In this document: piece by piece, positions 1-64,000 of the stretch
How the letters are laid out: every line of letters begins with the position of its first letter
Numbering within the stretch: position 1 is the first letter of the stretch
Origin: Cymbomonas tetramitiformis
Taxonomy: Eukaryota; Chlorophyta; Pyramimonadophyceae; Pyramimonadales; Pyramimonadaceae
Direction: 5' to 3'
DNA length: 64,000 nt
Assembly (NCBI GenBank): GCA_001247695.2
Contig: LGRX02035274.1
Location: 1-64,000, forward strand
Translations under genes and position numbers: made by a program
The notes under the pieces: model-generated
What the model saw: the letters and a program-made list of their open reading frames with translations, nothing else
What the model was told of the DNA's origin: nothing
Database searches by the model: none

Positions 1-701
1 CCGTCCGCCTCCGTGACGTTTATGAGAGTGAATTGAGCGCCTTTGGCGTGGTCGTCGTCCGCTCCCACGAAGAGGTAGAACGGGCCGTATCCATACCCGT
101 GCGAAAGGGTTAGGCGCAGATCGCAGTTCTCATGAATCAGTGAGACGTGCATACTGGAGACGCTTACGGTCATCGTGTGCAAGGCGGGAATTGCGGAGCA
201 ATTGTTACCCGCGGCGTCGAATACGTACTCCTCGTCGACGAACAGCATCACAAACCGACAGTTCCAGCTCACGCGTATGCTGCTTGGAGCGGAGAACGTG
301 TTATAAACGCCGGTCTCCTTTTTCGACAGGGCGACGTAGTGGTCGTCGCACGTTTCGTTTCGAACGAGTGTGAATGTTAACACGAAGGGAGATATGTGTT
401 GTTCGACGTGTCGCGGACCGTACGAATCGCTCCCGCGCGAGTAGACGGTTACTGTAGCGAGCGTCGTGTCGAACTCCGCGTACGAATCGAGATTCCCGAC
501 ACTCTCGGCATACGTCTCCTCATAATTCGTCGATGGCTTGTACCACAGATGCGGGTACAACATACTCGAGAGCGCTGCGTCCTCTTCGCGAGGCGCTGTT
601 TTGGATGCGACGATCGACTCCTCGCGCACTGAGAAGCGCGCGTCGGATACCCCGTGGAAGGTCCCGAAGCATACGGCGACGAAAAAACGCACGCGTGTCA
701 T
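1..701 (-). CDS. Secreted or membrane glycoprotein, 3' end beyond the window
   Basis: Open frame on the minus strand from ATG 701 to the left edge with no stop: 233 codons seen, C-terminus missing. It begins MTRVRFFVAVCFGTFHGVSD, a basic start plus hydrophobic stretch that reads as a signal peptide. The rest is beta-strand-like (alternating V/T/S/L) with four spaced cysteines in contexts NETCDD, WNCRF, NNCSAI and ENCDLR, and N-glycosylation sequons (NET, NCS, NVT). No family is recognised. The sharp amino-acid pattern across the whole span and the absence of stops are the evidence for coding. A TATAAATA-like box lies at about 819-826, further upstream than usual for this window. A role as a virion surface protein is inferred from the signal peptide and from similar neighbours in the same genome. 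Confidence 0.7.
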   Translation of the reverse strand, partial: MTRVRFFVAVCFGTFHGVSDARFSVREESIVASKTAPREEDAALSSMLYPHLWYKPSTNYEETYAESVGNLDSYAEFDTTLATVTVYSRGSDSYGPRHVEQHISPFVLTFTLVRNETCDDHYVALSKKETGVYNTFSAPSSIRVSWNCRFVMLFVDEEYVFDAAGNNCSAIPALHTMTVSVSSMHVSLIHENCDLRLTLSHGYGYGPFYLFVGADDDHAKGAQFTLINVTEAD

Positions 702-1418
702 CGAAGGTTTCGGGCTGCGCGCGGTTTCGAGGCTCGGTCGACGAGGGCTACTTCGTTTGAAGCGGTGCGCTCTACGTGATACGCTTCGCACGAGCAGAAT
801 GCATACAGGGCAAAGTATTTATATTCGCGGTGCCGTGAGGTTATCGTAAGCCACAATCGGGTCGCGGGACGCGCTGCGTACGTCTTAGCGACGTCCATCG
901 TCAAGAAGCCCCTTAAGCTCGCAAATCGGCGCGTTCCGAGTTGGGCGACGCTCCTTTTAATTTTACGCGATCGCGCCGACCACGGAGCACGCCGAATGTG
1001 CTTTGCGCACGTGTCGCGATCGATTTCTCTGCAGTGTTCCGACGTGCCGCTCGGCTCGGAGCAGAGCCGGAGAAATCGGTTTGATCGTACGCTCGATGAG
1101 GCGTGAGTTTTCCTTTTCCCTCTCTCTCCTTCCGACGTGCCGCGTATGGTTTGTTTTCCTCAAAAAAAGCGTGCGACGGTACCTCCGAAACGCGCATCGG
1201 ATATGTTACAATTCTTACCAAGCGTGTACAGCTAAGAAGCGGTTACCCAACATCGCGACCGATCGGTGCGCCTTTGTTACTTCGACAAACACGCTCACGC
1301 GCAGTTGTCCGTGGTTCGACGTGCGCCATCGAGTGCGGACAGGGTTCTTTTGGTGAAATCGCAAAGCTTGATTTTAATCGATCAGCCATCGCACGACGTG
1401 TAAGCAAGGGCGCCCTTT
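702..1418. other. Gene-poor interval
   Basis: No convincing gene. A basic 94-codon frame on the minus strand (ATG at 1197, stop at 913) and several plus-strand frames are open but show no domain, no TATA box and low-complexity composition. A TATAAATA-like box at about 819-826 may serve the left-edge gene. A pyrimidine tract (1118-1136, plus strand) lies beyond the 3' end of the next minus-strand gene, in the position where (GA/CT)n tracts occur elsewhere in this window. Confidence 0.5.
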
Positions 1419-1940
1419 TCAGATTAAGCGTTTGAGCTTACGTATATTTTCCGCTACTCTCAGACTTTCGGACAAAGCGTCAATCGCGTCGGAGGTCGCG
1501 CTCCGTCGTACATCCGAATACACGGCTTGCGACGCCGCTTGTAGGCCGTTTATTTTGGCTACGAGAAAGCGGCTGCCAAGCTCTATCTTACTTCGCATCA
1601 CCACGAACCTCAGCTTGCGGTGCACGAGCTCGCACCAAGACGCTGTCTGATCCTCGCGATATCCCGACCGGACGCGCAACGCTTCGAAAGATGTCCCGGT
1701 GTCGCGATCGACGCTTTCCCAGTTTTGCGTGAGCGACACCATGCCTTCCGACAGCTCTATCTCTACCACGGTAAATGTCCCTTGCACGCTTTGGGTCGAT
1801 TCGAGATCTTCCGACTCGACGAGCTGGGTCGAAACAACGGCGACCGGTCTCTCGCATACTCTACGATCGCGACGCCTTTTTCTCGCACCTCTCTTTCGTC
1901 TCGCTCCGAGCGAGACGTGAATGGATGGTGGGTTTGTCAT
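1419..1940 (-). CDS. Unknown 173-aa protein, possibly with a short 5' exon
   Basis: ATG 1940 gives 173 aa with a basic N-terminus and a mixed alpha/beta body (VVEIELSEGMVSLTQNW and RKLRFVVMRSKIELGSRF style strands) ending in a helical K/R-rich tail. No family is recognised. The reading frame stays open and coding-like upstream to about 2002 (acidic and proline-rich, IEDEPPPYEASLHVP), while the strong TATA box is at 2104-2111, 164 nt from this ATG. Starting at ATG 2043, 61 nt from the TATA box, and removing a 49-nt GTGTAT...AG segment (2028-1980) joins the frames and gives 191 aa. The acceptor (CGAG) is weak, so the longer model is only a suggestion. Confidence 0.6.
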   Translation of the reverse strand: MTNPPSIHVSLGARRKRGARKRRRDRRVCERPVAVVSTQLVESEDLESTQSVQGTFTVVEIELSEGMVSLTQNWESVDRDTGTSFEALRVRSGYREDQTASWCELVHRKLRFVVMRSKIELGSRFLVAKINGLQAASQAVYSDVRRSATSDAIDALSESLRVAENIRKLKRLI

Positions 1941-2103
1941 CGGCACGTGCAAGGATGCTTCGTACGGCGGAGGCTCGTCCTCGATCCGATGCGCGACTTA
2001 AAAATGAAACGGTGGGCTTGACATACACGAACGTTCGTCCCATAAACGCGGTGTGCCATCGATGTTCTCGTTTGATCGAGGCTGTCAAAATTCGTGATAC
2101 ACG

Positions 2104-2111
2104 TATATATA
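2104..2111 (-). promoter_or_regulatory. TATATATA box
   Basis: TATATATA, 61 nt upstream of ATG 2043 on the minus strand. Same spacing as other viral TATA boxes in this window. Confidence 0.55.
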
Positions 2112-2132
2112 CGATCCGCACCGGAATGAATT

Positions 2133-2151
2133 GAGAGAGAGAGAGAGAGAG
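2133..2151. repeat. (GA)n microsatellite
   Basis: About nine GA units, 37 nt beyond the stop codon of the 2188-2577 minus-strand gene, i.e. a CT tract on its coding strand. Confidence 0.9.
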
Positions 2152-2187
2152 CACGAAGCGCTTTGATACAATCGAGTAAACTGTTGT

Positions 2188-2577
2188 TTAAAAGTGCATT
2201 TTTCGTAACGGGATCGAGCATTCGCTCGATTCGCCCGTGTCGGTCACACGACGCGTCTCGCTCGCCGAGTTCGACTCTTTACATTCACGTCGATGCCGAT
2301 TGCAAAATCCGAGTTTGCAATACGAATGTTCCGGGTGGGCGATCGGGTCTTGCGTCGATTCTTTTCGGTATCTCCTGTTTTGCTCGTACACCCTCGTAAT
2401 CGCCAACGGCGCGTCAGTTTGTGGAGCCTGTCGCATACCCATCCAAATCTTGACCACTTCGCGTCCGCTCTGTCGAAACTTCCACTTCCGGTCTGCTTCC
2501 TCCGCTGTCGCCAACTCCTCGTCGAAGAGAAATAACCGACGCTCCGTGAAAGCCTCTTCGATACAATCCGGTTGCAT
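2188..2577 (-). CDS. Unknown small protein, 129 aa
   Basis: ATG at 2577, 129 aa. The N-terminal half is acidic and helical (FDEELATAEEADRKWKFR); the second half is basic with a cysteine cluster, C-x4-C-x6-C within SYCKLGFCNRHRREC, that could bind a metal but matches no finger I know. A TATAAATA box at 2646-2653 lies about 70 nt upstream, supporting this start. The antisense frames overlapping it have no comparable pattern. Function unknown. Confidence 0.6.
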   Translation of the reverse strand: MQPDCIEEAFTERRLFLFDEELATAEEADRKWKFRQSGREVVKIWMGMRQAPQTDAPLAITRVYEQNRRYRKESTQDPIAHPEHSYCKLGFCNRHRRECKESNSASETRRVTDTGESSECSIPLRKMHF

Positions 2578-2645
2578 CTTTTTCGAGATGTGTATATGAT
2601 CGGTGGTATGTTTGAGCCGATTACTCGATCAAACAAACAGAGTAT

Positions 2646-2653
2646 TATTTATA
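2646..2653 (-). promoter_or_regulatory. TATAAATA box
   Basis: TATAAATA read on the minus strand, about 70 nt upstream of ATG 2577. Confidence 0.5.
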
Positions 2654-2715
2654 CTTGAGACTTGCCAATCGCGTCCCAGTTCCACGAGATTTCTACGCAC
2701 GTTCGATCGCGGCGC

Positions 2716-4065
2716 TCACACTTTTCCGCATTCTTCGATGTCGAGAAGCACGTCGCGAATGTTTTTCGCTCGACAAGGGAGTCCGTTCATCTCGGTCAGA
2801 ACGATTCTACACCACGAGCTCACCGCCGACCACCCGTCGGTTGCGGCGTTCTCCCTCAGACGGTGCATCTCGTCCCGATCCGCACGTTTAAAACACCACG
2901 CGTCGGCGGTGCGCACCAAGGCGGGAGCGTAGGGCACCCCGCTTCTTGAGCGATGTTCTCGCACTCGCGCGAAAGCCATTTCCGCGTTCATGGCGTCGTC
3001 GATGTAGAACTTGTTCATCCAGTCGAGATCGCATTCCTGTAAACATGCGTACTGCAAGCAGGCGATGGCGAACTCCCAGTGTAACTCAAAGTCAAATTCG
3101 GTATCGTCATTTCCGTTTCTTCGACGACGATGGGTCTCGCCCATTTTCGTCATGATCGTCTGCACTTGCGTGCGAACGTCCGCGGCGCGATCGGGCGCGC
3201 AGTGTGCCAGAATGTTGGTGGCAGGATTTCGTCGAAACGCCACACTCTCGCGCTCCACCGTGTTCTCGGCGAGTGAAGCGCCCCAGCTCGTGGGAACGAA
3301 TCGGGACAAAAGAGTGAGCTCCGTGCACAGATGATAGAGCTTGTCCGGCATGGGCGCTTTGCTTTGGCGCACCGTCCATTCCACGAGGCCTTTTCGCCAC
3401 CGCGCATGAGCCGCGAGGTCGTTCGATGCGGCATCCGTCGCGGGGACAGAAACGTAAAGCCGAAGCTTATCTCGATAAAGATGATGCAAGCGCTCCACGA
3501 TCATGGTTCGAAGCAGTCTGTGATACGCGTCGGTCGGCTCGGATAGTGGGTAACGACACAAAATAATGGTGGCCGCGGCGAAGAATCGACCGCTCGTCTG
3601 GTCGTTCATTCGATTACACAGCTCCGAGCACACGCGATCGGCCGCTTCTCGGTACGAGGAGTACGAGGCCGCGTCGCGAGTTTCCGACAGCGAGGCGAAG
3701 GTTTGCTTTTCCAAGGCGTCATTCGTGGAAAAGCTGGCTGCCGAATGCATCAAGACGTAACGCAGCGTCAACTGCATGAGCACGACTTTGATCATCTCGT
3801 CCGTAAACCCGCGGGACTCGTAAGCTTCAGCGACACCGAAGGTGGTCGCTCCGCGTCGATTGAAGGGCAGGCTCATCAAGCGCGCATCGCACGTGCGCAG
3901 AGCCGCATCAAACCTGGAAAGCTCCGAAATCCGCGAACGATCGTGCAACACTTTTTCACCGTTCGCTGCCCGTCTCGCAAGAACGTTCAACTCCGCAACG
4001 AGCTCGTGCGCGCCAGTTTCGGAGCTTCCCTCCAAGGCGGCCACGAATCGTTCCGGACTCAGCAT
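2716..4065 (-). CDS. Unknown 449-aa helical protein
   Basis: The frame is open from ATG 4404 (562 aa), but I place the start at ATG 4065 (MLSPERFVAALEG). The upstream part overlaps the exons of a membrane-protein gene read in another frame, and a T-rich TTTTTTTATC element sits about 70 nt upstream of 4065. The protein is rich in helices with scattered Cys and Trp (HARWRKGLVEWTVRQ, FELHWEFAIACLQYACLQ). No Walker, nuclease or membrane motif is visible and no family is recognised. The 521-aa protein on the far side of the divergent promoter has a similar all-helical style, but I could not show homology. The start choice is the main uncertainty. Confidence 0.65.
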   Translation of the reverse strand: MLSPERFVAALEGSSETGAHELVAELNVLARRAANGEKVLHDRSRISELSRFDAALRTCDARLMSLPFNRRGATTFGVAEAYESRGFTDEMIKVVLMQLTLRYVLMHSAASFSTNDALEKQTFASLSETRDAASYSSYREAADRVCSELCNRMNDQTSGRFFAAATIILCRYPLSEPTDAYHRLLRTMIVERLHHLYRDKLRLYVSVPATDAASNDLAAHARWRKGLVEWTVRQSKAPMPDKLYHLCTELTLLSRFVPTSWGASLAENTVERESVAFRRNPATNILAHCAPDRAADVRTQVQTIMTKMGETHRRRRNGNDDTEFDFELHWEFAIACLQYACLQECDLDWMNKFYIDDAMNAEMAFARVREHRSRSGVPYAPALVRTADAWCFKRADRDEMHRLRENAATDGWSAVSSWCRIVLTEMNGLPCRAKNIRDVLLDIEECGKV

Positions 4066-4547
4066 ATTTTCAGTCGAACGGCTTGGCGTTCTTCCTGCTT
4101 GTGCGGAGTTTTCGTCATCTTCGAGTTTCGGGCTTTTTCGATAAAAAAACAACACTTCGCATCGGAGCTTAGCCCACGCACGCACTGCACGATGCGCCGC
4201 GTTCTCGCGTACATGACGAGAGCTGCTCGTACTGTGGCGATCTAAAGACGCAAAATCTTCACATTCTCCGGTGGCGTCAGCGAGGTTCGATTTACCGCGT
4301 GCCGCATATGAGCTCGTGGTTCGACAACGTGCATATCGCACGGACACATAACAAAAAATATGCACAAACTTGGTAGACAGAGACAGCATACCAACGTCAG
4401 CCATCCGAAGTATGTGTACTCGTTTTCATCCAAGCTCTTGCTGCAATACCCGTACAAAATATGACGATGGTGACATTGGCAATACCTGAGCAACGCAAAG
4501 TATTTCACCGGATAGGCGTATTCACCACTCGTCCACACGTTTCCCAT
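4059..4547 (-). CDS. Small single-pass membrane protein, apparently spliced
   Basis: Without splicing, ATG 4547 gives 101 aa ending at TAG 4242. One strongly hydrophobic segment (YFGWLTLVCCLCLPSLCIFF, about residues 51-70) follows a Tyr/Cys-rich N-terminus. The terminal TAG is preceded by TTTGCGTCTT and looks like a splice acceptor; GTAAAT at 4295 is a matching donor and CTGAC a matching branch site. Removing 4295-4242 (54 nt) keeps phase and extends the protein to 144 aa with a basic tail (...RQAVRLKIC), stopping at 4059 across the ATG of the next gene. A TATATATATAT box (4596-4606) lies 49 nt upstream of the ATG. Function unknown; a membrane location is supported by the hydrophobic segment. 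Confidence 0.55.
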
Positions 4548-4595
4548 GACACGACGATAGAACCTCAAGTGTCCTACGCGGAAAGGGGGCGTGTG

Positions 4596-4606
4596 TATAT
4601 ATATAT
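4596..4606 (-). promoter_or_regulatory. TATATATATAT box
   Basis: Eleven-base TA run 49 nt upstream of ATG 4547 (minus strand). Confidence 0.6.
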
Positions 4607-4853
4607 TGGGCGAGCTCCGATCTCGCCGTCGGTATCGACGTCTCGCAGAAAACGGGCAAGAGGTTATCGCGTATTATTCGTTCGATGCAATCCGAAGCGA
4701 CGGGTTCCGCGATCGTATGCAGCCGCCTTGCGATCGGAACCACTCTAGCGTGCGAATTCGTATACCAGCACACCGCGATTAGCCTGCTTCTATGATCGCC
4801 TTCGCGCAGGCCGCCGAAGACGCCTCGGAGCATCGATGTATATATCGCGCGGT

Positions 4854-4889
4854 CGGCGGCCGCCGTTCGAATATCGGCGGCGGCCGCCG
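4854..4889. repeat. Two 12-bp GC palindromes
   Basis: CGGCGGCCGCCG occurs at 4854-4865 and again at 4878-4889. Each copy is self-complementary and the two are separated by 12 bp. They lie just upstream of the TATA box of the 4960 gene inside the divergent promoter region. Could be regulatory or hairpin-forming. Confidence 0.7.
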
Positions 4890-4905
4890 TCGATCGTGAA
4901 AAAAG

Positions 4906-4912
4906 TATAAAG
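4906..4912 (+). promoter_or_regulatory. TATAAAG box
   Basis: TATAAAG about 50 nt upstream of ATG 4960. Confidence 0.6.
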
Positions 4913-4959
4913 AGGGTGCTCCCGCCGGCACTTCCTCATTTCTTTCCAAAGGGGGGCGG

Positions 4960-6525
4960 ATGGACCAAGCATCGAAGACCGCTTTCGAACTCGACCGAAT
5001 CGTCACGGAGGATGCGTGCTCTTTGGACGTCTTTTACGCGACGATAGCCTCGCACGATTCCTCAAACTACTATCAGTTACGACACGCGCATGACTGTATG
5101 TACGACACGGAAGATGCGAAGGCGCAGATGCGCACCATCGACCAGGAGCACTTGCGAGCGTATCACTCGCAAGCGATCGGTCGTTTTCCCACGCTTGTCG
5201 ACGGCACGCGCCATCAAGTGTGGCAGGTCGAACTGAGACGCGTTCTGTACGAAGCTGGATGGACGCTGGCCGTGAATGATCGAGAGGGTCGCCAAATTCG
5301 TTTCGACGCGCTCTGCGAACTCCTTCGCGGGATGCCGGTGGACGACGCAGGCGACACATCGACGCTCGCCCTAAACGTGTTTCGGGTCCGAATGTACAGT
5401 CTCTACGTGTGGACCATCCCGATCACGGGAGATGCGCACGAAGCGCTTCTGGGCGACGTGAACTGTTACACGAACTCTGCGCTAGTGAGCGATCTGATCG
5501 ATCCGGAGAGGCTGCACGTCATCGTCATCGCGCTGAGATCGCTGTGGTTACGATCGGTCGAGGACGGACGATGGCCCATTCACTCGGAGCTTTTTCGGTA
5601 CGCCGCCGATACCAGCGGATCGAACTTGGCGACCGACAACGCGCGACAGGGCGTCAATCACATGCTCAACGTGATCGGCGGCAACGGCTACACTGTAGAA
5701 CTCCTCGACTCGGTGTCTTCTTTGTCGCGGATGAGTCCCGAATTCATGCGACGACACGATCTGAGGGAAGACATTTCGGTGTACATGCGGCGATACTTTG
5801 TTGCGTTGCGTTCGGTACAACTCAAGAGCCAGGTTGGCACGCTCCTAGCGCACTACGTGCGTCACGTCGCGTTGTTTCCGCCCGACGCGGACGAAGAGGA
5901 GCCCGGAGCGAGCGAGACTCGGGTGATCATGGACGTCCTCGAGAAGCAAATCTCTCGAGTTTGGAAACTTCGCAAGCGTAAGCGCGTGTGGATCAAGCTG
6001 AGCGACGAGCGACGCTCGGCGTGCAACTCGGCTCGGCTGCGCGCGACCTGCGGACTGATGGTGGCCATCAACGAACGCCAAACGTTGCGCGGAGGCTTCA
6101 CCGACGAGGTGGAGCTAGCGGAGGACGGCTGCGACGACTTCGTAGAAGCCTTCCGAGGAACGCGCGTCTGTCGAATACACGATCTGCACACCGCGCTGAT
6201 GAGGCGCGATGAGGAAGACGCGGCGGGGCACGTGTCGCCTATTCTCGGAGCGCCCAGAAATCACGTCGCCGCGCTGCTTCGTCTGCAGCAGTTGCATGCG
6301 GGAAAGGAGGGATTCGACTACGCCGTCGATCGTTACCTGGATACCTTGTGCGTGATGCAAACCTTGTCGTCGGCGGGCTACTCCTACACTAACCACCATT
6401 GGGGCGCCGTGCTGCACTTTCTGTGCGGAAATGTGCAGCACCTGCACGACCCCAAAGAGATCCTCGGTTGTATGGATCGACTGCGGACGACTTTAGCGAC
6501 GACAAAACGCTTTCGTCTACTGTGA
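4960..6525 (+). CDS. Unknown 521-aa viral protein
   Basis: ATG 4960 is set by a TATAAAG box about 50 nt upstream. The 521-aa protein is mostly helical, with alternating charged and hydrophobic heptads, an acidic patch (DADEEEPGASE, about 310), a basic stretch (WKLRKRKRVWIKLSDERR, about 337-354) and several Cys and His in the C-terminal third (SYTNHHWGAVLHFLCGNVQH). No signal peptide, membrane segment or catalytic signature is seen, and I do not recognise a family. The codon pattern matches the other GC-rich viral genes. The MULE inserted exactly at its end: the target-site duplication begins inside the TGA stop codon (6523-6525), so the coding sequence is intact but the native 3' flank now lies at 19257 onward. 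Confidence 0.7.
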   Translation: MDQASKTAFELDRIVTEDACSLDVFYATIASHDSSNYYQLRHAHDCMYDTEDAKAQMRTIDQEHLRAYHSQAIGRFPTLVDGTRHQVWQVELRRVLYEAGWTLAVNDREGRQIRFDALCELLRGMPVDDAGDTSTLALNVFRVRMYSLYVWTIPITGDAHEALLGDVNCYTNSALVSDLIDPERLHVIVIALRSLWLRSVEDGRWPIHSELFRYAADTSGSNLATDNARQGVNHMLNVIGGNGYTVELLDSVSSLSRMSPEFMRRHDLREDISVYMRRYFVALRSVQLKSQVGTLLAHYVRHVALFPPDADEEEPGASETRVIMDVLEKQISRVWKLRKRKRVWIKLSDERRSACNSARLRATCGLMVAINERQTLRGGFTDEVELAEDGCDDFVEAFRGTRVCRIHDLHTALMRRDEEDAAGHVSPILGAPRNHVAALLRLQQLHAGKEGFDYAVDRYLDTLCVMQTLSSAGYSYTNHHWGAVLHFLCGNVQHLHDPKEILGCMDRLRTTLATTKRFRLL

Positions 6526-6533
6526 AATGTGAG
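6524..6533. repeat. Left target-site duplication of the MULE
   Basis: GAAATGTGAG here and at 19247-19256, directly flanking the transposon. Ten base pairs is within the 8-11 bp usual for Mutator-like elements. It overlaps the TGA stop of the 521-aa gene. Confidence 0.75.
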
Positions 6534-6545
6534 CATATCGCATTT

Positions 6546-7171
6546 AATGGGTGAATGGGTGAATGGGGAAATGGGGAAATGGGTAATTCACCAAGTGAAA
6601 ATACAAAACGGTCCTCGAAATATTTTCAAGTGAAAATACAACGACGCGTCCCTCTTCCGGAATATCCCCGCACCCCCCTCCCCGACAAGTGAAATTCCAC
6701 AACGGGCCCCGCAAATACTGAAAATACACTTTGGTCTCCTTTTGTAAAAAAATGCACCGTCACCTCCCCGATAAAGTGAAAATGCAATTCAGGTGAAAAA
6801 CAACAAGTGAAAATACAAGGACGCGTCCTTCGTCCGGAATATCACCGCGCCCCCCTCCCCGACAAGTGAAATTCCACAACGGGCCCCGGAAATACTGAAA
6901 ATACACTTTGGTCTCCTTTTGTTAAAAAATGCACCGTCACCTCCCCGATAAAGTGAAAATGCAATTCAGGTGAAAAACAACAAGTGAAAATACAAGGACG
7001 CGTCCTTCGTCCGGAATATCACCGCACCCCCCTCCCTGACAAGTGAAATTCCACAACGGGCCCCGGAAATACTGAAAACACACTTTGGTCTCCTTTTGTG
7101 AAAAAATGCACCGACACCTCCCCAAAAAGTCAAAATGCAAATCAGGTGAAAAATACCAAGTGAAAATAAAA
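6546..7171 (+). repeat. Left terminal inverted repeat of the MULE, with 177-bp tandem units
   Basis: Matches the reverse complement of 18588-19235. Its body is about three tandem units of 177 bp (the GACGCGTC landmark recurs at 6643, 6820 and 6997). Short open frames here are by-products of the repeat. Confidence 0.85.
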
Positions 7172-7733
7172 GGAAGTTTCTTTTCCCAGAATAATTATGT
7201 CTCACAGAAAATCTAACAATGACAACCCTTGTCACCATTGACAGCTAATGAGAAAGTGATATTGAACTGATAATATGTAGTCCGTGCTGAATATTTTTGA
7301 AACATGAAATTATTGTCATCGATGACGATATTTTTAGGTGCTAAACACAAAAAATATTTTATACTTTATTTATACAGTAGAATAAGTTTGTCATCGATGA
7401 CGATATTTTTAGGTTGCATGAAAACATCATGACAGCTAATGAGAACGCGATATTGAACTGATTATAAGAAGTCCGTGCTGAATATTTTTGAAACATAAAA
7501 TTATTGTCTTCGATGACGATATTTTTAGGTTGCATGAAAACATCAAGTTACAACAACAAGATTACCATCGGTGACGTTTTTCTCACTATTTGTAAAATAG
7601 GTCTGTCAACAAACAAATACCGCAGATAAACACCAGGAATACATATTGCGACTGTCACAAAATAATATAAAGGTGTTGCTATTTAGGGTTACGAAGCTCT
7701 TGCTGCGTAACTGATTTCCAGACGCGTTCTAAT
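7172..7733. other. Non-coding 3' flank inside the MULE
   Basis: AT-rich, no gene seen. It holds two perfect (7315, 7390) and one variant (7506) copies of the GTCATCGATGAC palindrome, each followed by GATATTTTTAGG, and a partial direct duplication of about 110-190 bp around them. Confidence 0.6.
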
Positions 7734-8171
7734 CTAGTCAATGGTACAAGCGTCCAAATCAAACATTCTAACTAAGCTGCATATTCTGAAGCTGCGCCAA
7801 CAAAACGGACACCTTCCGTCATCCTCCCGCAGCAAGTCACTGCTCAGCTCCATTAACGCTTCGTACGTCAAAATACCGTAGCCGCGAGTGTCATTCCACA
7901 GTTGCAACTGCCACCGTGGATATCCCTCCATTTCGTCGTCGTACCAGCCGATCTCGTACCAGTATACCAAGTGCCTCACACCTGTTCTTTCGGTTGTTGT
8001 GCGGCCGTGGATGTACAACGGCCACACTTGATACCAGTTCCAGGTGTTAAACTGTATTCTGGTTTGGTAAAACTCAATATAGTCCGCTTCCGCTTGTAAA
8101 CGCGCACGTCTCCAAAGCACATTAATTACCTCCGGGTACACCTCAATTACCTCTGGCTGTTCGTCAGTCAT
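7734..8171 (-). CDS. Unknown 145-aa MULE cargo protein
   Basis: ATG 8171, 145 aa, no intron needed. Unusually rich in aromatic residues (NTWNWYQVWPLYI, HLVYWYEIGWYDD, YPRWQLQLW), with an acidic N-terminus and a C-terminal CPFC plus C cluster (RCPFCWRSFRICSL) that may be a degenerate zinc knuckle. No family is recognised. It lies downstream of the transposase on the same strand, inside the inverted repeats, so it moves with the element. It could be a transposition accessory protein or captured host DNA; neither can be tested from the sequence. Confidence 0.55.
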   Translation of the reverse strand: MTDEQPEVIEVYPEVINVLWRRARLQAEADYIEFYQTRIQFNTWNWYQVWPLYIHGRTTTERTGVRHLVYWYEIGWYDDEMEGYPRWQLQLWNDTRGYGILTYEALMELSSDLLREDDGRCPFCWRSFRICSLVRMFDLDACTID

Positions 8172-8605
8172 TTCTCAGCGTAATTGCCACAAAGGTTATT
8201 TCGCAAAGACCCAAACCGAGTTCGCCTTTTCTATTTATGAGCAAAAGCAAACAGTATTCTATTTATGAACAAAAGCTGACAGTATTCAAACGGCGCGCGC
8301 GCGGTGTCGAGTATCGGCGACGAGCACTGGCGGCGGGAAAAGTTCCAGGTTGCTGAAATTTATTTTGTCACACTAACTATTATTCAAGGAGCAAATTATT
8401 TTCTTGCACAAGTTAAAATTATACTAGGACTTCCCCCGTCATCGATGACAACAAACCATGCATGTCCATGTGTCAACAACATGTCGTCATCGATGACGAT
8501 ATTCTCAGGCTGTATTGAACAGAAAGTATATATATTTATGTAAAATCCTCCCGCGTATTATTCTCCGAAGTCAACATTATTACAGATTTAAGTCCAGGTG
8601 TTTTT

Positions 8606-11600
8606 TTAAACAAAGCTCAAACCTCCACTCTTCAAGCGAATCTCTTGAGTTACGTCCACGTTGTCTTGTGCTACTATATTTCGATCGCTCGGTGGCCTTT
8701 GAACCTTGAACCAAGGAGGTAAAAGGCAATATACACACTTCTTCACAGGGCAAAACTGTAACTTTTGCGTTACCCATGTTGAAGTGTAGTTAAGTTTCTT
8801 TTTTCCCATGACAACAACACGGGGACGGCGAGGAGGAAGTATCGGCTGAAGGGAGTTTGTGTCTTTCGCTGTCACACAGCCACTCCTTGAGTATGAAGCC
8901 GCACATGTCGCGTTCTGGGAACTCCCGTTCTGGAGTGCGTACTCTCCTTCTTGGAGCTTTTCCTTACGCTTTGCCACCGTCACATCCTCTAATGCAGTCA
9001 AAATCAGTTCCACCTCGTTGTCGGTAAAACCACTTTGGTAGTAGTACGCATGTCCGGGGAGAAAGCCTGCCTTCATTAAAACGTAGCAGATGTGATTGCA
9101 CCAATGAACACCATATTCCCGTGTACGAGTGGACATAATGTCTTGGAAAAACTTACAGTTACAAGAAACTTGCTTGCCCCTTGAGTGACTAAAAGTCACA
9201 ACACTCTCGGCCATCCTATAGCCCCCAACCTTCAAGGTGCGTGCGTGAACTCCGAAGTTTTCGTCGTTCACCCCGAGAACTGGAGTGGGCGCGGGAACAC
9301 TCAGAACCGAAAGCTTTGCGGGCTCCTTGAATAACTTGGTGAGTGTGCCGACAAGCTTCTTGCTGGCTTTCGAGATGTATTTCACCGTGTTCAGGGTCAG
9401 CACGGAGTAACGCAAGCCGTCTTTGTCAGGCGAGTGTGTTTGCACAGCCGATAGAAAGTCGAATAAGAGGTCGGAATCAATTTTTGTGGCGGTTTTCCAA
9501 TAACCATCCAGCGAGTCATCACTCGGGTCAGGATCGACCTTGAAGGTAAAGACTTCCGTCCCATTCTTAATTGTACTTTTACACTTCACAATCTTCGGCG
9601 TGGGTTCCTGCATGTAACACGTCAAGCTTTCGTCATCGATGACGATTATGCTGAAGAAAATAGTTTGACATTTTTATCTTTAAAACAACGAAATATTGTC
9701 ATCGATGACAATAAGTTGAAGTATTAAAAGTTTACAAGGTGCAGATGTAATGTCAACATGTATCCGATTAAAATGTCGACAAAAGACGTGTCTAATTAGG
9801 ATTAGTGTAAGTTGTTCATACCGGTGTGTTCGTCGTTTGCTGGGCAGCTGGTTGACGAGGGAAAACGCGGGTTTTGTCTGCACGGTGGTTCCTTCCCTCT
9901 TGAACCGCTGGTGGGGAGCGAACGTATATCTCACGGACTTCTTCCATGATGTCATCAGCCGTCGTCCTTGCCCTTTTCTCGGCTGCTAGGTTTGCCCTGC
10001 GCTCTTGATAAAGTTCTTGGACTCGGGACTCACGTCGCACGTACCCGCATTCCCCCATGTGTTTCAGGTGGCTGCTCTGGTCGACAAAGCTGCAAAGCTC
10101 CATGCGCACGGACTCAGACACAGTGAGATGTTTTCCGAGGTTCCTATTATCCTGGTTTCCCAGAGCTTCCGCAAGGTTTGCGGTTGGGTCACGAAAGATG
10201 TGCAGGAGTCTTTCTCCCTCACGGGAGTAAAACTTGAACAATCCACGCAGACTGCTCTGCACGTCCTTACGGGGCTGATCTTCAATGAAGTCCATCAAAC
10301 GAGCTCGAGCATCTAAAAGCTGTCCCGGTGCCAACTCCTTCCACCAATCGTGCCAGAGCTTGTCGAAGGTTTTTGCGTCGAACTCGTTGTCAATCTTCTT
10401 GCAATGGAGACTGACGTCTTTTCCAACGTGAAGGTCGCAGTCTAACTGCAAGGAGTTCCCCTGTGCGTCACGAACACGAAAACCTTTGCGGCTTTCAATG
10501 TCGTCAATCAAAAAGTTGTAGTTCATGCGTAAACCATTCCAGGCGCCTCCTGCAAGTGCATTACACTAACATTAACATCTGAAACTTAAACTTTTCTTTG
10601 TCATCGATGACGATGTGCAGCCTAGCTTTAATTAACTGTTGATGTAAAATAGAAAATATTTTTGATATCGTCATCGATGACAATAAAATGACAATACAAA
10701 AATATACTGAGTACTTTATTATAATTACCTGCAGCGTCACGAACAAAACCCCCTGGTCGAAAATGTATTTGACCTTTGGACTCTGGCCAGTTCTTTGCAT
10801 CCAGGTATGCCGCAAACTCTTCTGGGTGTTCCTGAGCGTAGATAGCGACGGCGTAATCGACCGCAGCCCACATCGCCCTCTCGTCCATGCCACGTTCCCC
10901 GGCGGGCAAGGGGTTGACTACTAGTTTTATCAAGCCGAGTGTTGGAATCACGCAACATATCTTCTCCACAACCTTGTCCCTCATTGTTTTGTGCATGCCA
11001 TCGGAATAAGCCAGCTGACCTTTGAAAGGTGGCTTTCCGAGGACTCTGTCCATTAATAGCATCACCTTGGCAGGCGACCACGGAATGTCCAAGGGACAGA
11101 TGAAGTACTGCAAAGGCGGCCTGTGATAATTACATTTGTTAGTTTCGAATAACAAACATGGAACAACATCAATATTGATATTGCTATGTTTTGAATGCGT
11201 ACCTTTCGAACAACAACGCGCGGAGTCCAAGTTCTTGCAAGCGCTGACGCAACTGTCGTATCTCGACATCGGGGTCCTTTGAGGGGACATACGTCGAGCT
11301 CTTGCTTCCTCGAATAACGTACTCCAAAGCCCGAACATCTTGCACCGCCTCTGACACGTTCAGTACGTCTTCTAGGGTGGTTGACTCGTGTCCACTCAGC
11401 AGTTTGTTCATCACATTGGCGGTTGCCGCCATCTTCAGGTTTTCCAATCGAGCTGCGCCCATCTCGGGGATTGCCTTCAAGACTGCCTCAGTTTCGGTTT
11501 CCCCAAGGTCTGCTGGCTTGGTTTTTTTGACAAGGTTTGTGCAAGAGTGCTTCCCGTAGTGTTTAAACATCAACAAATAGCCTGATCCGGGCTTAAGTTC

Positions 11601-12659
11601 ACCACGGTAAAGCGTGGCGGTAGCGGCACAAGGTTCCATGGATGTAGTTTGTTTGCACTTTGCACATATCGGTGCCACTTGTACTTGTTTCCCGACTTGC
11701 GCCACCTATTGAATTACAGGCTATATTTATTCAATGAAAATGTTTTGCAAGCAAGTAACAATATTCGTCATCGATGCCAAAACAGTCAAAACATTATAAA
11801 GCATCTTTTCTGAAAAAATAAACTTGCGAAACAACTGTCATCGATGACGATATTAGAAAGTACTATAATTATATAAAGTAAAAAAACGGTTTCATACCTT
11901 TTCAATGAAGTTTTTGCCATGTATTTGAAGGAACGGACAAGTCTTATTCTTGCATACCGCCTCTCCAAGGCATTTCACACTTCGAATGTTGACCTTGGCA
12001 CCCAGCTGCTTCCAGTTATCAGTTATTGCCTTGTCGGTCGATTTATTCGCATGTGACCAAGTACGCGGTGTTTGAAAGAATGGGAGTTTAACCAAAGAAA
12101 CCCCACGTCTGTCCTTGGATGGCGGTTGTTTGACGTGGAAACCGAAGGTCATATTCCCGTCGACGTTAGAAGGCACTTGGGTGGTGAAGATTGTATCTTT
12201 GGGGAACGCGTTTGCAAACTGAAAGTCCTGCTTTGACAAATTCGCAACAGGAGTATCAAGCTCAGGTTCAAAGGTATCTGCAGGTTCCGAGTCGCATAAG
12301 TTGACAAAAGTGGAAGCAGCTTCGCCAGTGATCTCAGGTTCGTCCTCAGACTCTGAAGCCGCGGAGGTTGCGGCAGGAGTTTTCGGTGAAGCATCTTCGG
12401 GCTCGTCTTCGGTATCAATCAAACAACCTATAACTGAGTAGCCCCATTCCGGGTCCACGCGGTACACCTCCTTGTCACAGACATATTTCCTACTAGCCAG
12501 TTTTGCAACAGCCAATCCATCGTCGGGGTTAAGTCCGAAGGCGTCACAAATGTCCTTGTGCAAAACTTGGCATCGCTTCCCACGTGCACGCCATGGAATA
12601 GGCCGACAAAGAAGAACACCTTGAGGGGTTTCGAAGAAGAAATCCACAAAGTTGCCCAT
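8606..12659 (-). CDS. MULE transposase (DDE, SWIM zinc finger), five exons
   Basis: Exons on the minus strand: 12659-11898, 11705-11203, 11120-10729, 10549-9822, 9607-8606. Every junction has GT...AG (donors GTATGA, GTACGC, GTAATT, GTATGA) and the phases agree, giving 1,128 aa. Residues about 462 (AYSDGMHKT) and 550 (GGFVRDAAGG) fit the first two catalytic Asp of Mutator-type transposases. A C-D-L-H pair at 590-593 fits the family's C-x-H motif, and a SWIM finger (C944, C946, C965, H967) closes the protein, the usual MULE order. The third catalytic acid was not assigned. The N-terminal 250 aa are unrecognised with an acidic linker. Four palindrome copies sit in the promoter and nearby intron pairs. 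It would cut and paste the element via its inverted repeats. Confidence 0.8.
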
Positions 12660-13224
12660 TGTGCAAAAAGAATAGTTCAAATAGCTGTAATATTTCACAC
12701 GCACTCGAATGTCATCGATGACGAAAAAGGTAACATGTAAAGATTCAGTCAGAGCTGAGAAAGAGGGAGAGGGCGTAGTGTCATCGATGACATGTTATCG
12801 ACAAAACAATAATTTGTCAAGTATTTACCTGCTATCAAGCAAATTATATTGTCATCTCGTAGTTGCAACCTTCTTGGAGTTCTATATTTGTTTGTTAAGA
12901 ATTGTGCAGTTCGAAAAATAAGTTGTTGTTAAGTAGTCCGCGCCAGAAACTTGAAAATAGAAATTGCCAATATAATAATATTATATATGAAATTAATAAT
13001 TAATTGTTTATTCAGCCCCCCTAACCCCCCAACTCACTTCCCACCGCCCCACCCCCCCTAACCCCCCAAAAAAAAAAAGGACGCGCGCGGCTGGAAATCA
13101 CGAGTGGTTGACGAATTTAGACAATAAGAAGCGGAGAGTGGCGGCCCCTTAGTCAGTTCAAAATTTTTGTCACTGCCACCCCACCTCACTCCACAGTCAA
13201 CGCTGCACATTCAGTAATAATAAA
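12660..13224. promoter_or_regulatory. Divergent promoter region of the MULE
   Basis: 565 bp between the transposase ATG (12659, minus) and the methyltransferase ATG (13225, plus). Contains palindromes at 12711 and 12780 (69 bp apart), an AT-rich stretch at 12955-13005, and a C-rich strand-biased tract at 13015-13078 with CCCCCCTAACCCCCC twice. No gene is seen. Confidence 0.55.
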
Positions 13225-16200
13225 ATGGCATACTCGGCCGGAAAAAGAAACACTAAAGTGCCAATAGAATGGAACGTAGTCAGCAAGCCAAGAACCGCGC
13301 GGGGAAAGTCTGCACCCACCAGTTCTGAACAAGATTCAGGGGAGGTCGTTGAGTCTCTTAACATTGGGGAGATACACAAGGCAAGATATATTGAAACTTT
13401 GGAACTGAACTTGAGTGAGTGCTCTTTTGATGACAATCCAAGAGGTCACAAGCATTGTGCCGTGGAGGCCATGAAGCGCATCGAGCTCGTGGGATTCGAC
13501 CCCATGTGCGACATGATGTGGTACAAGACGCCGGACAGTAAGAGGTGAGCTATTTCTTTCTTTTACGTCGTGTGTTCTTTTTACTTTCCTGACCCATTAG
13601 CTTTAATTATAGGCACAAGTACAAGGCAATTGACGGACACGGAAGAAACGAAGGTTTCCGAAAGGCGTATAAAGAAGGTGGCGTCGTTGCAGGCAAGAAA
13701 GTCGAACCCGGCGACAAGTGCTGGCTGAAGGCCAGGGTGCAGGTAAGCTTTAATCTTTTCCAATCTTTTATTTGATAACATTTCGGGTTAAAAAAGTTGT
13801 CCTGAGTGTCCCTCTGAGGTTGTTTTTTTTTTTTTTATTGGCATCGATGACAAGCTTCCTGTATTTTGTCATTAAGTTCGCTTTTGGCTCGTGCCTTAAA
13901 CCTTTTCTCAAACGTCATCGATGACGAAGCAAGTCTCTGCGTGGATAATTAGTCGAAATATTTTTGAAAACTTAGTATTCTTTGTCATCGATGACGGCCT
14001 GGGTACCTGTCGTGTTTCTTCACTGGACGTATATACGTTTAGAAATACTTTTGTCATCGATGACAATATTTTTCTGAGCCTGAATGAATGTGCCTGGTTT
14101 TTTCTGCGAATATTACGCCACTGAGACACGTTTAGAAATATTTTTGTCATCGATGACAATATTTTTCTGAGCCTGAATGAATGCGCCAGGTTTTTTCTGA
14201 GAACATTACGCCACTTAGGCACGTTTAGAAATATTTTTGTCATCGATGACAATATTTTTCTGAGCCTGAGTGCCCTTGCCAGGTGTTTTCTGAGGACATC
14301 ACGCCACTGGAGATCAACTTCCTTGCGGGCTCGCGTTTCGTGACGAACGAGAAGGGGGTGAAGGCTTATAATTTTTTTTCTAAGTTCATGTATTTTGATC
14401 GGCTTTTGAAAGCCTGGCCAAAGGAATCGAAGCTCTCTGGACCTGCAATGGTTGCTCGTTACGGCACGCTCGACGAAGACTACAACCAAACCTTTTTCAA
14501 GAAGCTCATCTCCGTTCACAAACTTTTAAGTGAGGACCAGCGACTGCTTGATTTGGTTGAGAAGAACTGCGAGGAGCTTGGAAGTCACAGTCCTTTCGGG
14601 TTTGCTAGTTTGTATTCAAACAAGGAGCTTGGGGATTTGTCGCTGGAAAACAAGGTATAACTGGCGCAAGAAAAATATTCCTTACCTTATATTTGTTTCC
14701 GTTTCAAGTATTGTTGACATCGATGACAACTGCGTTCATGTATTCCCGGTTTCGGCATGCAGAACAGGTAGAACTTAAAGCATGGCATGTTGTGGTAACT
14801 TGTCAGGTGAAAGCCTTTCAGGCTGTGTGCAAGAACGTGACCTACTTCAAGCACGGAGAAGATTCTGAAAAAGGACACTGGCTGCAGACACAAAGCATGA
14901 AGGATCACACGCCGGTCATTAAGTCAGCAAGAGGCTTTACTGACTTCTGCACAACCCTTAGAATGAGGGAAAAGATAACGGCAAGACTTGAAGAGCTCGT
15001 GAAAGAAACTGGTGTTACTTTCAACCAAGAAAAAGCAGACGAGTTCATGGCTGAAGTCCTTAAAGGATGGTAAGGTTATTTTCCCTTCTTCTTTTCCTTT
15101 TAACAGTGTGCTTTCTTTGATCAATGTGCTTGAGTGCTCATTGCAAGCTGTTATTATTTATAGCTAACGAAAAAGGTGTGTCTCGCAGCCAAGACAGCTT
15201 TTTATTTCCGGTTGACAAAAGCCCATTGTCTTCCAGCCCAGTCGCTTGCCGACTGAAAGAGGACGAAATAAAAAAGGCACTTGCTTTCGTGGAGGGGAAG
15301 TTCAAAACCGCTGTTTTCTACAAGGACGACGAAGTGGAGGACATGGACTTGGAGGCCGTCAAAGTTCAAGTTACACCTGCGAAGGAGGTTGAAAAGCATG
15401 CAAAAGATGCAGTCTCTGGAGAGAACGTGGCTGAGTCTCAACATGAGGAGCCCTCAGCAGCTAACTCAGACGCACAATTGAAAGCCTGGTTGGAAGGCGA
15501 CAACGACGCTGAAGGGGGGCAACAACCTGCCAACGAGGACACTTCGCAGCCGGCACACGTAAACTTTGACATGAGCACCTTGCATAAGCCAGAGATGATT
15601 GCTGGTACGTGGAGCTTTCAGAAAAACACCTGGTCACATGAAACTTGTTTGTTTTCCGTCATCGATGACGAAGTTTTTCGTCATCGATGACGAAGTTTAG
15701 GCAGTACGTTACGATGCTTTTTTAAGTTTTTTCACGTGCACACATGACTTACATTTACTAATCAAGACTGAACAAACTTTGATCAAACTTTGTTCTTCTC
15801 GCAGAAAGCTTTATTCTCATCGCAGATGTAAAGCATGCAGAGGATGAGCACGAAGAAGCAAAGAAGACCGTGAAGAAGTTAAATAAGGTAATGCAGAAAT
15901 ACGTGATCGACAACGTCCAAGCGATGAACTTAGACGACGAGACCGGAGTTGCAGTAAGGGCAGAGTTGAAGAGGAAAAAGGACGAGATCGATGTACTGAC
16001 CACGGATCGTAAGAGGAAGAAGGAGCGGAGGTTATCTCTTGCGGCGGAGTTGGAATCAGTCCAGCAGAAGCTAGAGATGCCATCGCCAGAGAAAGAATCC
16101 GTACTACCTGAGTTGCCACCTATACTGGTACCCATTCCAGAAGCTTCAGAATCACGGCAAGCAACACCGGTGAGTTGTTGAACATGTAATGTAAAGTTTT

Positions 16201-18107
16201 AGCAGTTGCTTTTGTTAACATTGATGAAGACTTTCTTAAACAGAATATTTTTGTTTCAGGCCCCCAAACAATCACCCGAGGTTCCAAACCAGCCGGGTTT
16301 CTTTTACGGTAGCCCGTGGGACCCAGTGAAATGTTACGAAGCACTGAGTGGTGATGACAAAAACCTCAACTTCAAGACGGAAAAGAAGCTGACCAAGCGA
16401 GATGGTTCTACGTGGGACGCCCGAAAGCCTGGGGTGAAGGAGATTGAGTTCCTGGAGTTCCTGGTTGCTAACCCGTTGGAGGGAAAGCCTATTGGCTACA
16501 GTCGTAGTGACATCTATGTATCTTGTCAAGAAAAGATGTCCAAGGCCTTAAACCTTATCTACTACAAAGCGACCGTGGTCGCCATCGGTGCTGAGAAGAC
16601 CAAGTGCTGGGTTTTTCAGAGTGAGATTCTCACGTACGCAGGAGTACCCGCGGTGACATTGGCGTGTTGTGACGCGGTGAAAGCAACGAAGCAGCTGCTG
16701 TCTGTGTTCTTTGAGGGGGTTGGTGTGGCCGCGGTCATCACGGACGTTCCTTGGGGAAGCAGTGAAAAAGCCGGGTACCCAACTGACATCGACTGGAAGG
16801 TGGCAACGAAGGCAATCTTTGGTGCAGTGGCCGATAACAATGGTAGCATGGACAAGTACGAGAAAGCTGTGGACCTAGGCGGGCCGGACGGAGACACCGT
16901 GTTCACGGTGATGGGCACACTTGAAGTGCTTCAAGAAATAGAAGAAGAATCGAAGAACTGCAATCTCAGTGGTTTTGTGAACCTTCCCGGTATGATGTCT
17001 TCTGTATTATTTCGGTAGTATAGCATATCTGAAAATATCGTCATCGATGACAATATGAGACTCATATTTACTTAGTTATTTCGTGTTTGAAATATTTTGT
17101 TCAGTATTTTTCGTCATCGATGACGAAGTTGTTGTCACTGTCTGCAGGTTGCATTACATATTCCAAGCTGAGGCTTGCTGAGGTTAGGAGCAATACTCCG
17201 TGCTCCTCTGGAATCTGGTACACATGCCTGGCAAGAACGCCGTCTAAAGTCGTGTGTGATTGGAAAGCTTTCTTTACACCTCAAGTTTCAGATCGGCACA
17301 AATACATTCTCACCCGTAAGTACAAGTACGACGTTCTGTCGACTTCGTTTACCGGGAACATCATTACTTGCCCGTCGAACGAGGAGAAGGCAACGTTGCT
17401 GCGCAACTTGTTAGACGCGGTGAAGGAAAGCGTTCGGGAGGAGCGTGGAGAAGATGTGAAGCCGGGCGACGATGACGAGAAGGTGCGGGAGGATTTCATG
17501 GTAGCTGAGGACCTGCTTGACGATGAGTTCACACGTATGAACAAGGCTTTCAAGCAGACGGTGTCATCAACCACGGTGAAACATAACTGCTCACTGACTG
17601 GCTGCCAAGCGTTTAAGCAAGAAAAGTGTGAGAGGTCTGGAAAGGCTTTGGTTTACGGACAGAAAGACCCAAATATGATGAATATGCTTGTGCAGCGGTA
17701 CACGTACTTGCCAGGGCAGCTCGTGATGGATCCGTTCATGGGAACCGGTATGTTCTGCTTTCCTAATCGACTTGCATGCCGGCTTGTATTGTGATGAAAG
17801 GAGTTTGCATGTGGAACAAGTTCCCGTTTGCAATGTCGGCTAGACGTATTGTGTTTTCCAAAGTTCAGTCATTCTTATTGTTCGGCATGTGCGCCTGCTG
17901 GAAACTTTGTCATCGATGACGGTTGTCATCGATGACGGTTGTCAAATATCCTGAGTGTAGTCGAAGTTTGTGTATACAGGGAGCACAGGAATTGGAGCCT
18001 TACACGCCAGACGTGCGTTCTTTGGCATGGAGATCCAACAAGAGACCTTTTGTCAGACGATGTTGATGATATCTTCAAGTCTGGCGGGCATGTCACTTGA
18101 GGGATAA
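13225..18107 (+). CDS. Beta-class DNA amino-methyltransferase, nine exons
   Basis: Exons: 13225-13544, 13613-13742, 14283-14654, 14807-15069, 15189-15604, 15826-16169 (or from 15805, also in frame), 16260-16989, 17148-17747, 17980-18107. All introns are GT...AG and all phases agree, giving 1,100 aa. The catalytic motif IV is TDVPWGSS (about 777-784). The SAM-binding motif I, DPFMGTGSTGIGA, lies downstream at about 1053 and is completed across the last intron. The order IV then I is that of beta-class N4-cytosine or N6-adenine methyltransferases. Exon 6 is coiled-coil-like (K/E-rich); the N-terminal ~600 aa are unrecognised. It is divergent from the transposase within the element. Likely modifies transposon or host DNA; the base and site are not predictable. 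Confidence 0.8.
14036..14314 (+). repeat. 93-bp tandem repeats copying a splice acceptor
   Basis: Three units of 93 bp (palindromes at 14053, 14146 and 14239) in intron 2 of the methyltransferase. Each unit ends with a version of CCAGGTTTTTTCTGAG plus an ATTACGCCACT-like tail, matching the real acceptor and first ~25 nt of exon 3 at 14280-14314. Confidence 0.75.
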
Positions 18108-18587
18108 GTGTTAGACTCGACCTGTTATTTGTTCAGTTAGGTGAAGAGAAAATTGTACTTTCACAAATAAATAGAAGGGAACCTGAAGTTTAACTTTTTT
18201 AGGTATGTGCTGTCATCGATGACGGGGAAAGTAACTTCGGCTAAAAGTGTTTTCTGACAAATAAATAGAAGTGAATCTGAAGTATAACTTCTTTGGTATT
18301 TCCTGTCATCGATGACGGGGGAAGTAATCTTGGTCGCCGTGTTATTCCTATAACAAAAACGGTTGCACTGTCATCGATGACGGGGGAGGTCCCTGTTATA
18401 TAATCTTTTGATGGTTGATTCGTGTCCGTTATTTCTGGGCTGTGGTTGTGTTGTCATCGATGTCGAATAGAGTCCTAGTTGTATTCTTTTGCCAGGCAAA
18501 ATGGGAACTTGTATTTTCACTTATATTTATGCAGGTTTGTAAACATGCACGGTTGCAGTATTAAAAAACACCAACATTTTTGAAGAG

Positions 18588-19235
18588 AGACGCGTCGTAG
18601 TATTATCACTTGTAGTTTTTCACCTGAATTGCATTTTGACTTTAGCGGGGACGATACGTCTCGGTGCAATTTTTCAGAAAAGGATACCAAAGTGTATTTT
18701 CAGTGTTTTTGGGGCCCGTTGTGTAAGTTCACTTGTCGGGGAGGGGGGTGCGGGGATATTCCGGAAGAAGGACGCGTCATTGTATTTTCACTTGTTGTTT
18801 GTCACCTGAATTGGATTTGGACTTGAGCAGGGACGATACGTCTCGGTGCATTTTTTACCAAAAGGAGACCAAAGTGTATTTTCAGTATTTCCGGGGCCCG
18901 TTGTGTAATTTCACTTGTTGGGGCGGGGGGTGCGGTGATATTCCGGAAGAAGGACGCGTCATTGTATTTTCAGTTGTTGTTTTTCAACTGATTTGCATTT
19001 TCACTTTATCGGGGAGGTGACGTTGCATTTTTTACGAAAAGTAGACCAAAGTGTATTTTCAGTATTTTCGGGGCCCGTTGTGGAATTTCACTTGTCAGGG
19101 AGGGGGGGTGCGGCGATATTCCGGAAGAGGGACGCGTTGTTGAATTTTCACATGAAAATAATTCGAGGACCGTTTTGTATTTTCACTGGGTGAAATACCC
19201 ATTTCCCCATTCGCCCATTCACCCATTCACCCATT
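18588..19235 (-). repeat. Right terminal inverted repeat of the MULE
   Basis: Reverse complement of 6546-7171. Tandem units of 178-182 bp (GACGCGT landmark near 18590, 18771, 18953, 19131). Ends with repeated CCCATTCACCCATT just inside the duplication. Confidence 0.85.
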
Positions 19236-19246
19236 CTTTGCGCGAC

Positions 19247-19256
19247 GAAATGTGAG
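19247..19256. repeat. Right target-site duplication of the MULE
   Basis: GAAATGTGAG, identical to 6524-6533. Confidence 0.75.
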
Positions 19257-19278
19257 TGATAATACACATGCATGCAGC

Positions 19279-19302
19279 GAGAGAGAGAGAGAGAGAGAGA
19301 GA
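19279..19302. repeat. (GA)n microsatellite
   Basis: Twelve GA units. Before the MULE inserted, this lay about 20 nt past the stop of the 521-aa gene. Confidence 0.9.
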
Positions 19303-19317
19303 CGCATCACGTCCCGT

Positions 19318-19605
19318 ATGAATGTTTCAATCCACAAAATTGATTTGGAACGTGCACCTTCCTATTATTGGTGCAGGATATTATCCAGAGTTGAGTGTTT
19401 ACTCGATAAACACGTACACGATTTACTTCCTCTATGGTTATTAGACGTTGAGTCGAATCGCGTATGCGATGAGCAAATTGTGTGGCTGAATTTGCTTTTC
19501 TCGAATGTTGAATCCTATCACGGATATCGCGATCCAAACCGGAAACATTTAGAAGAGACAGTCATAAAGCAGCATATCGAACAGTTAAAAGCGATACAGC
19601 AATAA
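19318..19605 (+). CDS. Possible 95-aa protein
   Basis: ATG 19318 gives 95 aa (MNVSIHKIDLERAPSYYWCR...) with an amphipathic C-terminal helix (HLEETVIKQHIEQLKAIQQ). It ends two bases from the convergent lipase stop. The composition is AT-rich like the lipase and unlike the surrounding viral genes. No TATA box is clear and no family is recognised, so it may be chance, but the tight convergent packing is typical of a real gene. Confidence 0.4.
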   Translation: MNVSIHKIDLERAPSYYWCRILSRVECLLDKHVHDLLPLWLLDVESNRVCDEQIVWLNLLFSNVESYHGYRDPNRKHLEETVIKQHIEQLKAIQQ

Positions 19606-19607
19606 GG

Positions 19608-20843
19608 TCAATCTCGTCGATAAAAAACGTGGTAATAAGTTCCATGCTTTTCGACAATCACCAAATTGTGTAAAAGCTCCGTACAAGGAGTTGAGGTGGA
19701 CGTATTCGGTTTTGATATATTCGCCATCGAGGCATTCGTAGAGTTCCGCTGTTCTTCGGCTATCTTTTGCGATTCGACCGCTTGTGTTTTGTTGTAAATG
19801 AAAAGCGCTCGCTTGGCGACGATTTCACCGTTTCGTATCGTAGGACTTCTAAAAAGCGATGTAATCCAATTGCCTTGTAAAAAACTGCCACACGTGATTG
19901 AGCTTCTAAGTATTTGTCGCGCTATAGGATGCAAAAGGTTGGTCATATTAACACACGCGTCATCATTTCTAATCGTCTCCCGAAAAGCAGGGTGGTATAC
20001 GTGACCCGCGTGTCCGCTATACGCATGACTTAAACATGTTACATCTTGTAGGTCACCCACAAAATTGTACGATTTGAAATGCTTTATGTTTTCTATTGTA
20101 AAATTTTCATTTATTTTCTTTTGGCTGCAATACATCATGGCGTGGAACGTGCACAAATTTACCACATTTGACTCGACCTTTTGCGAATTCTTTAGTAAAA
20201 GACAAAGTTCCATAGCGACAGCACCACCCAACGAATGTCCGCATATAACGTATCTATGTTTTTTATCGATTAAATGTTGCATCTCCTTGAATATCTTCGA
20301 CGCTCTTGTACGTACTTCGTGGTTTGTATCTTCCAAAGAAAACCGGTTGAAAAAGGAACTCGCGATCCATGTAGTTTCTTTGAACCTCAAGCCGCGCATC
20401 GCAACAACTACGGTATTATCGATCTCTCGGATTATATAGTTTTCGTCGCTTATTAAACTGTTTGTAGACGGTCTGTGCGCGGGCGCGTAACTGTAATGGA
20501 CGTGGATCATACAGAACAGACTCTCATCCACCCCAAATGCGATGCGCTCCGTTTGAAACAGCTTATTCCCTTGAAGCATCTCGACCAGGCGGTTTTCTAA
20601 ATGAAGCAGTTCCTTCGGTTGATCGGGCGTGTTAAACGAAACCTCGTTAATTTCTTTCGGAGCATCAGTTGGTAAAATAGCGTTACATACGCGCTCAGTT
20701 CTTTTACCCACACTTAAGTATGTTTGATTAACGTCGCTTAGAAGGATAGTATCGGAAATCTCAACGCCGGTACAACTTTCCATAAAATCCTGGTTAGACA
20801 CCTCAGTCTTTTCCGGGACGTCCAAATAGTCGACAAGGCTCAT
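19608..20843 (-). CDS. Class-3 type lipase
   Basis: ATG 20843 is 54 nt downstream of a TATATATAT box (20897-20905); the frame is open further upstream, but only from non-ATG codons. 411 aa. Residues 141-151 (IDNTVVVAMRG) match the strand before the oxyanion site in lipase class 3, and 201-209 is CGHSLGGAV, the nucleophile elbow with Ser204. Asp264 (NFVGDLQDV) and a His near 284 complete a plausible triad. No signal peptide or membrane segment is seen. The Thr/Ser/Asn-rich tail is low-complexity. The gene is clearly more AT-rich than the nuclease and portal genes beside it, suggesting separate acquisition. Known class-3 lipases hydrolyse acylglycerols or phospholipids; use in entry or egress is inference. 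Confidence 0.8.
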   Translation of the reverse strand: MSLVDYLDVPEKTEVSNQDFMESCTGVEISDTILLSDVNQTYLSVGKRTERVCNAILPTDAPKEINEVSFNTPDQPKELLHLENRLVEMLQGNKLFQTERIAFGVDESLFCMIHVHYSYAPAHRPSTNSLISDENYIIREIDNTVVVAMRGLRFKETTWIASSFFNRFSLEDTNHEVRTRASKIFKEMQHLIDKKHRYVICGHSLGGAVAMELCLLLKNSQKVESNVVNLCTFHAMMYCSQKKINENFTIENIKHFKSYNFVGDLQDVTCLSHAYSGHAGHVYHPAFRETIRNDDACVNMTNLLHPIARQILRSSITCGSFLQGNWITSLFRSPTIRNGEIVAKRALFIYNKTQAVESQKIAEEQRNSTNASMANISKPNTSTSTPCTELLHNLVIVEKHGTYYHVFYRRD

Positions 20844-20896
20844 CTCGCCGAAACTATGGGCACGTGTGCGCCCTGTCGAAACCGATAACTCCTGTG

Positions 20897-20905
20897 TATA
20901 TATAT
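20897..20905 (-). promoter_or_regulatory. TATATATAT box of the lipase gene
   Basis: 54 nt upstream of ATG 20843. Confidence 0.6.
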
Positions 20906-20968
20906 GTAGTTTGGCCGCGGAGACTGTACATATAAAACGTCTCGCGATTTGCTTCGTCGAATCCACGA

Positions 20969-23900
20969 CTAGATTTCACGCGACTCCCTCTCTCTCATGT
21001 CCGGGTGTCTCACCGGAGGGTCGACCTCTCGCAGCAATATCCTGTAAACTCCTAGAAGGCGTTCGTTGTCGTCGTTGTCGCGATGCATACCGAAAAGAAT
21101 CTCCTGGTCTTGAGCGGCGACGTAGTAACGATGCCCGTGATCGTGGGCGTGGAGATACGCAACGAGCCACCGAGAGACGTCTCGATCACTCGAACCGTCT
21201 TGCGGCTGGTCGAGGCCCTCCACAGGGTTCTCCGTGGCGTGGAGGAACAGGTGAGACCTCACCGAGGCCGTGAGAGCGGTCCAAGCCGCGCCGAGTTCGA
21301 GATTCTGCTCGTGCGCGCTGCGAATGGGCAATCCGGGAAAAACTCGTCCCAGTTCACTTCCGGCGGCCGCGTACAACACCGGATTGAGGATCCACGACTG
21401 CGTCGCGCTCTGCGATTGCTTTGGCGGCCAGGAGTTGGGGGTGAGACTGTAAGCGCCCGATGAAGTGGGGGGGTCGTTTCTCCGAGTGTCGTCGCGGTTT
21501 CGAACCGGCGAGCCGTTCCGAGGTTCGCCCTCGGAAAGCCGCTCCGTCGTATCGATCTGACGACGGTTCTCGGAGGGACCTCGTCCACGAAGATGATCGC
21601 GTATATCGTTCGCCGCCGTGTCGATCGCGTGATGCGCGGTCGTGGTTTCGCCTCTGTCCGCGCGCAGAGAATCTCCTTCGTATCCTCGCATATCCGCCTC
21701 GAGTAGGTTCAAAGCGAACGTGGTCCACGATCCTCTGTCGCTCATGTGGGGGAATTGTTGCGCGCGAGTGTGCGCGGTGTTCGGATCAATCTCCGAAAAC
21801 CAGCCGTGCCCGATCGGAGTCGCCATCAACGCGCTGACGGCGGCGTGCACGCGGTGATTAAGAAGGCGGTTCAAAGACCTGCAGAAGACCGTCGCTCTCG
21901 CCCTGCGAGATTTGCTGGCTTTGGGAAGCGGGTTGTAAGGTTCGTCGTCGTCCGGCGCGAATTGCGGCCGACCGTTCGCGGGATTTTTTAGAGTGAGGAT
22001 GCGTCGAAAGAGCGTGAGAGCGTCGTGCTGATCGAACTCGACAGCCATCTCCTCGGCTTTTTGCATGACGCGCTTGTTGATACGGCCGCGGGCTCGAGCG
22101 TTCTCGTCGGGTTCCCTACGATACTGTCGGCCGGCGTTCGCGGCTTGGCCGCGAGTGACAGGCGCGCGCAGCGCGTCGAACTGTGCGACCGCGGACGTGA
22201 GGTACCTATTCGCCTGGGGTACGCGCGGCGATTCCGCGTTCGCCGCGGCTCGTCTCGTCGCCCCGTACCTGGTTTCCATTCGACGTGGCGGTTCCACCGA
22301 GGGCGCACTCGGAGGCTCGACCGCACGTACTCGTAAACCGAAGCCGTGCACGCCGGCGTGGTCGTTCTCGGCGCCGAAGACTCTCACCGAGGCGATTCCT
22401 CCCAGGAGGTCGTCGTCGGCGTTCCGATATTCGTCGAGCAGGTTGTACCGAACGGCGAAGTGTATGTACGCCTCCGGAGTCGCGCGTCGAGAGGAGCCGA
22501 GATTGTATCGCAGACCGCCACCGCGCCGCATCAAATGATTCCTCGCGAGCAGAGGGACGATATCCTCGTTCGTCCGCTCGTGCAGATAGTTCAATCCGAT
22601 GGCGCGAAGACCCGGGTCCCTCAGAGCCAGGTCGATCGATCGACGCGACGGAACGAAGCCGCGGTTTCCGCGGACCCGTGCGTCATCGTCGTCCGCGAAG
22701 GGTTCGCCTGTTTTGGGCCCCTCTCGCAAACGTCATTCGTCCGGCGGGTTGAAGCCGACAACGAACACCCCACAGCAAAACGCGCGAGGATGAGCGCGAC
22801 GCACCTCTGGAGTGCCACAGGCGCCGATGAGTTTCGTGCATCGTCACGCACATACGGGTGATGGCAAACTCGGGACATCGGACGTCGTCCCGGCAGAAGA
22901 TGTCGGGCATGTCGTGCGACCGATTTCCGGATGGAGGCTCGCCGAATGCGTGTATGTCCGCGTGCTCAGGCTCGTGATCGACCGAGGTTTCGTGCGGCGA
23001 CAACAAAAAGTGTCGCTCGTCCATGTAGTGCGCGTCGTAGTCGTTCGTGTTCTGGAAAGGGGAGGTCATCACGCGTTGAAAGAGGCGCATCTGGTATCTG
23101 ACAGTCAGATCGACGCGAAGCAGTCCGACGTACGCCACGTTCTCGCCTTGCACGGCTTCCTGCGGCGCCGAGCGAGTCCTCTGCCGGGTCCGCCTCAACT
23201 GCGGCTGACGCCGAAGAGGTCGATCGAGGTAGTCGGCGCGACGCGTGGAGAACACGAGCAGGCAGTGCGAGGGCAAAATTCCGACGCACGCGTAATAGAC
23301 AAAGGCGTTCGTCAAGCACTGCCGCACGGTGTTTATGTCGAGTACGCGAGGCGTCGCTTTGCGCGCCTCCATCAGCATCTTGTGCTCCACGATGACCACG
23401 CGTCCCTCGTGATCCGCTGCGCGTCCTCTCGAACCGACCCGTCTAGCGTGAATGACCGCGTCCGCGCGAGTCTCGTAAAATAGGGGAGGGCTCAGAGCGC
23501 GTTTCTTTTCGTAGAAGGTGAAGTACGGATTATACACCGGGTATTCCGTTCCTACGTAGGACCACTCCACTTCGCTCGCGGTGGCGTCGTCGAAAAGGCG
23601 GTGGCCTTGCTGCTTCATGAAATTGCGTACCGCTGCGTCGGCGTTTGCGGCGAAGACGTGACAAAGTGTGTCGAGGGAACCCTCGAGGTACGCCGTGTCG
23701 ACGGTCTCCGCTGTCGTATCGGGAACCGGCTCGGTGAAGGAATCCACGCACAAGCGCGGAGGAATGGGTGGAAAGGCGTCTCGGAAATAGCGCCCTTCGA
23801 TCTGCCACATGCCGTCGCGAGAGAGTGAGAACTGCGCGGCGATGTGAGGCGCGCAGAAGGTATCGCGCGCCATGGCGGTGGGGACATGCTCTCGGTATCG

Positions 23901-25445
23901 GTTTCGGATGGCGCTCCCGAGTCGATTCCGCTCGGTGCTCGCCCCGGTCATGAGAACGCGGATCATCGCGATCTCGTGAGACCGCGCGCCCACCCAAGTG
24001 TAAAGAGCGCCCGCGACGACCTGTCGAGCTCTTCGCGTGTTGCGCTGAATGAAATCCAGGGGTCCGCCACTGGTCGGTATGGCCTCTTCGACGCTCTCCG
24101 CGAACATTTCCGAGGTGACGTACGCGTCCTCGCTGACTAAACGCTGCGCGTTCTCATTCACGCGCAACGGCAGCGTTCTTCGCGGTCGTGTCGCGCGTTC
24201 GACGCGATCACTTCGTTCCTGTGGGTCGTGCACCTCGTGTGCTCGGTCGCTCGAACCGGCCGCCGGGGCTATTCGTTCGAACGACATCCGATACACCAGT
24301 TGGCGATCTCGCGCCGCCCTCTCCGGGCCTTCCCCGCCGTCCGTGTTCGTACGTCTGCCAAAGAAGTACTTTAACACGGGAGGGTTACGGAAGGCGACCA
24401 GCTCTTTGAGCGGACTTCTTCCCACGCGAACCGCCTTCCATCCAAACGTGCAGACGGCTGGAAAGCAGCCTCCGTACGCGTCGTCCGCGTCCATTCGCTG
24501 GCGGTCCGAAATCCGGTGTCGAGAACGTCCCACCCGAGAGCGAACGTCGTGCACCATGATGCCTTCCACTTCCGGTGCTACGGTCAGACGGGCGGCGTTC
24601 ATGGCGTCGGACATTCGTCTCACGGTCTCCTCGACAGTCGCCACCATCAAAGGGGCCGCGCGAGAAAAAGGTCCCCAGGTGTGTTCTTGATACCTGGGGT
24701 GCGCGGCCCAATGCGCCGAGTGGTCGTGGCGATCCGTGTCTTGCGCGCTCACGGGATCGTCTCGCATAGCGTTCGCGGTGGTCAAACCGCGCGCTGATCG
24801 GAGAGCCTGGAGATGCTCCATCATCGCGAAGGACACCATCCATCGCATGTCATTCGCGTAGTTTCGCAAATACGCCGGAATCGATCTCCGTCTGTTACGA
24901 CTGAGATATCGAAAGTATAGATGGCGGAAGGCGTTGTATCGGCTACATCTCGGACCCAGGAAGTTGTTCTTCGAAACGCTCTCGATCCAACGCAGTTCCC
25001 CGACCGCCTCCGGATGAGCGCGGTGCCAGCGTTCGACGAAATCCTGCTTGAAAAGGCGGACGTGTACGGCGGCGTCGGAAAAGTCGGTTGGTTTGTAGAT
25101 GTAGTTGGATTCGTCCGTGTAATTAAGGTAGCACCCAAAATCCAGATGCACCGAGTAGTTGGCCCCGTTCTCGCATTTGACGATACGAGCGATGTACCCT
25201 CCGTCCACCGCGCAAAAGCGGTATCGAAGCAGGTTCGATCCCACCTCAGGCCACTTATCAAAATAGGTTCCCTCCTGTCGCGGAACGCCGTTTGCGTCCG
25301 TCGTCATCTCCATCTCTAGACGGTCGTACACGTCGTGCGCGGACCGAGAAACTGTGAAGATGGCGGAGTCGCGATCCTGGCCGTCGCGAATTCGCCCAGC
25401 GCGCCGCCCACGCGACGCCGCCGAGTCGGCAGTGTCGTCCGTCAT
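20969..25445 (-). CDS. Large PD-(D/E)XK nuclease, two exons
   Basis: ATG 25445, 52 nt below a GATAAATA box (25497-25505). The first frame (to stop 22683) and the second (from about 22729 to 20969) are joined by an intron. The second shows 60-odd coding-like codons before any ATG, and removing 22804-22708 (donor GTGCGT, acceptor ACAG, 97 nt; or 82 nt to 22723) restores one frame of 1,459 aa. Near residue 660 is ADAVIHAR, then VVIVEHKM (E-x-K, about 686), then QCLTNAFVYY (about 711). This is the D...ExK...Q-x3-Y order of Cas4/RecB-like nucleases. The C-terminal exon is Arg/Pro-rich with little recognisable structure. No helicase motif was seen. Probably processes viral DNA during replication or packaging. 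Confidence 0.7.
22708..22804 (-). other. Candidate intron in the nuclease gene
   Basis: AGAG|GTGCGT donor and CAAAACAG acceptor (or GCGAG at 22723). Both acceptors rejoin the two open frames in phase 1. Confidence 0.6.
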
Positions 25446-25496
25446 CCGAGCTCGACGAAATGATATTTGTTCGGTTGAACTCGGAGGTCGGTGAAG

Positions 25497-25505
25497 TATT
25501 TATCC
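25497..25505 (-). promoter_or_regulatory. GATAAATA box of the nuclease gene
   Basis: Read on the minus strand, 52 nt upstream of ATG 25445. Confidence 0.45.
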
Positions 25506-25529
25506 GCGCCTTCCATGTTCACGATCGGG

Positions 25530-25548
25530 GAGAGAGAGAGAGAGAGAG
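25530..25548. repeat. (GA)n microsatellite
   Basis: Lies 47 nt beyond the portal stop codon and upstream of the nuclease promoter; CT on the coding strand. Confidence 0.9.
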
Positions 25549-25594
25549 GGGGGGAGGTGATTCGCGCGATTGGATCCGAGGACGGGATTGATAT

Positions 25595-26923
25595 TTATTG
25601 AGCGCCAGTCGCCGCCCGTCTCTCGAGTTCGTCCTCTTTCGGAGGTTCGGATCGCACAAGCCTCTCCGGCGTTTGCAGCGATGTGCCGCTGTCCTTTTTC
25701 GAATCCTGCTCCAACTTCCAAGGGTCCTTGATATGCAAGAGCTCGAAGTCCGCGTCGTGAATCATGGGAGTCACCTCTTCGACGTCGGGGAAGAGTGGGG
25801 CGTAGCAGACGGTCCAGACGTCGCGAAGGATACTCTGCACCAACGTTCTTGTCGAGTAGATCTTTCGCGCAGGCACGTTGTCGTTGGACGGATCTTGCGA
25901 CTGCGTGTTGGTATTGCTGCGCAGGTAGCCTTTTGTGCCAGCGTCGGCGACTCCGAAAGCTTTTCGAATGGCGGAGTCGCAGTTCGCCTGCAGCGTCGTC
26001 AAATCTCCGCGCGCGCCGACGTTGGGGCTTGGGGCCACGTCTGCGTCCATCGGAAGCGGCACGAAGCGTGGAACGCCGCTCCAGTTCTCCAGCGCGTCGG
26101 GCACTTGGTACATGCTCGACGACATTTCGACACGATTCGCGCGAGTGACGGCCGCTTGTTGATTGCGTTCGCTTTTTTGAGTCTGCAGCGCGTTGTCCAT
26201 GTGCTCTCGCAGCTGCATATTCTCCATGACCAGCATAGCGCGGGCGTCGCTGATCGTGTCCACGTCGTTCGTCAGAAAGCGTTCGTCGAACGCTTGGTCC
26301 GTCTTTCTTTTGGTGAGCACATTCGGTATCGATTTGGCCCTTTCGGAATACATCGCGGAGTGCTCCATGTTTTGCGTGAGCGAGATCTGGTAGTACACGC
26401 TGCGCATTATGCTTCGCACGTCGCCGGTGCGAGGGTCGGGTTCGTCTTCCGCGTAATAATAAGTCACAGGCGCAACCCCCTTTTTCGAATCGCCGTTCGA
26501 CGCGAGAAAGAAGGACGCGCACGATTCGTTATTCACCATCGTGGAAACGACATTTTCCGGATTGTTCTTTCGTTTGATGACGTACGTCGTCATTTCGTCA
26601 ACCGGAACCACGCACGCAAACGGGTACATGAAATGCTTGCTCTCCGGTATCACGCGATAAACCGTGAATCCTTGCACAAAGATTTGGTCCAACGCCTGCT
26701 CTATGAAGCGTTTTAGTTTGCGTTTGACGTACTTGGTGAATCCGGGGTGCTTCTTCAACGCGAGCTCGTCGATTCCGTCAAAGATCCACGCACCGGTGCA
26801 CGCCACATCGAACAGCTGCTTCCGACAATATCGGGCGCAATGGTTGGTATGGTACAGACGCTCCAGATTTAAGATAACGTTCGAGTCGATAACGACATCC
26901 TCGCGTGCGAATCGATGCGACAT
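25595..26923 (-). CDS. Portal protein, mirusvirus/herpesvirus-type
   Basis: ATG 26923 (442 aa) is the first true ATG and lies 34 nt from a shared TATA box. The N-terminal half has the look of a portal: a helical start with RLYHTNHCARYCRKQLF-style residues, then FIEQALDQIFVQGFTVYRVI and YPFACVVPVDEMTTYVIKR, the short beta-hairpin with Tyr/Phe and Pro found in phage and herpes portal wings. A long central helix with Met/Gln-rich sequence (about 225-260) would be the clip or stem region. The acidic, Pro-rich tail is disordered. Its length is modest for a portal, and the identification rests on pattern and on the neighbouring capsid gene. As a dodecamer it would form the DNA entry vertex. Confidence 0.6.
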   Translation of the reverse strand: MSHRFAREDVVIDSNVILNLERLYHTNHCARYCRKQLFDVACTGAWIFDGIDELALKKHPGFTKYVKRKLKRFIEQALDQIFVQGFTVYRVIPESKHFMYPFACVVPVDEMTTYVIKRKNNPENVVSTMVNNESCASFFLASNGDSKKGVAPVTYYYAEDEPDPRTGDVRSIMRSVYYQISLTQNMEHSAMYSERAKSIPNVLTKRKTDQAFDERFLTNDVDTISDARAMLVMENMQLREHMDNALQTQKSERNQQAAVTRANRVEMSSSMYQVPDALENWSGVPRFVPLPMDADVAPSPNVGARGDLTTLQANCDSAIRKAFGVADAGTKGYLRSNTNTQSQDPSNDNVPARKIYSTRTLVQSILRDVWTVCYAPLFPDVEEVTPMIHDADFELLHIKDPWKLEQDSKKDSGTSLQTPERLVRSEPPKEDELERRAATGAQ

Positions 26924-26956
26924 GATGCTTCGCAACGCAACCGGAAGAGGGTGCCG

Positions 26957-26965
26957 TATATATAT
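26957..26965. promoter_or_regulatory. Shared bidirectional TATATATAT box
   Basis: Lies 34 nt from the portal ATG (26923, minus) and 47 nt from the hydrolase ATG (27012, plus). It is the only TATA element in the 88-bp divergent gap. Confidence 0.65.
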
Positions 26966-27011
26966 GCTCCTTCGTTTGTCGTCGGAAGACCGATGTCCGT
27001 CGCGTTTGACG

Positions 27012-28049
27012 ATGAGCTTTCCCGAGAGAGGCGGCTGGTCGTGGGAGGATATTTTCCCATTTGTTTTTCAACCCGACATGCACGACGCGGTCGAAGCGGA
27101 GACGAACCCGTTGACGCGGCTTCATCTCGACGGCTACACGACGTTTCACTTGCGTTTGCCGACGCTCGTTTCGGAGGCAAGCGACAAGCTTCTGTGTGTA
27201 TGCTGCTTTCCGCAGTCGTTGCACGAGCGCGCCTTCGTCGGTAAGCACGTGGAGCCCGAGGATTTGGCGCGCCTTCTGGAAGCCGACCGTGAAAGACCGC
27301 TCGCGGTGTACGTGCACGGAAATGCCGAGAGCGTTCATTCCTCTCTCGCCGCGAGAAATTTCGTGAACCGCCATTTAAACGCCATCTACCTGTCCTTCGA
27401 ATGGCAAGGCTACGGCACGAGCATCTCCCTTCCTCCGCGCTTCGACGCGCAAAGTGAGCGATGCCGTTGCGTGCTACGCTTCCTACTGCAACGGGAGGCG
27501 GGCGTCGTTCGGAATCCGATTCTCCTAGTGGGATATTCGCTCGGTTGCGCCGTCTTGCTTGACGCGATAAAGAAAGAGAGGATCGCGTCTGCAGCGCGGT
27601 CCTCGAGCTGCCGCGCACCGTTCGGCACGGTTCTTCTGGCGCCTTTTCTATCGGCCGCTTCGCTTATGGTCTCGCCTCCGGTGATGACGGATGTCGTGAC
27701 TCACTTGTTCCCTCCGATGAACAACGCCGACGCCGTGCTTCATCTTCGGACGGACGTGTTCGTGGTTCACGGCACGAAGGACAAAACCATACCTCACAGG
27801 CATTCCTTTCGTCTTGTACAAAGCTTTCGCTCTTCTGCTGGGAACATGCCGTACCGTTCTCGCCTGTTGATCTTTCCAAACGCGACGCACAGTGACCTGC
27901 TGGTCGGATCTAATATCTCACATCTGTCCTTGCACGTGCGGGAATTCTTTCGTAAGCGAATGCGCGAGTATGGGATGCGAGTAGAAACGTTTCCTCGTCG
28001 AATGTCTGAAACTCCGACCGCGAAAGCGACGTCGGTGCTCGCAATCTAG
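27012..28049 (+). CDS. Alpha/beta serine hydrolase
   Basis: ATG 27012 is chosen because upstream codons would translate the TATA box. 345 aa. HGNAES at 102-107 supplies the oxyanion loop, GYSLG at 174-178 the nucleophile (Ser176), HGTKDKTIP around 253-261 the acid (Asp257) and NATHSDL the His (293). The order and the HGN-x-ES and GYSLG forms resemble the ABHD13/ABHD17 or monoglyceride-lipase-like group. There is no signal peptide. It shares a promoter with the portal gene and overlaps 140 bp tail-to-tail with the next minus-strand gene. Substrate unknown; a thioesterase or lipase acting on membrane lipids or lipidated proteins is plausible. Confidence 0.8.
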   Translation: MSFPERGGWSWEDIFPFVFQPDMHDAVEAETNPLTRLHLDGYTTFHLRLPTLVSEASDKLLCVCCFPQSLHERAFVGKHVEPEDLARLLEADRERPLAVYVHGNAESVHSSLAARNFVNRHLNAIYLSFEWQGYGTSISLPPRFDAQSERCRCVLRFLLQREAGVVRNPILLVGYSLGCAVLLDAIKKERIASAARSSSCRAPFGTVLLAPFLSAASLMVSPPVMTDVVTHLFPPMNNADAVLHLRTDVFVVHGTKDKTIPHRHSFRLVQSFRSSAGNMPYRSRLLIFPNATHSDLLVGSNISHLSLHVREFFRKRMREYGMRVETFPRRMSETPTAKATSVLAI

Positions 28050-28404
28050 GCAGGCTGTCTCGACGCGTGAGAGTGCAGGCCTCCGATACGCGCTTATGCC
28101 TGCGCGGCACGAAAGGGACTCGCGGAACGAGGTAATCGGTAACGTTCATGTAAAGCGCGGTGTCCTCGAGGGCGGCTCCCGCGTTCGACGGGGTCGGCGT
28201 TCCGGCGACGGTCGACGTTGAGGAGGACATGCTGGAAAGGTTCTCGATATCGACGAAAAACTCCGGAATCGCTCGCGTATGCGGACTCTTGTGTGCGTCC
28301 GCCCGGAGGCGAGATATCAACCAGTTCAACAAGACGCCCACGAACAGAATCGAAAGCAGGGCGTACCCAGAAATTCGCAAGTGAGCCTCCAGTCCGAGGT
28401 CCAT
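27910..28404 (-). CDS. Small membrane-anchored protein, 164 aa
   Basis: ATG 28404 lies 64 nt downstream of a ten-base TA box; an earlier frame start would translate that box. One hydrophobic segment (LRISGYALLSILFVGVLLNW, about 7-27) follows a short N-terminus, then a Ser/Thr/Pro-rich and Arg-rich cytoplasmic-type tail. No family is recognised. It reads antisense through the last 140 bp of the hydrolase gene; both frames are open and neither can be dismissed, so the extreme C-terminus is less certain than the membrane part. Confidence 0.55.
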   Translation of the reverse strand: MDLGLEAHLRISGYALLSILFVGVLLNWLISRLRADAHKSPHTRAIPEFFVDIENLSSMSSSTSTVAGTPTPSNAGAALEDTALYMNVTDYLVPRVPFVPRRHKRVSEACTLTRRDSLPRLRAPTSLSRSEFQTFDEETFLLASHTRAFAYERIPARARTDVRY

Positions 28405-28467
28405 GAGTTCCACAGTTCGCAACGCTGAAAAGTTACAAAGATGCTCCGAGCGCAAACCGCGAATGCG

Positions 28468-28477
28468 TATATATATA
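28468..28477. promoter_or_regulatory. TATATATATA box between the capsid and membrane genes
   Basis: 64 nt from ATG 28404 (minus) and 124 nt from the capsid ATG 28601 (plus). No other TATA element lies in the gap, so it may serve both. Confidence 0.55.
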
Positions 28478-28600
28478 CACGCGACATTTGCAATCAGCGC
28501 CAAGCAAACACCGATCGCGTTCGGTATCCTGACGATTGTGACACCGCGCGTCGAGGGATTTCGTTCATACGCGAGTTTGCCTGTTGTCTAAGCGCCACAG

Positions 28601-31600
28601 ATGGCGACTGCTGCACCCGGAGCGTACGTCGGCACCGGCGGCGATGTGGGGGCCGCGCGCCCCCACGGTGTCGGTAGTCAACAGATGACCTCCGGATCCG
28701 GTCCCGGCACCAAGACCTTCGAGCCTTATTTCGGAGAGAACCCTAAGCCGTACATGCTCTCGCCTTACGATAGCTTCGGCCGAGAGAACTTTGCGCTTCC
28801 CGAGGCGTACTTGGGATACTCGCCTTACATGACGAACGTCATGATCAATCTCATCAAATCCGAGGACATGTGGCCGACGACAGTGCTTCCGTACAGAGAG
28901 ACGAAGGATACCTCCACCATCAAGTGGGACGAGATTCATTTCAACCGTCATTTGTTGGGGCCCGTGCCGGAGGAGGGCGTCAGTCGGTTGGTGAGTCAGG
29001 AGATGAACGAGAGACGCGACCACTACACGCGCTACGGTTTGGCGATGATTCTCGAGCACGGCTTCATGAACACCGACAAGGGTCGCATGTGCTACGTCAA
29101 CAATCTGCAGCAGATTCGGAACGCGGTGTTGGAGACCATCTACTTGGGCGTGCTCGAGTCTTTCCTGCGATGCAAGAATTACGACGAGGTGTGGAACGAA
29201 TGATTCGGTGGGGTCCGCTCCGCCTCGGCCTCTCGGAAGGCGATGATGATGGAGGTGGAAGATTGGGCCACCATTCAAAAAACGGAGCACGGTTGGGACC
29301 TGCTCGACAGCAGGTGCAAACGATTCATGCGATCAAAAAACGTGAATCCGGACACCTGGATCATCCCCGAAGGGCTCAAGCCGTACATCAGCCAAGTTCG
29401 CCGCGAGAATTACACTTACATGCTCGCGGGTCCCGAAGGCCCGCAAAACTTCAAGAGCGGTCTTAACGGCCAACCGGCCAACGTCGTAGACTCGCGGAAC
29501 GACTGCAAGATTTACGAGAGCAAAAGCTTCGAGTTGCCGGACATGAACGAACCGGTCGACGTCATGCGACGCAATCGAGCCATCGGAGAGTTTTATTTGA
29601 TGTGCGAGGACATCGAAGCGATCTCTCACAGCAATCGGAACTACGTCTCGTCACAGCGCAACATCGTGATATACGATGAGGATGTCGATAATTTCACGGA
29701 GATTCGACTTTTGGACGCTTTCACGAAGGACGCGCTTTTTGGAAACGATATGAACATAAAGCGCGCATACGACGATACCAAAATTCTTGTGCACTACGCC
29801 GGAGGAAATTCCGATCCTGCACCTGACAAGACGTACGATTACACGTTCGGGGACATCTCGGATGACTCTGACAGCGGGTGCACAGGACCGCCTCTGAGCG
29901 ACGCGACGATCGACATCTTCGCCAACACCTTCTTTAGTCCGGAGGATAAGCAGACCTTCGTCGAGGACTTTTGCAGGAATATGCCGATGTACTTACGCGA
30001 CATGCAGGTCGAGCATTACGAGATCAATACTTCCAACTTCAAAACTCAGCTCACGGAGGTGTTGAAGTGCATTCGGAAAACGCAGGAGACGAGTGTCGTC
30101 GATGAGGTCAGCTCCGCCAGAGAATGCTTGTGCAAGGCGGTGCGCGCGCTGTTCGCCAAGAGCAAGGACACCTACGCTTTCTGGATGTTCTGTCACTCCG
30201 TGGCAGCTTCGAAAATAGCTTCTCCGGAAGGTTCGTCAACACAGGCGCTTGAAGCTATCGACGACGCGTATCGGACGATGTACGTCGCTTTGATAAACTC
30301 GCGATCGGATGCCGAAGAGTTATCGTACCCACAGCCCCCGGAGATGACGGTGCAGTGCTTCCAACAAACGGTGTGCGCCGTTTTCGTGACGATCATGCGG
30401 TTAACCTGCCAAACCGAAGGTTTCTTGCGACTGTTTGACCAGTTGGAAAGTTCGGTGGAGCGCGTTTCGGGTGAGCTATGCGGACTTTGGTTCGACGGTT
30501 GCGACTCGACCTCCGCGAAGGTCGCGTACAGCACGCCCACGGTCGACCTTTTTAACGACATCACGAAAAATCGGGTGTTGATACGCAGCGAAAGTGACGC
30601 CGCATGCTACCCTTCACGCGAAGACGTTCCAAATCGCACCTTTCGAGCGGCCATGTTCATCGCGCGCGCGATGTTTCAGTACATGTCCGTCAGCCAGACC
30701 ATACGACGAGGCGATGCGTGCGATTGCGTTCCCGTCGGTTACAACACTTACAGGGGCGTTAAACTTTTAGCGGCAACGACAAACGAGCGCTTCTACGAGC
30801 GAGAGAGCTGCGCTAAGATGCTTCAATCGTACGGACATCTCAGGGAACAAACCGGTATGATTTTTAGCGAGACGAAGATGCATACTGATCCGGAGGACCT
30901 ATTCAACCTCGGCATCATGGGCCACAAGAAGCCCGGAAATGTGGTTGTCAACGTGCCAGCCGAACTTGTGGACCAATCAGATCCCCTGAACACGGTTTAT
31001 GTGAAGTACGACAAGCTGATGGAGCACTTCGAGCCTCAGTTTGAGAAACACTCTATCCAAGTGTGGGCGGATATGTGCATCGAGATGTCGTTGGCAGGGA
31101 ACACGAAAACAAAGACTTGCAGTATATACCGTATGCTCGAGGACCTGAAAGCCAAAGACTTTAGAGACGCCCCATCGAGTGGAAATACCCCCGATGATCA
31201 TCTAAATGCATTTTTGAGCACTATGAACGTCGATACGAACAACTGTCGCGAGGTGATGTACATGGACCCCAACACGAACGCATTGTACGAATTACTCAAG
31301 AATTACGTTGAAACCGCGCTCACTTCAGTTGATGAAGCAAAAACGTACAAGGGTGTAATAGCAGAAAACCATACAAAAGAATTTTTGATGGATCTTCGTG
31401 TAGCTGCACAGTACGCGTACTCGCTCGCGATTGGAAATGATTGTGACAACGCGAAGTGCTTGCGGGATGCCCTTAAAAGTATAAACGACGGGTTCGGCGA
31501 CTTTAATATGCTTGACGCGGCCGTACGAGATAAGCTTGCCGAACTTCACGGAGCGAGTCTCGTGCAGGTGCGATTTGATCTTGATCCAGCAACGGCAATC

Positions 31601-32869
31601 GAAACGGCAAAGGTGGCGCTTTTCAACGGTATGGTAGTAGTAAACCTGAAATTAGGAGACGGAAAAAATATGGAAGACGCGCGCGAGGCCTTGACGGAGA
31701 AGTACTCGATGTGTGCTGGTGCAAAGATAAGAACGGTATTCAAAGCGCCGACCTCGATTCGAACTGACAACGAAATCTTCACGCGAAACGACAGCGAGTT
31801 GGATTTGCACGCCTTCGTGCAGCATCTTGATTATTGTCGTGCTGTAGACGATGACCATCAACAATGCGATCGCTTGTACGACGCAACAGTTATCAGGCCA
31901 GATAGCGCGGCCATTGTTGCGATGGACGATTGCTTCAGTCTGGGAGTGTCTTCCCGTAGAGCGTCCATATCAGGGATCCCTTCCGTTTTATATTACTCTT
32001 CCGAAAAAAAAACGAGCAGAATAAGAGATGCTCTGACGAATTCGCGAGCGCACCTCCTCATAGTGCGTCTTTTGTTTTGCCAAACCAAAGTGACGCACGA
32101 GTTCCTTAAAAGCCTCATCTTACATGATATCATGTTTCCTTTCGGATACTTGTTGCTACGGCCCTATCAAACCTACGAGATGTGCACGGCGGTGTTGACA
32201 AAATCCGGGACGGAGACGGGGGAGACTTTGATTGGACATTACGACTTTCAGCTCAGCGACAACGTGGTCCAGAAGATGCATTACGGCAACTTTACGATCT
32301 ACGAAAAATCCATCGTATATCGCCCGATGAACGTGCACTTGGCCGAGGACATCTTTTGCGCCAATTACTTGGGTGGTGCCGGTTCCACCTTCCATGACCC
32401 AACTTCCAAAAGCGACAACGACCCTTTTTACGACAAGATCGATTCGCTCTACGCGTGCGCCATCGGATACGACGAACAGATAAAGGATAACCCGATTTCG
32501 GTGAATGGGCGCTTCGAGGACCATACGGGTTTGACCTCCATGAGAGAGCCCCATTTCAGTACGAGCAACACGTACAAGGGTCTCTACAATTTTCACGAAC
32601 AGACTCCACCAAGCGGTGATATGCCCTATTTCGATACGGCGAGTCGTGGAAACACCGTTTGCTTTCAGGGACATCAAGCGAGCTACAACCATTGCAGCGG
32701 TTACTTGGATCGAGTTACGCTAAACACCGGTCATTGGGGTGAGCGCGTCTATCCAGGATGTGGAAAAGTACGGCGAGGTCTGAGCAAGTATTTGGAGCCC
32801 GTAAATTATCACAATATGCGCAAAGGAGGCGGTGGCGCGATCGCCAGCGGTTTTGCATCCTTCGTGTGA
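28601..32869 (+). CDS. HK97-fold major capsid protein (mirusvirus type), with a 51-nt intron
   Basis: Two frames in the same phase are separated by TGA 29201-29203. Removing 29189-29239 (GTGTGG...GGAAG, 51 nt) deletes the stop and keeps phase: 196 + 1,209 = 1,405 aa. The N-terminal part (about 90-135: MWPTTVLPYRETKDTSTIKW then FNRHLLGPVPEEGVSRLV) is the N-arm/E-loop signature I associate with HK97-type capsids of mirusviruses. The middle ~800 aa would be the tower insertion. The C-terminus is aromatic-rich (TLNTGHWGERVYPG, SKYLEPVNYHNM) and ends in a Gly-rich tail. Alternatives to splicing are stop readthrough, two separate polypeptides, or a sequence error. It forms the icosahedral shell. 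The convergent neighbour ends at 33244. Confidence 0.8.
29189..29239 (+). other. Candidate intron in the capsid gene
   Basis: 51 nt, GAG|GTGTGG donor, CTCGGAAG acceptor, phase 0 on both sides; contains the only in-frame stop. No strong branch site (GAATGATT is a candidate). Confidence 0.5.
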
Positions 32870-33030
32870 GAGGAACTGGCCGAAGTGGGTTGCACTGCAA
32901 ACGATCCCGATATTCCATCTCCACTTATGATGCGAGAGGTTCCCGTCATAGTCGATTTGAGCAGCGGCCTATGCCACATTGTTTGCATTTATTGATCTGA
33001 GGCTGTTTTGTAATAAACGAGTACACGATA

Positions 33031-33054
33031 TCTCTCTCTCTCTCTCTCTCTCTC
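33031..33054. repeat. (CT)n microsatellite
   Basis: Twelve units, 160 nt past the capsid stop, in the convergent gap with the 33244 gene. Confidence 0.9.
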
Positions 33055-33125
33055 CCTGTCCGCGCTCCGAGACGTGCTCGTATCTTTGTATGTGGTGTCG
33101 ATCAACGCGTTCGACCGATCCGATC

Positions 33126-33168
33126 GTCGAAAAAGAAAAAAAAATAAAAAACCACGCCCTTTGGGCGT
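33126..33168 (-). terminator. Hairpin plus T-run, minus strand
   Basis: On the minus strand ACGCCC-AAA-GGGCGT (33168-33154) is followed by GG and a T-rich run (TTTTTTATTTTTTTTTC). It lies 76 nt past the stop of the 165-aa gene. On the plus strand the same A-run contains AATAAA (33143-33148), a possible poly(A) signal for the capsid gene. Confidence 0.45.
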
Positions 33169-33243
33169 ATGAGTAAATTAATTTCCCCGGCCCTACTCTG
33201 GACCGTGATCCGATCGTCGAGATGATTCCGAGATTCGCGTTTC

Positions 33244-33741
33244 TCAGGTGAGGAATTGGTCGCCGTAAGAATCTAAGCGTGATATAGGCGGTGGCCCTGA
33301 TAAGGGCAGTTCGTATCGCTTATAGAATATCGTGCGATGATATTGCCACCACAAAACCGTGAGACAGCATACAAAGAATATCGGCACACACATAACGTAA
33401 ACCTGGTTTTGCGCGAACCGTAAGCTGGAGTCGATGACGCGATAAAGCTCCCTTTCAGCGGTCTTCCACGCGTCTTGAAGCGCGAGAAGCGTCGCTCGTT
33501 GTGACAGTTGATCGTCCGTCGCTTCCTTGTGTATCAAGGTGCAATCGAGAAAATCTGTGGAATACCGCATCAGCTCGCCCTGATGATTGACGCACGCGGA
33601 ATAAAGCAAGCGGCGAGCTTCTAGCATCCGATGCCGCAGAGCGTGCGCGTGCGTTTGATATCGTTCCGCCACGTACAAACAGCTCATCGCTATGGGCACG
33701 ACGAGCAGGCTTCGTCGTACGAACGAAACACCCGGCAGCAT
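33244..33741 (-). CDS. Two-pass membrane protein, 165 aa
   Basis: ATG 33741. Hydrophobic segments at about 9-26 (VRRSLLVVPIAMSCLYVAE, signal-anchor-like) and 113-134 (VYVMCVPIFFVCCLTVLWW) flank a helical luminal or external loop with three Cys and regular heptads. A short Tyr/Pro-rich C-terminal tail includes LPLSGPPPISRL. No family is recognised. It is divergent from the heliorhodopsin; the TATA box between them (33867-33874) is 126 nt away. Could be a small envelope protein. Confidence 0.65.
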   Translation of the reverse strand: MLPGVSFVRRSLLVVPIAMSCLYVAERYQTHAHALRHRMLEARRLLYSACVNHQGELMRYSTDFLDCTLIHKEATDDQLSQRATLLALQDAWKTAERELYRVIDSSLRFAQNQVYVMCVPIFFVCCLTVLWWQYHRTIFYKRYELPLSGPPPISRLDSYGDQFLT

Positions 33742-33866
33742 CTCAATCGAAGCTTGTCACTCAAGCGGTCGCGGTCATCCGTCACATACCGCGCGACGCT
33801 CGCTGTTCGACAAATCGTGGGCACGCACCGCTCGTTTCGTATACACAGTTCGATGTCTCGGGAACG

Positions 33867-33874
33867 TATATATA
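33867..33874 (+). promoter_or_regulatory. TATATATA box of the heliorhodopsin gene
   Basis: 52 nt upstream of ATG 33926. Confidence 0.65.
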
Positions 33875-33925
33875 CCGTTCCGATATACGCATCGGAGGGC
33901 CTTCTCCGTCCGCCTTCGGCAAAGT

Positions 33926-35035
33926 ATGGCCAAAAAAAGCGAGGCGCTTCTTCACCTGATCATCTCGCTGGCTTTTTTTGTGCAAGGCGTGTGCGTTGCG
34001 ACTCTCACCCCTGATGGACAAATTTCTTTTACGATAAATCATACAAAGTATAGCGACGACGGTACAACGGCGAGGCGTCGAACGCGGGAGGTGTGCGAGT
34101 TCAACGTGGTTTCCATGGTTTATTTCTATTTGATGACAAGCGCCGCGCAGCACGCGGCGCAAGCGAATGTGGCCTATTTCTGTTCGGACGTGTTGAAAGC
34201 GTACAGAGATGGTTTCGGGGTGAACTGGATACGGTGGTCGGACTACGTTCTGACCGCTCCGGTGATGATGGTGGTCGTGGGCGTCGTGAACGGTATTTTC
34301 GATATGTTCACGCTCGTATCGCTGTTCGGCGCCGTCATGATCACGATCGTTCTCGGTGTGGTCTCCGATGTTTGCGCGACCCTCGCACGCGCGCCTCTCA
34401 ACGGCAACGCCTCGAATTCGGCGGTGTGCGCCGTCGTCGCGTCGCGCTCGAACGTCCCGGCGCCGGATGGCGAAGCGCTCCCTCGAATCGGGACACTTTT
34501 GATTCAGTCGTGGTTTGTGGCCCTTGCCGGCGTGATCTTCTACGTCGAGGACGCGAGGCTGCCCACTTACACCACGGTGGTGGCTTACATCGTGACGATG
34601 TACCTCGCGTTCGCGCTGTGGTCGACGCGCAACGGCATGCGTCGAGCCGATACGATAGTGACTCTCGCACAATCGGACGCGCGTGTGTACGCTCGGACGT
34701 TATTCTTTCTGGGAACGGTGCCGTGCGTATACGCCTGGGTCGTAATTTTTGTGACCTTTGCGTACGACCTTCATTTCAGCGATGGCCGCCCCCCGGATTT
34801 TGTATACGCCATCAATATCGTCTTGCTCGTTTTGTTTTTGGGGCCTTTTCCGTACGTGCACTACGCAAGCCTCCCCGGAGACGAGACCCCCCATACGAGC
34901 ACGAGCGATTTGAAACGTCGATGCGAAACGGCTCACGCTACCTTGGGTTTAGCGAGCAAGAGCGTCCTCGCGTGGATGGTGTATTGGGGCCTTCGGAGGA
35001 TGCAAGACGACGTGGCGGTAACAAACGACGGTTAA
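33926..35035 (+). CDS. Heliorhodopsin
   Basis: ATG 33926 is fixed by the TATA box 52 nt upstream; longer frames use non-ATG codons. 369 aa, seven hydrophobic segments. TM1 has LLHLIISLAFFVQGV, like heliorhodopsin TM1. TM3 is RWSDYVLTAPVMM (103-115). TM7 is LASKSVLAWMVYWG, with Lys345 as the retinal Schiff-base lysine in the heliorhodopsin S-K-S-x-L-A-W context. Loop insertions (27-57 and 155-188) make it longer than the ~250-270 aa usual for the family. At the TM3 counterion position, where heliorhodopsins usually carry Glu, there is Asp106, followed by the D-x3-T-x-P spacing of type-1 rhodopsins. Light sensing or ion conduction in the infected-cell membrane is inferred. Confidence 0.85.
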   Translation: MAKKSEALLHLIISLAFFVQGVCVATLTPDGQISFTINHTKYSDDGTTARRRTREVCEFNVVSMVYFYLMTSAAQHAAQANVAYFCSDVLKAYRDGFGVNWIRWSDYVLTAPVMMVVVGVVNGIFDMFTLVSLFGAVMITIVLGVVSDVCATLARAPLNGNASNSAVCAVVASRSNVPAPDGEALPRIGTLLIQSWFVALAGVIFYVEDARLPTYTTVVAYIVTMYLAFALWSTRNGMRRADTIVTLAQSDARVYARTLFFLGTVPCVYAWVVIFVTFAYDLHFSDGRPPDFVYAINIVLLVLFLGPFPYVHYASLPGDETPHTSTSDLKRRCETAHATLGLASKSVLAWMVYWGLRRMQDDVAVTNDG

Positions 35036-35404
35036 AGGCGGCCTTTCACGAAACCGGAATTGGGGTTCGACCACTGCGCGATGAGCGTCGGATGCGGTGG
35101 GTGTGGCTGTTGCACGTGTCGTTACGGAGGCGGGGTCGATCTTTCTGTGTACACGAGCAAGCAAGAAAGATCGCGTCGCAAATTCGTCTTCGAATCACGC
35201 ATTATCGTTTGTATTTCTACAGATAACAATACAAAGCGGTAAAAATATATACACTTCGCATGTCGACCAGACAAGCCTCTCTCTCTCTCTCTCTCTCTTT
35301 CTGTTCGCGACCATCATCGGCTCGTGCGTCTGTCTGCATTAATCGGCGGGTCGGTTCGGCCTATTACCGAAAAATAAAGGGAAAGAGACATCCGTTCACG
35401 GGGT
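35036..35404. other. Convergent intergenic region
   Basis: 369 bp with a (CT)n tract (35277-35299). A 53-codon plus-strand frame from ATG 35081 begins with a Cys/Gly cluster (SVGCGGCGCCTCRYGGG), but has no promoter and may be chance. An AATAAA at about 35373 could serve the heliorhodopsin transcript. Confidence 0.45.
35277..35299. repeat. (CT)n microsatellite
   Basis: About 11 units in the convergent gap between heliorhodopsin and the 811-aa glycoprotein. Confidence 0.9.
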
Positions 35405-37840
35405 TTATCCTGCTCTCTCTTTGGGGGGATTATTCTTTGTTTTGATGTAGTAGCTCATACCGACGATGCAGGCTGTGAAGAAAGCGATAAAGGCTAACAT
35501 TGCGATGACCGCATGAGAGAGAGCCTGATTCTCCGAGGTGAAAGTGTCGCTTTTGGCTTTGTGTTGAATCGAGACGTTGACGTGCACGTCGCTGGAGGAT
35601 GATCTCGTCGTGACGGTCAAGTTCACGGGGGTCACTCTGTAATCGGCGGTCGTCATGGTGAACTGGTTGTCGATCGCGTTTGTGCTTGCCGCCGGAGACC
35701 GACTCTCCACGACGAGCAGACGTCTGTTGGTGACGGTGTCGGAGAATGTACCCGCCGTGTAAGGCTCCACCTCCACGACCATACACACGCGCGTCTCGTA
35801 GCTGTCCACGCTTCTTCCGTTCGCAATTCTAAATTTGGGCATGAAGGGTAAGAAAATTACGTCCTGGGCTCCCTGCGCCTCGCGCAGTAAGTAGTTGGAG
35901 GTGAAGGGGCTCGTTTTTAGAAGCTCGTTGATCTGGAACATCGACTGGTCGACGTAGAAGGTGTTCTTATCGACGTCTTCGAGCAGATGACGCACCTGGG
36001 GCGAGAGGCGACCGGTGTAAACGTCAGATTCGGTGTCCGAGAATAGGGTACTGAGACCGATGATGCTGCCGCTGGCGCTGTAAGTGGTCAAACCGCAAGG
36101 ATCGGCGATGTCGATGGGCGCTTCGACCGTGTCTCCGGCTTGGTACGGCACAAACTGTTTCAGTTGTACCGCGTTCGCCATCAAGAACCCGGCGACGAGC
36201 TTGAGGTTATAACGCCCCATGTCGCCGGCGTTTTGCAAGCTTACAGCGCTGGCGATCGGAGTATCGACGGATACGGACTGCACGACCCGAGGAACGTCCA
36301 CGGTTCCGAACGCGTTGATCATGGACGTTCGGAGATCGGCGGTGGTCCACGTTCGACGGTCGATGCTCGGGATTTTCCCCTGCGGAATCTTGTATACCAC
36401 GCCGCGCAAAGGGGTTTCGTACTGGAAGTCGGTGATCGCTTCGAAGTTCATCGTCTGCGTGAAGATGGCGATGGGGTCGCGCGTGGGATCCGTCATCAGA
36501 GTGCCCGTGTTCACGTCCACGTAAGTGTGCGTGTAGTCGAACTGCAACGGCACGACCAAGTCGTCGTTCATGGTGAGGGCAGTCTTCATAGCGTCCTCGT
36601 ACACCACCAGGTAGCACACGACGCTCAGCGTTTGTTTATAGAAGGAACCGTCCTCGGAGGCGATCGTGTGCTGGAAGATGGTGTCGGACTCGAGGACGAG
36701 CGAAGGACCGCCGGAGCTGACGTTGCTCACGTCAGCTCCGACGTCGAGGCACGCGGTGCCGTCCGGTTGCATGACCCCGTTGGCGTTCGCCAGTCGAAAC
36801 GGCGAGGTGTCGCTCCCGATGCTGACATGCAAGCGGGAGATGTCTTTTTCGATCTTAGGCATGGCGGTGTGGTCCGCCTCCCTGTAGAAGACGAGGTCGA
36901 ACGCCAGTTTCACGAAGGATTCGCGGCGTCCTTCGGACAGCAAGGGGTTGATGCTGAGCAGTTTCGAATCTCCCATGATTTGTCGAAAGTTCTCGATAAA
37001 GTGGGCGCGGTATCCCTCCATCTGCGTCTCTTTCACGGAGAGCGCCGAGAAGACGCTCGAGCGCTGAAAGAGCTGGAATTGGTACGACGAGTAAAAGGTT
37101 TCCGGATAAGTGGTGGTCTTGGAGGTGGCGGTGATGAAGATTCGCATGGGGAAAGTGTAGAGCTGCCCTCCGTTCACCAGCTCCTTGACGACGCTGTTCG
37201 CGTCCAAGTTCACCGCGGAGAGCCAACGAGCGATGTTGAAGGTGACGAACCATTTAACCGAACCGAGACCGCATTGGCTTGGGGCGCCGGGGATGGGGGT
37301 GACCAGGGAGGTCCAGTTCACGTCGTTGCCACTGTACCGCGTCTGCAAGCATCGCCTCTTATCCGCGATCATGGCCACGTGAAGCACCGGGTCCTCCCGA
37401 TCGTCGATGTAGTAGTGTTGAGCGCGTTGCGCCTCGTTCATGTAGGTATCGTCGCAACGGTCGCTGATGAGGTCGGAGAATGCGCGAGCGCTCGGATCGA
37501 AGATCATATCCAGATGGCTCAAGGAGGTTTGTCCGGCTAACTTTTGGTTCGCGACCGTGAGGTTACCGAACACCAACGCGAAGGCGATCTCGTCCGCCTC
37601 ATCTTTGGCGGGTAGCGGGATGTCGATCTCCGCGCGAAGCTCGTCCCCCGGCGGCGTGGTCTGCACGCTCGTCACTCGAGGAACCCCGCATACCAGGGTC
37701 TTGTGCGAGGCGCTCTGCGTGATTTCCGTGTCGGTAAACTGTGCGCGCGCTAGAAGCGGCAATAGCGCGACTCGCATCAATGTCGAGACGAGCGGTGGGA
37801 AGATCACCCTCATTCTGAATAACCGAGCTTGCGCGGTCAT
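35405..37840 (-). CDS. Type I envelope-type glycoprotein, 811 aa
   Basis: ATG 37840, 54 nt from a ten-base TA box. N-terminal signal peptide (hydrophobic to about residue 33, ending ARAQ), large beta-rich ectodomain with scattered Cys and N-glycosylation sequons, one C-terminal membrane segment (HAVIAMLAFIAFFTACIVGM, about 778-800) and a short basic tail (KTKNNPPKERAG). The ectodomain resembles the C-terminal ~750 aa of giant A (47.4-49.5 kb): CGVP versus CGLP starts, DPCGLTTYS versus NLCGITSSM, then L-S-P-x-x-R-x-L-L versus DPKLRDLL in the same order. Likely a virion surface protein; no fusion-protein class is recognised. Confidence 0.75.
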   Translation of the reverse strand: MTAQARLFRMRVIFPPLVSTLMRVALLPLLARAQFTDTEITQSASHKTLVCGVPRVTSVQTTPPGDELRAEIDIPLPAKDEADEIAFALVFGNLTVANQKLAGQTSLSHLDMIFDPSARAFSDLISDRCDDTYMNEAQRAQHYYIDDREDPVLHVAMIADKRRCLQTRYSGNDVNWTSLVTPIPGAPSQCGLGSVKWFVTFNIARWLSAVNLDANSVVKELVNGGQLYTFPMRIFITATSKTTTYPETFYSSYQFQLFQRSSVFSALSVKETQMEGYRAHFIENFRQIMGDSKLLSINPLLSEGRRESFVKLAFDLVFYREADHTAMPKIEKDISRLHVSIGSDTSPFRLANANGVMQPDGTACLDVGADVSNVSSGGPSLVLESDTIFQHTIASEDGSFYKQTLSVVCYLVVYEDAMKTALTMNDDLVVPLQFDYTHTYVDVNTGTLMTDPTRDPIAIFTQTMNFEAITDFQYETPLRGVVYKIPQGKIPSIDRRTWTTADLRTSMINAFGTVDVPRVVQSVSVDTPIASAVSLQNAGDMGRYNLKLVAGFLMANAVQLKQFVPYQAGDTVEAPIDIADPCGLTTYSASGSIIGLSTLFSDTESDVYTGRLSPQVRHLLEDVDKNTFYVDQSMFQINELLKTSPFTSNYLLREAQGAQDVIFLPFMPKFRIANGRSVDSYETRVCMVVEVEPYTAGTFSDTVTNRRLLVVESRSPAASTNAIDNQFTMTTADYRVTPVNLTVTTRSSSSDVHVNVSIQHKAKSDTFTSENQALSHAVIAMLAFIAFFTACIVGMSYYIKTKNNPPKERAG

Positions 37841-37893
37841 GGACAGAGACGGGCGCGAACGGTGGCGCTTCTATACTCTCCAAGGTGTGTGCG

Positions 37894-37903
37894 TATATAT
37901 ATA
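37894..37903 (-). promoter_or_regulatory. TATATATATA box of the 811-aa gene
   Basis: 54 nt upstream of ATG 37840. Confidence 0.65.
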
Positions 37904-38047
37904 CACACACTGTCTCATCATTCCTAAAAAACTTCATCGGATTCTCGTGTTCGGTCCGTGCAGATTGATCACCCCGTCGTCTGCTTTTGCAGCGCGGTTC
38001 ATTTTTTTTTGTGAAAGGGTTCTACGTGAAGAGAGCGTCGATTCCTG

Positions 38048-38057
38048 TATAAATATA
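38048..38057 (+). promoter_or_regulatory. TATAAATATA box of giant A
   Basis: Only 5 nt before ATG 38063 but 47 nt before ATG 38105, which makes 38105 the better start. Confidence 0.6.
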
Positions 38058-38104
38058 CGTTCATGTCGCACACTCCATCGCGTCATTTATTTTCCGTGGC
38101 AAAC

Positions 38105-41100
38105 ATGCGACGGTCGACGCAGCGTATCGTCGACATGCGCGTTTCTTTGTGGATAATCGCGTTGGCGCTGGTGTCGAAAGTGTCGAACGCCCAAGTTCAA
38201 AATGGCACATGTATTTCGTCAAATTATGCGTACCTCACCTCGAAGGAGTGTTCGGATTTGGCTGCGAGTGCTCAAAAAGCTTTTACGGAATCTTCGTCGA
38301 GGACATTTCCGTTTGGATGTGTACAAACAGGGACGGATCCTGAATTCGTCTACAATTCGGATTCTTCTTCTGATGTGGAGTGCAGCTCCGAGATGATCTG
38401 CGAGTGTACCAATCACCAACCGCCGTTCCCTCCTGCGCATCCTAGCCCTCCGTGGGAATGGCAAACTCTCATGGTACCCGACGATTGCGATGCGGCGGAT
38501 CCTGTTACGATCGCACTCAACGAGGAAGAGTGTCTAAATTATTATAACGTATCGGTGATATCAGTACCCGCCTTAACGTACACGTCGATCGACTCTGCCG
38601 ATTCTCCTGTGGGTTGTCACGCAGTGCTGCATACTTTAAGCATATACTTTAATGAGGCGACCAGCGGAAAGACGTGTTCGGATGATGATTCCGTTTATTG
38701 CGTATGCAAACAGCAAGTTCCACCACACCTTGTCCCCACCGACACGGAAGGGACTTCCACCAACGACACCACCACCGACACGGGAAGCACCGACCACACG
38801 GAAGGGACTGGCACCGATGACACCACCACCGACACGGGAAGCACCGACCACACGGAAGAGACTTCCACCGGTAATACCACCACCGACGCGGGAAGCACCG
38901 ACCACACGGAAGAGACTTCCGCCAACGACACCACCACCGACACGGGAAGCACCGACCACACACGGAAGGTGGCACCGACTGACACACCACAAACACGGGA
39001 GGCTTTTAAACCACGGAAGAGACTTCCACCGATGACACCACCACGACCACGGGGCACCGACCACGGAAGGGGTGGCACCGATGACACCACCACCGACACG
39101 GGAAGCACCGACCACACGGAAGAGACTTCCACCGATGACACCACCACCGACACGGGAAGCACCGACCACACGGAAGAGACTTCCACCGATGACACCACCA
39201 CCGACACGGGAGCACCGACCACACGGAAGAGACTTCCACCGATGATACCACCACCGACGACACGGAAGAGACTGGCACGTTCACGGACTGTGCCATCGAC
39301 GCCTACATAAGGGTGGACTCCGGGACCTGTTCGTCGAACGGATATGAAACGGTGGACAGCTCAGAAGAGTGCCAAACGCTGGCTGTAAACTCGGACAGGA
39401 GGTTTGAATCGGTGTCGAGCTTTGGAAACAGTGCCGGCTGCAACATGCCGCCCGATACGTGGATTGTGTACAACAGGCAATCCGAAAGCCCGGCGGAGTG
39501 CATAACAGATAGCGCGTGTTTGTGTCGATGCCCCTCGTCCGCGCAGTCTGACAGCGACAACGACACCACCACCGACACGGGAAGCACCGACCACACGGAA
39601 GAGACTGGCACCGATGACACCACCACCGACACGGGAAGCACCGACCACACGGAAGAGACTGGCACCGATGACACCACCACCGACACGGGAAGCACCGACC
39701 ACACGGAAGAGACTTCCACCGATGACGAGGGTGCCACGAGCGGCGAGTCGTCTAACAGTAAGACGTATGTCGTGTCTTCAACGGTAACCTTCTCCGACTT
39801 AGATATCAGCGCCTTCGCAAATCCAGAGTTTGATACGACTTTCCGCTCTGAGTACATATCCCAGATCGAGGACTATTTGACTGAGATGACTATTCCATTC
39901 ACCGAAGTCGTCATCACAAACATCAAGTCTGGAAGCACTGCCGTAGAATCCGCCGTGTCGCTAGACTCGCCCTCCGGTGCGAGCACGCTGTCCAGTACAT
40001 TGAGCAGCAGCCCCGCGTCTCTTTTGGGGAGCATGGGGACCGCCTACGGATCTGTCACATCGAGCAACGTCAACACGGCTGAAGTGTCTCCGCCACCTTC
40101 CTCTCCGTCGCCGTCACCCTTCACCGCCGCGGACACCGAACTCTCGAGCGTCGATTGCGCGTCCGCGACGCCGGCCACCACCGGGTTGAGCGAATCCGAA
40201 TGCGCGCAGTACGCGAGCTCCGAGTCCTTCACGATGATCACGGTGGAGGACGCTAGCAAGCCTCTGGGATGCGTTCTGGCCGGGACGGCTCTGACGTACA
40301 ACAAAGCCACCTTCACCACCGGAACCGGTTGCTCCACCGCGGACCAGTGCGTCTGTCACAAGTCGGACCCCGCTCCTGCTCCGACGTCGAATGTCGCGAA
40401 CACCGAACTCTCGAGCGTCGACTGCGCGTCCGCGACGCCGGCCACCACCGGGTTGAGCGAATCCGAATGCGCGCAGTACGCGAGCTCCGAGTCCTTCACG
40501 ATGATCACGGTGGAGGACGCTAGCAAGCCTCTGGGATGCGTTCTGGCCGGGACGGCTCTGACGTACAACAAAGCCACCTTCACCACCGGAACCGGTTGCT
40601 CCACCGCGGACCAGTGCGTCTGTCACAAGTCGGACCCCGCTCCTGCTCCGACGTCGAATGTCGCGAACACCGAACTCTCGAGCGTCGACTGCGCGTCCGC
40701 GACGCCGGCCACCACCGGGTTGAGCGAATCCGAATGCGCGCAGTACGCGAGCTCCGAGTCCTTCACGATGATCACGGTGGAGGACGCTAGCAAGCCTCTG
40801 GGATGCGTTCTGGCCGGGACGGCTCTGACGTACAACAAAGCCACCTTCACCACCGGAACCGGTTGCTCCACCGCGGACCAGTGCGTCTGTCACAAGTCGG
40901 ACCCCGCTCCTGCTCCGACGTCGAATGTCGCGAACACCGAACTCTCGAGCGTCGACTGCGCGTCCGCGACGCCGGCCACCACCGGGTTGAGCGAATCCGA
41001 ATGCGCGCAGTACGCGAGCTCCGAGTCCTTCACGATGATCACGGTGGAGGACGCTAGCAAGCCTCTGGGATGCGTTCTGGCCGGGACGGCTCTGACGTAC

Positions 41101-44100
41101 AACAAAGCCACCTTCACCACCGGAACCGGTTGCTCCACCGCGGACCAGTGCGTCTGTCACAAGCCGGACCCCGCTGACGAGGGTGCCACGAACGGCGAGT
41201 CGTCTGACAGTAAGACGTATGTCGTGTCTTCTACGGTAACCTTCTCCGACTTAGATATCAGCGCCTTCGCAGATCCAGAGTTCAATGCGACTTTCCGCTC
41301 TGAGTACATATCACAGATCGAGGACTATTTGACTGAGATGACTATTCCATTCACCAAAGTCGTCATCACGAACATCAAGTCTGGAAGCACTGCCGTAGAA
41401 TCCGCCGTGTCGCTAGACTCGCCCTCCGGTGCGAGCGCGATGTCCAGTACATTGAGCAGCAGCCCCGCGTCTCTTTTGGGGAGCATGGGGAGCGCCTACG
41501 GATCTGTCACATCCAGCAACGTCAACACGGCTGAAGTGTCTCCGCCACCTTCCTCTCCGTCGCCGTCACCCTTCACCGCCGCGGACACCGAACTCTCGAG
41601 CGTCGACTGCGCGTCCGCGACGCCGGCCACCACCGGGTTGAGCGAATCCGAATGCGCGCAGTACGCGACTTTTGCGTCCTTCACGATGAACACGGTGACC
41701 GACACATCCATGCCTTTGGGATGCGTTTTGGGGACGTCTTTGACGTACAACAAAGCCACCTCTACCACCGGAACCGGTTGCTCCACCGCGGACCAGTGCG
41801 TCTGTCACAAGCCGGATCCCGCTTCTTTCTCGCCTCCGCCGCCGTCCCCTTTCTTGCCTCCGCCGCACACGTCTCATCAGATCGCCGACAGTTGTGACGT
41901 CGGCACTCACGTGGAAGTGACCAGCGGGACGTGCGCTTCGAGCTCCATATATCCCGAGCCTGATTCCACTGCGTGCCAGTCGCTCGCTGCGGACTTGGGT
42001 TTGAAGTTCGACATCATCGATCGCGCCGATCAGCCTCCCGGCTGTTACAAGACCATCGTCACCGTATACTTCAACTCACGCTTCGAAAGCTCCACGGAAT
42101 GCACTTCCAATTCGGTCTGCTTGTGTCACTGCGAGCACGAGCACGATGCGCACGTCGCCGAGATGCCATCCTACCTCGGCGAAAATCCAAACAGCTGCGC
42201 GAATCCGAGCATCACCCACGCGATGTTGTGGTCGCAGCCGACGTGCGAAGACGCGCACCTGCTTCCGGAAACCTCGAATACCGTCTGCAACACGATCTTC
42301 TCGGACTGGGATCAGAGGGATTACTACACCGTGGATAGCAATTCCGTGCCTACCGGATGTTACGCGGAGCAGACGTCGGGTGGATTTAATTCCGATACGG
42401 CGTCCGCTCAGTTCTGCGCGTACAACAGCAGGTGCGTTTGCCAGTGCCCACCTCCCTCTCCGCCTCCTCCTCTACCTTCTCCCCCTCCCCTACCTTCCCC
42501 CCCTCCTCTGCCCTCTCCCCTCCTCTCCCTCTCCCCCTCTCCCTCTCCTCCTCCGCCACCTTCTCCTCCCCCGCCACCCTCTCCACCTCCGCCACCTTCG
42601 TCTCCTCCACCTCCGCTTCCTACAGATAGCCCGACCGCCACTCCCACCAAGTCCCCCACCCCATCACCCACGAGCCCGCCCACAAAGATCCCGACGAACA
42701 GTCCGACGAACGCCCCTCCACCTCCTCTCGGGGAATGTGAGGATCGCAAGATCGATTTCTACACGAGCACGGGCGTCAGCAGTAAAATGTCCGCGTCCAC
42801 GATTTATCAAGATTGCGACTTCACCATGGGAAACAACCTTCCGGTCGACTCGCTGGTCACGAACCAGGCCAGTTGCTGTTTGGCGTCGCCGGTGAAGGTG
42901 CAGTGCACCGATACCGACGGTGACGGTTGGAACGGGGCGTACTTCCAAATCGAAGGGGTCGATCACAAGTTCTGCGAAGCCTTCACGTCCGGATCGCAGC
43001 ACGACGAAGACTTCGTGTACCTCTCCAACGTGTCTCCGCCTCCTCCCCCTCCGCACTCACCTCCGCCGTCTCCTCCGCCTCCGTCCCCGCCGCCTCCTCC
43101 CGCACCTCCGCCTCCGAGTCCGTCGTCTCCTCCACCGTCGCCACCTCCTCCACCGTCGCCGCCTCCTCCTTCACCGCCGCCTCCTAGCTCTCCCCCGCCC
43201 AATCCGCCCATGCTCCCCCCCACTCCGACGGAGCTGGCGTCGAAGCTGACCACGCTGACGTGCAATAACTCCGCCGACGGCATCGCGGCCGATGCTTTTC
43301 ACAGCGGCACGTGCTCGACGAACGGACACGCGAACGTCGGCACGGCGCAGGAATGTCAGGACATCGCCACCCATTACGCAGTGGACATTCAGATCATCTC
43401 CACCCTGGAAGCGCCCGCCGCGTGCGGCGTTTACCTCGGCGGATCGTTGTACTACAACATGCTGGCGACCACCACGCGGGAGTGCTCCGGCAACTGGACT
43501 TGCTTGTGCGCGTGTTTCTACCCGCCACCGCCGCCACCACCAATCCCGCCGAATCCTTTGCCGCCTCCGCCCCCGTCCCCGCCGCCGCTGCCTCCATTCC
43601 AACCGACCGAGGGGACCGTCGTGAAGCAGTTCCGCGTGTACCTGCGCGGCCTCAACTTGTATGAGGTCACGAACCCGCGACGCGCCAACTTCACCGAGGA
43701 CTTCACGCAGACCTTCCTCGACAACTCTCCCGGTCTCGCGCGGGAGCAGATCAAGGTGCTCGACCTGTCTGTGAATCTGATCGACACGAGCGTGCTGACC
43801 CGCATCGAGTGGATGTCGGACGACGACGACACCGCTCGACCGATGCAGACCATCGCCTGGCTGGAGGACGACCCGCTCGACGTCTTCTCCGTGCGCTTGT
43901 CCAAATACGGCAGCATCGATTCCGTGGACGTGGACGGGCACTCCAAACAGTACAGCACTCTAGAAATTGCGTACCACAACTTCCCTTTGCTCACCACGGA
44001 TTTCGCGCTGGTCAGTGACATGAGCCAGGTGCACACCATCGTCGCCGAGCAAGCGCTCGAGGGGCTCGAGTACACAACGGTCCTCGTGCCCACCCTCGTA

Positions 44101-47100
44101 GACGGCATGTCTCAGCTGGTGCCCACGATGACCAACGGGAAACTGATGGATCCCATCGAGCACCCCGAGGTGCACTACACGTGCGCGAACAGCACGCTCG
44201 TGTACGGCGTCCTCGCCGATTACATCTACTGCTACTTGGCCTGCGTCGCCGACCCGCTGTGCGAGTGGGCGGAGTACGACACCAAGACGAAGGCGTGCTC
44301 GGGCGGGGAGTACGTCTGCGGCACCTCGTACCTGGTGGAAACGACCAACGCCAAGCGTCTGGGCGTGAAGCTGCGCACCGAGCCGGTCACCTTCGAGGGC
44401 GAGACGATCTCGGGGTCCACTTTCCTCTCCGCCACTTCCAACATCTACCGACCTTACAGCACCGCTCCTTCTCAGAGCAGGCGGCGCAATCTGCTTCAAG
44501 CGGCGGCCACCAAGGGTCTCTCCTGTCTCCTCAAGTCGACGGCGCACGACTTGGACGTGTGCACCTGGAGCAAGGTCGGCGGTATGCATCTGCAGAGTTA
44601 CCAGCACCCCTCCACGGGGGTGGGCAACATCTATCAAGTGGAAAGCTGGGGCACTGCGGACGCCGTCCAACCGGTGTACGTGTGTCCCGGTCTGTCCGAC
44701 GTGACGCCCGTCACTGTCAAGGCGGAGAGCATGTCCATCAAAGCCTCCTCCTGCGCGTCGTACCTCAGCAACGATCTTCAGGCGTTCTTCGCGGTGTTGG
44801 TGTACAACGAAACGGCCACGGAGCCCGACGGTCGCGCCGACTGTTACATCGTCGCGACCTGCGGCAGCGTGGCCGCTCCCATGGTACCCTACGACCAGGA
44901 GTTCGCCACGGCGCCTCTGCAAGCCGACCTTAAGGTGGTCGTGATGGCCAAGGAGGCGATGATCCTGCCGTCCAACGTGGACGCCACGACCGGACCTCTC
45001 ACTCTCGCGGACGCCGCCGTCGCCGCCGGCAGCAAGTACTTCGCCGACTTTGTGAAGCGTGCGAGCGCTCCGGATTCGTACGTTTTCGGCAGCCGCTCCT
45101 GCGTGTCGAATCATCACGGATACTACGACCCCGGCCAGTACGACACGTCCTCCGTGTGCCTGCCTTCCGCGTGCTCGATCTGGGGCAAGTCGCCGAGCTA
45201 CCGTGAGGGGATGCGCTTCTTCGAGGACGCCTGCTCGTCCGACTCGAAGTGCTGCGCGGATGAGAACGCCCTGTCCGCTCTCGCTCTCTGCGGTGACGAG
45301 CTCGCCGGCGACGCCTGCGTCACGAAGATGAACGGCTCGGCCATCGCTCTGGACTACAACGAGCTGGAGTTCCTCCCCAGCGTGGCCACGTACGTGCTTC
45401 CCGACGCGGGACTTCACCAGCGCAAGCGGGGTGAGTCCGACATGCTGAAGTACAACAGCGAAAAGTGGACGCCGATCTGCACCGTCAAGGTGGACATTTT
45501 CAACAACGAGTCGTTCAGCTTCGGCCCCGAGTCCAAGTTTCTCAAGGCGCTCGTCGAGCTCCCTACCTCCTACTCCATGCACGTCTCCAAGGCATGTCCC
45601 GCTCCCGCGAGCGATCCACGCCTGAACGAGCTCGTGCTTACCTTGGGCAAGGAGCACACCCACATAAGCCGCACGGCCGAGCCCAAGGACCGCACCGTGC
45701 TCACCGCGATTTCCCCCTTGGCTCCGTACTCGCTCTCGCCGGGAGCCGCCGTGCCCATGGAGCACGCGCTTTTTCAGTTCGCCAACCTGGTGCAGGACAC
45801 CGTGGTTCGTGGAACGGGCTTTTATGACCTCTACCGACCCACAGAGCTCGTCTGGACCGGTGAGACGGACGGCAAGAAGTACGCGAGGTTCATGCTGCCG
45901 CTGACTACCGCCAACAAGGACGGCGCGACGTTGTCGGACACCATGAGCGACTCGACGGCCGTTGCTTCCACGGTCTTTGTCAGCGCCCTGCGGGACGGCA
46001 TTCCCTCGCCTACCGACAGTCGCGTCGTCGATCTGCGTGTCGTCAAGGCCGCCTCCGACACGGTGAACGTGTGTTTCAGTCTCTGCGAGAGCGACACCGT
46101 GTTCGCCTTGACCGACTTCGGCGATGACAACTCGGGAAGCGCCAAGGCCTACTTCACCAGCGCCGCCGCGGCCGCCCAGACGGGGGCCGCCACCGTCGAA
46201 ACCCTCACGATTCGCGGGGTGCCTTACTACGCGCCGACCGGCTACGGCAAGCTCGACAACTTCTCCTCCATGCACGAAACGGCGGAGTCGAACCTGCTGG
46301 TCGTGGAGATCCGCGAGGTCGGGGTGTCGCAGGATCAGCGCCGCGTGACTTACCGCGCGCTGGACCGGCAGAACGCGGTGCGTCAGGGAGCGGTGTGCCT
46401 TCGCGACCTCACATTGGAAACGGGTAAGACGTACGAGATGAGCGCGCAGTACCCCAAGACCGGTGACGTGTCCTACCCGTTGGACGCGCTGTGCACCGAC
46501 CACGCCGCGAGCGGCCAGGGGGTGGCCACCGTGGATTACCTCACATCCGTGCTTCCGGACGCCGGGCGCGTGGTCACCTCTCGTTACCCCAAGTTCAAGT
46601 TCGTGCGTGAGGAGCCCGGCGACTGGCTGGACCGGTATCACGAGGCGTCCACCTTCTCTGTGAACGAGCCCGACACCCGCTTCGATGGCGTTTTCGAGGT
46701 GGAGCTGCGCGACATCGAGAAGGCCGCCACGAGCGTCGCGCAGATGAACCGGCTCCTGCAATCCTTGTGCGACGACATCAGCTTCGCCGAGACCGATCCC
46801 GAATTTGGACTTCCCATTTCGGCATGCGTCGGTTTCACCTACCGCAAGCGCATGAGCCCCGTCAAACAGATCACGAGCTTCACCGGAACCTCGCTGCCCA
46901 CTTACGGCGATTTCTGCTTCATGGACCACCCCGCGCTTTTCACCTCGAAGACGGACTGCGAGACCGCGTACCTTACCAACTGCGTGGCCTCCGAGCTTGC
47001 GGTGTACCCGGAGTACGACATGTACGGCAACATCGTCCGCGTCGCTTCTCCCGTGAGCACCGAGCGACTCTTCGAGCCCGCGAACAGCACACTGGTGGAT

Positions 47101-50100
47101 TCCAAGGACCACCCGGGTCGTGCGGGCGGCGAAACGCGTTCAGCGTGCGGAACGTACCGCGATCGCATGATCGATTTCCACTCCGCCAAGCTGTTCCTCT
47201 CCTATCCTATGTCCGCCGCTCTGCGCGCGGATATGATCGGCAAGGGCGTCACTCTCGACGCCACCCTCGAGCCGAACCGAGCGGAGGAGATCACGCGAAA
47301 GATCGTCGAGGGGACCGAGTACGTGGTGCGCCGCAAGGAGGTGGCGGACGTCACCGCGATGGACCGCGTCACCTTTTTGCGCCAATCCATGTACAGTGTG
47401 GTCGGAAACAAACTCTCGCAGCAGATGCAGAACACCTCTCTGTACACTCACACCGACATGATCACCGCGCAGGCGTTCTCCTGCGGCCTGCCGATCTTGA
47501 CCACCGACTACACCATGCAGGGCGGAATCTACGCCGACACGTACACCATGGACTTCCGTTGGAAGAATGTCCTAGAGGTGAACGGGGAGCGCGTGGTGGA
47601 CACCGAGCTCGCCTTCGCGTGGGGGCGCACTCAGGAGGACGCACTCGCCGAACTCGGGGTTCGGCCCTCTCGCGATTTCGCTTACCCCTCCAAGTGCACG
47701 TCGACCGAGGCCGACCCGGCTACGTTCGAGCAGTACATGAAGACGAAGCAGGTCTGCGACACCTCCGCGTCCATGAAGTGGATGACCAACCCTGAGGACG
47801 TCGTCTACACGACGGTGGACGGTCGACCCGTCGCTTCCGCCGCTCAACCCGGATGCGAAGCGCTCGACATGCACATGCGATTCTCCGGCATGCTGTCGGA
47901 CTTCCTCGACATGACCGACCCCGCGGCTCCGTATCACGTGACGCGTCAAGACTTCGCGGGCGCTTACACCCACAAAACCCAGTTGCTCTTGCGACAGCGC
48001 CTGCACATGCAGAGCGGCAACACCATCGAGCGCGACATCTTCTATCCGCTCTACGTCAAGACTTACTCCGTGCACGTCATGAGCTTCTCCGCGCAGTCGG
48101 CCGTGGTTCCTCCCGCGGTCAACCGCCTTTTGGACGTGAGCGTCCAGTACGACCACTCCACCTTCGGCTCGGTGGTGGAGGTTGGCACCCGGATGTGCGT
48201 GTCGCAGCCGGTGAACACCTCCGCGCAGCGCAAGTACACCCTGGTCAGCCCCATCGCCGGTTACGACACCACCCGCACGAACCCGTCCTTCGACCCCGAC
48301 CTGCGGAATCTCGGGAAGGCAGTGTACGGAAAGCTGAGCGACGGCGTGCGAACCGTGCCCGGCTCTGAGGGAGCGCTTTACATCCTGAACGCGGAGGACG
48401 CCTCCTTCGGGCCCAACGCCTTCCAGGGGATCAACGATCCTCGTTTCGACGACGTTCAACCCGTCGCCTGCCGTCTCATGCGCCAAAGCGTCGGGGACAG
48501 CGCCATTTCCGGAACGGACGCCCAGTTCATAACCGACGCGTACTACGAGTTCGCCAACGGCTACTTCGAGTTCAATTGTTTTGACCGCGACTACTTGTGC
48601 GAGTTCGACAACACCGGAAAGTGGGAAAATCTGCACCTTCGCTTCGGCACCACCTTTATCGTCAAGAGCGGCGAGCTCTTCACCATCGATCCGCTCGTTC
48701 CCGAGGAGACCTCTCACGTCACAACCATCTCCGCGACCACCACCGCGGCCAGCACCTTGCAGAACTTCGACGTGACGATGAAGATCGACGTTCCCGCCTC
48801 GTTGCAGAACGCCGCGACGATGCCCACCTGGAGTGATTACCACGCGGAGAGCAGCGACGGACTGGCCACCTTGCGCGATGTGGTGGCCGGAACCGGAAGC
48901 GTGAGCAACCGCATCGAGCGGGAGCAGCGCTTCCGGTTGACCACCTACCTCAGCGACGAGCTCATGCGGCGCCAGTACGTCCTGTATCCGATGTCCCTCT
49001 TCGCGATACTCAAGCTTCGTGAGGCAAGCTCGGAGACCCTGCAGTCCAGCAGCTCCTTGCAGAGCACGGGCAGCAGCATCCAAGGTCCCAAAGAGAATCT
49101 CTGCGGAATCACTTCGTCCATGGCCACCGATCTCGCCGCGTTTGACGACTTCGGAAAGCTCGTGCCCATCTACCAGGGCCTCTTCCAGGATGGAATCAGC
49201 GCCAGCGATAACAGTTTCGTCAACCCGAGTGCGGTCTCCCTCTCCGAATTCTTCCATCACGGCTCCGTGGATCCTAAGCTTCGGGATCTGCTGCAGTCAC
49301 CGCACATCTACGTCTCTAACTCCTTGCGCGACGACTTTTTCCCGGTGCACGAGAAGGGCGGCCTCGACCTGGAAACCTCGGCGCTTTCCTGGCAGATGAT
49401 TAACAATTTGGATCTCGACTACACCGGCGTCAACACCACGTTCGAACTGACCTTCTGCTTCCTCGGAGCGGTGGCCACAAAGCACGATTCGGGCTACGAT
49501 ACGCAAATCTTGCTCGCGGAAGCGTCCAAGGTGGAGACGATCCCCGACGCGAGCAACGCAGTCGGACCGACCTTCACATCCGTGTCGTGCAACGCCCTCG
49601 CGGTGCAAACCGGAGCGTCCTGGATCGGAGGAACCACGCCAGAGCCCAATACGCCTTTCGGTTGCTACGGCATCATCGACGCGCACACCAGCGTGATGAC
49701 GTCCATCGGCTTCAATCCTTCCACCGAGATCATGACCACAACCGGAGCGGGCCAACGCACCTACGTGTGCATGGATCCTCACAAAGTGGATGGCGGACCT
49801 TTCAAGTTCCGCATCGCCGGTCTGTCGTGCGCGCAAACGGTATACTCGGTGCAGCTGGACATAAACGAGTGTGCGCAAAGTTACCAGAGTCACAACTACG
49901 TCGTGATCAGCGACACGGCCAAGCCGTCCGGATGTATCCGTATCACCGCGACGGACACGCTGGCGGAGTACTACGCCTACAATCGCGCCACGCTCCCCGA
50001 TGTCGTCACTCCGGTCCAATGCACGTCCGACGTGCAGTGTCTGTGCCGCCGCCCTAGCAGTACCACGAGTACCATGATCGTGAGCGTCGTCGACGAAACT

Positions 50101-50553
50101 TGCTCTCTGACGGTAGCCACCGACACAAACACGACCAGTCGCAGGTTGCTCGGATACACCACCGGAAGCCTGGGTCTTGGAACCCGCTCCAACATCGTCA
50201 GCTCGCGCACCGGGAACGTCGATGGGCAGCATATGGTCGAACTGATCGGGTCCTCTCGATCGGATTACACCACCACCGTCACCACCGACACCGCTTCCAC
50301 GGTGATTTTTACGGAAGCCGAGACGGAGGATAGCGACAGCTCGGATTCGAAGCGTATGCACACGTTGCTACTCTCCGTCGCTATCATCTGCGGCGTCGTC
50401 TCCCTCGTGTTCTTCCTCCTTTTCAGTGCGATGTGCTACAAGCTGTACACGACGAGAAAAGCTAATAAATTATCGGCCGCAGGCGCGTCAAGCATGCCGA
50501 GATCTCGTCAGAGATTCTTCGCAAACAAGAAAAAGCCGAATCTGGTAGTGTAA
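38105..50553 (+). CDS. Giant surface protein A (~4,150 aa), reading frame broken in a repeat
   Basis: ATG 38105 begins a signal peptide (MRVSLWIIALALVSKVSNAQ). The first frame stops at 39310. The continuation is in another frame, open from upstream of GTG 39313 with no ATG start and running to 50553. The breaks sit in a 54-bp Asp/Thr-rich repeat where bases are gained or lost (near 38961, 39000-39060, 39210), so one gene is intended. Order: Cys-rich modules ending C-x-C, repeats, SEA-like region (39750-40040, duplicated at 41200-41480), four tandem 89-aa Cys modules plus a fifth, proline-rich spacers (42450-42620, 43030-43220, 43520-43600), then a ~2,300-aa ectodomain, one membrane segment near the end (LLLSVAIICGVVSLVFFLLF) and a basic tail. 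Probable virion adhesin. Confidence 0.75.
38755..39735 (+). repeat. 54-bp coding repeats (18 aa, Asp/Thr-rich)
   Basis: Unit encodes DTTTDTGSTDHTEETSTD. About eight copies lie at 38755-39260, with indels breaking the frame, and three intact copies at 39560-39725, separated by a Cys-rich module. Confidence 0.85.
40131..41160 (+). repeat. 267-bp tandem repeats (89-aa Cys module)
   Basis: Four copies with a 267-bp period (start ACCGAACTCTCGAGCGTCGA near 40134, 40401, 40668, 40935). The copies appear essentially identical at the DNA level. Each encodes C...C...GC...C...C-x-C with an Ala/Pro linker. A diverged fifth copy is at about 41587-41815. Confidence 0.9.
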
Positions 50554-50650
50554 ACCAAGCCCGTATAAACGTGTACTCGAGGTATCGATGCGCGTGCTTT
50601 GTTGCAGAATTAGAACGACTGCGGTATGCAGCGAACGTGAATAATTTGCA

Positions 50651-51215
50651 ATGTTAAAGAACGACAGAGTTTACGTTCGGTACAACAGCGAAAATGCACT
50701 TTCGGTTCAGCTTTCGTACCTAACGGTTCCGACCGTAATTTCTCGAGTTGTAAATTTCTTCCGAAATCTTCGAGGTCTCGATGTGTCTCTTCGCTTAGAA
50801 CTGCGCACGTCTGAACTTTCTCGCTAGGTGTTGCGCATACGAGATACATCGAGCTCGGGAAATTCGATTGCGGTGTATCGAACATTCTCCGATGCGTGTT
50901 TGAAGGTAGCGGAGAGGTAAAACTTTTTGTAAATAACGTGTCGGAGTATCTTGTAGCGTGCGAGGAAAACTCGAGCCAATGCCGAGAGCTGTTTACGCAA
51001 AACCGCGAGAATTTCCCACCGAGAGGTTGGGTGCTGCGCCGTGTGGTTGGATGAAGTCTTTCGCGATGGCACACCTCACGGTGTACGCGAACTTCGCGCA
51101 AATAGCTTGCGTACGCCTCTATATGATAAACGGCGTGCTACGATCGGCGCAAAAAGAGGCAGTAAAAATGATAGACGTTAAGATAAGCAGTTATTCAATA
51201 CCACGTTCTTCGTGA
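50651..51215 (+). pseudogene. Small gene broken into three frames, or spliced
   Basis: Three coding-like segments follow one another in successive frames: 50651-50827 (58 aa, MLKNDRVYVRYNSENALS...), about 50827-51054 (LGVAHTRYIELGKFDCGVSN..., 75 aa) and 51051-51215 (MKSFAMAHLTVYANFAQIAC..., 54 aa). The stop of the second overlaps the ATG of the third (ATGA). A 53-nt segment ending TTTCTCGCTAG at 50827 with AG|GTCTCG donor would splice the first two in phase; no good intron joins the third. Either a decayed gene, a spliced gene or sequence errors. A TATAAAC box is at 50564-50570. No family is recognised. Confidence 0.45.
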
Positions 51216-51364
51216 AGCGCTAGCGAATCGCGCGTTTTGTGCCGCTCGCGCAGTTGGTGTGTAACACGGGCAAGAAGCCCTTTCACAATCTCGCATGTCA
51301 AACTGCAAATGACCAGGAATATGGGCGAAACCGCTTATACGACTGTAGGCAGACGAAATTCCGC

Positions 51365-51385
51365 CTCTCTCTCTCTCTCTCTCTC
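51365..51385. repeat. (CT)n microsatellite
   Basis: About ten CT units, between giant A and giant B. Confidence 0.85.
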
Positions 51386-51561
51386 CCTCTCTTTCTAAGC
51401 GCCTGCTCGCGTAAACTATGTACGACCCATTGGCAGCACCGAAATCTTGGAAACTGGGCTTGGACGGTCCGTGCCTTGTCCTCACTAGCATGTGTTTTGA
51501 CATATCGCGAAATGGAACTGTCAACGTCCATTTGATACGGATGCAATAAAAGCCTTTAGTG

Positions 51562-51570
51562 TATATATAT
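51562..51570 (+). promoter_or_regulatory. TATATATAT box of giant B
   Basis: 114 nt upstream of ATG 51684; longer spacing than for most genes here. Confidence 0.5.
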
Positions 51571-51683
51571 GTGTGCGCATTCCTCTTCGACAACATCGAC
51601 ATGCACAATACCGAACCTTGGTAGAATAGCGTGTGTGGCGCGAGCTCTTCACGGAACAGGCGCATCGAAAAAGACGCGTTACC

Positions 51684-54600
51684 ATGAGGCGCTCAAATCG
51701 CCCCTCGTCCATTTCAATCGCTGTAAATGATACAAAAGCGCCCGACCAGCCTGGACGTGTACACGAGGAACGCTTCACGAATTGCTTGAACGTCACGTGT
51801 GCGATCTTATTTCCGCTCGCCATGATCCTTATCACCGTGTTTGCCCTAAGCTCGGATGTTCGATCGGAAGTTACATCGGGTGCCGAGATGGCCGTCTCCC
51901 GAAGATCCGTCGTCGAGGATGACACCGCGCACTCGGACAACAGTACGACAAGTCCCAATGCTGCAGTGTCGGAGTCGCCGACCCGATCACCGACCGTGGA
52001 CGAAACCGACTCGCCTACCGGGTCTCCGACTTTCTCGCTTACTTCGAATCCTCCGAAAGATAACGATACCACTCACGTGGCCACAACGGTACCGACGCTC
52101 TCCCCTACGGACCTTCTCACCACCGCACCCACCGTTGTCACGGAAACTCCCATCGCGTACTCTGGGTATCGATCAAACGAAACAAACTCCACGGTCGTCG
52201 AAGAGTCTTACAGCGTAAATCGCTCCGGTTACGTCATCACCGATGGTGCGGACAACTCGACCAAAGTGGCGGGTTACGACTCGACCGTGTCCGTTCGCCG
52301 ACGAAATCTTCTCACGAACGAATCGCACAACGACGTCGTGTGGTTTGTGGACACGTACGTCGACGGACGACTCGTCGCGAGTTGTGACGCCGAATCGTAT
52401 CAGGGAAACGATTATTCGTACATCATATCTATGCATACGGACGAGAATGGAAAAACCTACGCAAACACGTACCAGAGCGTCATAGACGTCAGCGGTGTCT
52501 CGAACGAATGTACCGAGGTTACAAGAATATCTGAAGACGACTGGCGTGTCGCGCGTGTTGTCCATAGCGTCGGAGATACGATATACTACATTGCGTTTCC
52601 TTCTAGCCGTAGAGACGAAGTCGCGCTATTCAAGCTAAACACGACCAGCAACACAAAATCGATGCTCTACGATGCCGTCGCCGGGAATGACACCTTGGGC
52701 GTCGCGGCGTTGATGCGCAACACCGATCTCCGAGACGCAAACCGGCCGACCATAGTGTTGGGCGTGGACGCGCACCGCATACTGTTTCACACTCTGGCTT
52801 CGGAAGGCGCCTCGGTACAGCAGAGCATTGCGTACAGCGTGGACCGTTACTTGCATGCAACTTCCACGAACATCAGGGACACGAACGTGCAAAGCGTGGT
52901 GATGCTGACTTTTAGTCAACCGGAATTTTTTTCCGTGATCGACACGCACTACAATATTACCGCAAACGCGACCGACGTGAAACAACTTTTCGACATAAGA
53001 TGCAACCCTTCCAACAGTTCGTCATTGACACCTTTAAAAGTCGTAAATTTCGATTACGACCGCGACGGAATGGAAGACCTCCTCGTTTCTTTCGCCAACA
53101 TAACCGCCATCGGCGAGTTTGTTAAAATTTTAGAGTTTGAAAACCTCAACCAAACGATGTCGAAGTACGATGTGTACATCAACCAGGGTCAAGGAGTGTT
53201 TGCATCCTCTCCGACCTACTCGGTGTCTCGAACCTCTTTGGTCGATTTCACAAAAACTACACAATCCTCTTCGGGCGGATTGCTCATGATAGACTACACG
53301 CAAAATCAAGTCACGACGGTCGAGCATGCACCGTTCTCGCCGCCGCCACCGCCTGCTCCTTTGGCGCCATCACCGTCACCTCCTCCGCCCTCACCACCCT
53401 GCTCTCCACCTCCGCATCCACCTCCGACGCCGTATCCTCCCCCTGGAAACCCAAGTCCTCCACCCCCATCCCCTCCAATATCGCCACCGTCACCACCGTC
53501 ACCGCCATACTCTCACCCTTCGCCTCCCTCCTCTCCGGCATTTCCTCCTCCGTCGCTTCCATCTTCTCCTCCTCCCTCTCCCGCACCTCCGCCGTCCAAC
53601 GCCTCCGAGCCGACGCTCTCGTCCCCTCCCCCTAGCTCTCCGCCACCTTCTTCCCCACCTCCATCACCTCCGCCACCTTCGCCTTCGCCTCCGCCTCCAT
53701 CCCCCGCGCCACCACCGGGCGATTCGACCCCAGCCCCACCTCCCCAGCGGAACGGCAACCTCGGCCTCGCCTCCGCCTCCGTCATAGCCCGCGCCACCAC
53801 CGGCGATTCGACCAGCCCACCTCCCAACGGAACGGCAACCTCGGCCTCGCCTCCGCCTCCGTCGCCCGCGCCACCACCGGGCGATTCGACCCCAGCCCCA
53901 CCTCCCAACGGAACGGCAACCTCGGTCTCTCCTCCGCCTCCGTCGCCCTCGCCACCGCCGGGCGATTCGACCTCAGAATCTCCTTCGGGATCGTCCAATG
54001 AAACAGTTTCACCTACAGGACCGCCGAGCGCAACGCTCATCGTAACGCCTACAGATAGTCCTACGGTCTCCCCGAGCGCAACACCTACGACAGAGCACCC
54101 GACCACTGTGATGCCCACGGAGAGCCCCACGTTGTCGCCGAGCGCAACACCTACGACAGAGCACCCGACCACGGAGCACCCCACCACCGCTTCGCCCACC
54201 GGAGTGTCCCACGGACGCAAGCTGACGGACGGCCCCACCGTGTCGCCGAGCGCCTGCCCACCACGGTGCACCCGACCACGGGAGCACCCCACCACCGATT
54301 GGCTCACCGGAGGCCCCCACGGATACCTGACGGACGGCCCCACCGTGTCGCCAGAGCGTTTCGCCCACCACGGTGCACCCGACCACGGAGCACCCTACCA
54401 CCGATTGGCCCACCGGAGGCCCCACGGACGCCCGACGGACGGCCCCACCGTGTCGCCGAGCGCCTCGCCCACCACGGTGCACCCGACCACGGAGCACCCC
54501 ACCACGGTGTCGCCCACCGGAGGCCCCACGGACGCCCCGACGGACGGCCCCACCGTGTCGCCGAGCGCCTCGCCCACCACGGTGCACCCGACCACGGAGC

Positions 54601-57600
54601 ACCCCACCACCGCTTCGCCCACCGGAGGCCCCACGGACGCCCCGACGGACGGCCCCACCGTGTCGCCGAGCGCCTCGCCCACCACGGTGCACCCGACCAC
54701 GGAGCATCCGACCACCGCTTCGCCCACCGGAGGCCCCACGGACGCCCCGACGGACGGCCCCACCGTGTCGCCGAGCGCCTCGCCCACCACGGTGCACCCG
54801 ACCACGGAGCATCCGACCACCGCTTCGCCCACCGGAGGCCCCACGGACGCCCCGACGGACGGCCCCACCGTGTCGCCGAGCGCCTCGCCCACCACGGTGC
54901 ACCCGACCCCGGAGCACCCCACCACGGTGTCGCCCACCGGAGGCCCCACGGACGCCCCGACGGACGGCCCCACCGTGTCGCCGAGCGCCTCGCCCACCAC
55001 GGTGCACCCGACCACGGAGCACCCCACCACCGCTTCGCCCACCGGAGGTCCCACGGACGCCCCGACGGACGGCCCCACCGTGTCGCCGAGCGCCTCGCCC
55101 ACCACGGTGCACCCGACCACGGAGCACCCCACCACGGTGTCGCCCACCGGAGGCCCCACGGACGCCCCGACGGACGGCCCCACCGAGTCGCCGAGCGCCT
55201 CGCCGACGAGTTCTCCGAGCGCTTCGCCTACGATTTCTCCTACCATATCTCCGACGGATGCGCCCACGTTGAGTCCGACGATACTTCCACCCTCGCCTCC
55301 GCCACCACCGCCGGTTCCTCCATCACCGCCACCGCCTCCACCTTCTCCGCCGCCGCCGCCGCCGACTCCTCCGCCACCTCCGTTGGAGACGGATACGACG
55401 AACACTTCCGCCAACGCCTACTTAATTTCCGGGAGCGATAATAGCACTCACGTAGGAGGCTACACCAACGAAACTTCGAGTAGAAGACGGATCCTGGCAT
55501 CCGCCACTTCGACCGACGCCTTCGCATGGTACGTGGATACGTATGTCGACGACGAGTTCATCGGAAGATGCGACCCGTCCTCCACCTCCTTCGGCGACCA
55601 CTCTTTGTTGACGGCGATGGTATCGCTTCCGGGTGGCAAGACGTACGCCAACACGCAGCACAGCCTCATACCCGTGGACGACCTCACCGGAGAGTGCGCG
55701 CCGTTGAACATGAGCAACGGAGACTGGAACATGGCTCGAGTATTGTACGTGGAAGATGGCGTCGTTTACTACACGGCCGTGTCGAATGTCGAGTCGGGGG
55801 ACGGTTCCACCGCCCTTCACGCGCTGAATCTGACCGACGGTGACTGGCGCATCCTGCTGGAAAGACAAGGCATGCTCACCAACGAAACCTTGGCGGTCGG
55901 TGTGATGTCGACGAAGAACGGCGGGAACGCGACGGGTGAAGCGACGTTGGTCGTCGGATTCGATAATCACGCCGTTACGATTTTTCACGTGGACACCGGT
56001 AACATCACTCAACTCGAGTACCGGGCGGATCGATTCGTGGACGCGATCGTCGCCTTTGTTCGAAACCGAGAGGAGATCAGCGTCGTCGTTATGGCCTTCC
56101 ACGAACCGGACCTTTTCGAGGTGGTGGAGATGTACCACAACGCGACGGACGACTCGTACGACGAGCGCTTGCTCCTGACGTTTTTCACCAATCCCCGTAA
56201 CGTCTCGGAGATGACCCCGTTCAAACTAGCGAGCCACGACTTTGATTTGGACGGCCACATGGATCTCGTCATCAGCAGCGCCAACCTGACGACCGTGACC
56301 ACCGTGCTTCCGATACTCGAATTCCAGAATTACGACCAGTCCAAAACGTACTTTGACGTGTACCACAATCGGAACGGTCACTTCGACTTGGCCGACTCGA
56401 CTCGGGTGTACTCGCCGTCGCTCATCGACCTGTTCGTCCCGTCCTTCGGAGCCGGCGGGGGTATTCGGCTCATCAACCACGAGGACGCGCAAATGGCGTC
56501 GATCAGTCGCATGACGTATCCGCCTCTACCATCCGCTCCGCCGCTCTCGCAGCAGATGCCGATGTGCATGGATCGCCCGGCTCACATGATCCACGGCGAA
56601 ACCTTGGTGGGCCTCACCGAGATGTACGGCGGCCTCTGTTACGAGCTTTCGCCCGCGGAGTGCAACGAGCGCGCCCCGTGCCACCTGAACGTCGCGACGG
56701 CTCGATGCGACTTCTCCTTGGAGCACTTTCTGCGACGCCGGGAGCGGGTCCACAGCACCTGCACCGGCATACCCTTCGACTTTTGCTCCCAGGCGGACAT
56801 TTGCGTTCCCGGGATGTTGGACACGGACAGCCAAAATCCGTCCTGCGAAGACGGAGCCGTCAATATCACGTCACAGGCGTGCTCCATCTATGCGAAGGCC
56901 TACCACAACGAAAGCGTCTTCAAGGGCATCTCGGACGAGCGTGTCCCGGATAAGACGTGCGTCCTTTTATCGCGGCACATGAGCGGCGACGAGGTGATCA
57001 ACGCGACCTTCGCTTACAACGAGGTTTCCGAGTCGAACGACGCGACCTGCGCGAGCGCCGCGGACGCCGGCGTCGTCGACACGTGCGTGTGCGTGTATCC
57101 CGATTCCGTGCTCTCTCAGGTGGGAGACGCGGACCAGACGTTCATCCAGGGCGAGTCTTGTGCGGTGAACACCTCCTCCGTATCGCTCGTCCTCGCCAAC
57201 GACACGTGCTCGCTGACGACCGACCTGCGACTCTGCGGACATGGAAACGCCCTGTGCGCGCCCTTCACGCAGACCACGATCGCGGGATTGGAAGCGACGG
57301 TGTGCTCGAGCTCCGAAGAGCTCCTGCGCGTGTACCACGCCGATGTCTGCGCCTCTCGCGTGACAAAATCGGAGTGCATCCGTGACACCTTCTGTCTCGT
57401 CGCCGATCCCTCGGAGCTGGTCGCTCCGAGAGGTGTGCGCAGCACTCTCGACGACGAGGACCCGGAAACGGAGTGCCCCTCTCTTTTCGACGAAGACTCG
57501 GACGAGCCCTCGCCTCGCGTGGTGTACGAGTCCTCCACTCGTCGGTGCTTCGTCGGATTCCAAGGCAACGGCGCGGACGCGAATTCCGATTCCGACGCCC

Positions 57601-60600
57601 CCTGCTGCGACCGCGCCACCGCCGCGCTTCGGTGCGCGAACCTGACCGCCTCGGACGGCGTCACCGCGGGGCGCCTCGCCGTCCCCGACACGATGCTCGC
57701 CCAGCGAGCCGCGTGGGAAGCGCACGTGGCCGCGTTTTCGGAGCTGGACTTTTACAGCTCCCCACCGGATCGAGACGCCGCGTGGATCGGTGGCATGCGC
57801 GACGACGACGGCTTGTGGTATTGGGAATCGGCGAAGTCCTCGCCCGCCGCTTTCGATGGAGACTTCTGGCTGCGAGGAGAGCCGCGTCCAGATCTCGGTC
57901 ACGACTGCATGCGGTTACGACCGCTCGACGCGGCCGTCGGAATGAACGCCGACGCGCCGTGGTACGCCAACCTCACCAACAGCGCGTGGGACGCGAGCCC
58001 GTGCGATCGCGCTCACGCGTTTGTGTGCGAGATACCCGGTTTGAGCTTGCTCACGAACCTCACCGGCGAGTACGCGCACGCCAACGCGAGAAAAGTGCTG
58101 GGCAACACGGGGACCGACCGGTCGTTGGCGATGGCCACCCCTTTTTACGCCGAACATCGTCATACCAGTTTTTTTATTGTCGGCTCGGGCTTATGGGGCG
58201 CTGCGTGTATGCACGATAACGTCTGGTTTACCAGAGGTTCGAAATGGGGTTATGGGTATCCCAGCGGTGTGGAACGTACTTGGATGGGTCGTCATTATTC
58301 CGTACAAAACTCGTACTTATCGGAGGACAACTTTCTTCTTTCGCCTCCTTCGCGTCGTCTGGCGGACGTCGCCAATGGTCGAAAATGGACTTTCAGCGTC
58401 GCTTTTTTTATACGGTGGATGTATCCCGCATTTTCTAAACCGCTACCTATTTACTTACTTGATAGCGAAACCAAACACAGAGTGGAGTTATATTACGAAG
58501 GTTCGCGAACACATGCTTATCACGGTAATGCTCTTTTAAACGGTGGCGTATTCAAAGATTTATCTTTTTACATGGGATTTTATGACGACAAAAATCGTCA
58601 AATAAAACGGTACGAGTGCAAACTAACTGAGGGTACAAACATGGGATTCGATCAATACCATGGACTGAAAGGTACGTCGATACATCCTCAACACATCGTA
58701 TTCTCCTACGATGAGAATGAAGGTTTGGACTGCTATATCATGAATCTCTTTCCATCTACATCGGACAATGTACAGATCGTGCCGGTACGTTTGAAAATAT
58801 AGAACAGTATCACGGGAACTAATGCAAATCTAGAACATAAGATGAAAAACTCTATGTTGGCGATAGGCACTAATGGGAACAGTATCAGCGGTCAGCATGT
58901 TGTCGGTAACGTGATGCTCTTTGACAGATATTTTTCGTTCAATGATCTGAGAAAATTGCATAACGGATATTCACCTAACCGTGGTATGCGATACGATATT
59001 GCGAAGCATCTGGTTTTCTGGTATCCTATGGATCACAACTGGTGGCAAGACCATTCTGGACACGAATTGCACTTGACCGAGTACGTATCCAAGTCGTACA
59101 GCGGGTGGGACACTTCGCCGTCCACTTACGACATCTTAAGGTTTTTTGACTCTGACAAAGAAAAAAGTAGAAGCGAACCTGGTACACCTTCATATTATCA
59201 TACACAAGTTAACAAAGGCAGATCGAGAAACTACTACAAGTCAGCGAGTGATGCTAACACGCAAAGCAATTATACATACGGTTTGTATCTCGACATTGTA
59301 CAGTACGAAAGTTTGAACGGTTGGACGAACGGATATGGCAGCTGCAGCCCTCAAGGCCTTACCAGCATGTCTCCGAGACTTCCCGAGATGGTGCAGTGGA
59401 TGACACCGCAAAGCGCAAAAGAATCGCTCGCAATAGGTCCGATATTCGGTTTGGGTCCGCCATCAGTCGCAGGCCAGCGATATTACGCAGATCCTGTTAA
59501 CAGCACGTGGTACGTGTTGGCGGCGTGCATCTCCACTTCTGAGTGTCAAGCCAGACAAGGTTTAAGCGATGTTCAAAATGGCGGGAACTATTTGCACGTA
59601 AACGGAATGAGAAAGTTTCCATTTTATTTGGAACAGGGTAGCTTTACTCTGACGTTTTGGGCAATGCTTCGTACAAACGCGACAAACAATCAGATGACTG
59701 CCATAACGGTCATGAACGCAGATACCTACGTACATAAAGGTACATCGTCCTCAGTATGGGGAGGCTTATTGCAGTTTACTTTTGGTCAATGCGAATCCAA
59801 AACATTCATCGACGGCACAGAAGAAATAACGACTCGAGATTTATGCTTTACAGTAGCGGTATTTGATGATTCTGGAGGTTATAGTAATGCTAATGGGAAT
59901 TGGTATAAGCAACATGACGTACCTCTTTTCCGCAACACCGCCTTTAACGGGAGTCTAGCTTGGTACGACTATGTCGTACGAGATACCGGTTATCTGACGG
60001 GAAGTCAGGATCGTGCTCAGATGGTCGCGATTACGATGGACTCGTGGACAAAAGTTCAAGTTTATGTCGGAGGGTCCGTGGCGTCGGAAGCGACATTGGT
60101 AAACACCCACGTCACGGGCTGCTCTCGTTACATTTGCGACAGACACCTAACTCGCAAGTATATCTGGACTGAGAGAACTGACCCTTCTTTTATGATTGGA
60201 AGATCGTTCGAAAGAATTCAAGGAAACATCGCTATCAATAATGTGGCTTTATTTGGCACTGCTCTATCTGAAGAACAGCTCCGACTTTTGTATAATTATG
60301 GAAGCGGAGTCGAGCTTGATTCGCACATGCGGCGACTGCTGATCATGTGGTTACCTTTGCAACATTTGCATCACCGAGACTATGCCAATCCCCCGTCTTT
60401 TGTGACCGAGTGGCGTGCTTACAATCAAGTGGATGGCATGATGACCGACCTTTCGCAGAGTGCGAGTTTCCAAATTTCCGGTACTTATTATTACGAACAG
60501 TATTTTTTTTATCCGAACCAGCATCCAAACGGTGTATGGCATCATATGAAGCCTGCTGGTGATTATGGCGAGTCCGACCGTTTTGTTAAGGTGAATAACA

Positions 60601-63600
60601 CCGCGGAGCCCTATCGACTGATCGCTGGGCCAACATTTGAGAATGTGCGTATGATCAACCGTACCATCGATCACGACGAGTACGCGATGTTGCGAAGTGA
60701 AGGCGATTCCGACAGTGCCGACGGCGAGCTGTCCTACACCGGACCGGGGGCGGAATGGGTGACCAACGCGACGCGAGCCATTGTTTATGGAGCGCACAAA
60801 CGGTGGTCGAATTTTTACATGGCCGGAACAAAAGAGAAGAGCGACAATCAAATAGCCACGAATGGCGTCGAACCGATACCGCAAAACGTTCATAATTTTA
60901 TTCTGTCGCAGTCTAGCGAGGCCTTAAACGTGGCCGTCAATGTCAAAAGAGAGATAACAATCGCTTTTTGGGCACCTGTATACACAGCAGATTACGAAAA
61001 CGACAATATGTTTAATTACGTATCAATCATAAACGATGACGGATATCCAATAATAAGGGTTGGATATCGCTTGTCAACTCAGTCAAGTTGTGGACACAGG
61101 TTGTATTATTGGGTAACGATCGGTGGTGGTGCGCGCTCGTACGATTTTTATTGGCACGGCCCCGGGTGTGCCGTAAATTACGACGATCCCGATTACACGG
61201 CTCTTTTGGTGTTTTCCGTTCACAGTGGCTTGACCGCGATAGACGTATTCACAGGAAATATGCATCAAAAGGGAGAAGTACATGAAAGTACCTCGTTGGC
61301 AAAAAGCGGGACGATCACGCAGCTTCCTAACAAACCTATGCACATCGGTGTTGGTATACACGCGGAGCCTTACCACAAAGAGTATCGTCAACTCGGCGGA
61401 GCTGGTAAAGTGCCCATAACCAATCTCTTGGTGCTCGATCGACAGGTGACTAAAGCTGATGTGCAGACGCTTTTGAAAGATGGTTTTGGAGGTCCTTTGG
61501 ACCCATCTTTTTATCCGAACACGATTCATTGGTATCCGATGACGCAAAATTGGTGGGAAGATGTTGGACCTTATCGATTGCACATGAACGAGTATCGTAC
61601 CAGTGACTCCGCCTTTTTTTGGGAGGGTCGTCCCAGTGAAGGGCCTTTCTTGAGGAACGAGTATGGCACCGAGTCCGACTTTTATCTGCAGTACAACAAC
61701 ATCACCGACATGGGCAGTTTGAGATGGTTCCGGATGTCACGATACAACCAAAACATAGTCGGGATCGAAAAAGCGGAGAACCAAGTTTGGATGAACGAAC
61801 AACCCTTTTTGTCGCCGCCGATGCCCGCTTATCCTCCGCCGCCTCCTTTAGCACCAAACACGGAGGCCAGTTTGAATCGACCGTACTACGCGGACGTTTT
61901 CGGCGGGTGGTACTACGCGGGTGAGCCCGCAGCTCACGAACTTCTTCCGTACGACGTTTTTGAGAAAAGAACCAATCTCCTTTTGTCCGCTCCAAGTCCC
62001 GATATTGCGGATCACCAAAGCGCCGGTGTATCCGGAAAGCTTCGGGGCGAGCATCGCTTCGCATCTGGTGGACTCTCCCGAAGAGCTGCCTTTCGCGTTC
62101 GACTCGGACACCCTTCGCCTCCAAGAGCCTCTCGGAGGCGATCTGATCGACCGCTTGAAGTTCGCGCATCGCTACGTGCCCGCCGTCAGCGAGGATCGCG
62201 CGCACGCCACCACCTTCACCCTCGAGAGACCCACCTTGGTGTACCTGGGCGTGCCCAAGTCCGTGGCGGACGCGCAAGACGTGAACGCGAGCTTGTACAA
62301 TCAGCTCGCGTCGTGGGGCGGCTGGTCGCGGGCTTCGTCAAGTTTGGAATGTCATGAACGCCTTATACCAACCAGCGGTAACATGCAAGGTTATTATCAC
62401 GATACACATCGCGCTTCTAGCTCGGACGTGCATATTTACATGTCGGATGGCTTTTACAATTATAATTCCCAACAAAGTAGATATGCTTATGCACAATTAT
62501 GGGTAAACCCTAGACCTGTGATGGATCTTTACTTTCCAAATCCCGTCACGTTGGCGACGTTGATATTAGTACAACATTCGAGTATTGACAACAAGCTAAC
62601 GAAGTATGCGTATTTCACTCTCCGTCCAGATGGTGAAGCTGTTAACGATGGCGACTGGGAGCTCTTGTTAATAAACGATAATCTCCCACGTACGATTATG
62701 CAACACGACATCGATCCACCAAAAATGATGAAAGGTCTTCGTATTGTTTACGGGGGTGAAGATTACGTATACGACGATTATCCGGACTATTATCGTTCCA
62801 CTCACCCTTCGATAAGCATTTACGAAGTTTATATGTACGGGTGCGCAGAGGCGCCTTCTTCGGTATCATCGGTCGCCGCACAAAGATATGAGCGCACGGT
62901 CGCGAAAGATTCGTCGGGAACGCTCGCCGCACGCGCCAGAGCGCGACAGTACGGAGGATACGACAAGCAGGAGCCTGTCGAGTGGTACTCCGCCGTGGCG
63001 GACCGAGGCACTCACACGCTGCGCTGCGGAGACGACGATCCGTTGCGAGACGGCGGCTCGCACCCCGCGCCGCACTGCAGCCAGACGGTGATCGCTTTCT
63101 CCGCCCGCGACGACGCCGAAGCACCTCGCGTGCTCACGCCTTTCAAGGGCGCGCTGGTGGGCGCCGCGGCCCTACGAAACAGCACTCCTTACACCGGAAC
63201 GCGACCGATGGGAGGCGATCCGACTTTGAATGAACCGCACGAGCGGGACATCGGCCGCACGGCGATGTGGGTGTACTACGACCCGATCTACTACGAGGGA
63301 GACAGCTACTACTGGCGCACGGGCGACGCCTTCATCGACGAGGAGCGTCCGGGGCCTTCGCGGCCGCACCTCCGGGAGTCCATGAAGAAGCGAGACCTGC
63401 ACAACCCGCACGAACATCCCGGGGCTCTGCTCGATGGCATCGTGAGCCCCGCTTTCGAGTCCACCACCATGAAGCCCGACTACCAAAAGCCTCACCTGAA
63501 CGAGCGAGACTCCGTCGGGGAGCGAGTGCGGCTCGACGCGCTTCCGGACACCACCGGGGACAACCGAATCGGTATCGGGGGCTACTTCGGTTTCGAAACG

Positions 63601-64000
63601 ACCGTCGACCAGCGCGACATGACGGTGGTGCTCGACTTCGACGGTCAACTTTTGGGCGCGTCGAGCCACGCCGGGCGCAGATTCGGCCTCGCCTCCGTGG
63701 AGATTTTCAACAAGCATCACCCGGGGCAGAGCTCGAGCGGGAACCGCGATTTCGTGAGCCGCGTGGAGATTCACTGCGCCGCGAGTTTGATTCTCACGGA
63801 GGCGGGCAATCCGAGCGTGCACGACGACCCGAACTGGATACCCGTGGTTCACCCGCACGTCCCCGGAAGCGGTGGCAAGGATCTTCTGCGACCGGTGCAG
63901 CGCACCCAACACATCAACTACGTGTCGTACACGCTCCACAACAACGAACCCACTCAGATCGACCTCTCGAAGCAGTGCGACCTGGGTGCGGGTATGCGAT
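51684..64000 (+). CDS. Giant surface protein B (over 4,070 aa), three exons, runs off the window
   Basis: ATG 51684; an N-terminal signal-anchor (TCAILFPLAMILITVFALSS). Exons: 51684-58784, 58842-61920, 61970-64000 with no stop by the edge. Intron 2 (61921-61969, GTGAGC...AAAAG, 49 nt) joins two different frames exactly. Intron 1 (58785-58841, GTACGT...ATAAG, 57 nt) removes TAG 58800. Modules: beta-propeller-like unit ending in a calcium-type D-x-D-x-D-G loop (FDYDRDGMEDLLV), proline-rich spacer, P-T-rich 35-aa repeats, second propeller unit (FDLDGHMDLVI), Cys-rich region, C-type lectin domain (about 57600-58040; AWIGG, LWYWE, CDRAHAFVCE), several LamG/concanavalin-like domains, then a galactose-binding-like beta domain. 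Probably binds host-surface glycans. Confidence 0.75.
54200..55200 (+). repeat. 105-bp tandem repeats (35-aa P/T/S-rich)
   Basis: Seven regular copies from about 54450 (TGTCGCCGAG recurs at 54451, 54556, 54661, 54766 and onward every 105 bp). Two or three further copies at 54200-54450 contain compensating indels that scramble the frame locally (HHGAPDHGAPYHRLAHRRP). Confidence 0.85.
58785..58841 (+). other. Candidate intron 1 of giant B
   Basis: GTACGT donor, ACTAAT branch-like sequence, ACATAAG acceptor; 57 nt, phase 0, contains the in-frame TAG 58800-58802. The LamG-like fold continues on both sides. Confidence 0.6.
61921..61969 (+). other. Intron 2 of giant B
   Basis: GTGAGC donor, CTCAC branch-like sequence, AGAAAAG acceptor; 49 nt. 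Joins GGWYYA to EPISFCPLQVPILRI in phase 1; the downstream frame then stays open to the window end. Confidence 0.75.

Follow-up and report, generated by a model that had tools for sequence, protein, structure and literature searches.

A 12.7-kb transposable element of Cymbomonas tetramitiformis, located at positions 6534–19246 of the window (the 64-kb stretch of DNA analysed here), carries an array of the 12-bp palindrome GTCATCGATGAC in its non-coding parts. It is well supported, from sequence comparison, that these palindromes constitute a selected array of cis-acting recognition sites for a specific protein. The protein reading them is quite probably encoded by the element itself, and the element's own DNA methyltransferase is our leading candidate, at a probability slightly below even.

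The element is flanked by exact 10-bp copies of the target duplication GAAATGTGAG, on the left at 6524–6533 and on the right at 19247–19256. Its terminal inverted repeat regions contain tandem units of ~177 bp on the left (6534–7183, forward strand, inverted arm 6539–7183) and ~182 bp on the right (18582–19246, reverse strand, inverted arm 18582–19242). Two divergent genes were identified, encoding a putative transposase and a bacterial-type DNA methyltransferase. The transposase gene (8606–12659, reverse strand, 1128 aa) was modelled by joining open frames at GT-AG introns and is conserved in sister families; its five exons span 12659–11898, 11705–11203, 11120–10729, 10549–9822 and 9607–8606. 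The methyltransferase gene (13225–18107, forward strand, 1107 aa), whose spliced model is accompanied by PF01555 and PDB matches, comprises nine exons at 13225–13544, 13613–13742, 14283–14654, 14807–15069, 15189–15604, 15805–16169, 16260–16989, 17148–17747 and 17980–18107. A doubtful 145-aa ORF at 7734–8171, for which neither families B and C nor Pfam gave a match, may not be a gene. In protein searches, relatives of both proteins were found almost only in Cymbomonas, together with metagenome proteins and distant methylases.

The first-pass annotation described the element as a Mutator-like element (MULE), a label that is only partly borne out. Long terminal inverted repeats, a 10-bp target duplication (those of MULEs measure 8–11 bp) and deleted relatives with long inverted repeats are shared with MULEs; unlike MULEs, the element has no Pfam-detectable MULE transposase domain, and no profile match confirms the assignment. 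The putative transposase gave no Pfam match to that domain, no recognised DNA-binding domain and no family assignable by profile. Conserved cysteine/histidine clusters and motifs resembling DDE and SWIM were observed in it by eye only. Sub-threshold matches in the Pfam searches of the element (Glyco_hydro_14, Marek_SORF3, SAD_SRA) were disregarded.

Our recount agrees with the 25 perfect and five one-mismatch copies reported earlier, all within 7315–18464, and the flanks are free of the motif as had been stated, with zero copies at 0–1 mismatch outside the element; six two-mismatch copies occur in the remainder of the window. At up to two mismatches, the window contains 36 matches, whereas shuffled sequences gave 4.27 on average and 12 at most. 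The claim of exclusively non-coding placement also held: no coding overlap was found for the 25 perfect copies or for all 30 sites, when both spliced models, plus the doubtful ORF, were taken as the coding set. Non-coding DNA makes up just 44% of the element, yet it holds 30 of 30 sites. All eight introns of at least 152 nt contain a site (the 152-nt intron an imperfect copy only), compared with none of the four introns of 68–119 nt.

Three sites lie in the left end (7315–7517, at 7315, 7390 and, imperfect, 7506), and two, 48 bp apart, are found 3' of the transposase gene (8438–8497). Within this gene, pairs occupy intron 4 (9632–9709, 66 bp), intron 3 (10600–10681, 70 bp) and intron 1 (11767–11848, 70 bp, the copy at 11767 imperfect), and a further pair (12711–12791, 69 bp) is located between the divergent genes. 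Methyltransferase intron 2 holds six sites (13840–14250, the copy at 13840 imperfect) at steps of 74, 70, 69, 93 and 93 bp, the 93-bp steps representing a tandem duplication. A single imperfect site was observed in intron 3 (14716–14727) and pairs in introns 5 (15658–15691, 22 bp), 7 (17040–17124, 73 bp) and 8 (17909–17936, 16 bp). Four sites follow 3' of the methyltransferase gene (18212–18464, the copy at 18453 imperfect), separated by 93, 65 and 83 bp.

Counting consecutive sites with one-mismatch copies included, nine of the ten clustered spacings in the first-pass annotation (75, 66, 70, 70, 69, 74, 70, 69 and 73 bp) were reproduced, and the last is 65 rather than 66 bp. In 20,000 random placements with site numbers fixed for each non-coding interval, consecutive spacings of 64–76 bp numbered 1.3 on average and 7 at most, compared with ten in the element. 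The other short spacings in the element are 16, 22, 48, 83, 93, 93, 93 and 116 bp, and not all sites are independent, because a 93-bp unit forms a threefold tandem repeat. The linkers of the window's pairs are alike in length and unrelated in sequence.

In the 852-Mb Cymbomonas genome, GTCATCGATGAC occurs at 5473 sites, far above the 106 of the reversed-word control. Chance or base composition as the source of the motif was ruled out by the shuffles, the reversed-word control and the random placements. The periodic spacing was found again in sibling elements: sister families B and C, whose methyltransferases are 37–39% identical and whose DNA alignments are limited to exons and short stretches centred on the motif, contain 16 and 11 copies of GTCATCGATGAC, respectively, with pairs at 68–69 bp. 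Family D carries TTCATCGATGAA instead, with the outer pair changed symmetrically and a spacing of 69–70 bp; its 17 kb contain ten TTCATCGATGAA and zero sites of the G..C type, and its sites cluster where the window's methyltransferase gene has intron 1. None of the 39 core sites in families B, C and D falls in tblastn-matched coding spans. Genome-wide, spaced pairs number 2072 for GTCATCGATGAC and 893 for TTCATCGATGAA, against 2–3 with other outer bases, and the reversed controls gave 0. In a ~10% diverged copy, the motif has changed less than other non-coding DNA, and 14 of 21 sites were identical in the C10929 comparison. The general reading of the palindrome as a protein-recognised site is thus well supported by the occurrence of the 12-mer with its ~69-bp spacing in two sister families, and further by the symmetric outer-pair change in family D and the reduced motif change in the diverged copy.

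Among the functions listed in the first-pass annotation (binding site, methylation target, nucleosome phasing, silencing escape), the methylation reading gained weight because the element encodes a DNA methyltransferase, which was absent from that annotation. This protein matches PF01555 with 36.1 bits (E=8.8e-9), above the curated cut-off of 26.7, and its best PDB matches are adenine-specific methyltransferases. The Pfam and PDB matches span mainly the DPFMG region, the match in the catalytic region being weak (2.4 bits). A D[VI]PWG motif lies upstream of DPFMG[ST]G, that is, the catalytic motif precedes the cofactor motif, and both are invariant in four families; the usual catalytic motif is DPPY/W, from which D[VI]PW deviates. 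The N-terminal ~600 aa gave no Pfam match. The element's enzyme is thus of bacterial type and, as predicted from the Pfam and PDB matches, probably an N6-adenine DNA methyltransferase. In its cofactor-region profile and motif order, it resembles the beta-class N6-adenine enzymes DpnA, CcrM and MboIIA, from which it differs in being encoded by a eukaryotic gene with eight introns and in its ~600-aa N-terminal part without a Pfam match.

We think that the methyltransferase, in a role of self-marking or silencing escape, ranks first as the reader of the sites and the transposase second. The methyltransferase gene is linked to the array in 4 of the 4 families read. Every full element read carries both genes, so the two candidates are indistinguishable on this basis; no one-gene elements were found in a search with a family D methyltransferase exon, in which 150 of 689 candidates were scored, all being 98–100% family D copies. 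In the proposed mechanism, the reader would be a symmetric dimer or act on both strands: the methyltransferase, or a complex built on it, would recognise TCATCGATGA together with the family-specific outer base pair, and the enzyme would methylate adenines at the sites. Sites ~70 bp apart, a distance too small for an intervening nucleosome, might be held by the enzyme or complex, which would keep the intergenic region, the longer introns and the ends open through nucleosome exclusion. Copies of the element, including deleted ones, could thereby be marked as self, escape silencing and still be mobilisable. A length of 12 bp is long for a methyltransferase site, and methylation does not require a fixed spacing. 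In its fullest form, which we put forward tentatively, the system may be a transposon-borne epigenetic self/non-self code, consisting of an adenine methyltransferase and dozens of matching palindromic address sites. Autonomous and deleted copies would be marked in trans and maintained in an open state, while GTC..GAC and TTC..GAA, the two classes of outer pair, would serve as separate codes, allowing large families to share a nucleus without cross-talk.

Binding by the transposase, with ~70-bp pairs nucleating a synaptic complex and internal sites titrating or autoregulating the protein, appears a somewhat unlikely but serious contender. An oligomeric complex suits a fixed spacing, the conserved cysteine/histidine clusters seen by eye are compatible with it, and sites are also present at either end and in deleted elements, whose mobilisation must occur in trans; however, the sites are not crowded at the ends but distributed over introns and the intergenic region, and the transposase has no recognised DNA-binding domain. 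Even with the transposase as reader, internal arrays with a spacing conserved across diverged families would be unusual. We consider it unlikely that the sites were gathered by the elements as promoters or enhancers and are bound by a transcription or chromatin factor of the host. The location of sites in introns and between divergent genes, and the identity of the motif in three families of one host, agree with such a factor, whereas a differing family-specific outer pair within the same nucleus better fits an element-encoded reader, and clusters persist in gene-less elements. An RNA-level role, in which stem-loops from palindrome pairs aid splicing or stability, would suit the pairs in most longer introns and is nevertheless very improbable, because sites also occur between genes, 3' of genes, in the inverted-repeat ends and in gene-less elements. 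Equally remote is an origin of the array, without function, through tandem duplication and gene conversion: some site clusters are plain duplications, as in the window's 93-bp units, the repeated units in family B and the 440-bp inverted repeat in family D, but the unrelated linkers of like length, the motif shared by families whose introns no longer align and its slower change relative to other non-coding DNA all speak against it.

Two further known systems resemble parts of this arrangement. In two reports (PMC5735166, PMC10398659), VANDAL transposons of Arabidopsis carry many non-coding copies of a short motif, introns included; the VANDAL-encoded VANC binds the motif and lifts silencing, the density of the motif is important, and its spread occurs through tandem repeats. 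The Cymbomonas element likewise has motif arrays in non-coding regions (0 of 30 sites coding). It differs from the VANDAL arrays described there in that its motif is palindromic, often spaced by ~70 bp and identical in three diverged families, and in encoding a DNA methyltransferase. Dinoflagellate and charophyte retrotransposons, according to PMC5890265, carry C5-cytosine methyltransferases, possibly for self-methylation. The Cymbomonas element similarly has its own DNA methyltransferase. It departs from the retroelements described there in having terminal inverted repeats, in its type of enzyme, a bacterial one that matches PF01555 and most resembles adenine enzymes, and in its arrays of a long palindrome. 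The combination of VANDAL/VANC-like arrays with a transposon-borne methyltransferase suggests an element that marks or recognises copies of itself. If so, a transposon addressing its own copies by motif arrays would have evolved independently outside land plants, with different enzyme chemistry. The role of adenine methylation in an alga could then be tested at thousands of defined sites of two specificities, deleted elements serving as natural controls, and a highly specific DNA-reading enzyme may be on offer.

Deleted elements without the genes still hold site clusters, which may have been retained by descent. A viral source of the motif was rejected: a spaced pair was present in just one IMG/VR contig, which contains two sites and gave no match to proteins of the element, and 73 viral loci showing distant matches to methylases contain 0 12-mers and six 10-bp cores in 966,544 bases. 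A metagenomic relative (P0004), available as protein only, reads through an apparent intron and contains VIDDE at two places, in agreement with what the motif would encode.

The 12.7-kb element (6534-19246) contains 25 perfect and five one-mismatch copies of GTCATCGATGAC, and the rest of the window has no copy at up to one mismatch, the same counts as in the first-pass annotation. Although coding sequence makes up 56% of the element, all 30 sites are non-coding, as had been noted; by simple proportion, the probability of this confinement is 2e-11 for 30 independent sites and 9e-6 for 14 independent clusters. All eight introns of at least 152 nt carry a site (in one, an imperfect site only), and none of the four introns of 68-119 nt does. 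The earlier impression of spacings clustering near 70 bp was also borne out: ten consecutive-site intervals measure 64-76 bp, against 1.3 expected and a maximum of 7 in 20,000 placements. The linkers within these pairs look unrelated in sequence, which indicates that their length is kept, not their sequence. The original observation is correct, and stronger than stated there. Within methyltransferase intron 2, a 93-bp unit occurs three times at 14035-14309 and, by eye, also duplicates the start and 3' splice site of exon 3.

The first-pass annotation had suggested counting the motif in the host genome and in related elements. Across the 851.7-Mb genome, 5473 GTCATCGATGAC sites were found, compared with 106 for the reversed word. 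Pairs 57-87 bp apart number 2072, and TTCATCGATGAA pairs number 893, with spacings of 69 or 70 bp in those listed; for core pairs with G or T as the next base, which are the A and C outer classes, one strand gave 2 and the other 3. The reversed controls gave 0 for all three kinds of pair. Two specificity classes thus dominate, in counts on which multi-copy families weigh heavily.

Relatives were sought using one methyltransferase exon as the query. Among the best 150 of 676 candidates, 124 belong to the window element's own family A (82-100% identity, nearly all at least 92%), while 26 are diverged (36-40%). One locus was read for each diverged kind, C25394 (family B, 36%) and C3447 (family C, 40%). 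Both contain the two genes in the divergent layout of family A, and both carry the same 12-mer, 16 times in B and 11 times in C, again with 68-69-bp pairs. In B these pairs lie in methyltransferase intron 2, separated by 43-bp steps, and arrays at 27-28 bp occur elsewhere; in C they lie in transposase intron 3, in methyltransferase intron 2 and 5' of the D[VI]PWG exon. DNA alignments of A with B and C consist of exons and short motif-centred stretches that link non-corresponding sites.

Family D, represented by protein P0003 (CYMTET_47173; matched at 100% identity in this genome) at locus C22996, shows no GTCATCGATGAC within the 17 kb read; this stretch contains TTCATCGATGAA ten times and CTCATCGATGAA once. 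Such a change of the outer pair on both sides is what a dimeric or both-strand reader, the protein proposed to recognise the palindrome, requires. Seven sites form an internal cluster within 440 bp, with steps of 22, 70, 69, 136, 69 and 70 bp, at the counterpart of the window's methyltransferase intron 1; intron 2 seems to be absent. Each inverted end has two sites, 387 bp apart (C22996:64472-64859 and 74442-74829; L053, L047), compared with about 70 bp in the internal cluster. All 150 scored copies (the best 150 of 689 candidates) are 98-100% identical, and judged from these sequences the family is large and young.

Copy variation was compared with C10929, a copy about 10% diverged from the window element. 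Of 228 motif bases that align, 9 differ, and one lost site accounts for five of these; the corresponding figures are 256 of 2361 in the remaining non-coding sequence and 431 of 4526 in coding sequence (Fisher p=5e-4, falling to 1.5e-6 when the lost site is excluded, the bases being non-independent). A further 24 motif bases are gaps, where two tandem units are absent. The comparison covers 21 sites, with 14 identical, two absent and five changed: one base each at 12711, 15680, 13840 (imperfect in both copies) and 14716 (perfect in C10929), and loss at 17925. Among 30 recent copies, diversity is 0.0031 at motif bases versus 0.0087 at other non-coding bases, with nearly equal polymorphic shares (5/108 and 47/775).

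Deleted elements also retain site clusters. C47 and C62, elements of about 3 kb that are 97% alike, comprise two inverted ends (about 0.8-1 kb) that stem from the left end and include its site pair; between them lies a fragment from methyltransferase intron 2 and exon 3, which holds five sites. In C80, whose ends resemble these, the centre is a cluster of six sites (steps of 71, 31, 69, 31 and 71 bp) that matches the window element in the motif alone. C19 keeps six sites and the 3' ends of both genes, C113 shows 33-bp inverted repeats and three perfect sites, spaced 73 and 137 bp, with no homology to the element genes, and C1208, a locus unassigned to an element, has a single TTC..GAA pair 70 bp apart. 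Pooled over nine loci, picked for sites or gene matches and with duplicated units included, 32 of 59 spacings of at most 150 bp fall at 65-76 bp. The retention of site clusters suggests that the sites serve the element in cis and not the expression of its genes, although young deletion products may retain sites by descent.

The two divergent genes were modelled from open frames and GT-AG introns: a putative transposase (- strand, 5 exons, 1128 aa) and a DNA methyltransferase (+ strand, 9 exons, 1107 aa). The former yielded no family in Pfam or PDB sequence searches, and the element is a putative MULE on the basis of its inverted repeats, target duplication and motifs recognised by eye. The latter matches PF01555 (DNA methylase) above the curated cut-off (E=8.8e-9). 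A profile of the four families' methyltransferases ranks the adenine-specific structures DpnA (8e-12), CcrM (1e-7) and MboIIA (4e-6) ahead of N4-cytosine enzymes (7e-5), a match that lies mainly in the cofactor region, the catalytic region contributing only 2.4 bits. The enzymes of the three other families are 34-39% identical to the window's, and all four share two invariant motifs, D[VI]PWG and DPFMG[ST]G, presumed to serve catalysis and cofactor binding, respectively.

The palindrome would suit a dimeric protein working in groups, since it is identical across diverged families, its outer pair is symmetrically changed, and its spacing is fixed while the linkers are free. Because the outer pair is family-specific and the motif is present in the elements examined, the reader is probably encoded by the element, whose two genes are both candidates. 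We prefer the methyltransferase over the transposase as the putative reader, since it reads DNA sequence and its active-site motifs are invariant, kindred enzymes commonly work on both strands of a palindrome, and the sites, as in VANDAL elements, are scattered through non-coding parts. For now the element is best described as a transposon with a selfish array of recognition sites and its own, probably adenine-type, DNA methyltransferase.

In the VANDAL work consulted, the VANC21 protein binds non-coding regions at a motif of nine bases (PMC5735166, PMC10398659), and the Cymbomonas sites are likewise scattered over non-coding parts. The prasinophytes studied, which in the main text do not include Cymbomonas, have high 5mC, with 6mA in its place at the first nucleosomes of active genes (PMC12695648); given this replacement, adenine methylation by the element could, speculatively, imitate active chromatin. 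Transposon-borne methyltransferases in the literature found are C5-cytosine enzymes of retrotransposons (PMC5890265). Among the open-licence papers listed for adenine methyltransferases of transposons, for DNA methyltransferases of Mutator elements and for 6mA together with endogenous giant viruses and transposons, no such transposon-borne enzyme appeared; the 12-mer itself appeared in one paper, on osteonecrosis.

The element's inverted end regions, about 0.65 kb each, are composed of 177-182-bp tandem units and are bounded by an exact 10-bp target duplication, GAAATGTGAG (6524-6533 and 19247-19256). The outermost ~11 bases (6534-6560 versus 19220-19246) are unlike, CATATCGC and GTCGCGC; by eye, both tips recur at C47 with a 9-bp target duplication. 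The flanks of the inserted element encode a lipase-3-like alpha/beta hydrolase (19608-20966, - strand; PF01764, E=1.5e-6) and a heliorhodopsin (33692-35035, + strand; PF18761, E=1.4e-24), a gene content that fits the Cymbomonas heliorhodopsin-containing mobile elements (CHeCME) described as of putative mirusvirus origin (PMC10675990). Five very long flank frames (39313-50553, 29243-32869 and 58842-62357 on the + strand; 35405-37840 and 22683-25445 on the - strand) gave no Pfam match at E<=0.01, 3000 residues being scanned for 39313-50553.

Close relatives of both proteins comprise Cymbomonas records, including P0001 (CYMTET_8702; 78% identical to the window's methyltransferase), the EukProt protein P0002 (78%) and two metagenomic methyltransferase fragments, P0004 (39%) and P0006 (55%); the remaining matches are distant PF01555 enzymes. 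P0001 and the fully identical P0003 identify the host as the prasinophyte alga Cymbomonas tetramitiformis. The viral contigs searched for the motif and for protein relatives gave nothing. The two metagenomic fragments suggest that other marine algae or strains carry such elements too. P0004, known from protein alone, continues beyond NLPG, the position of intron 7 in the window's gene, with VIDDE twice, the peptide that GTCATCGATGACGA would encode.
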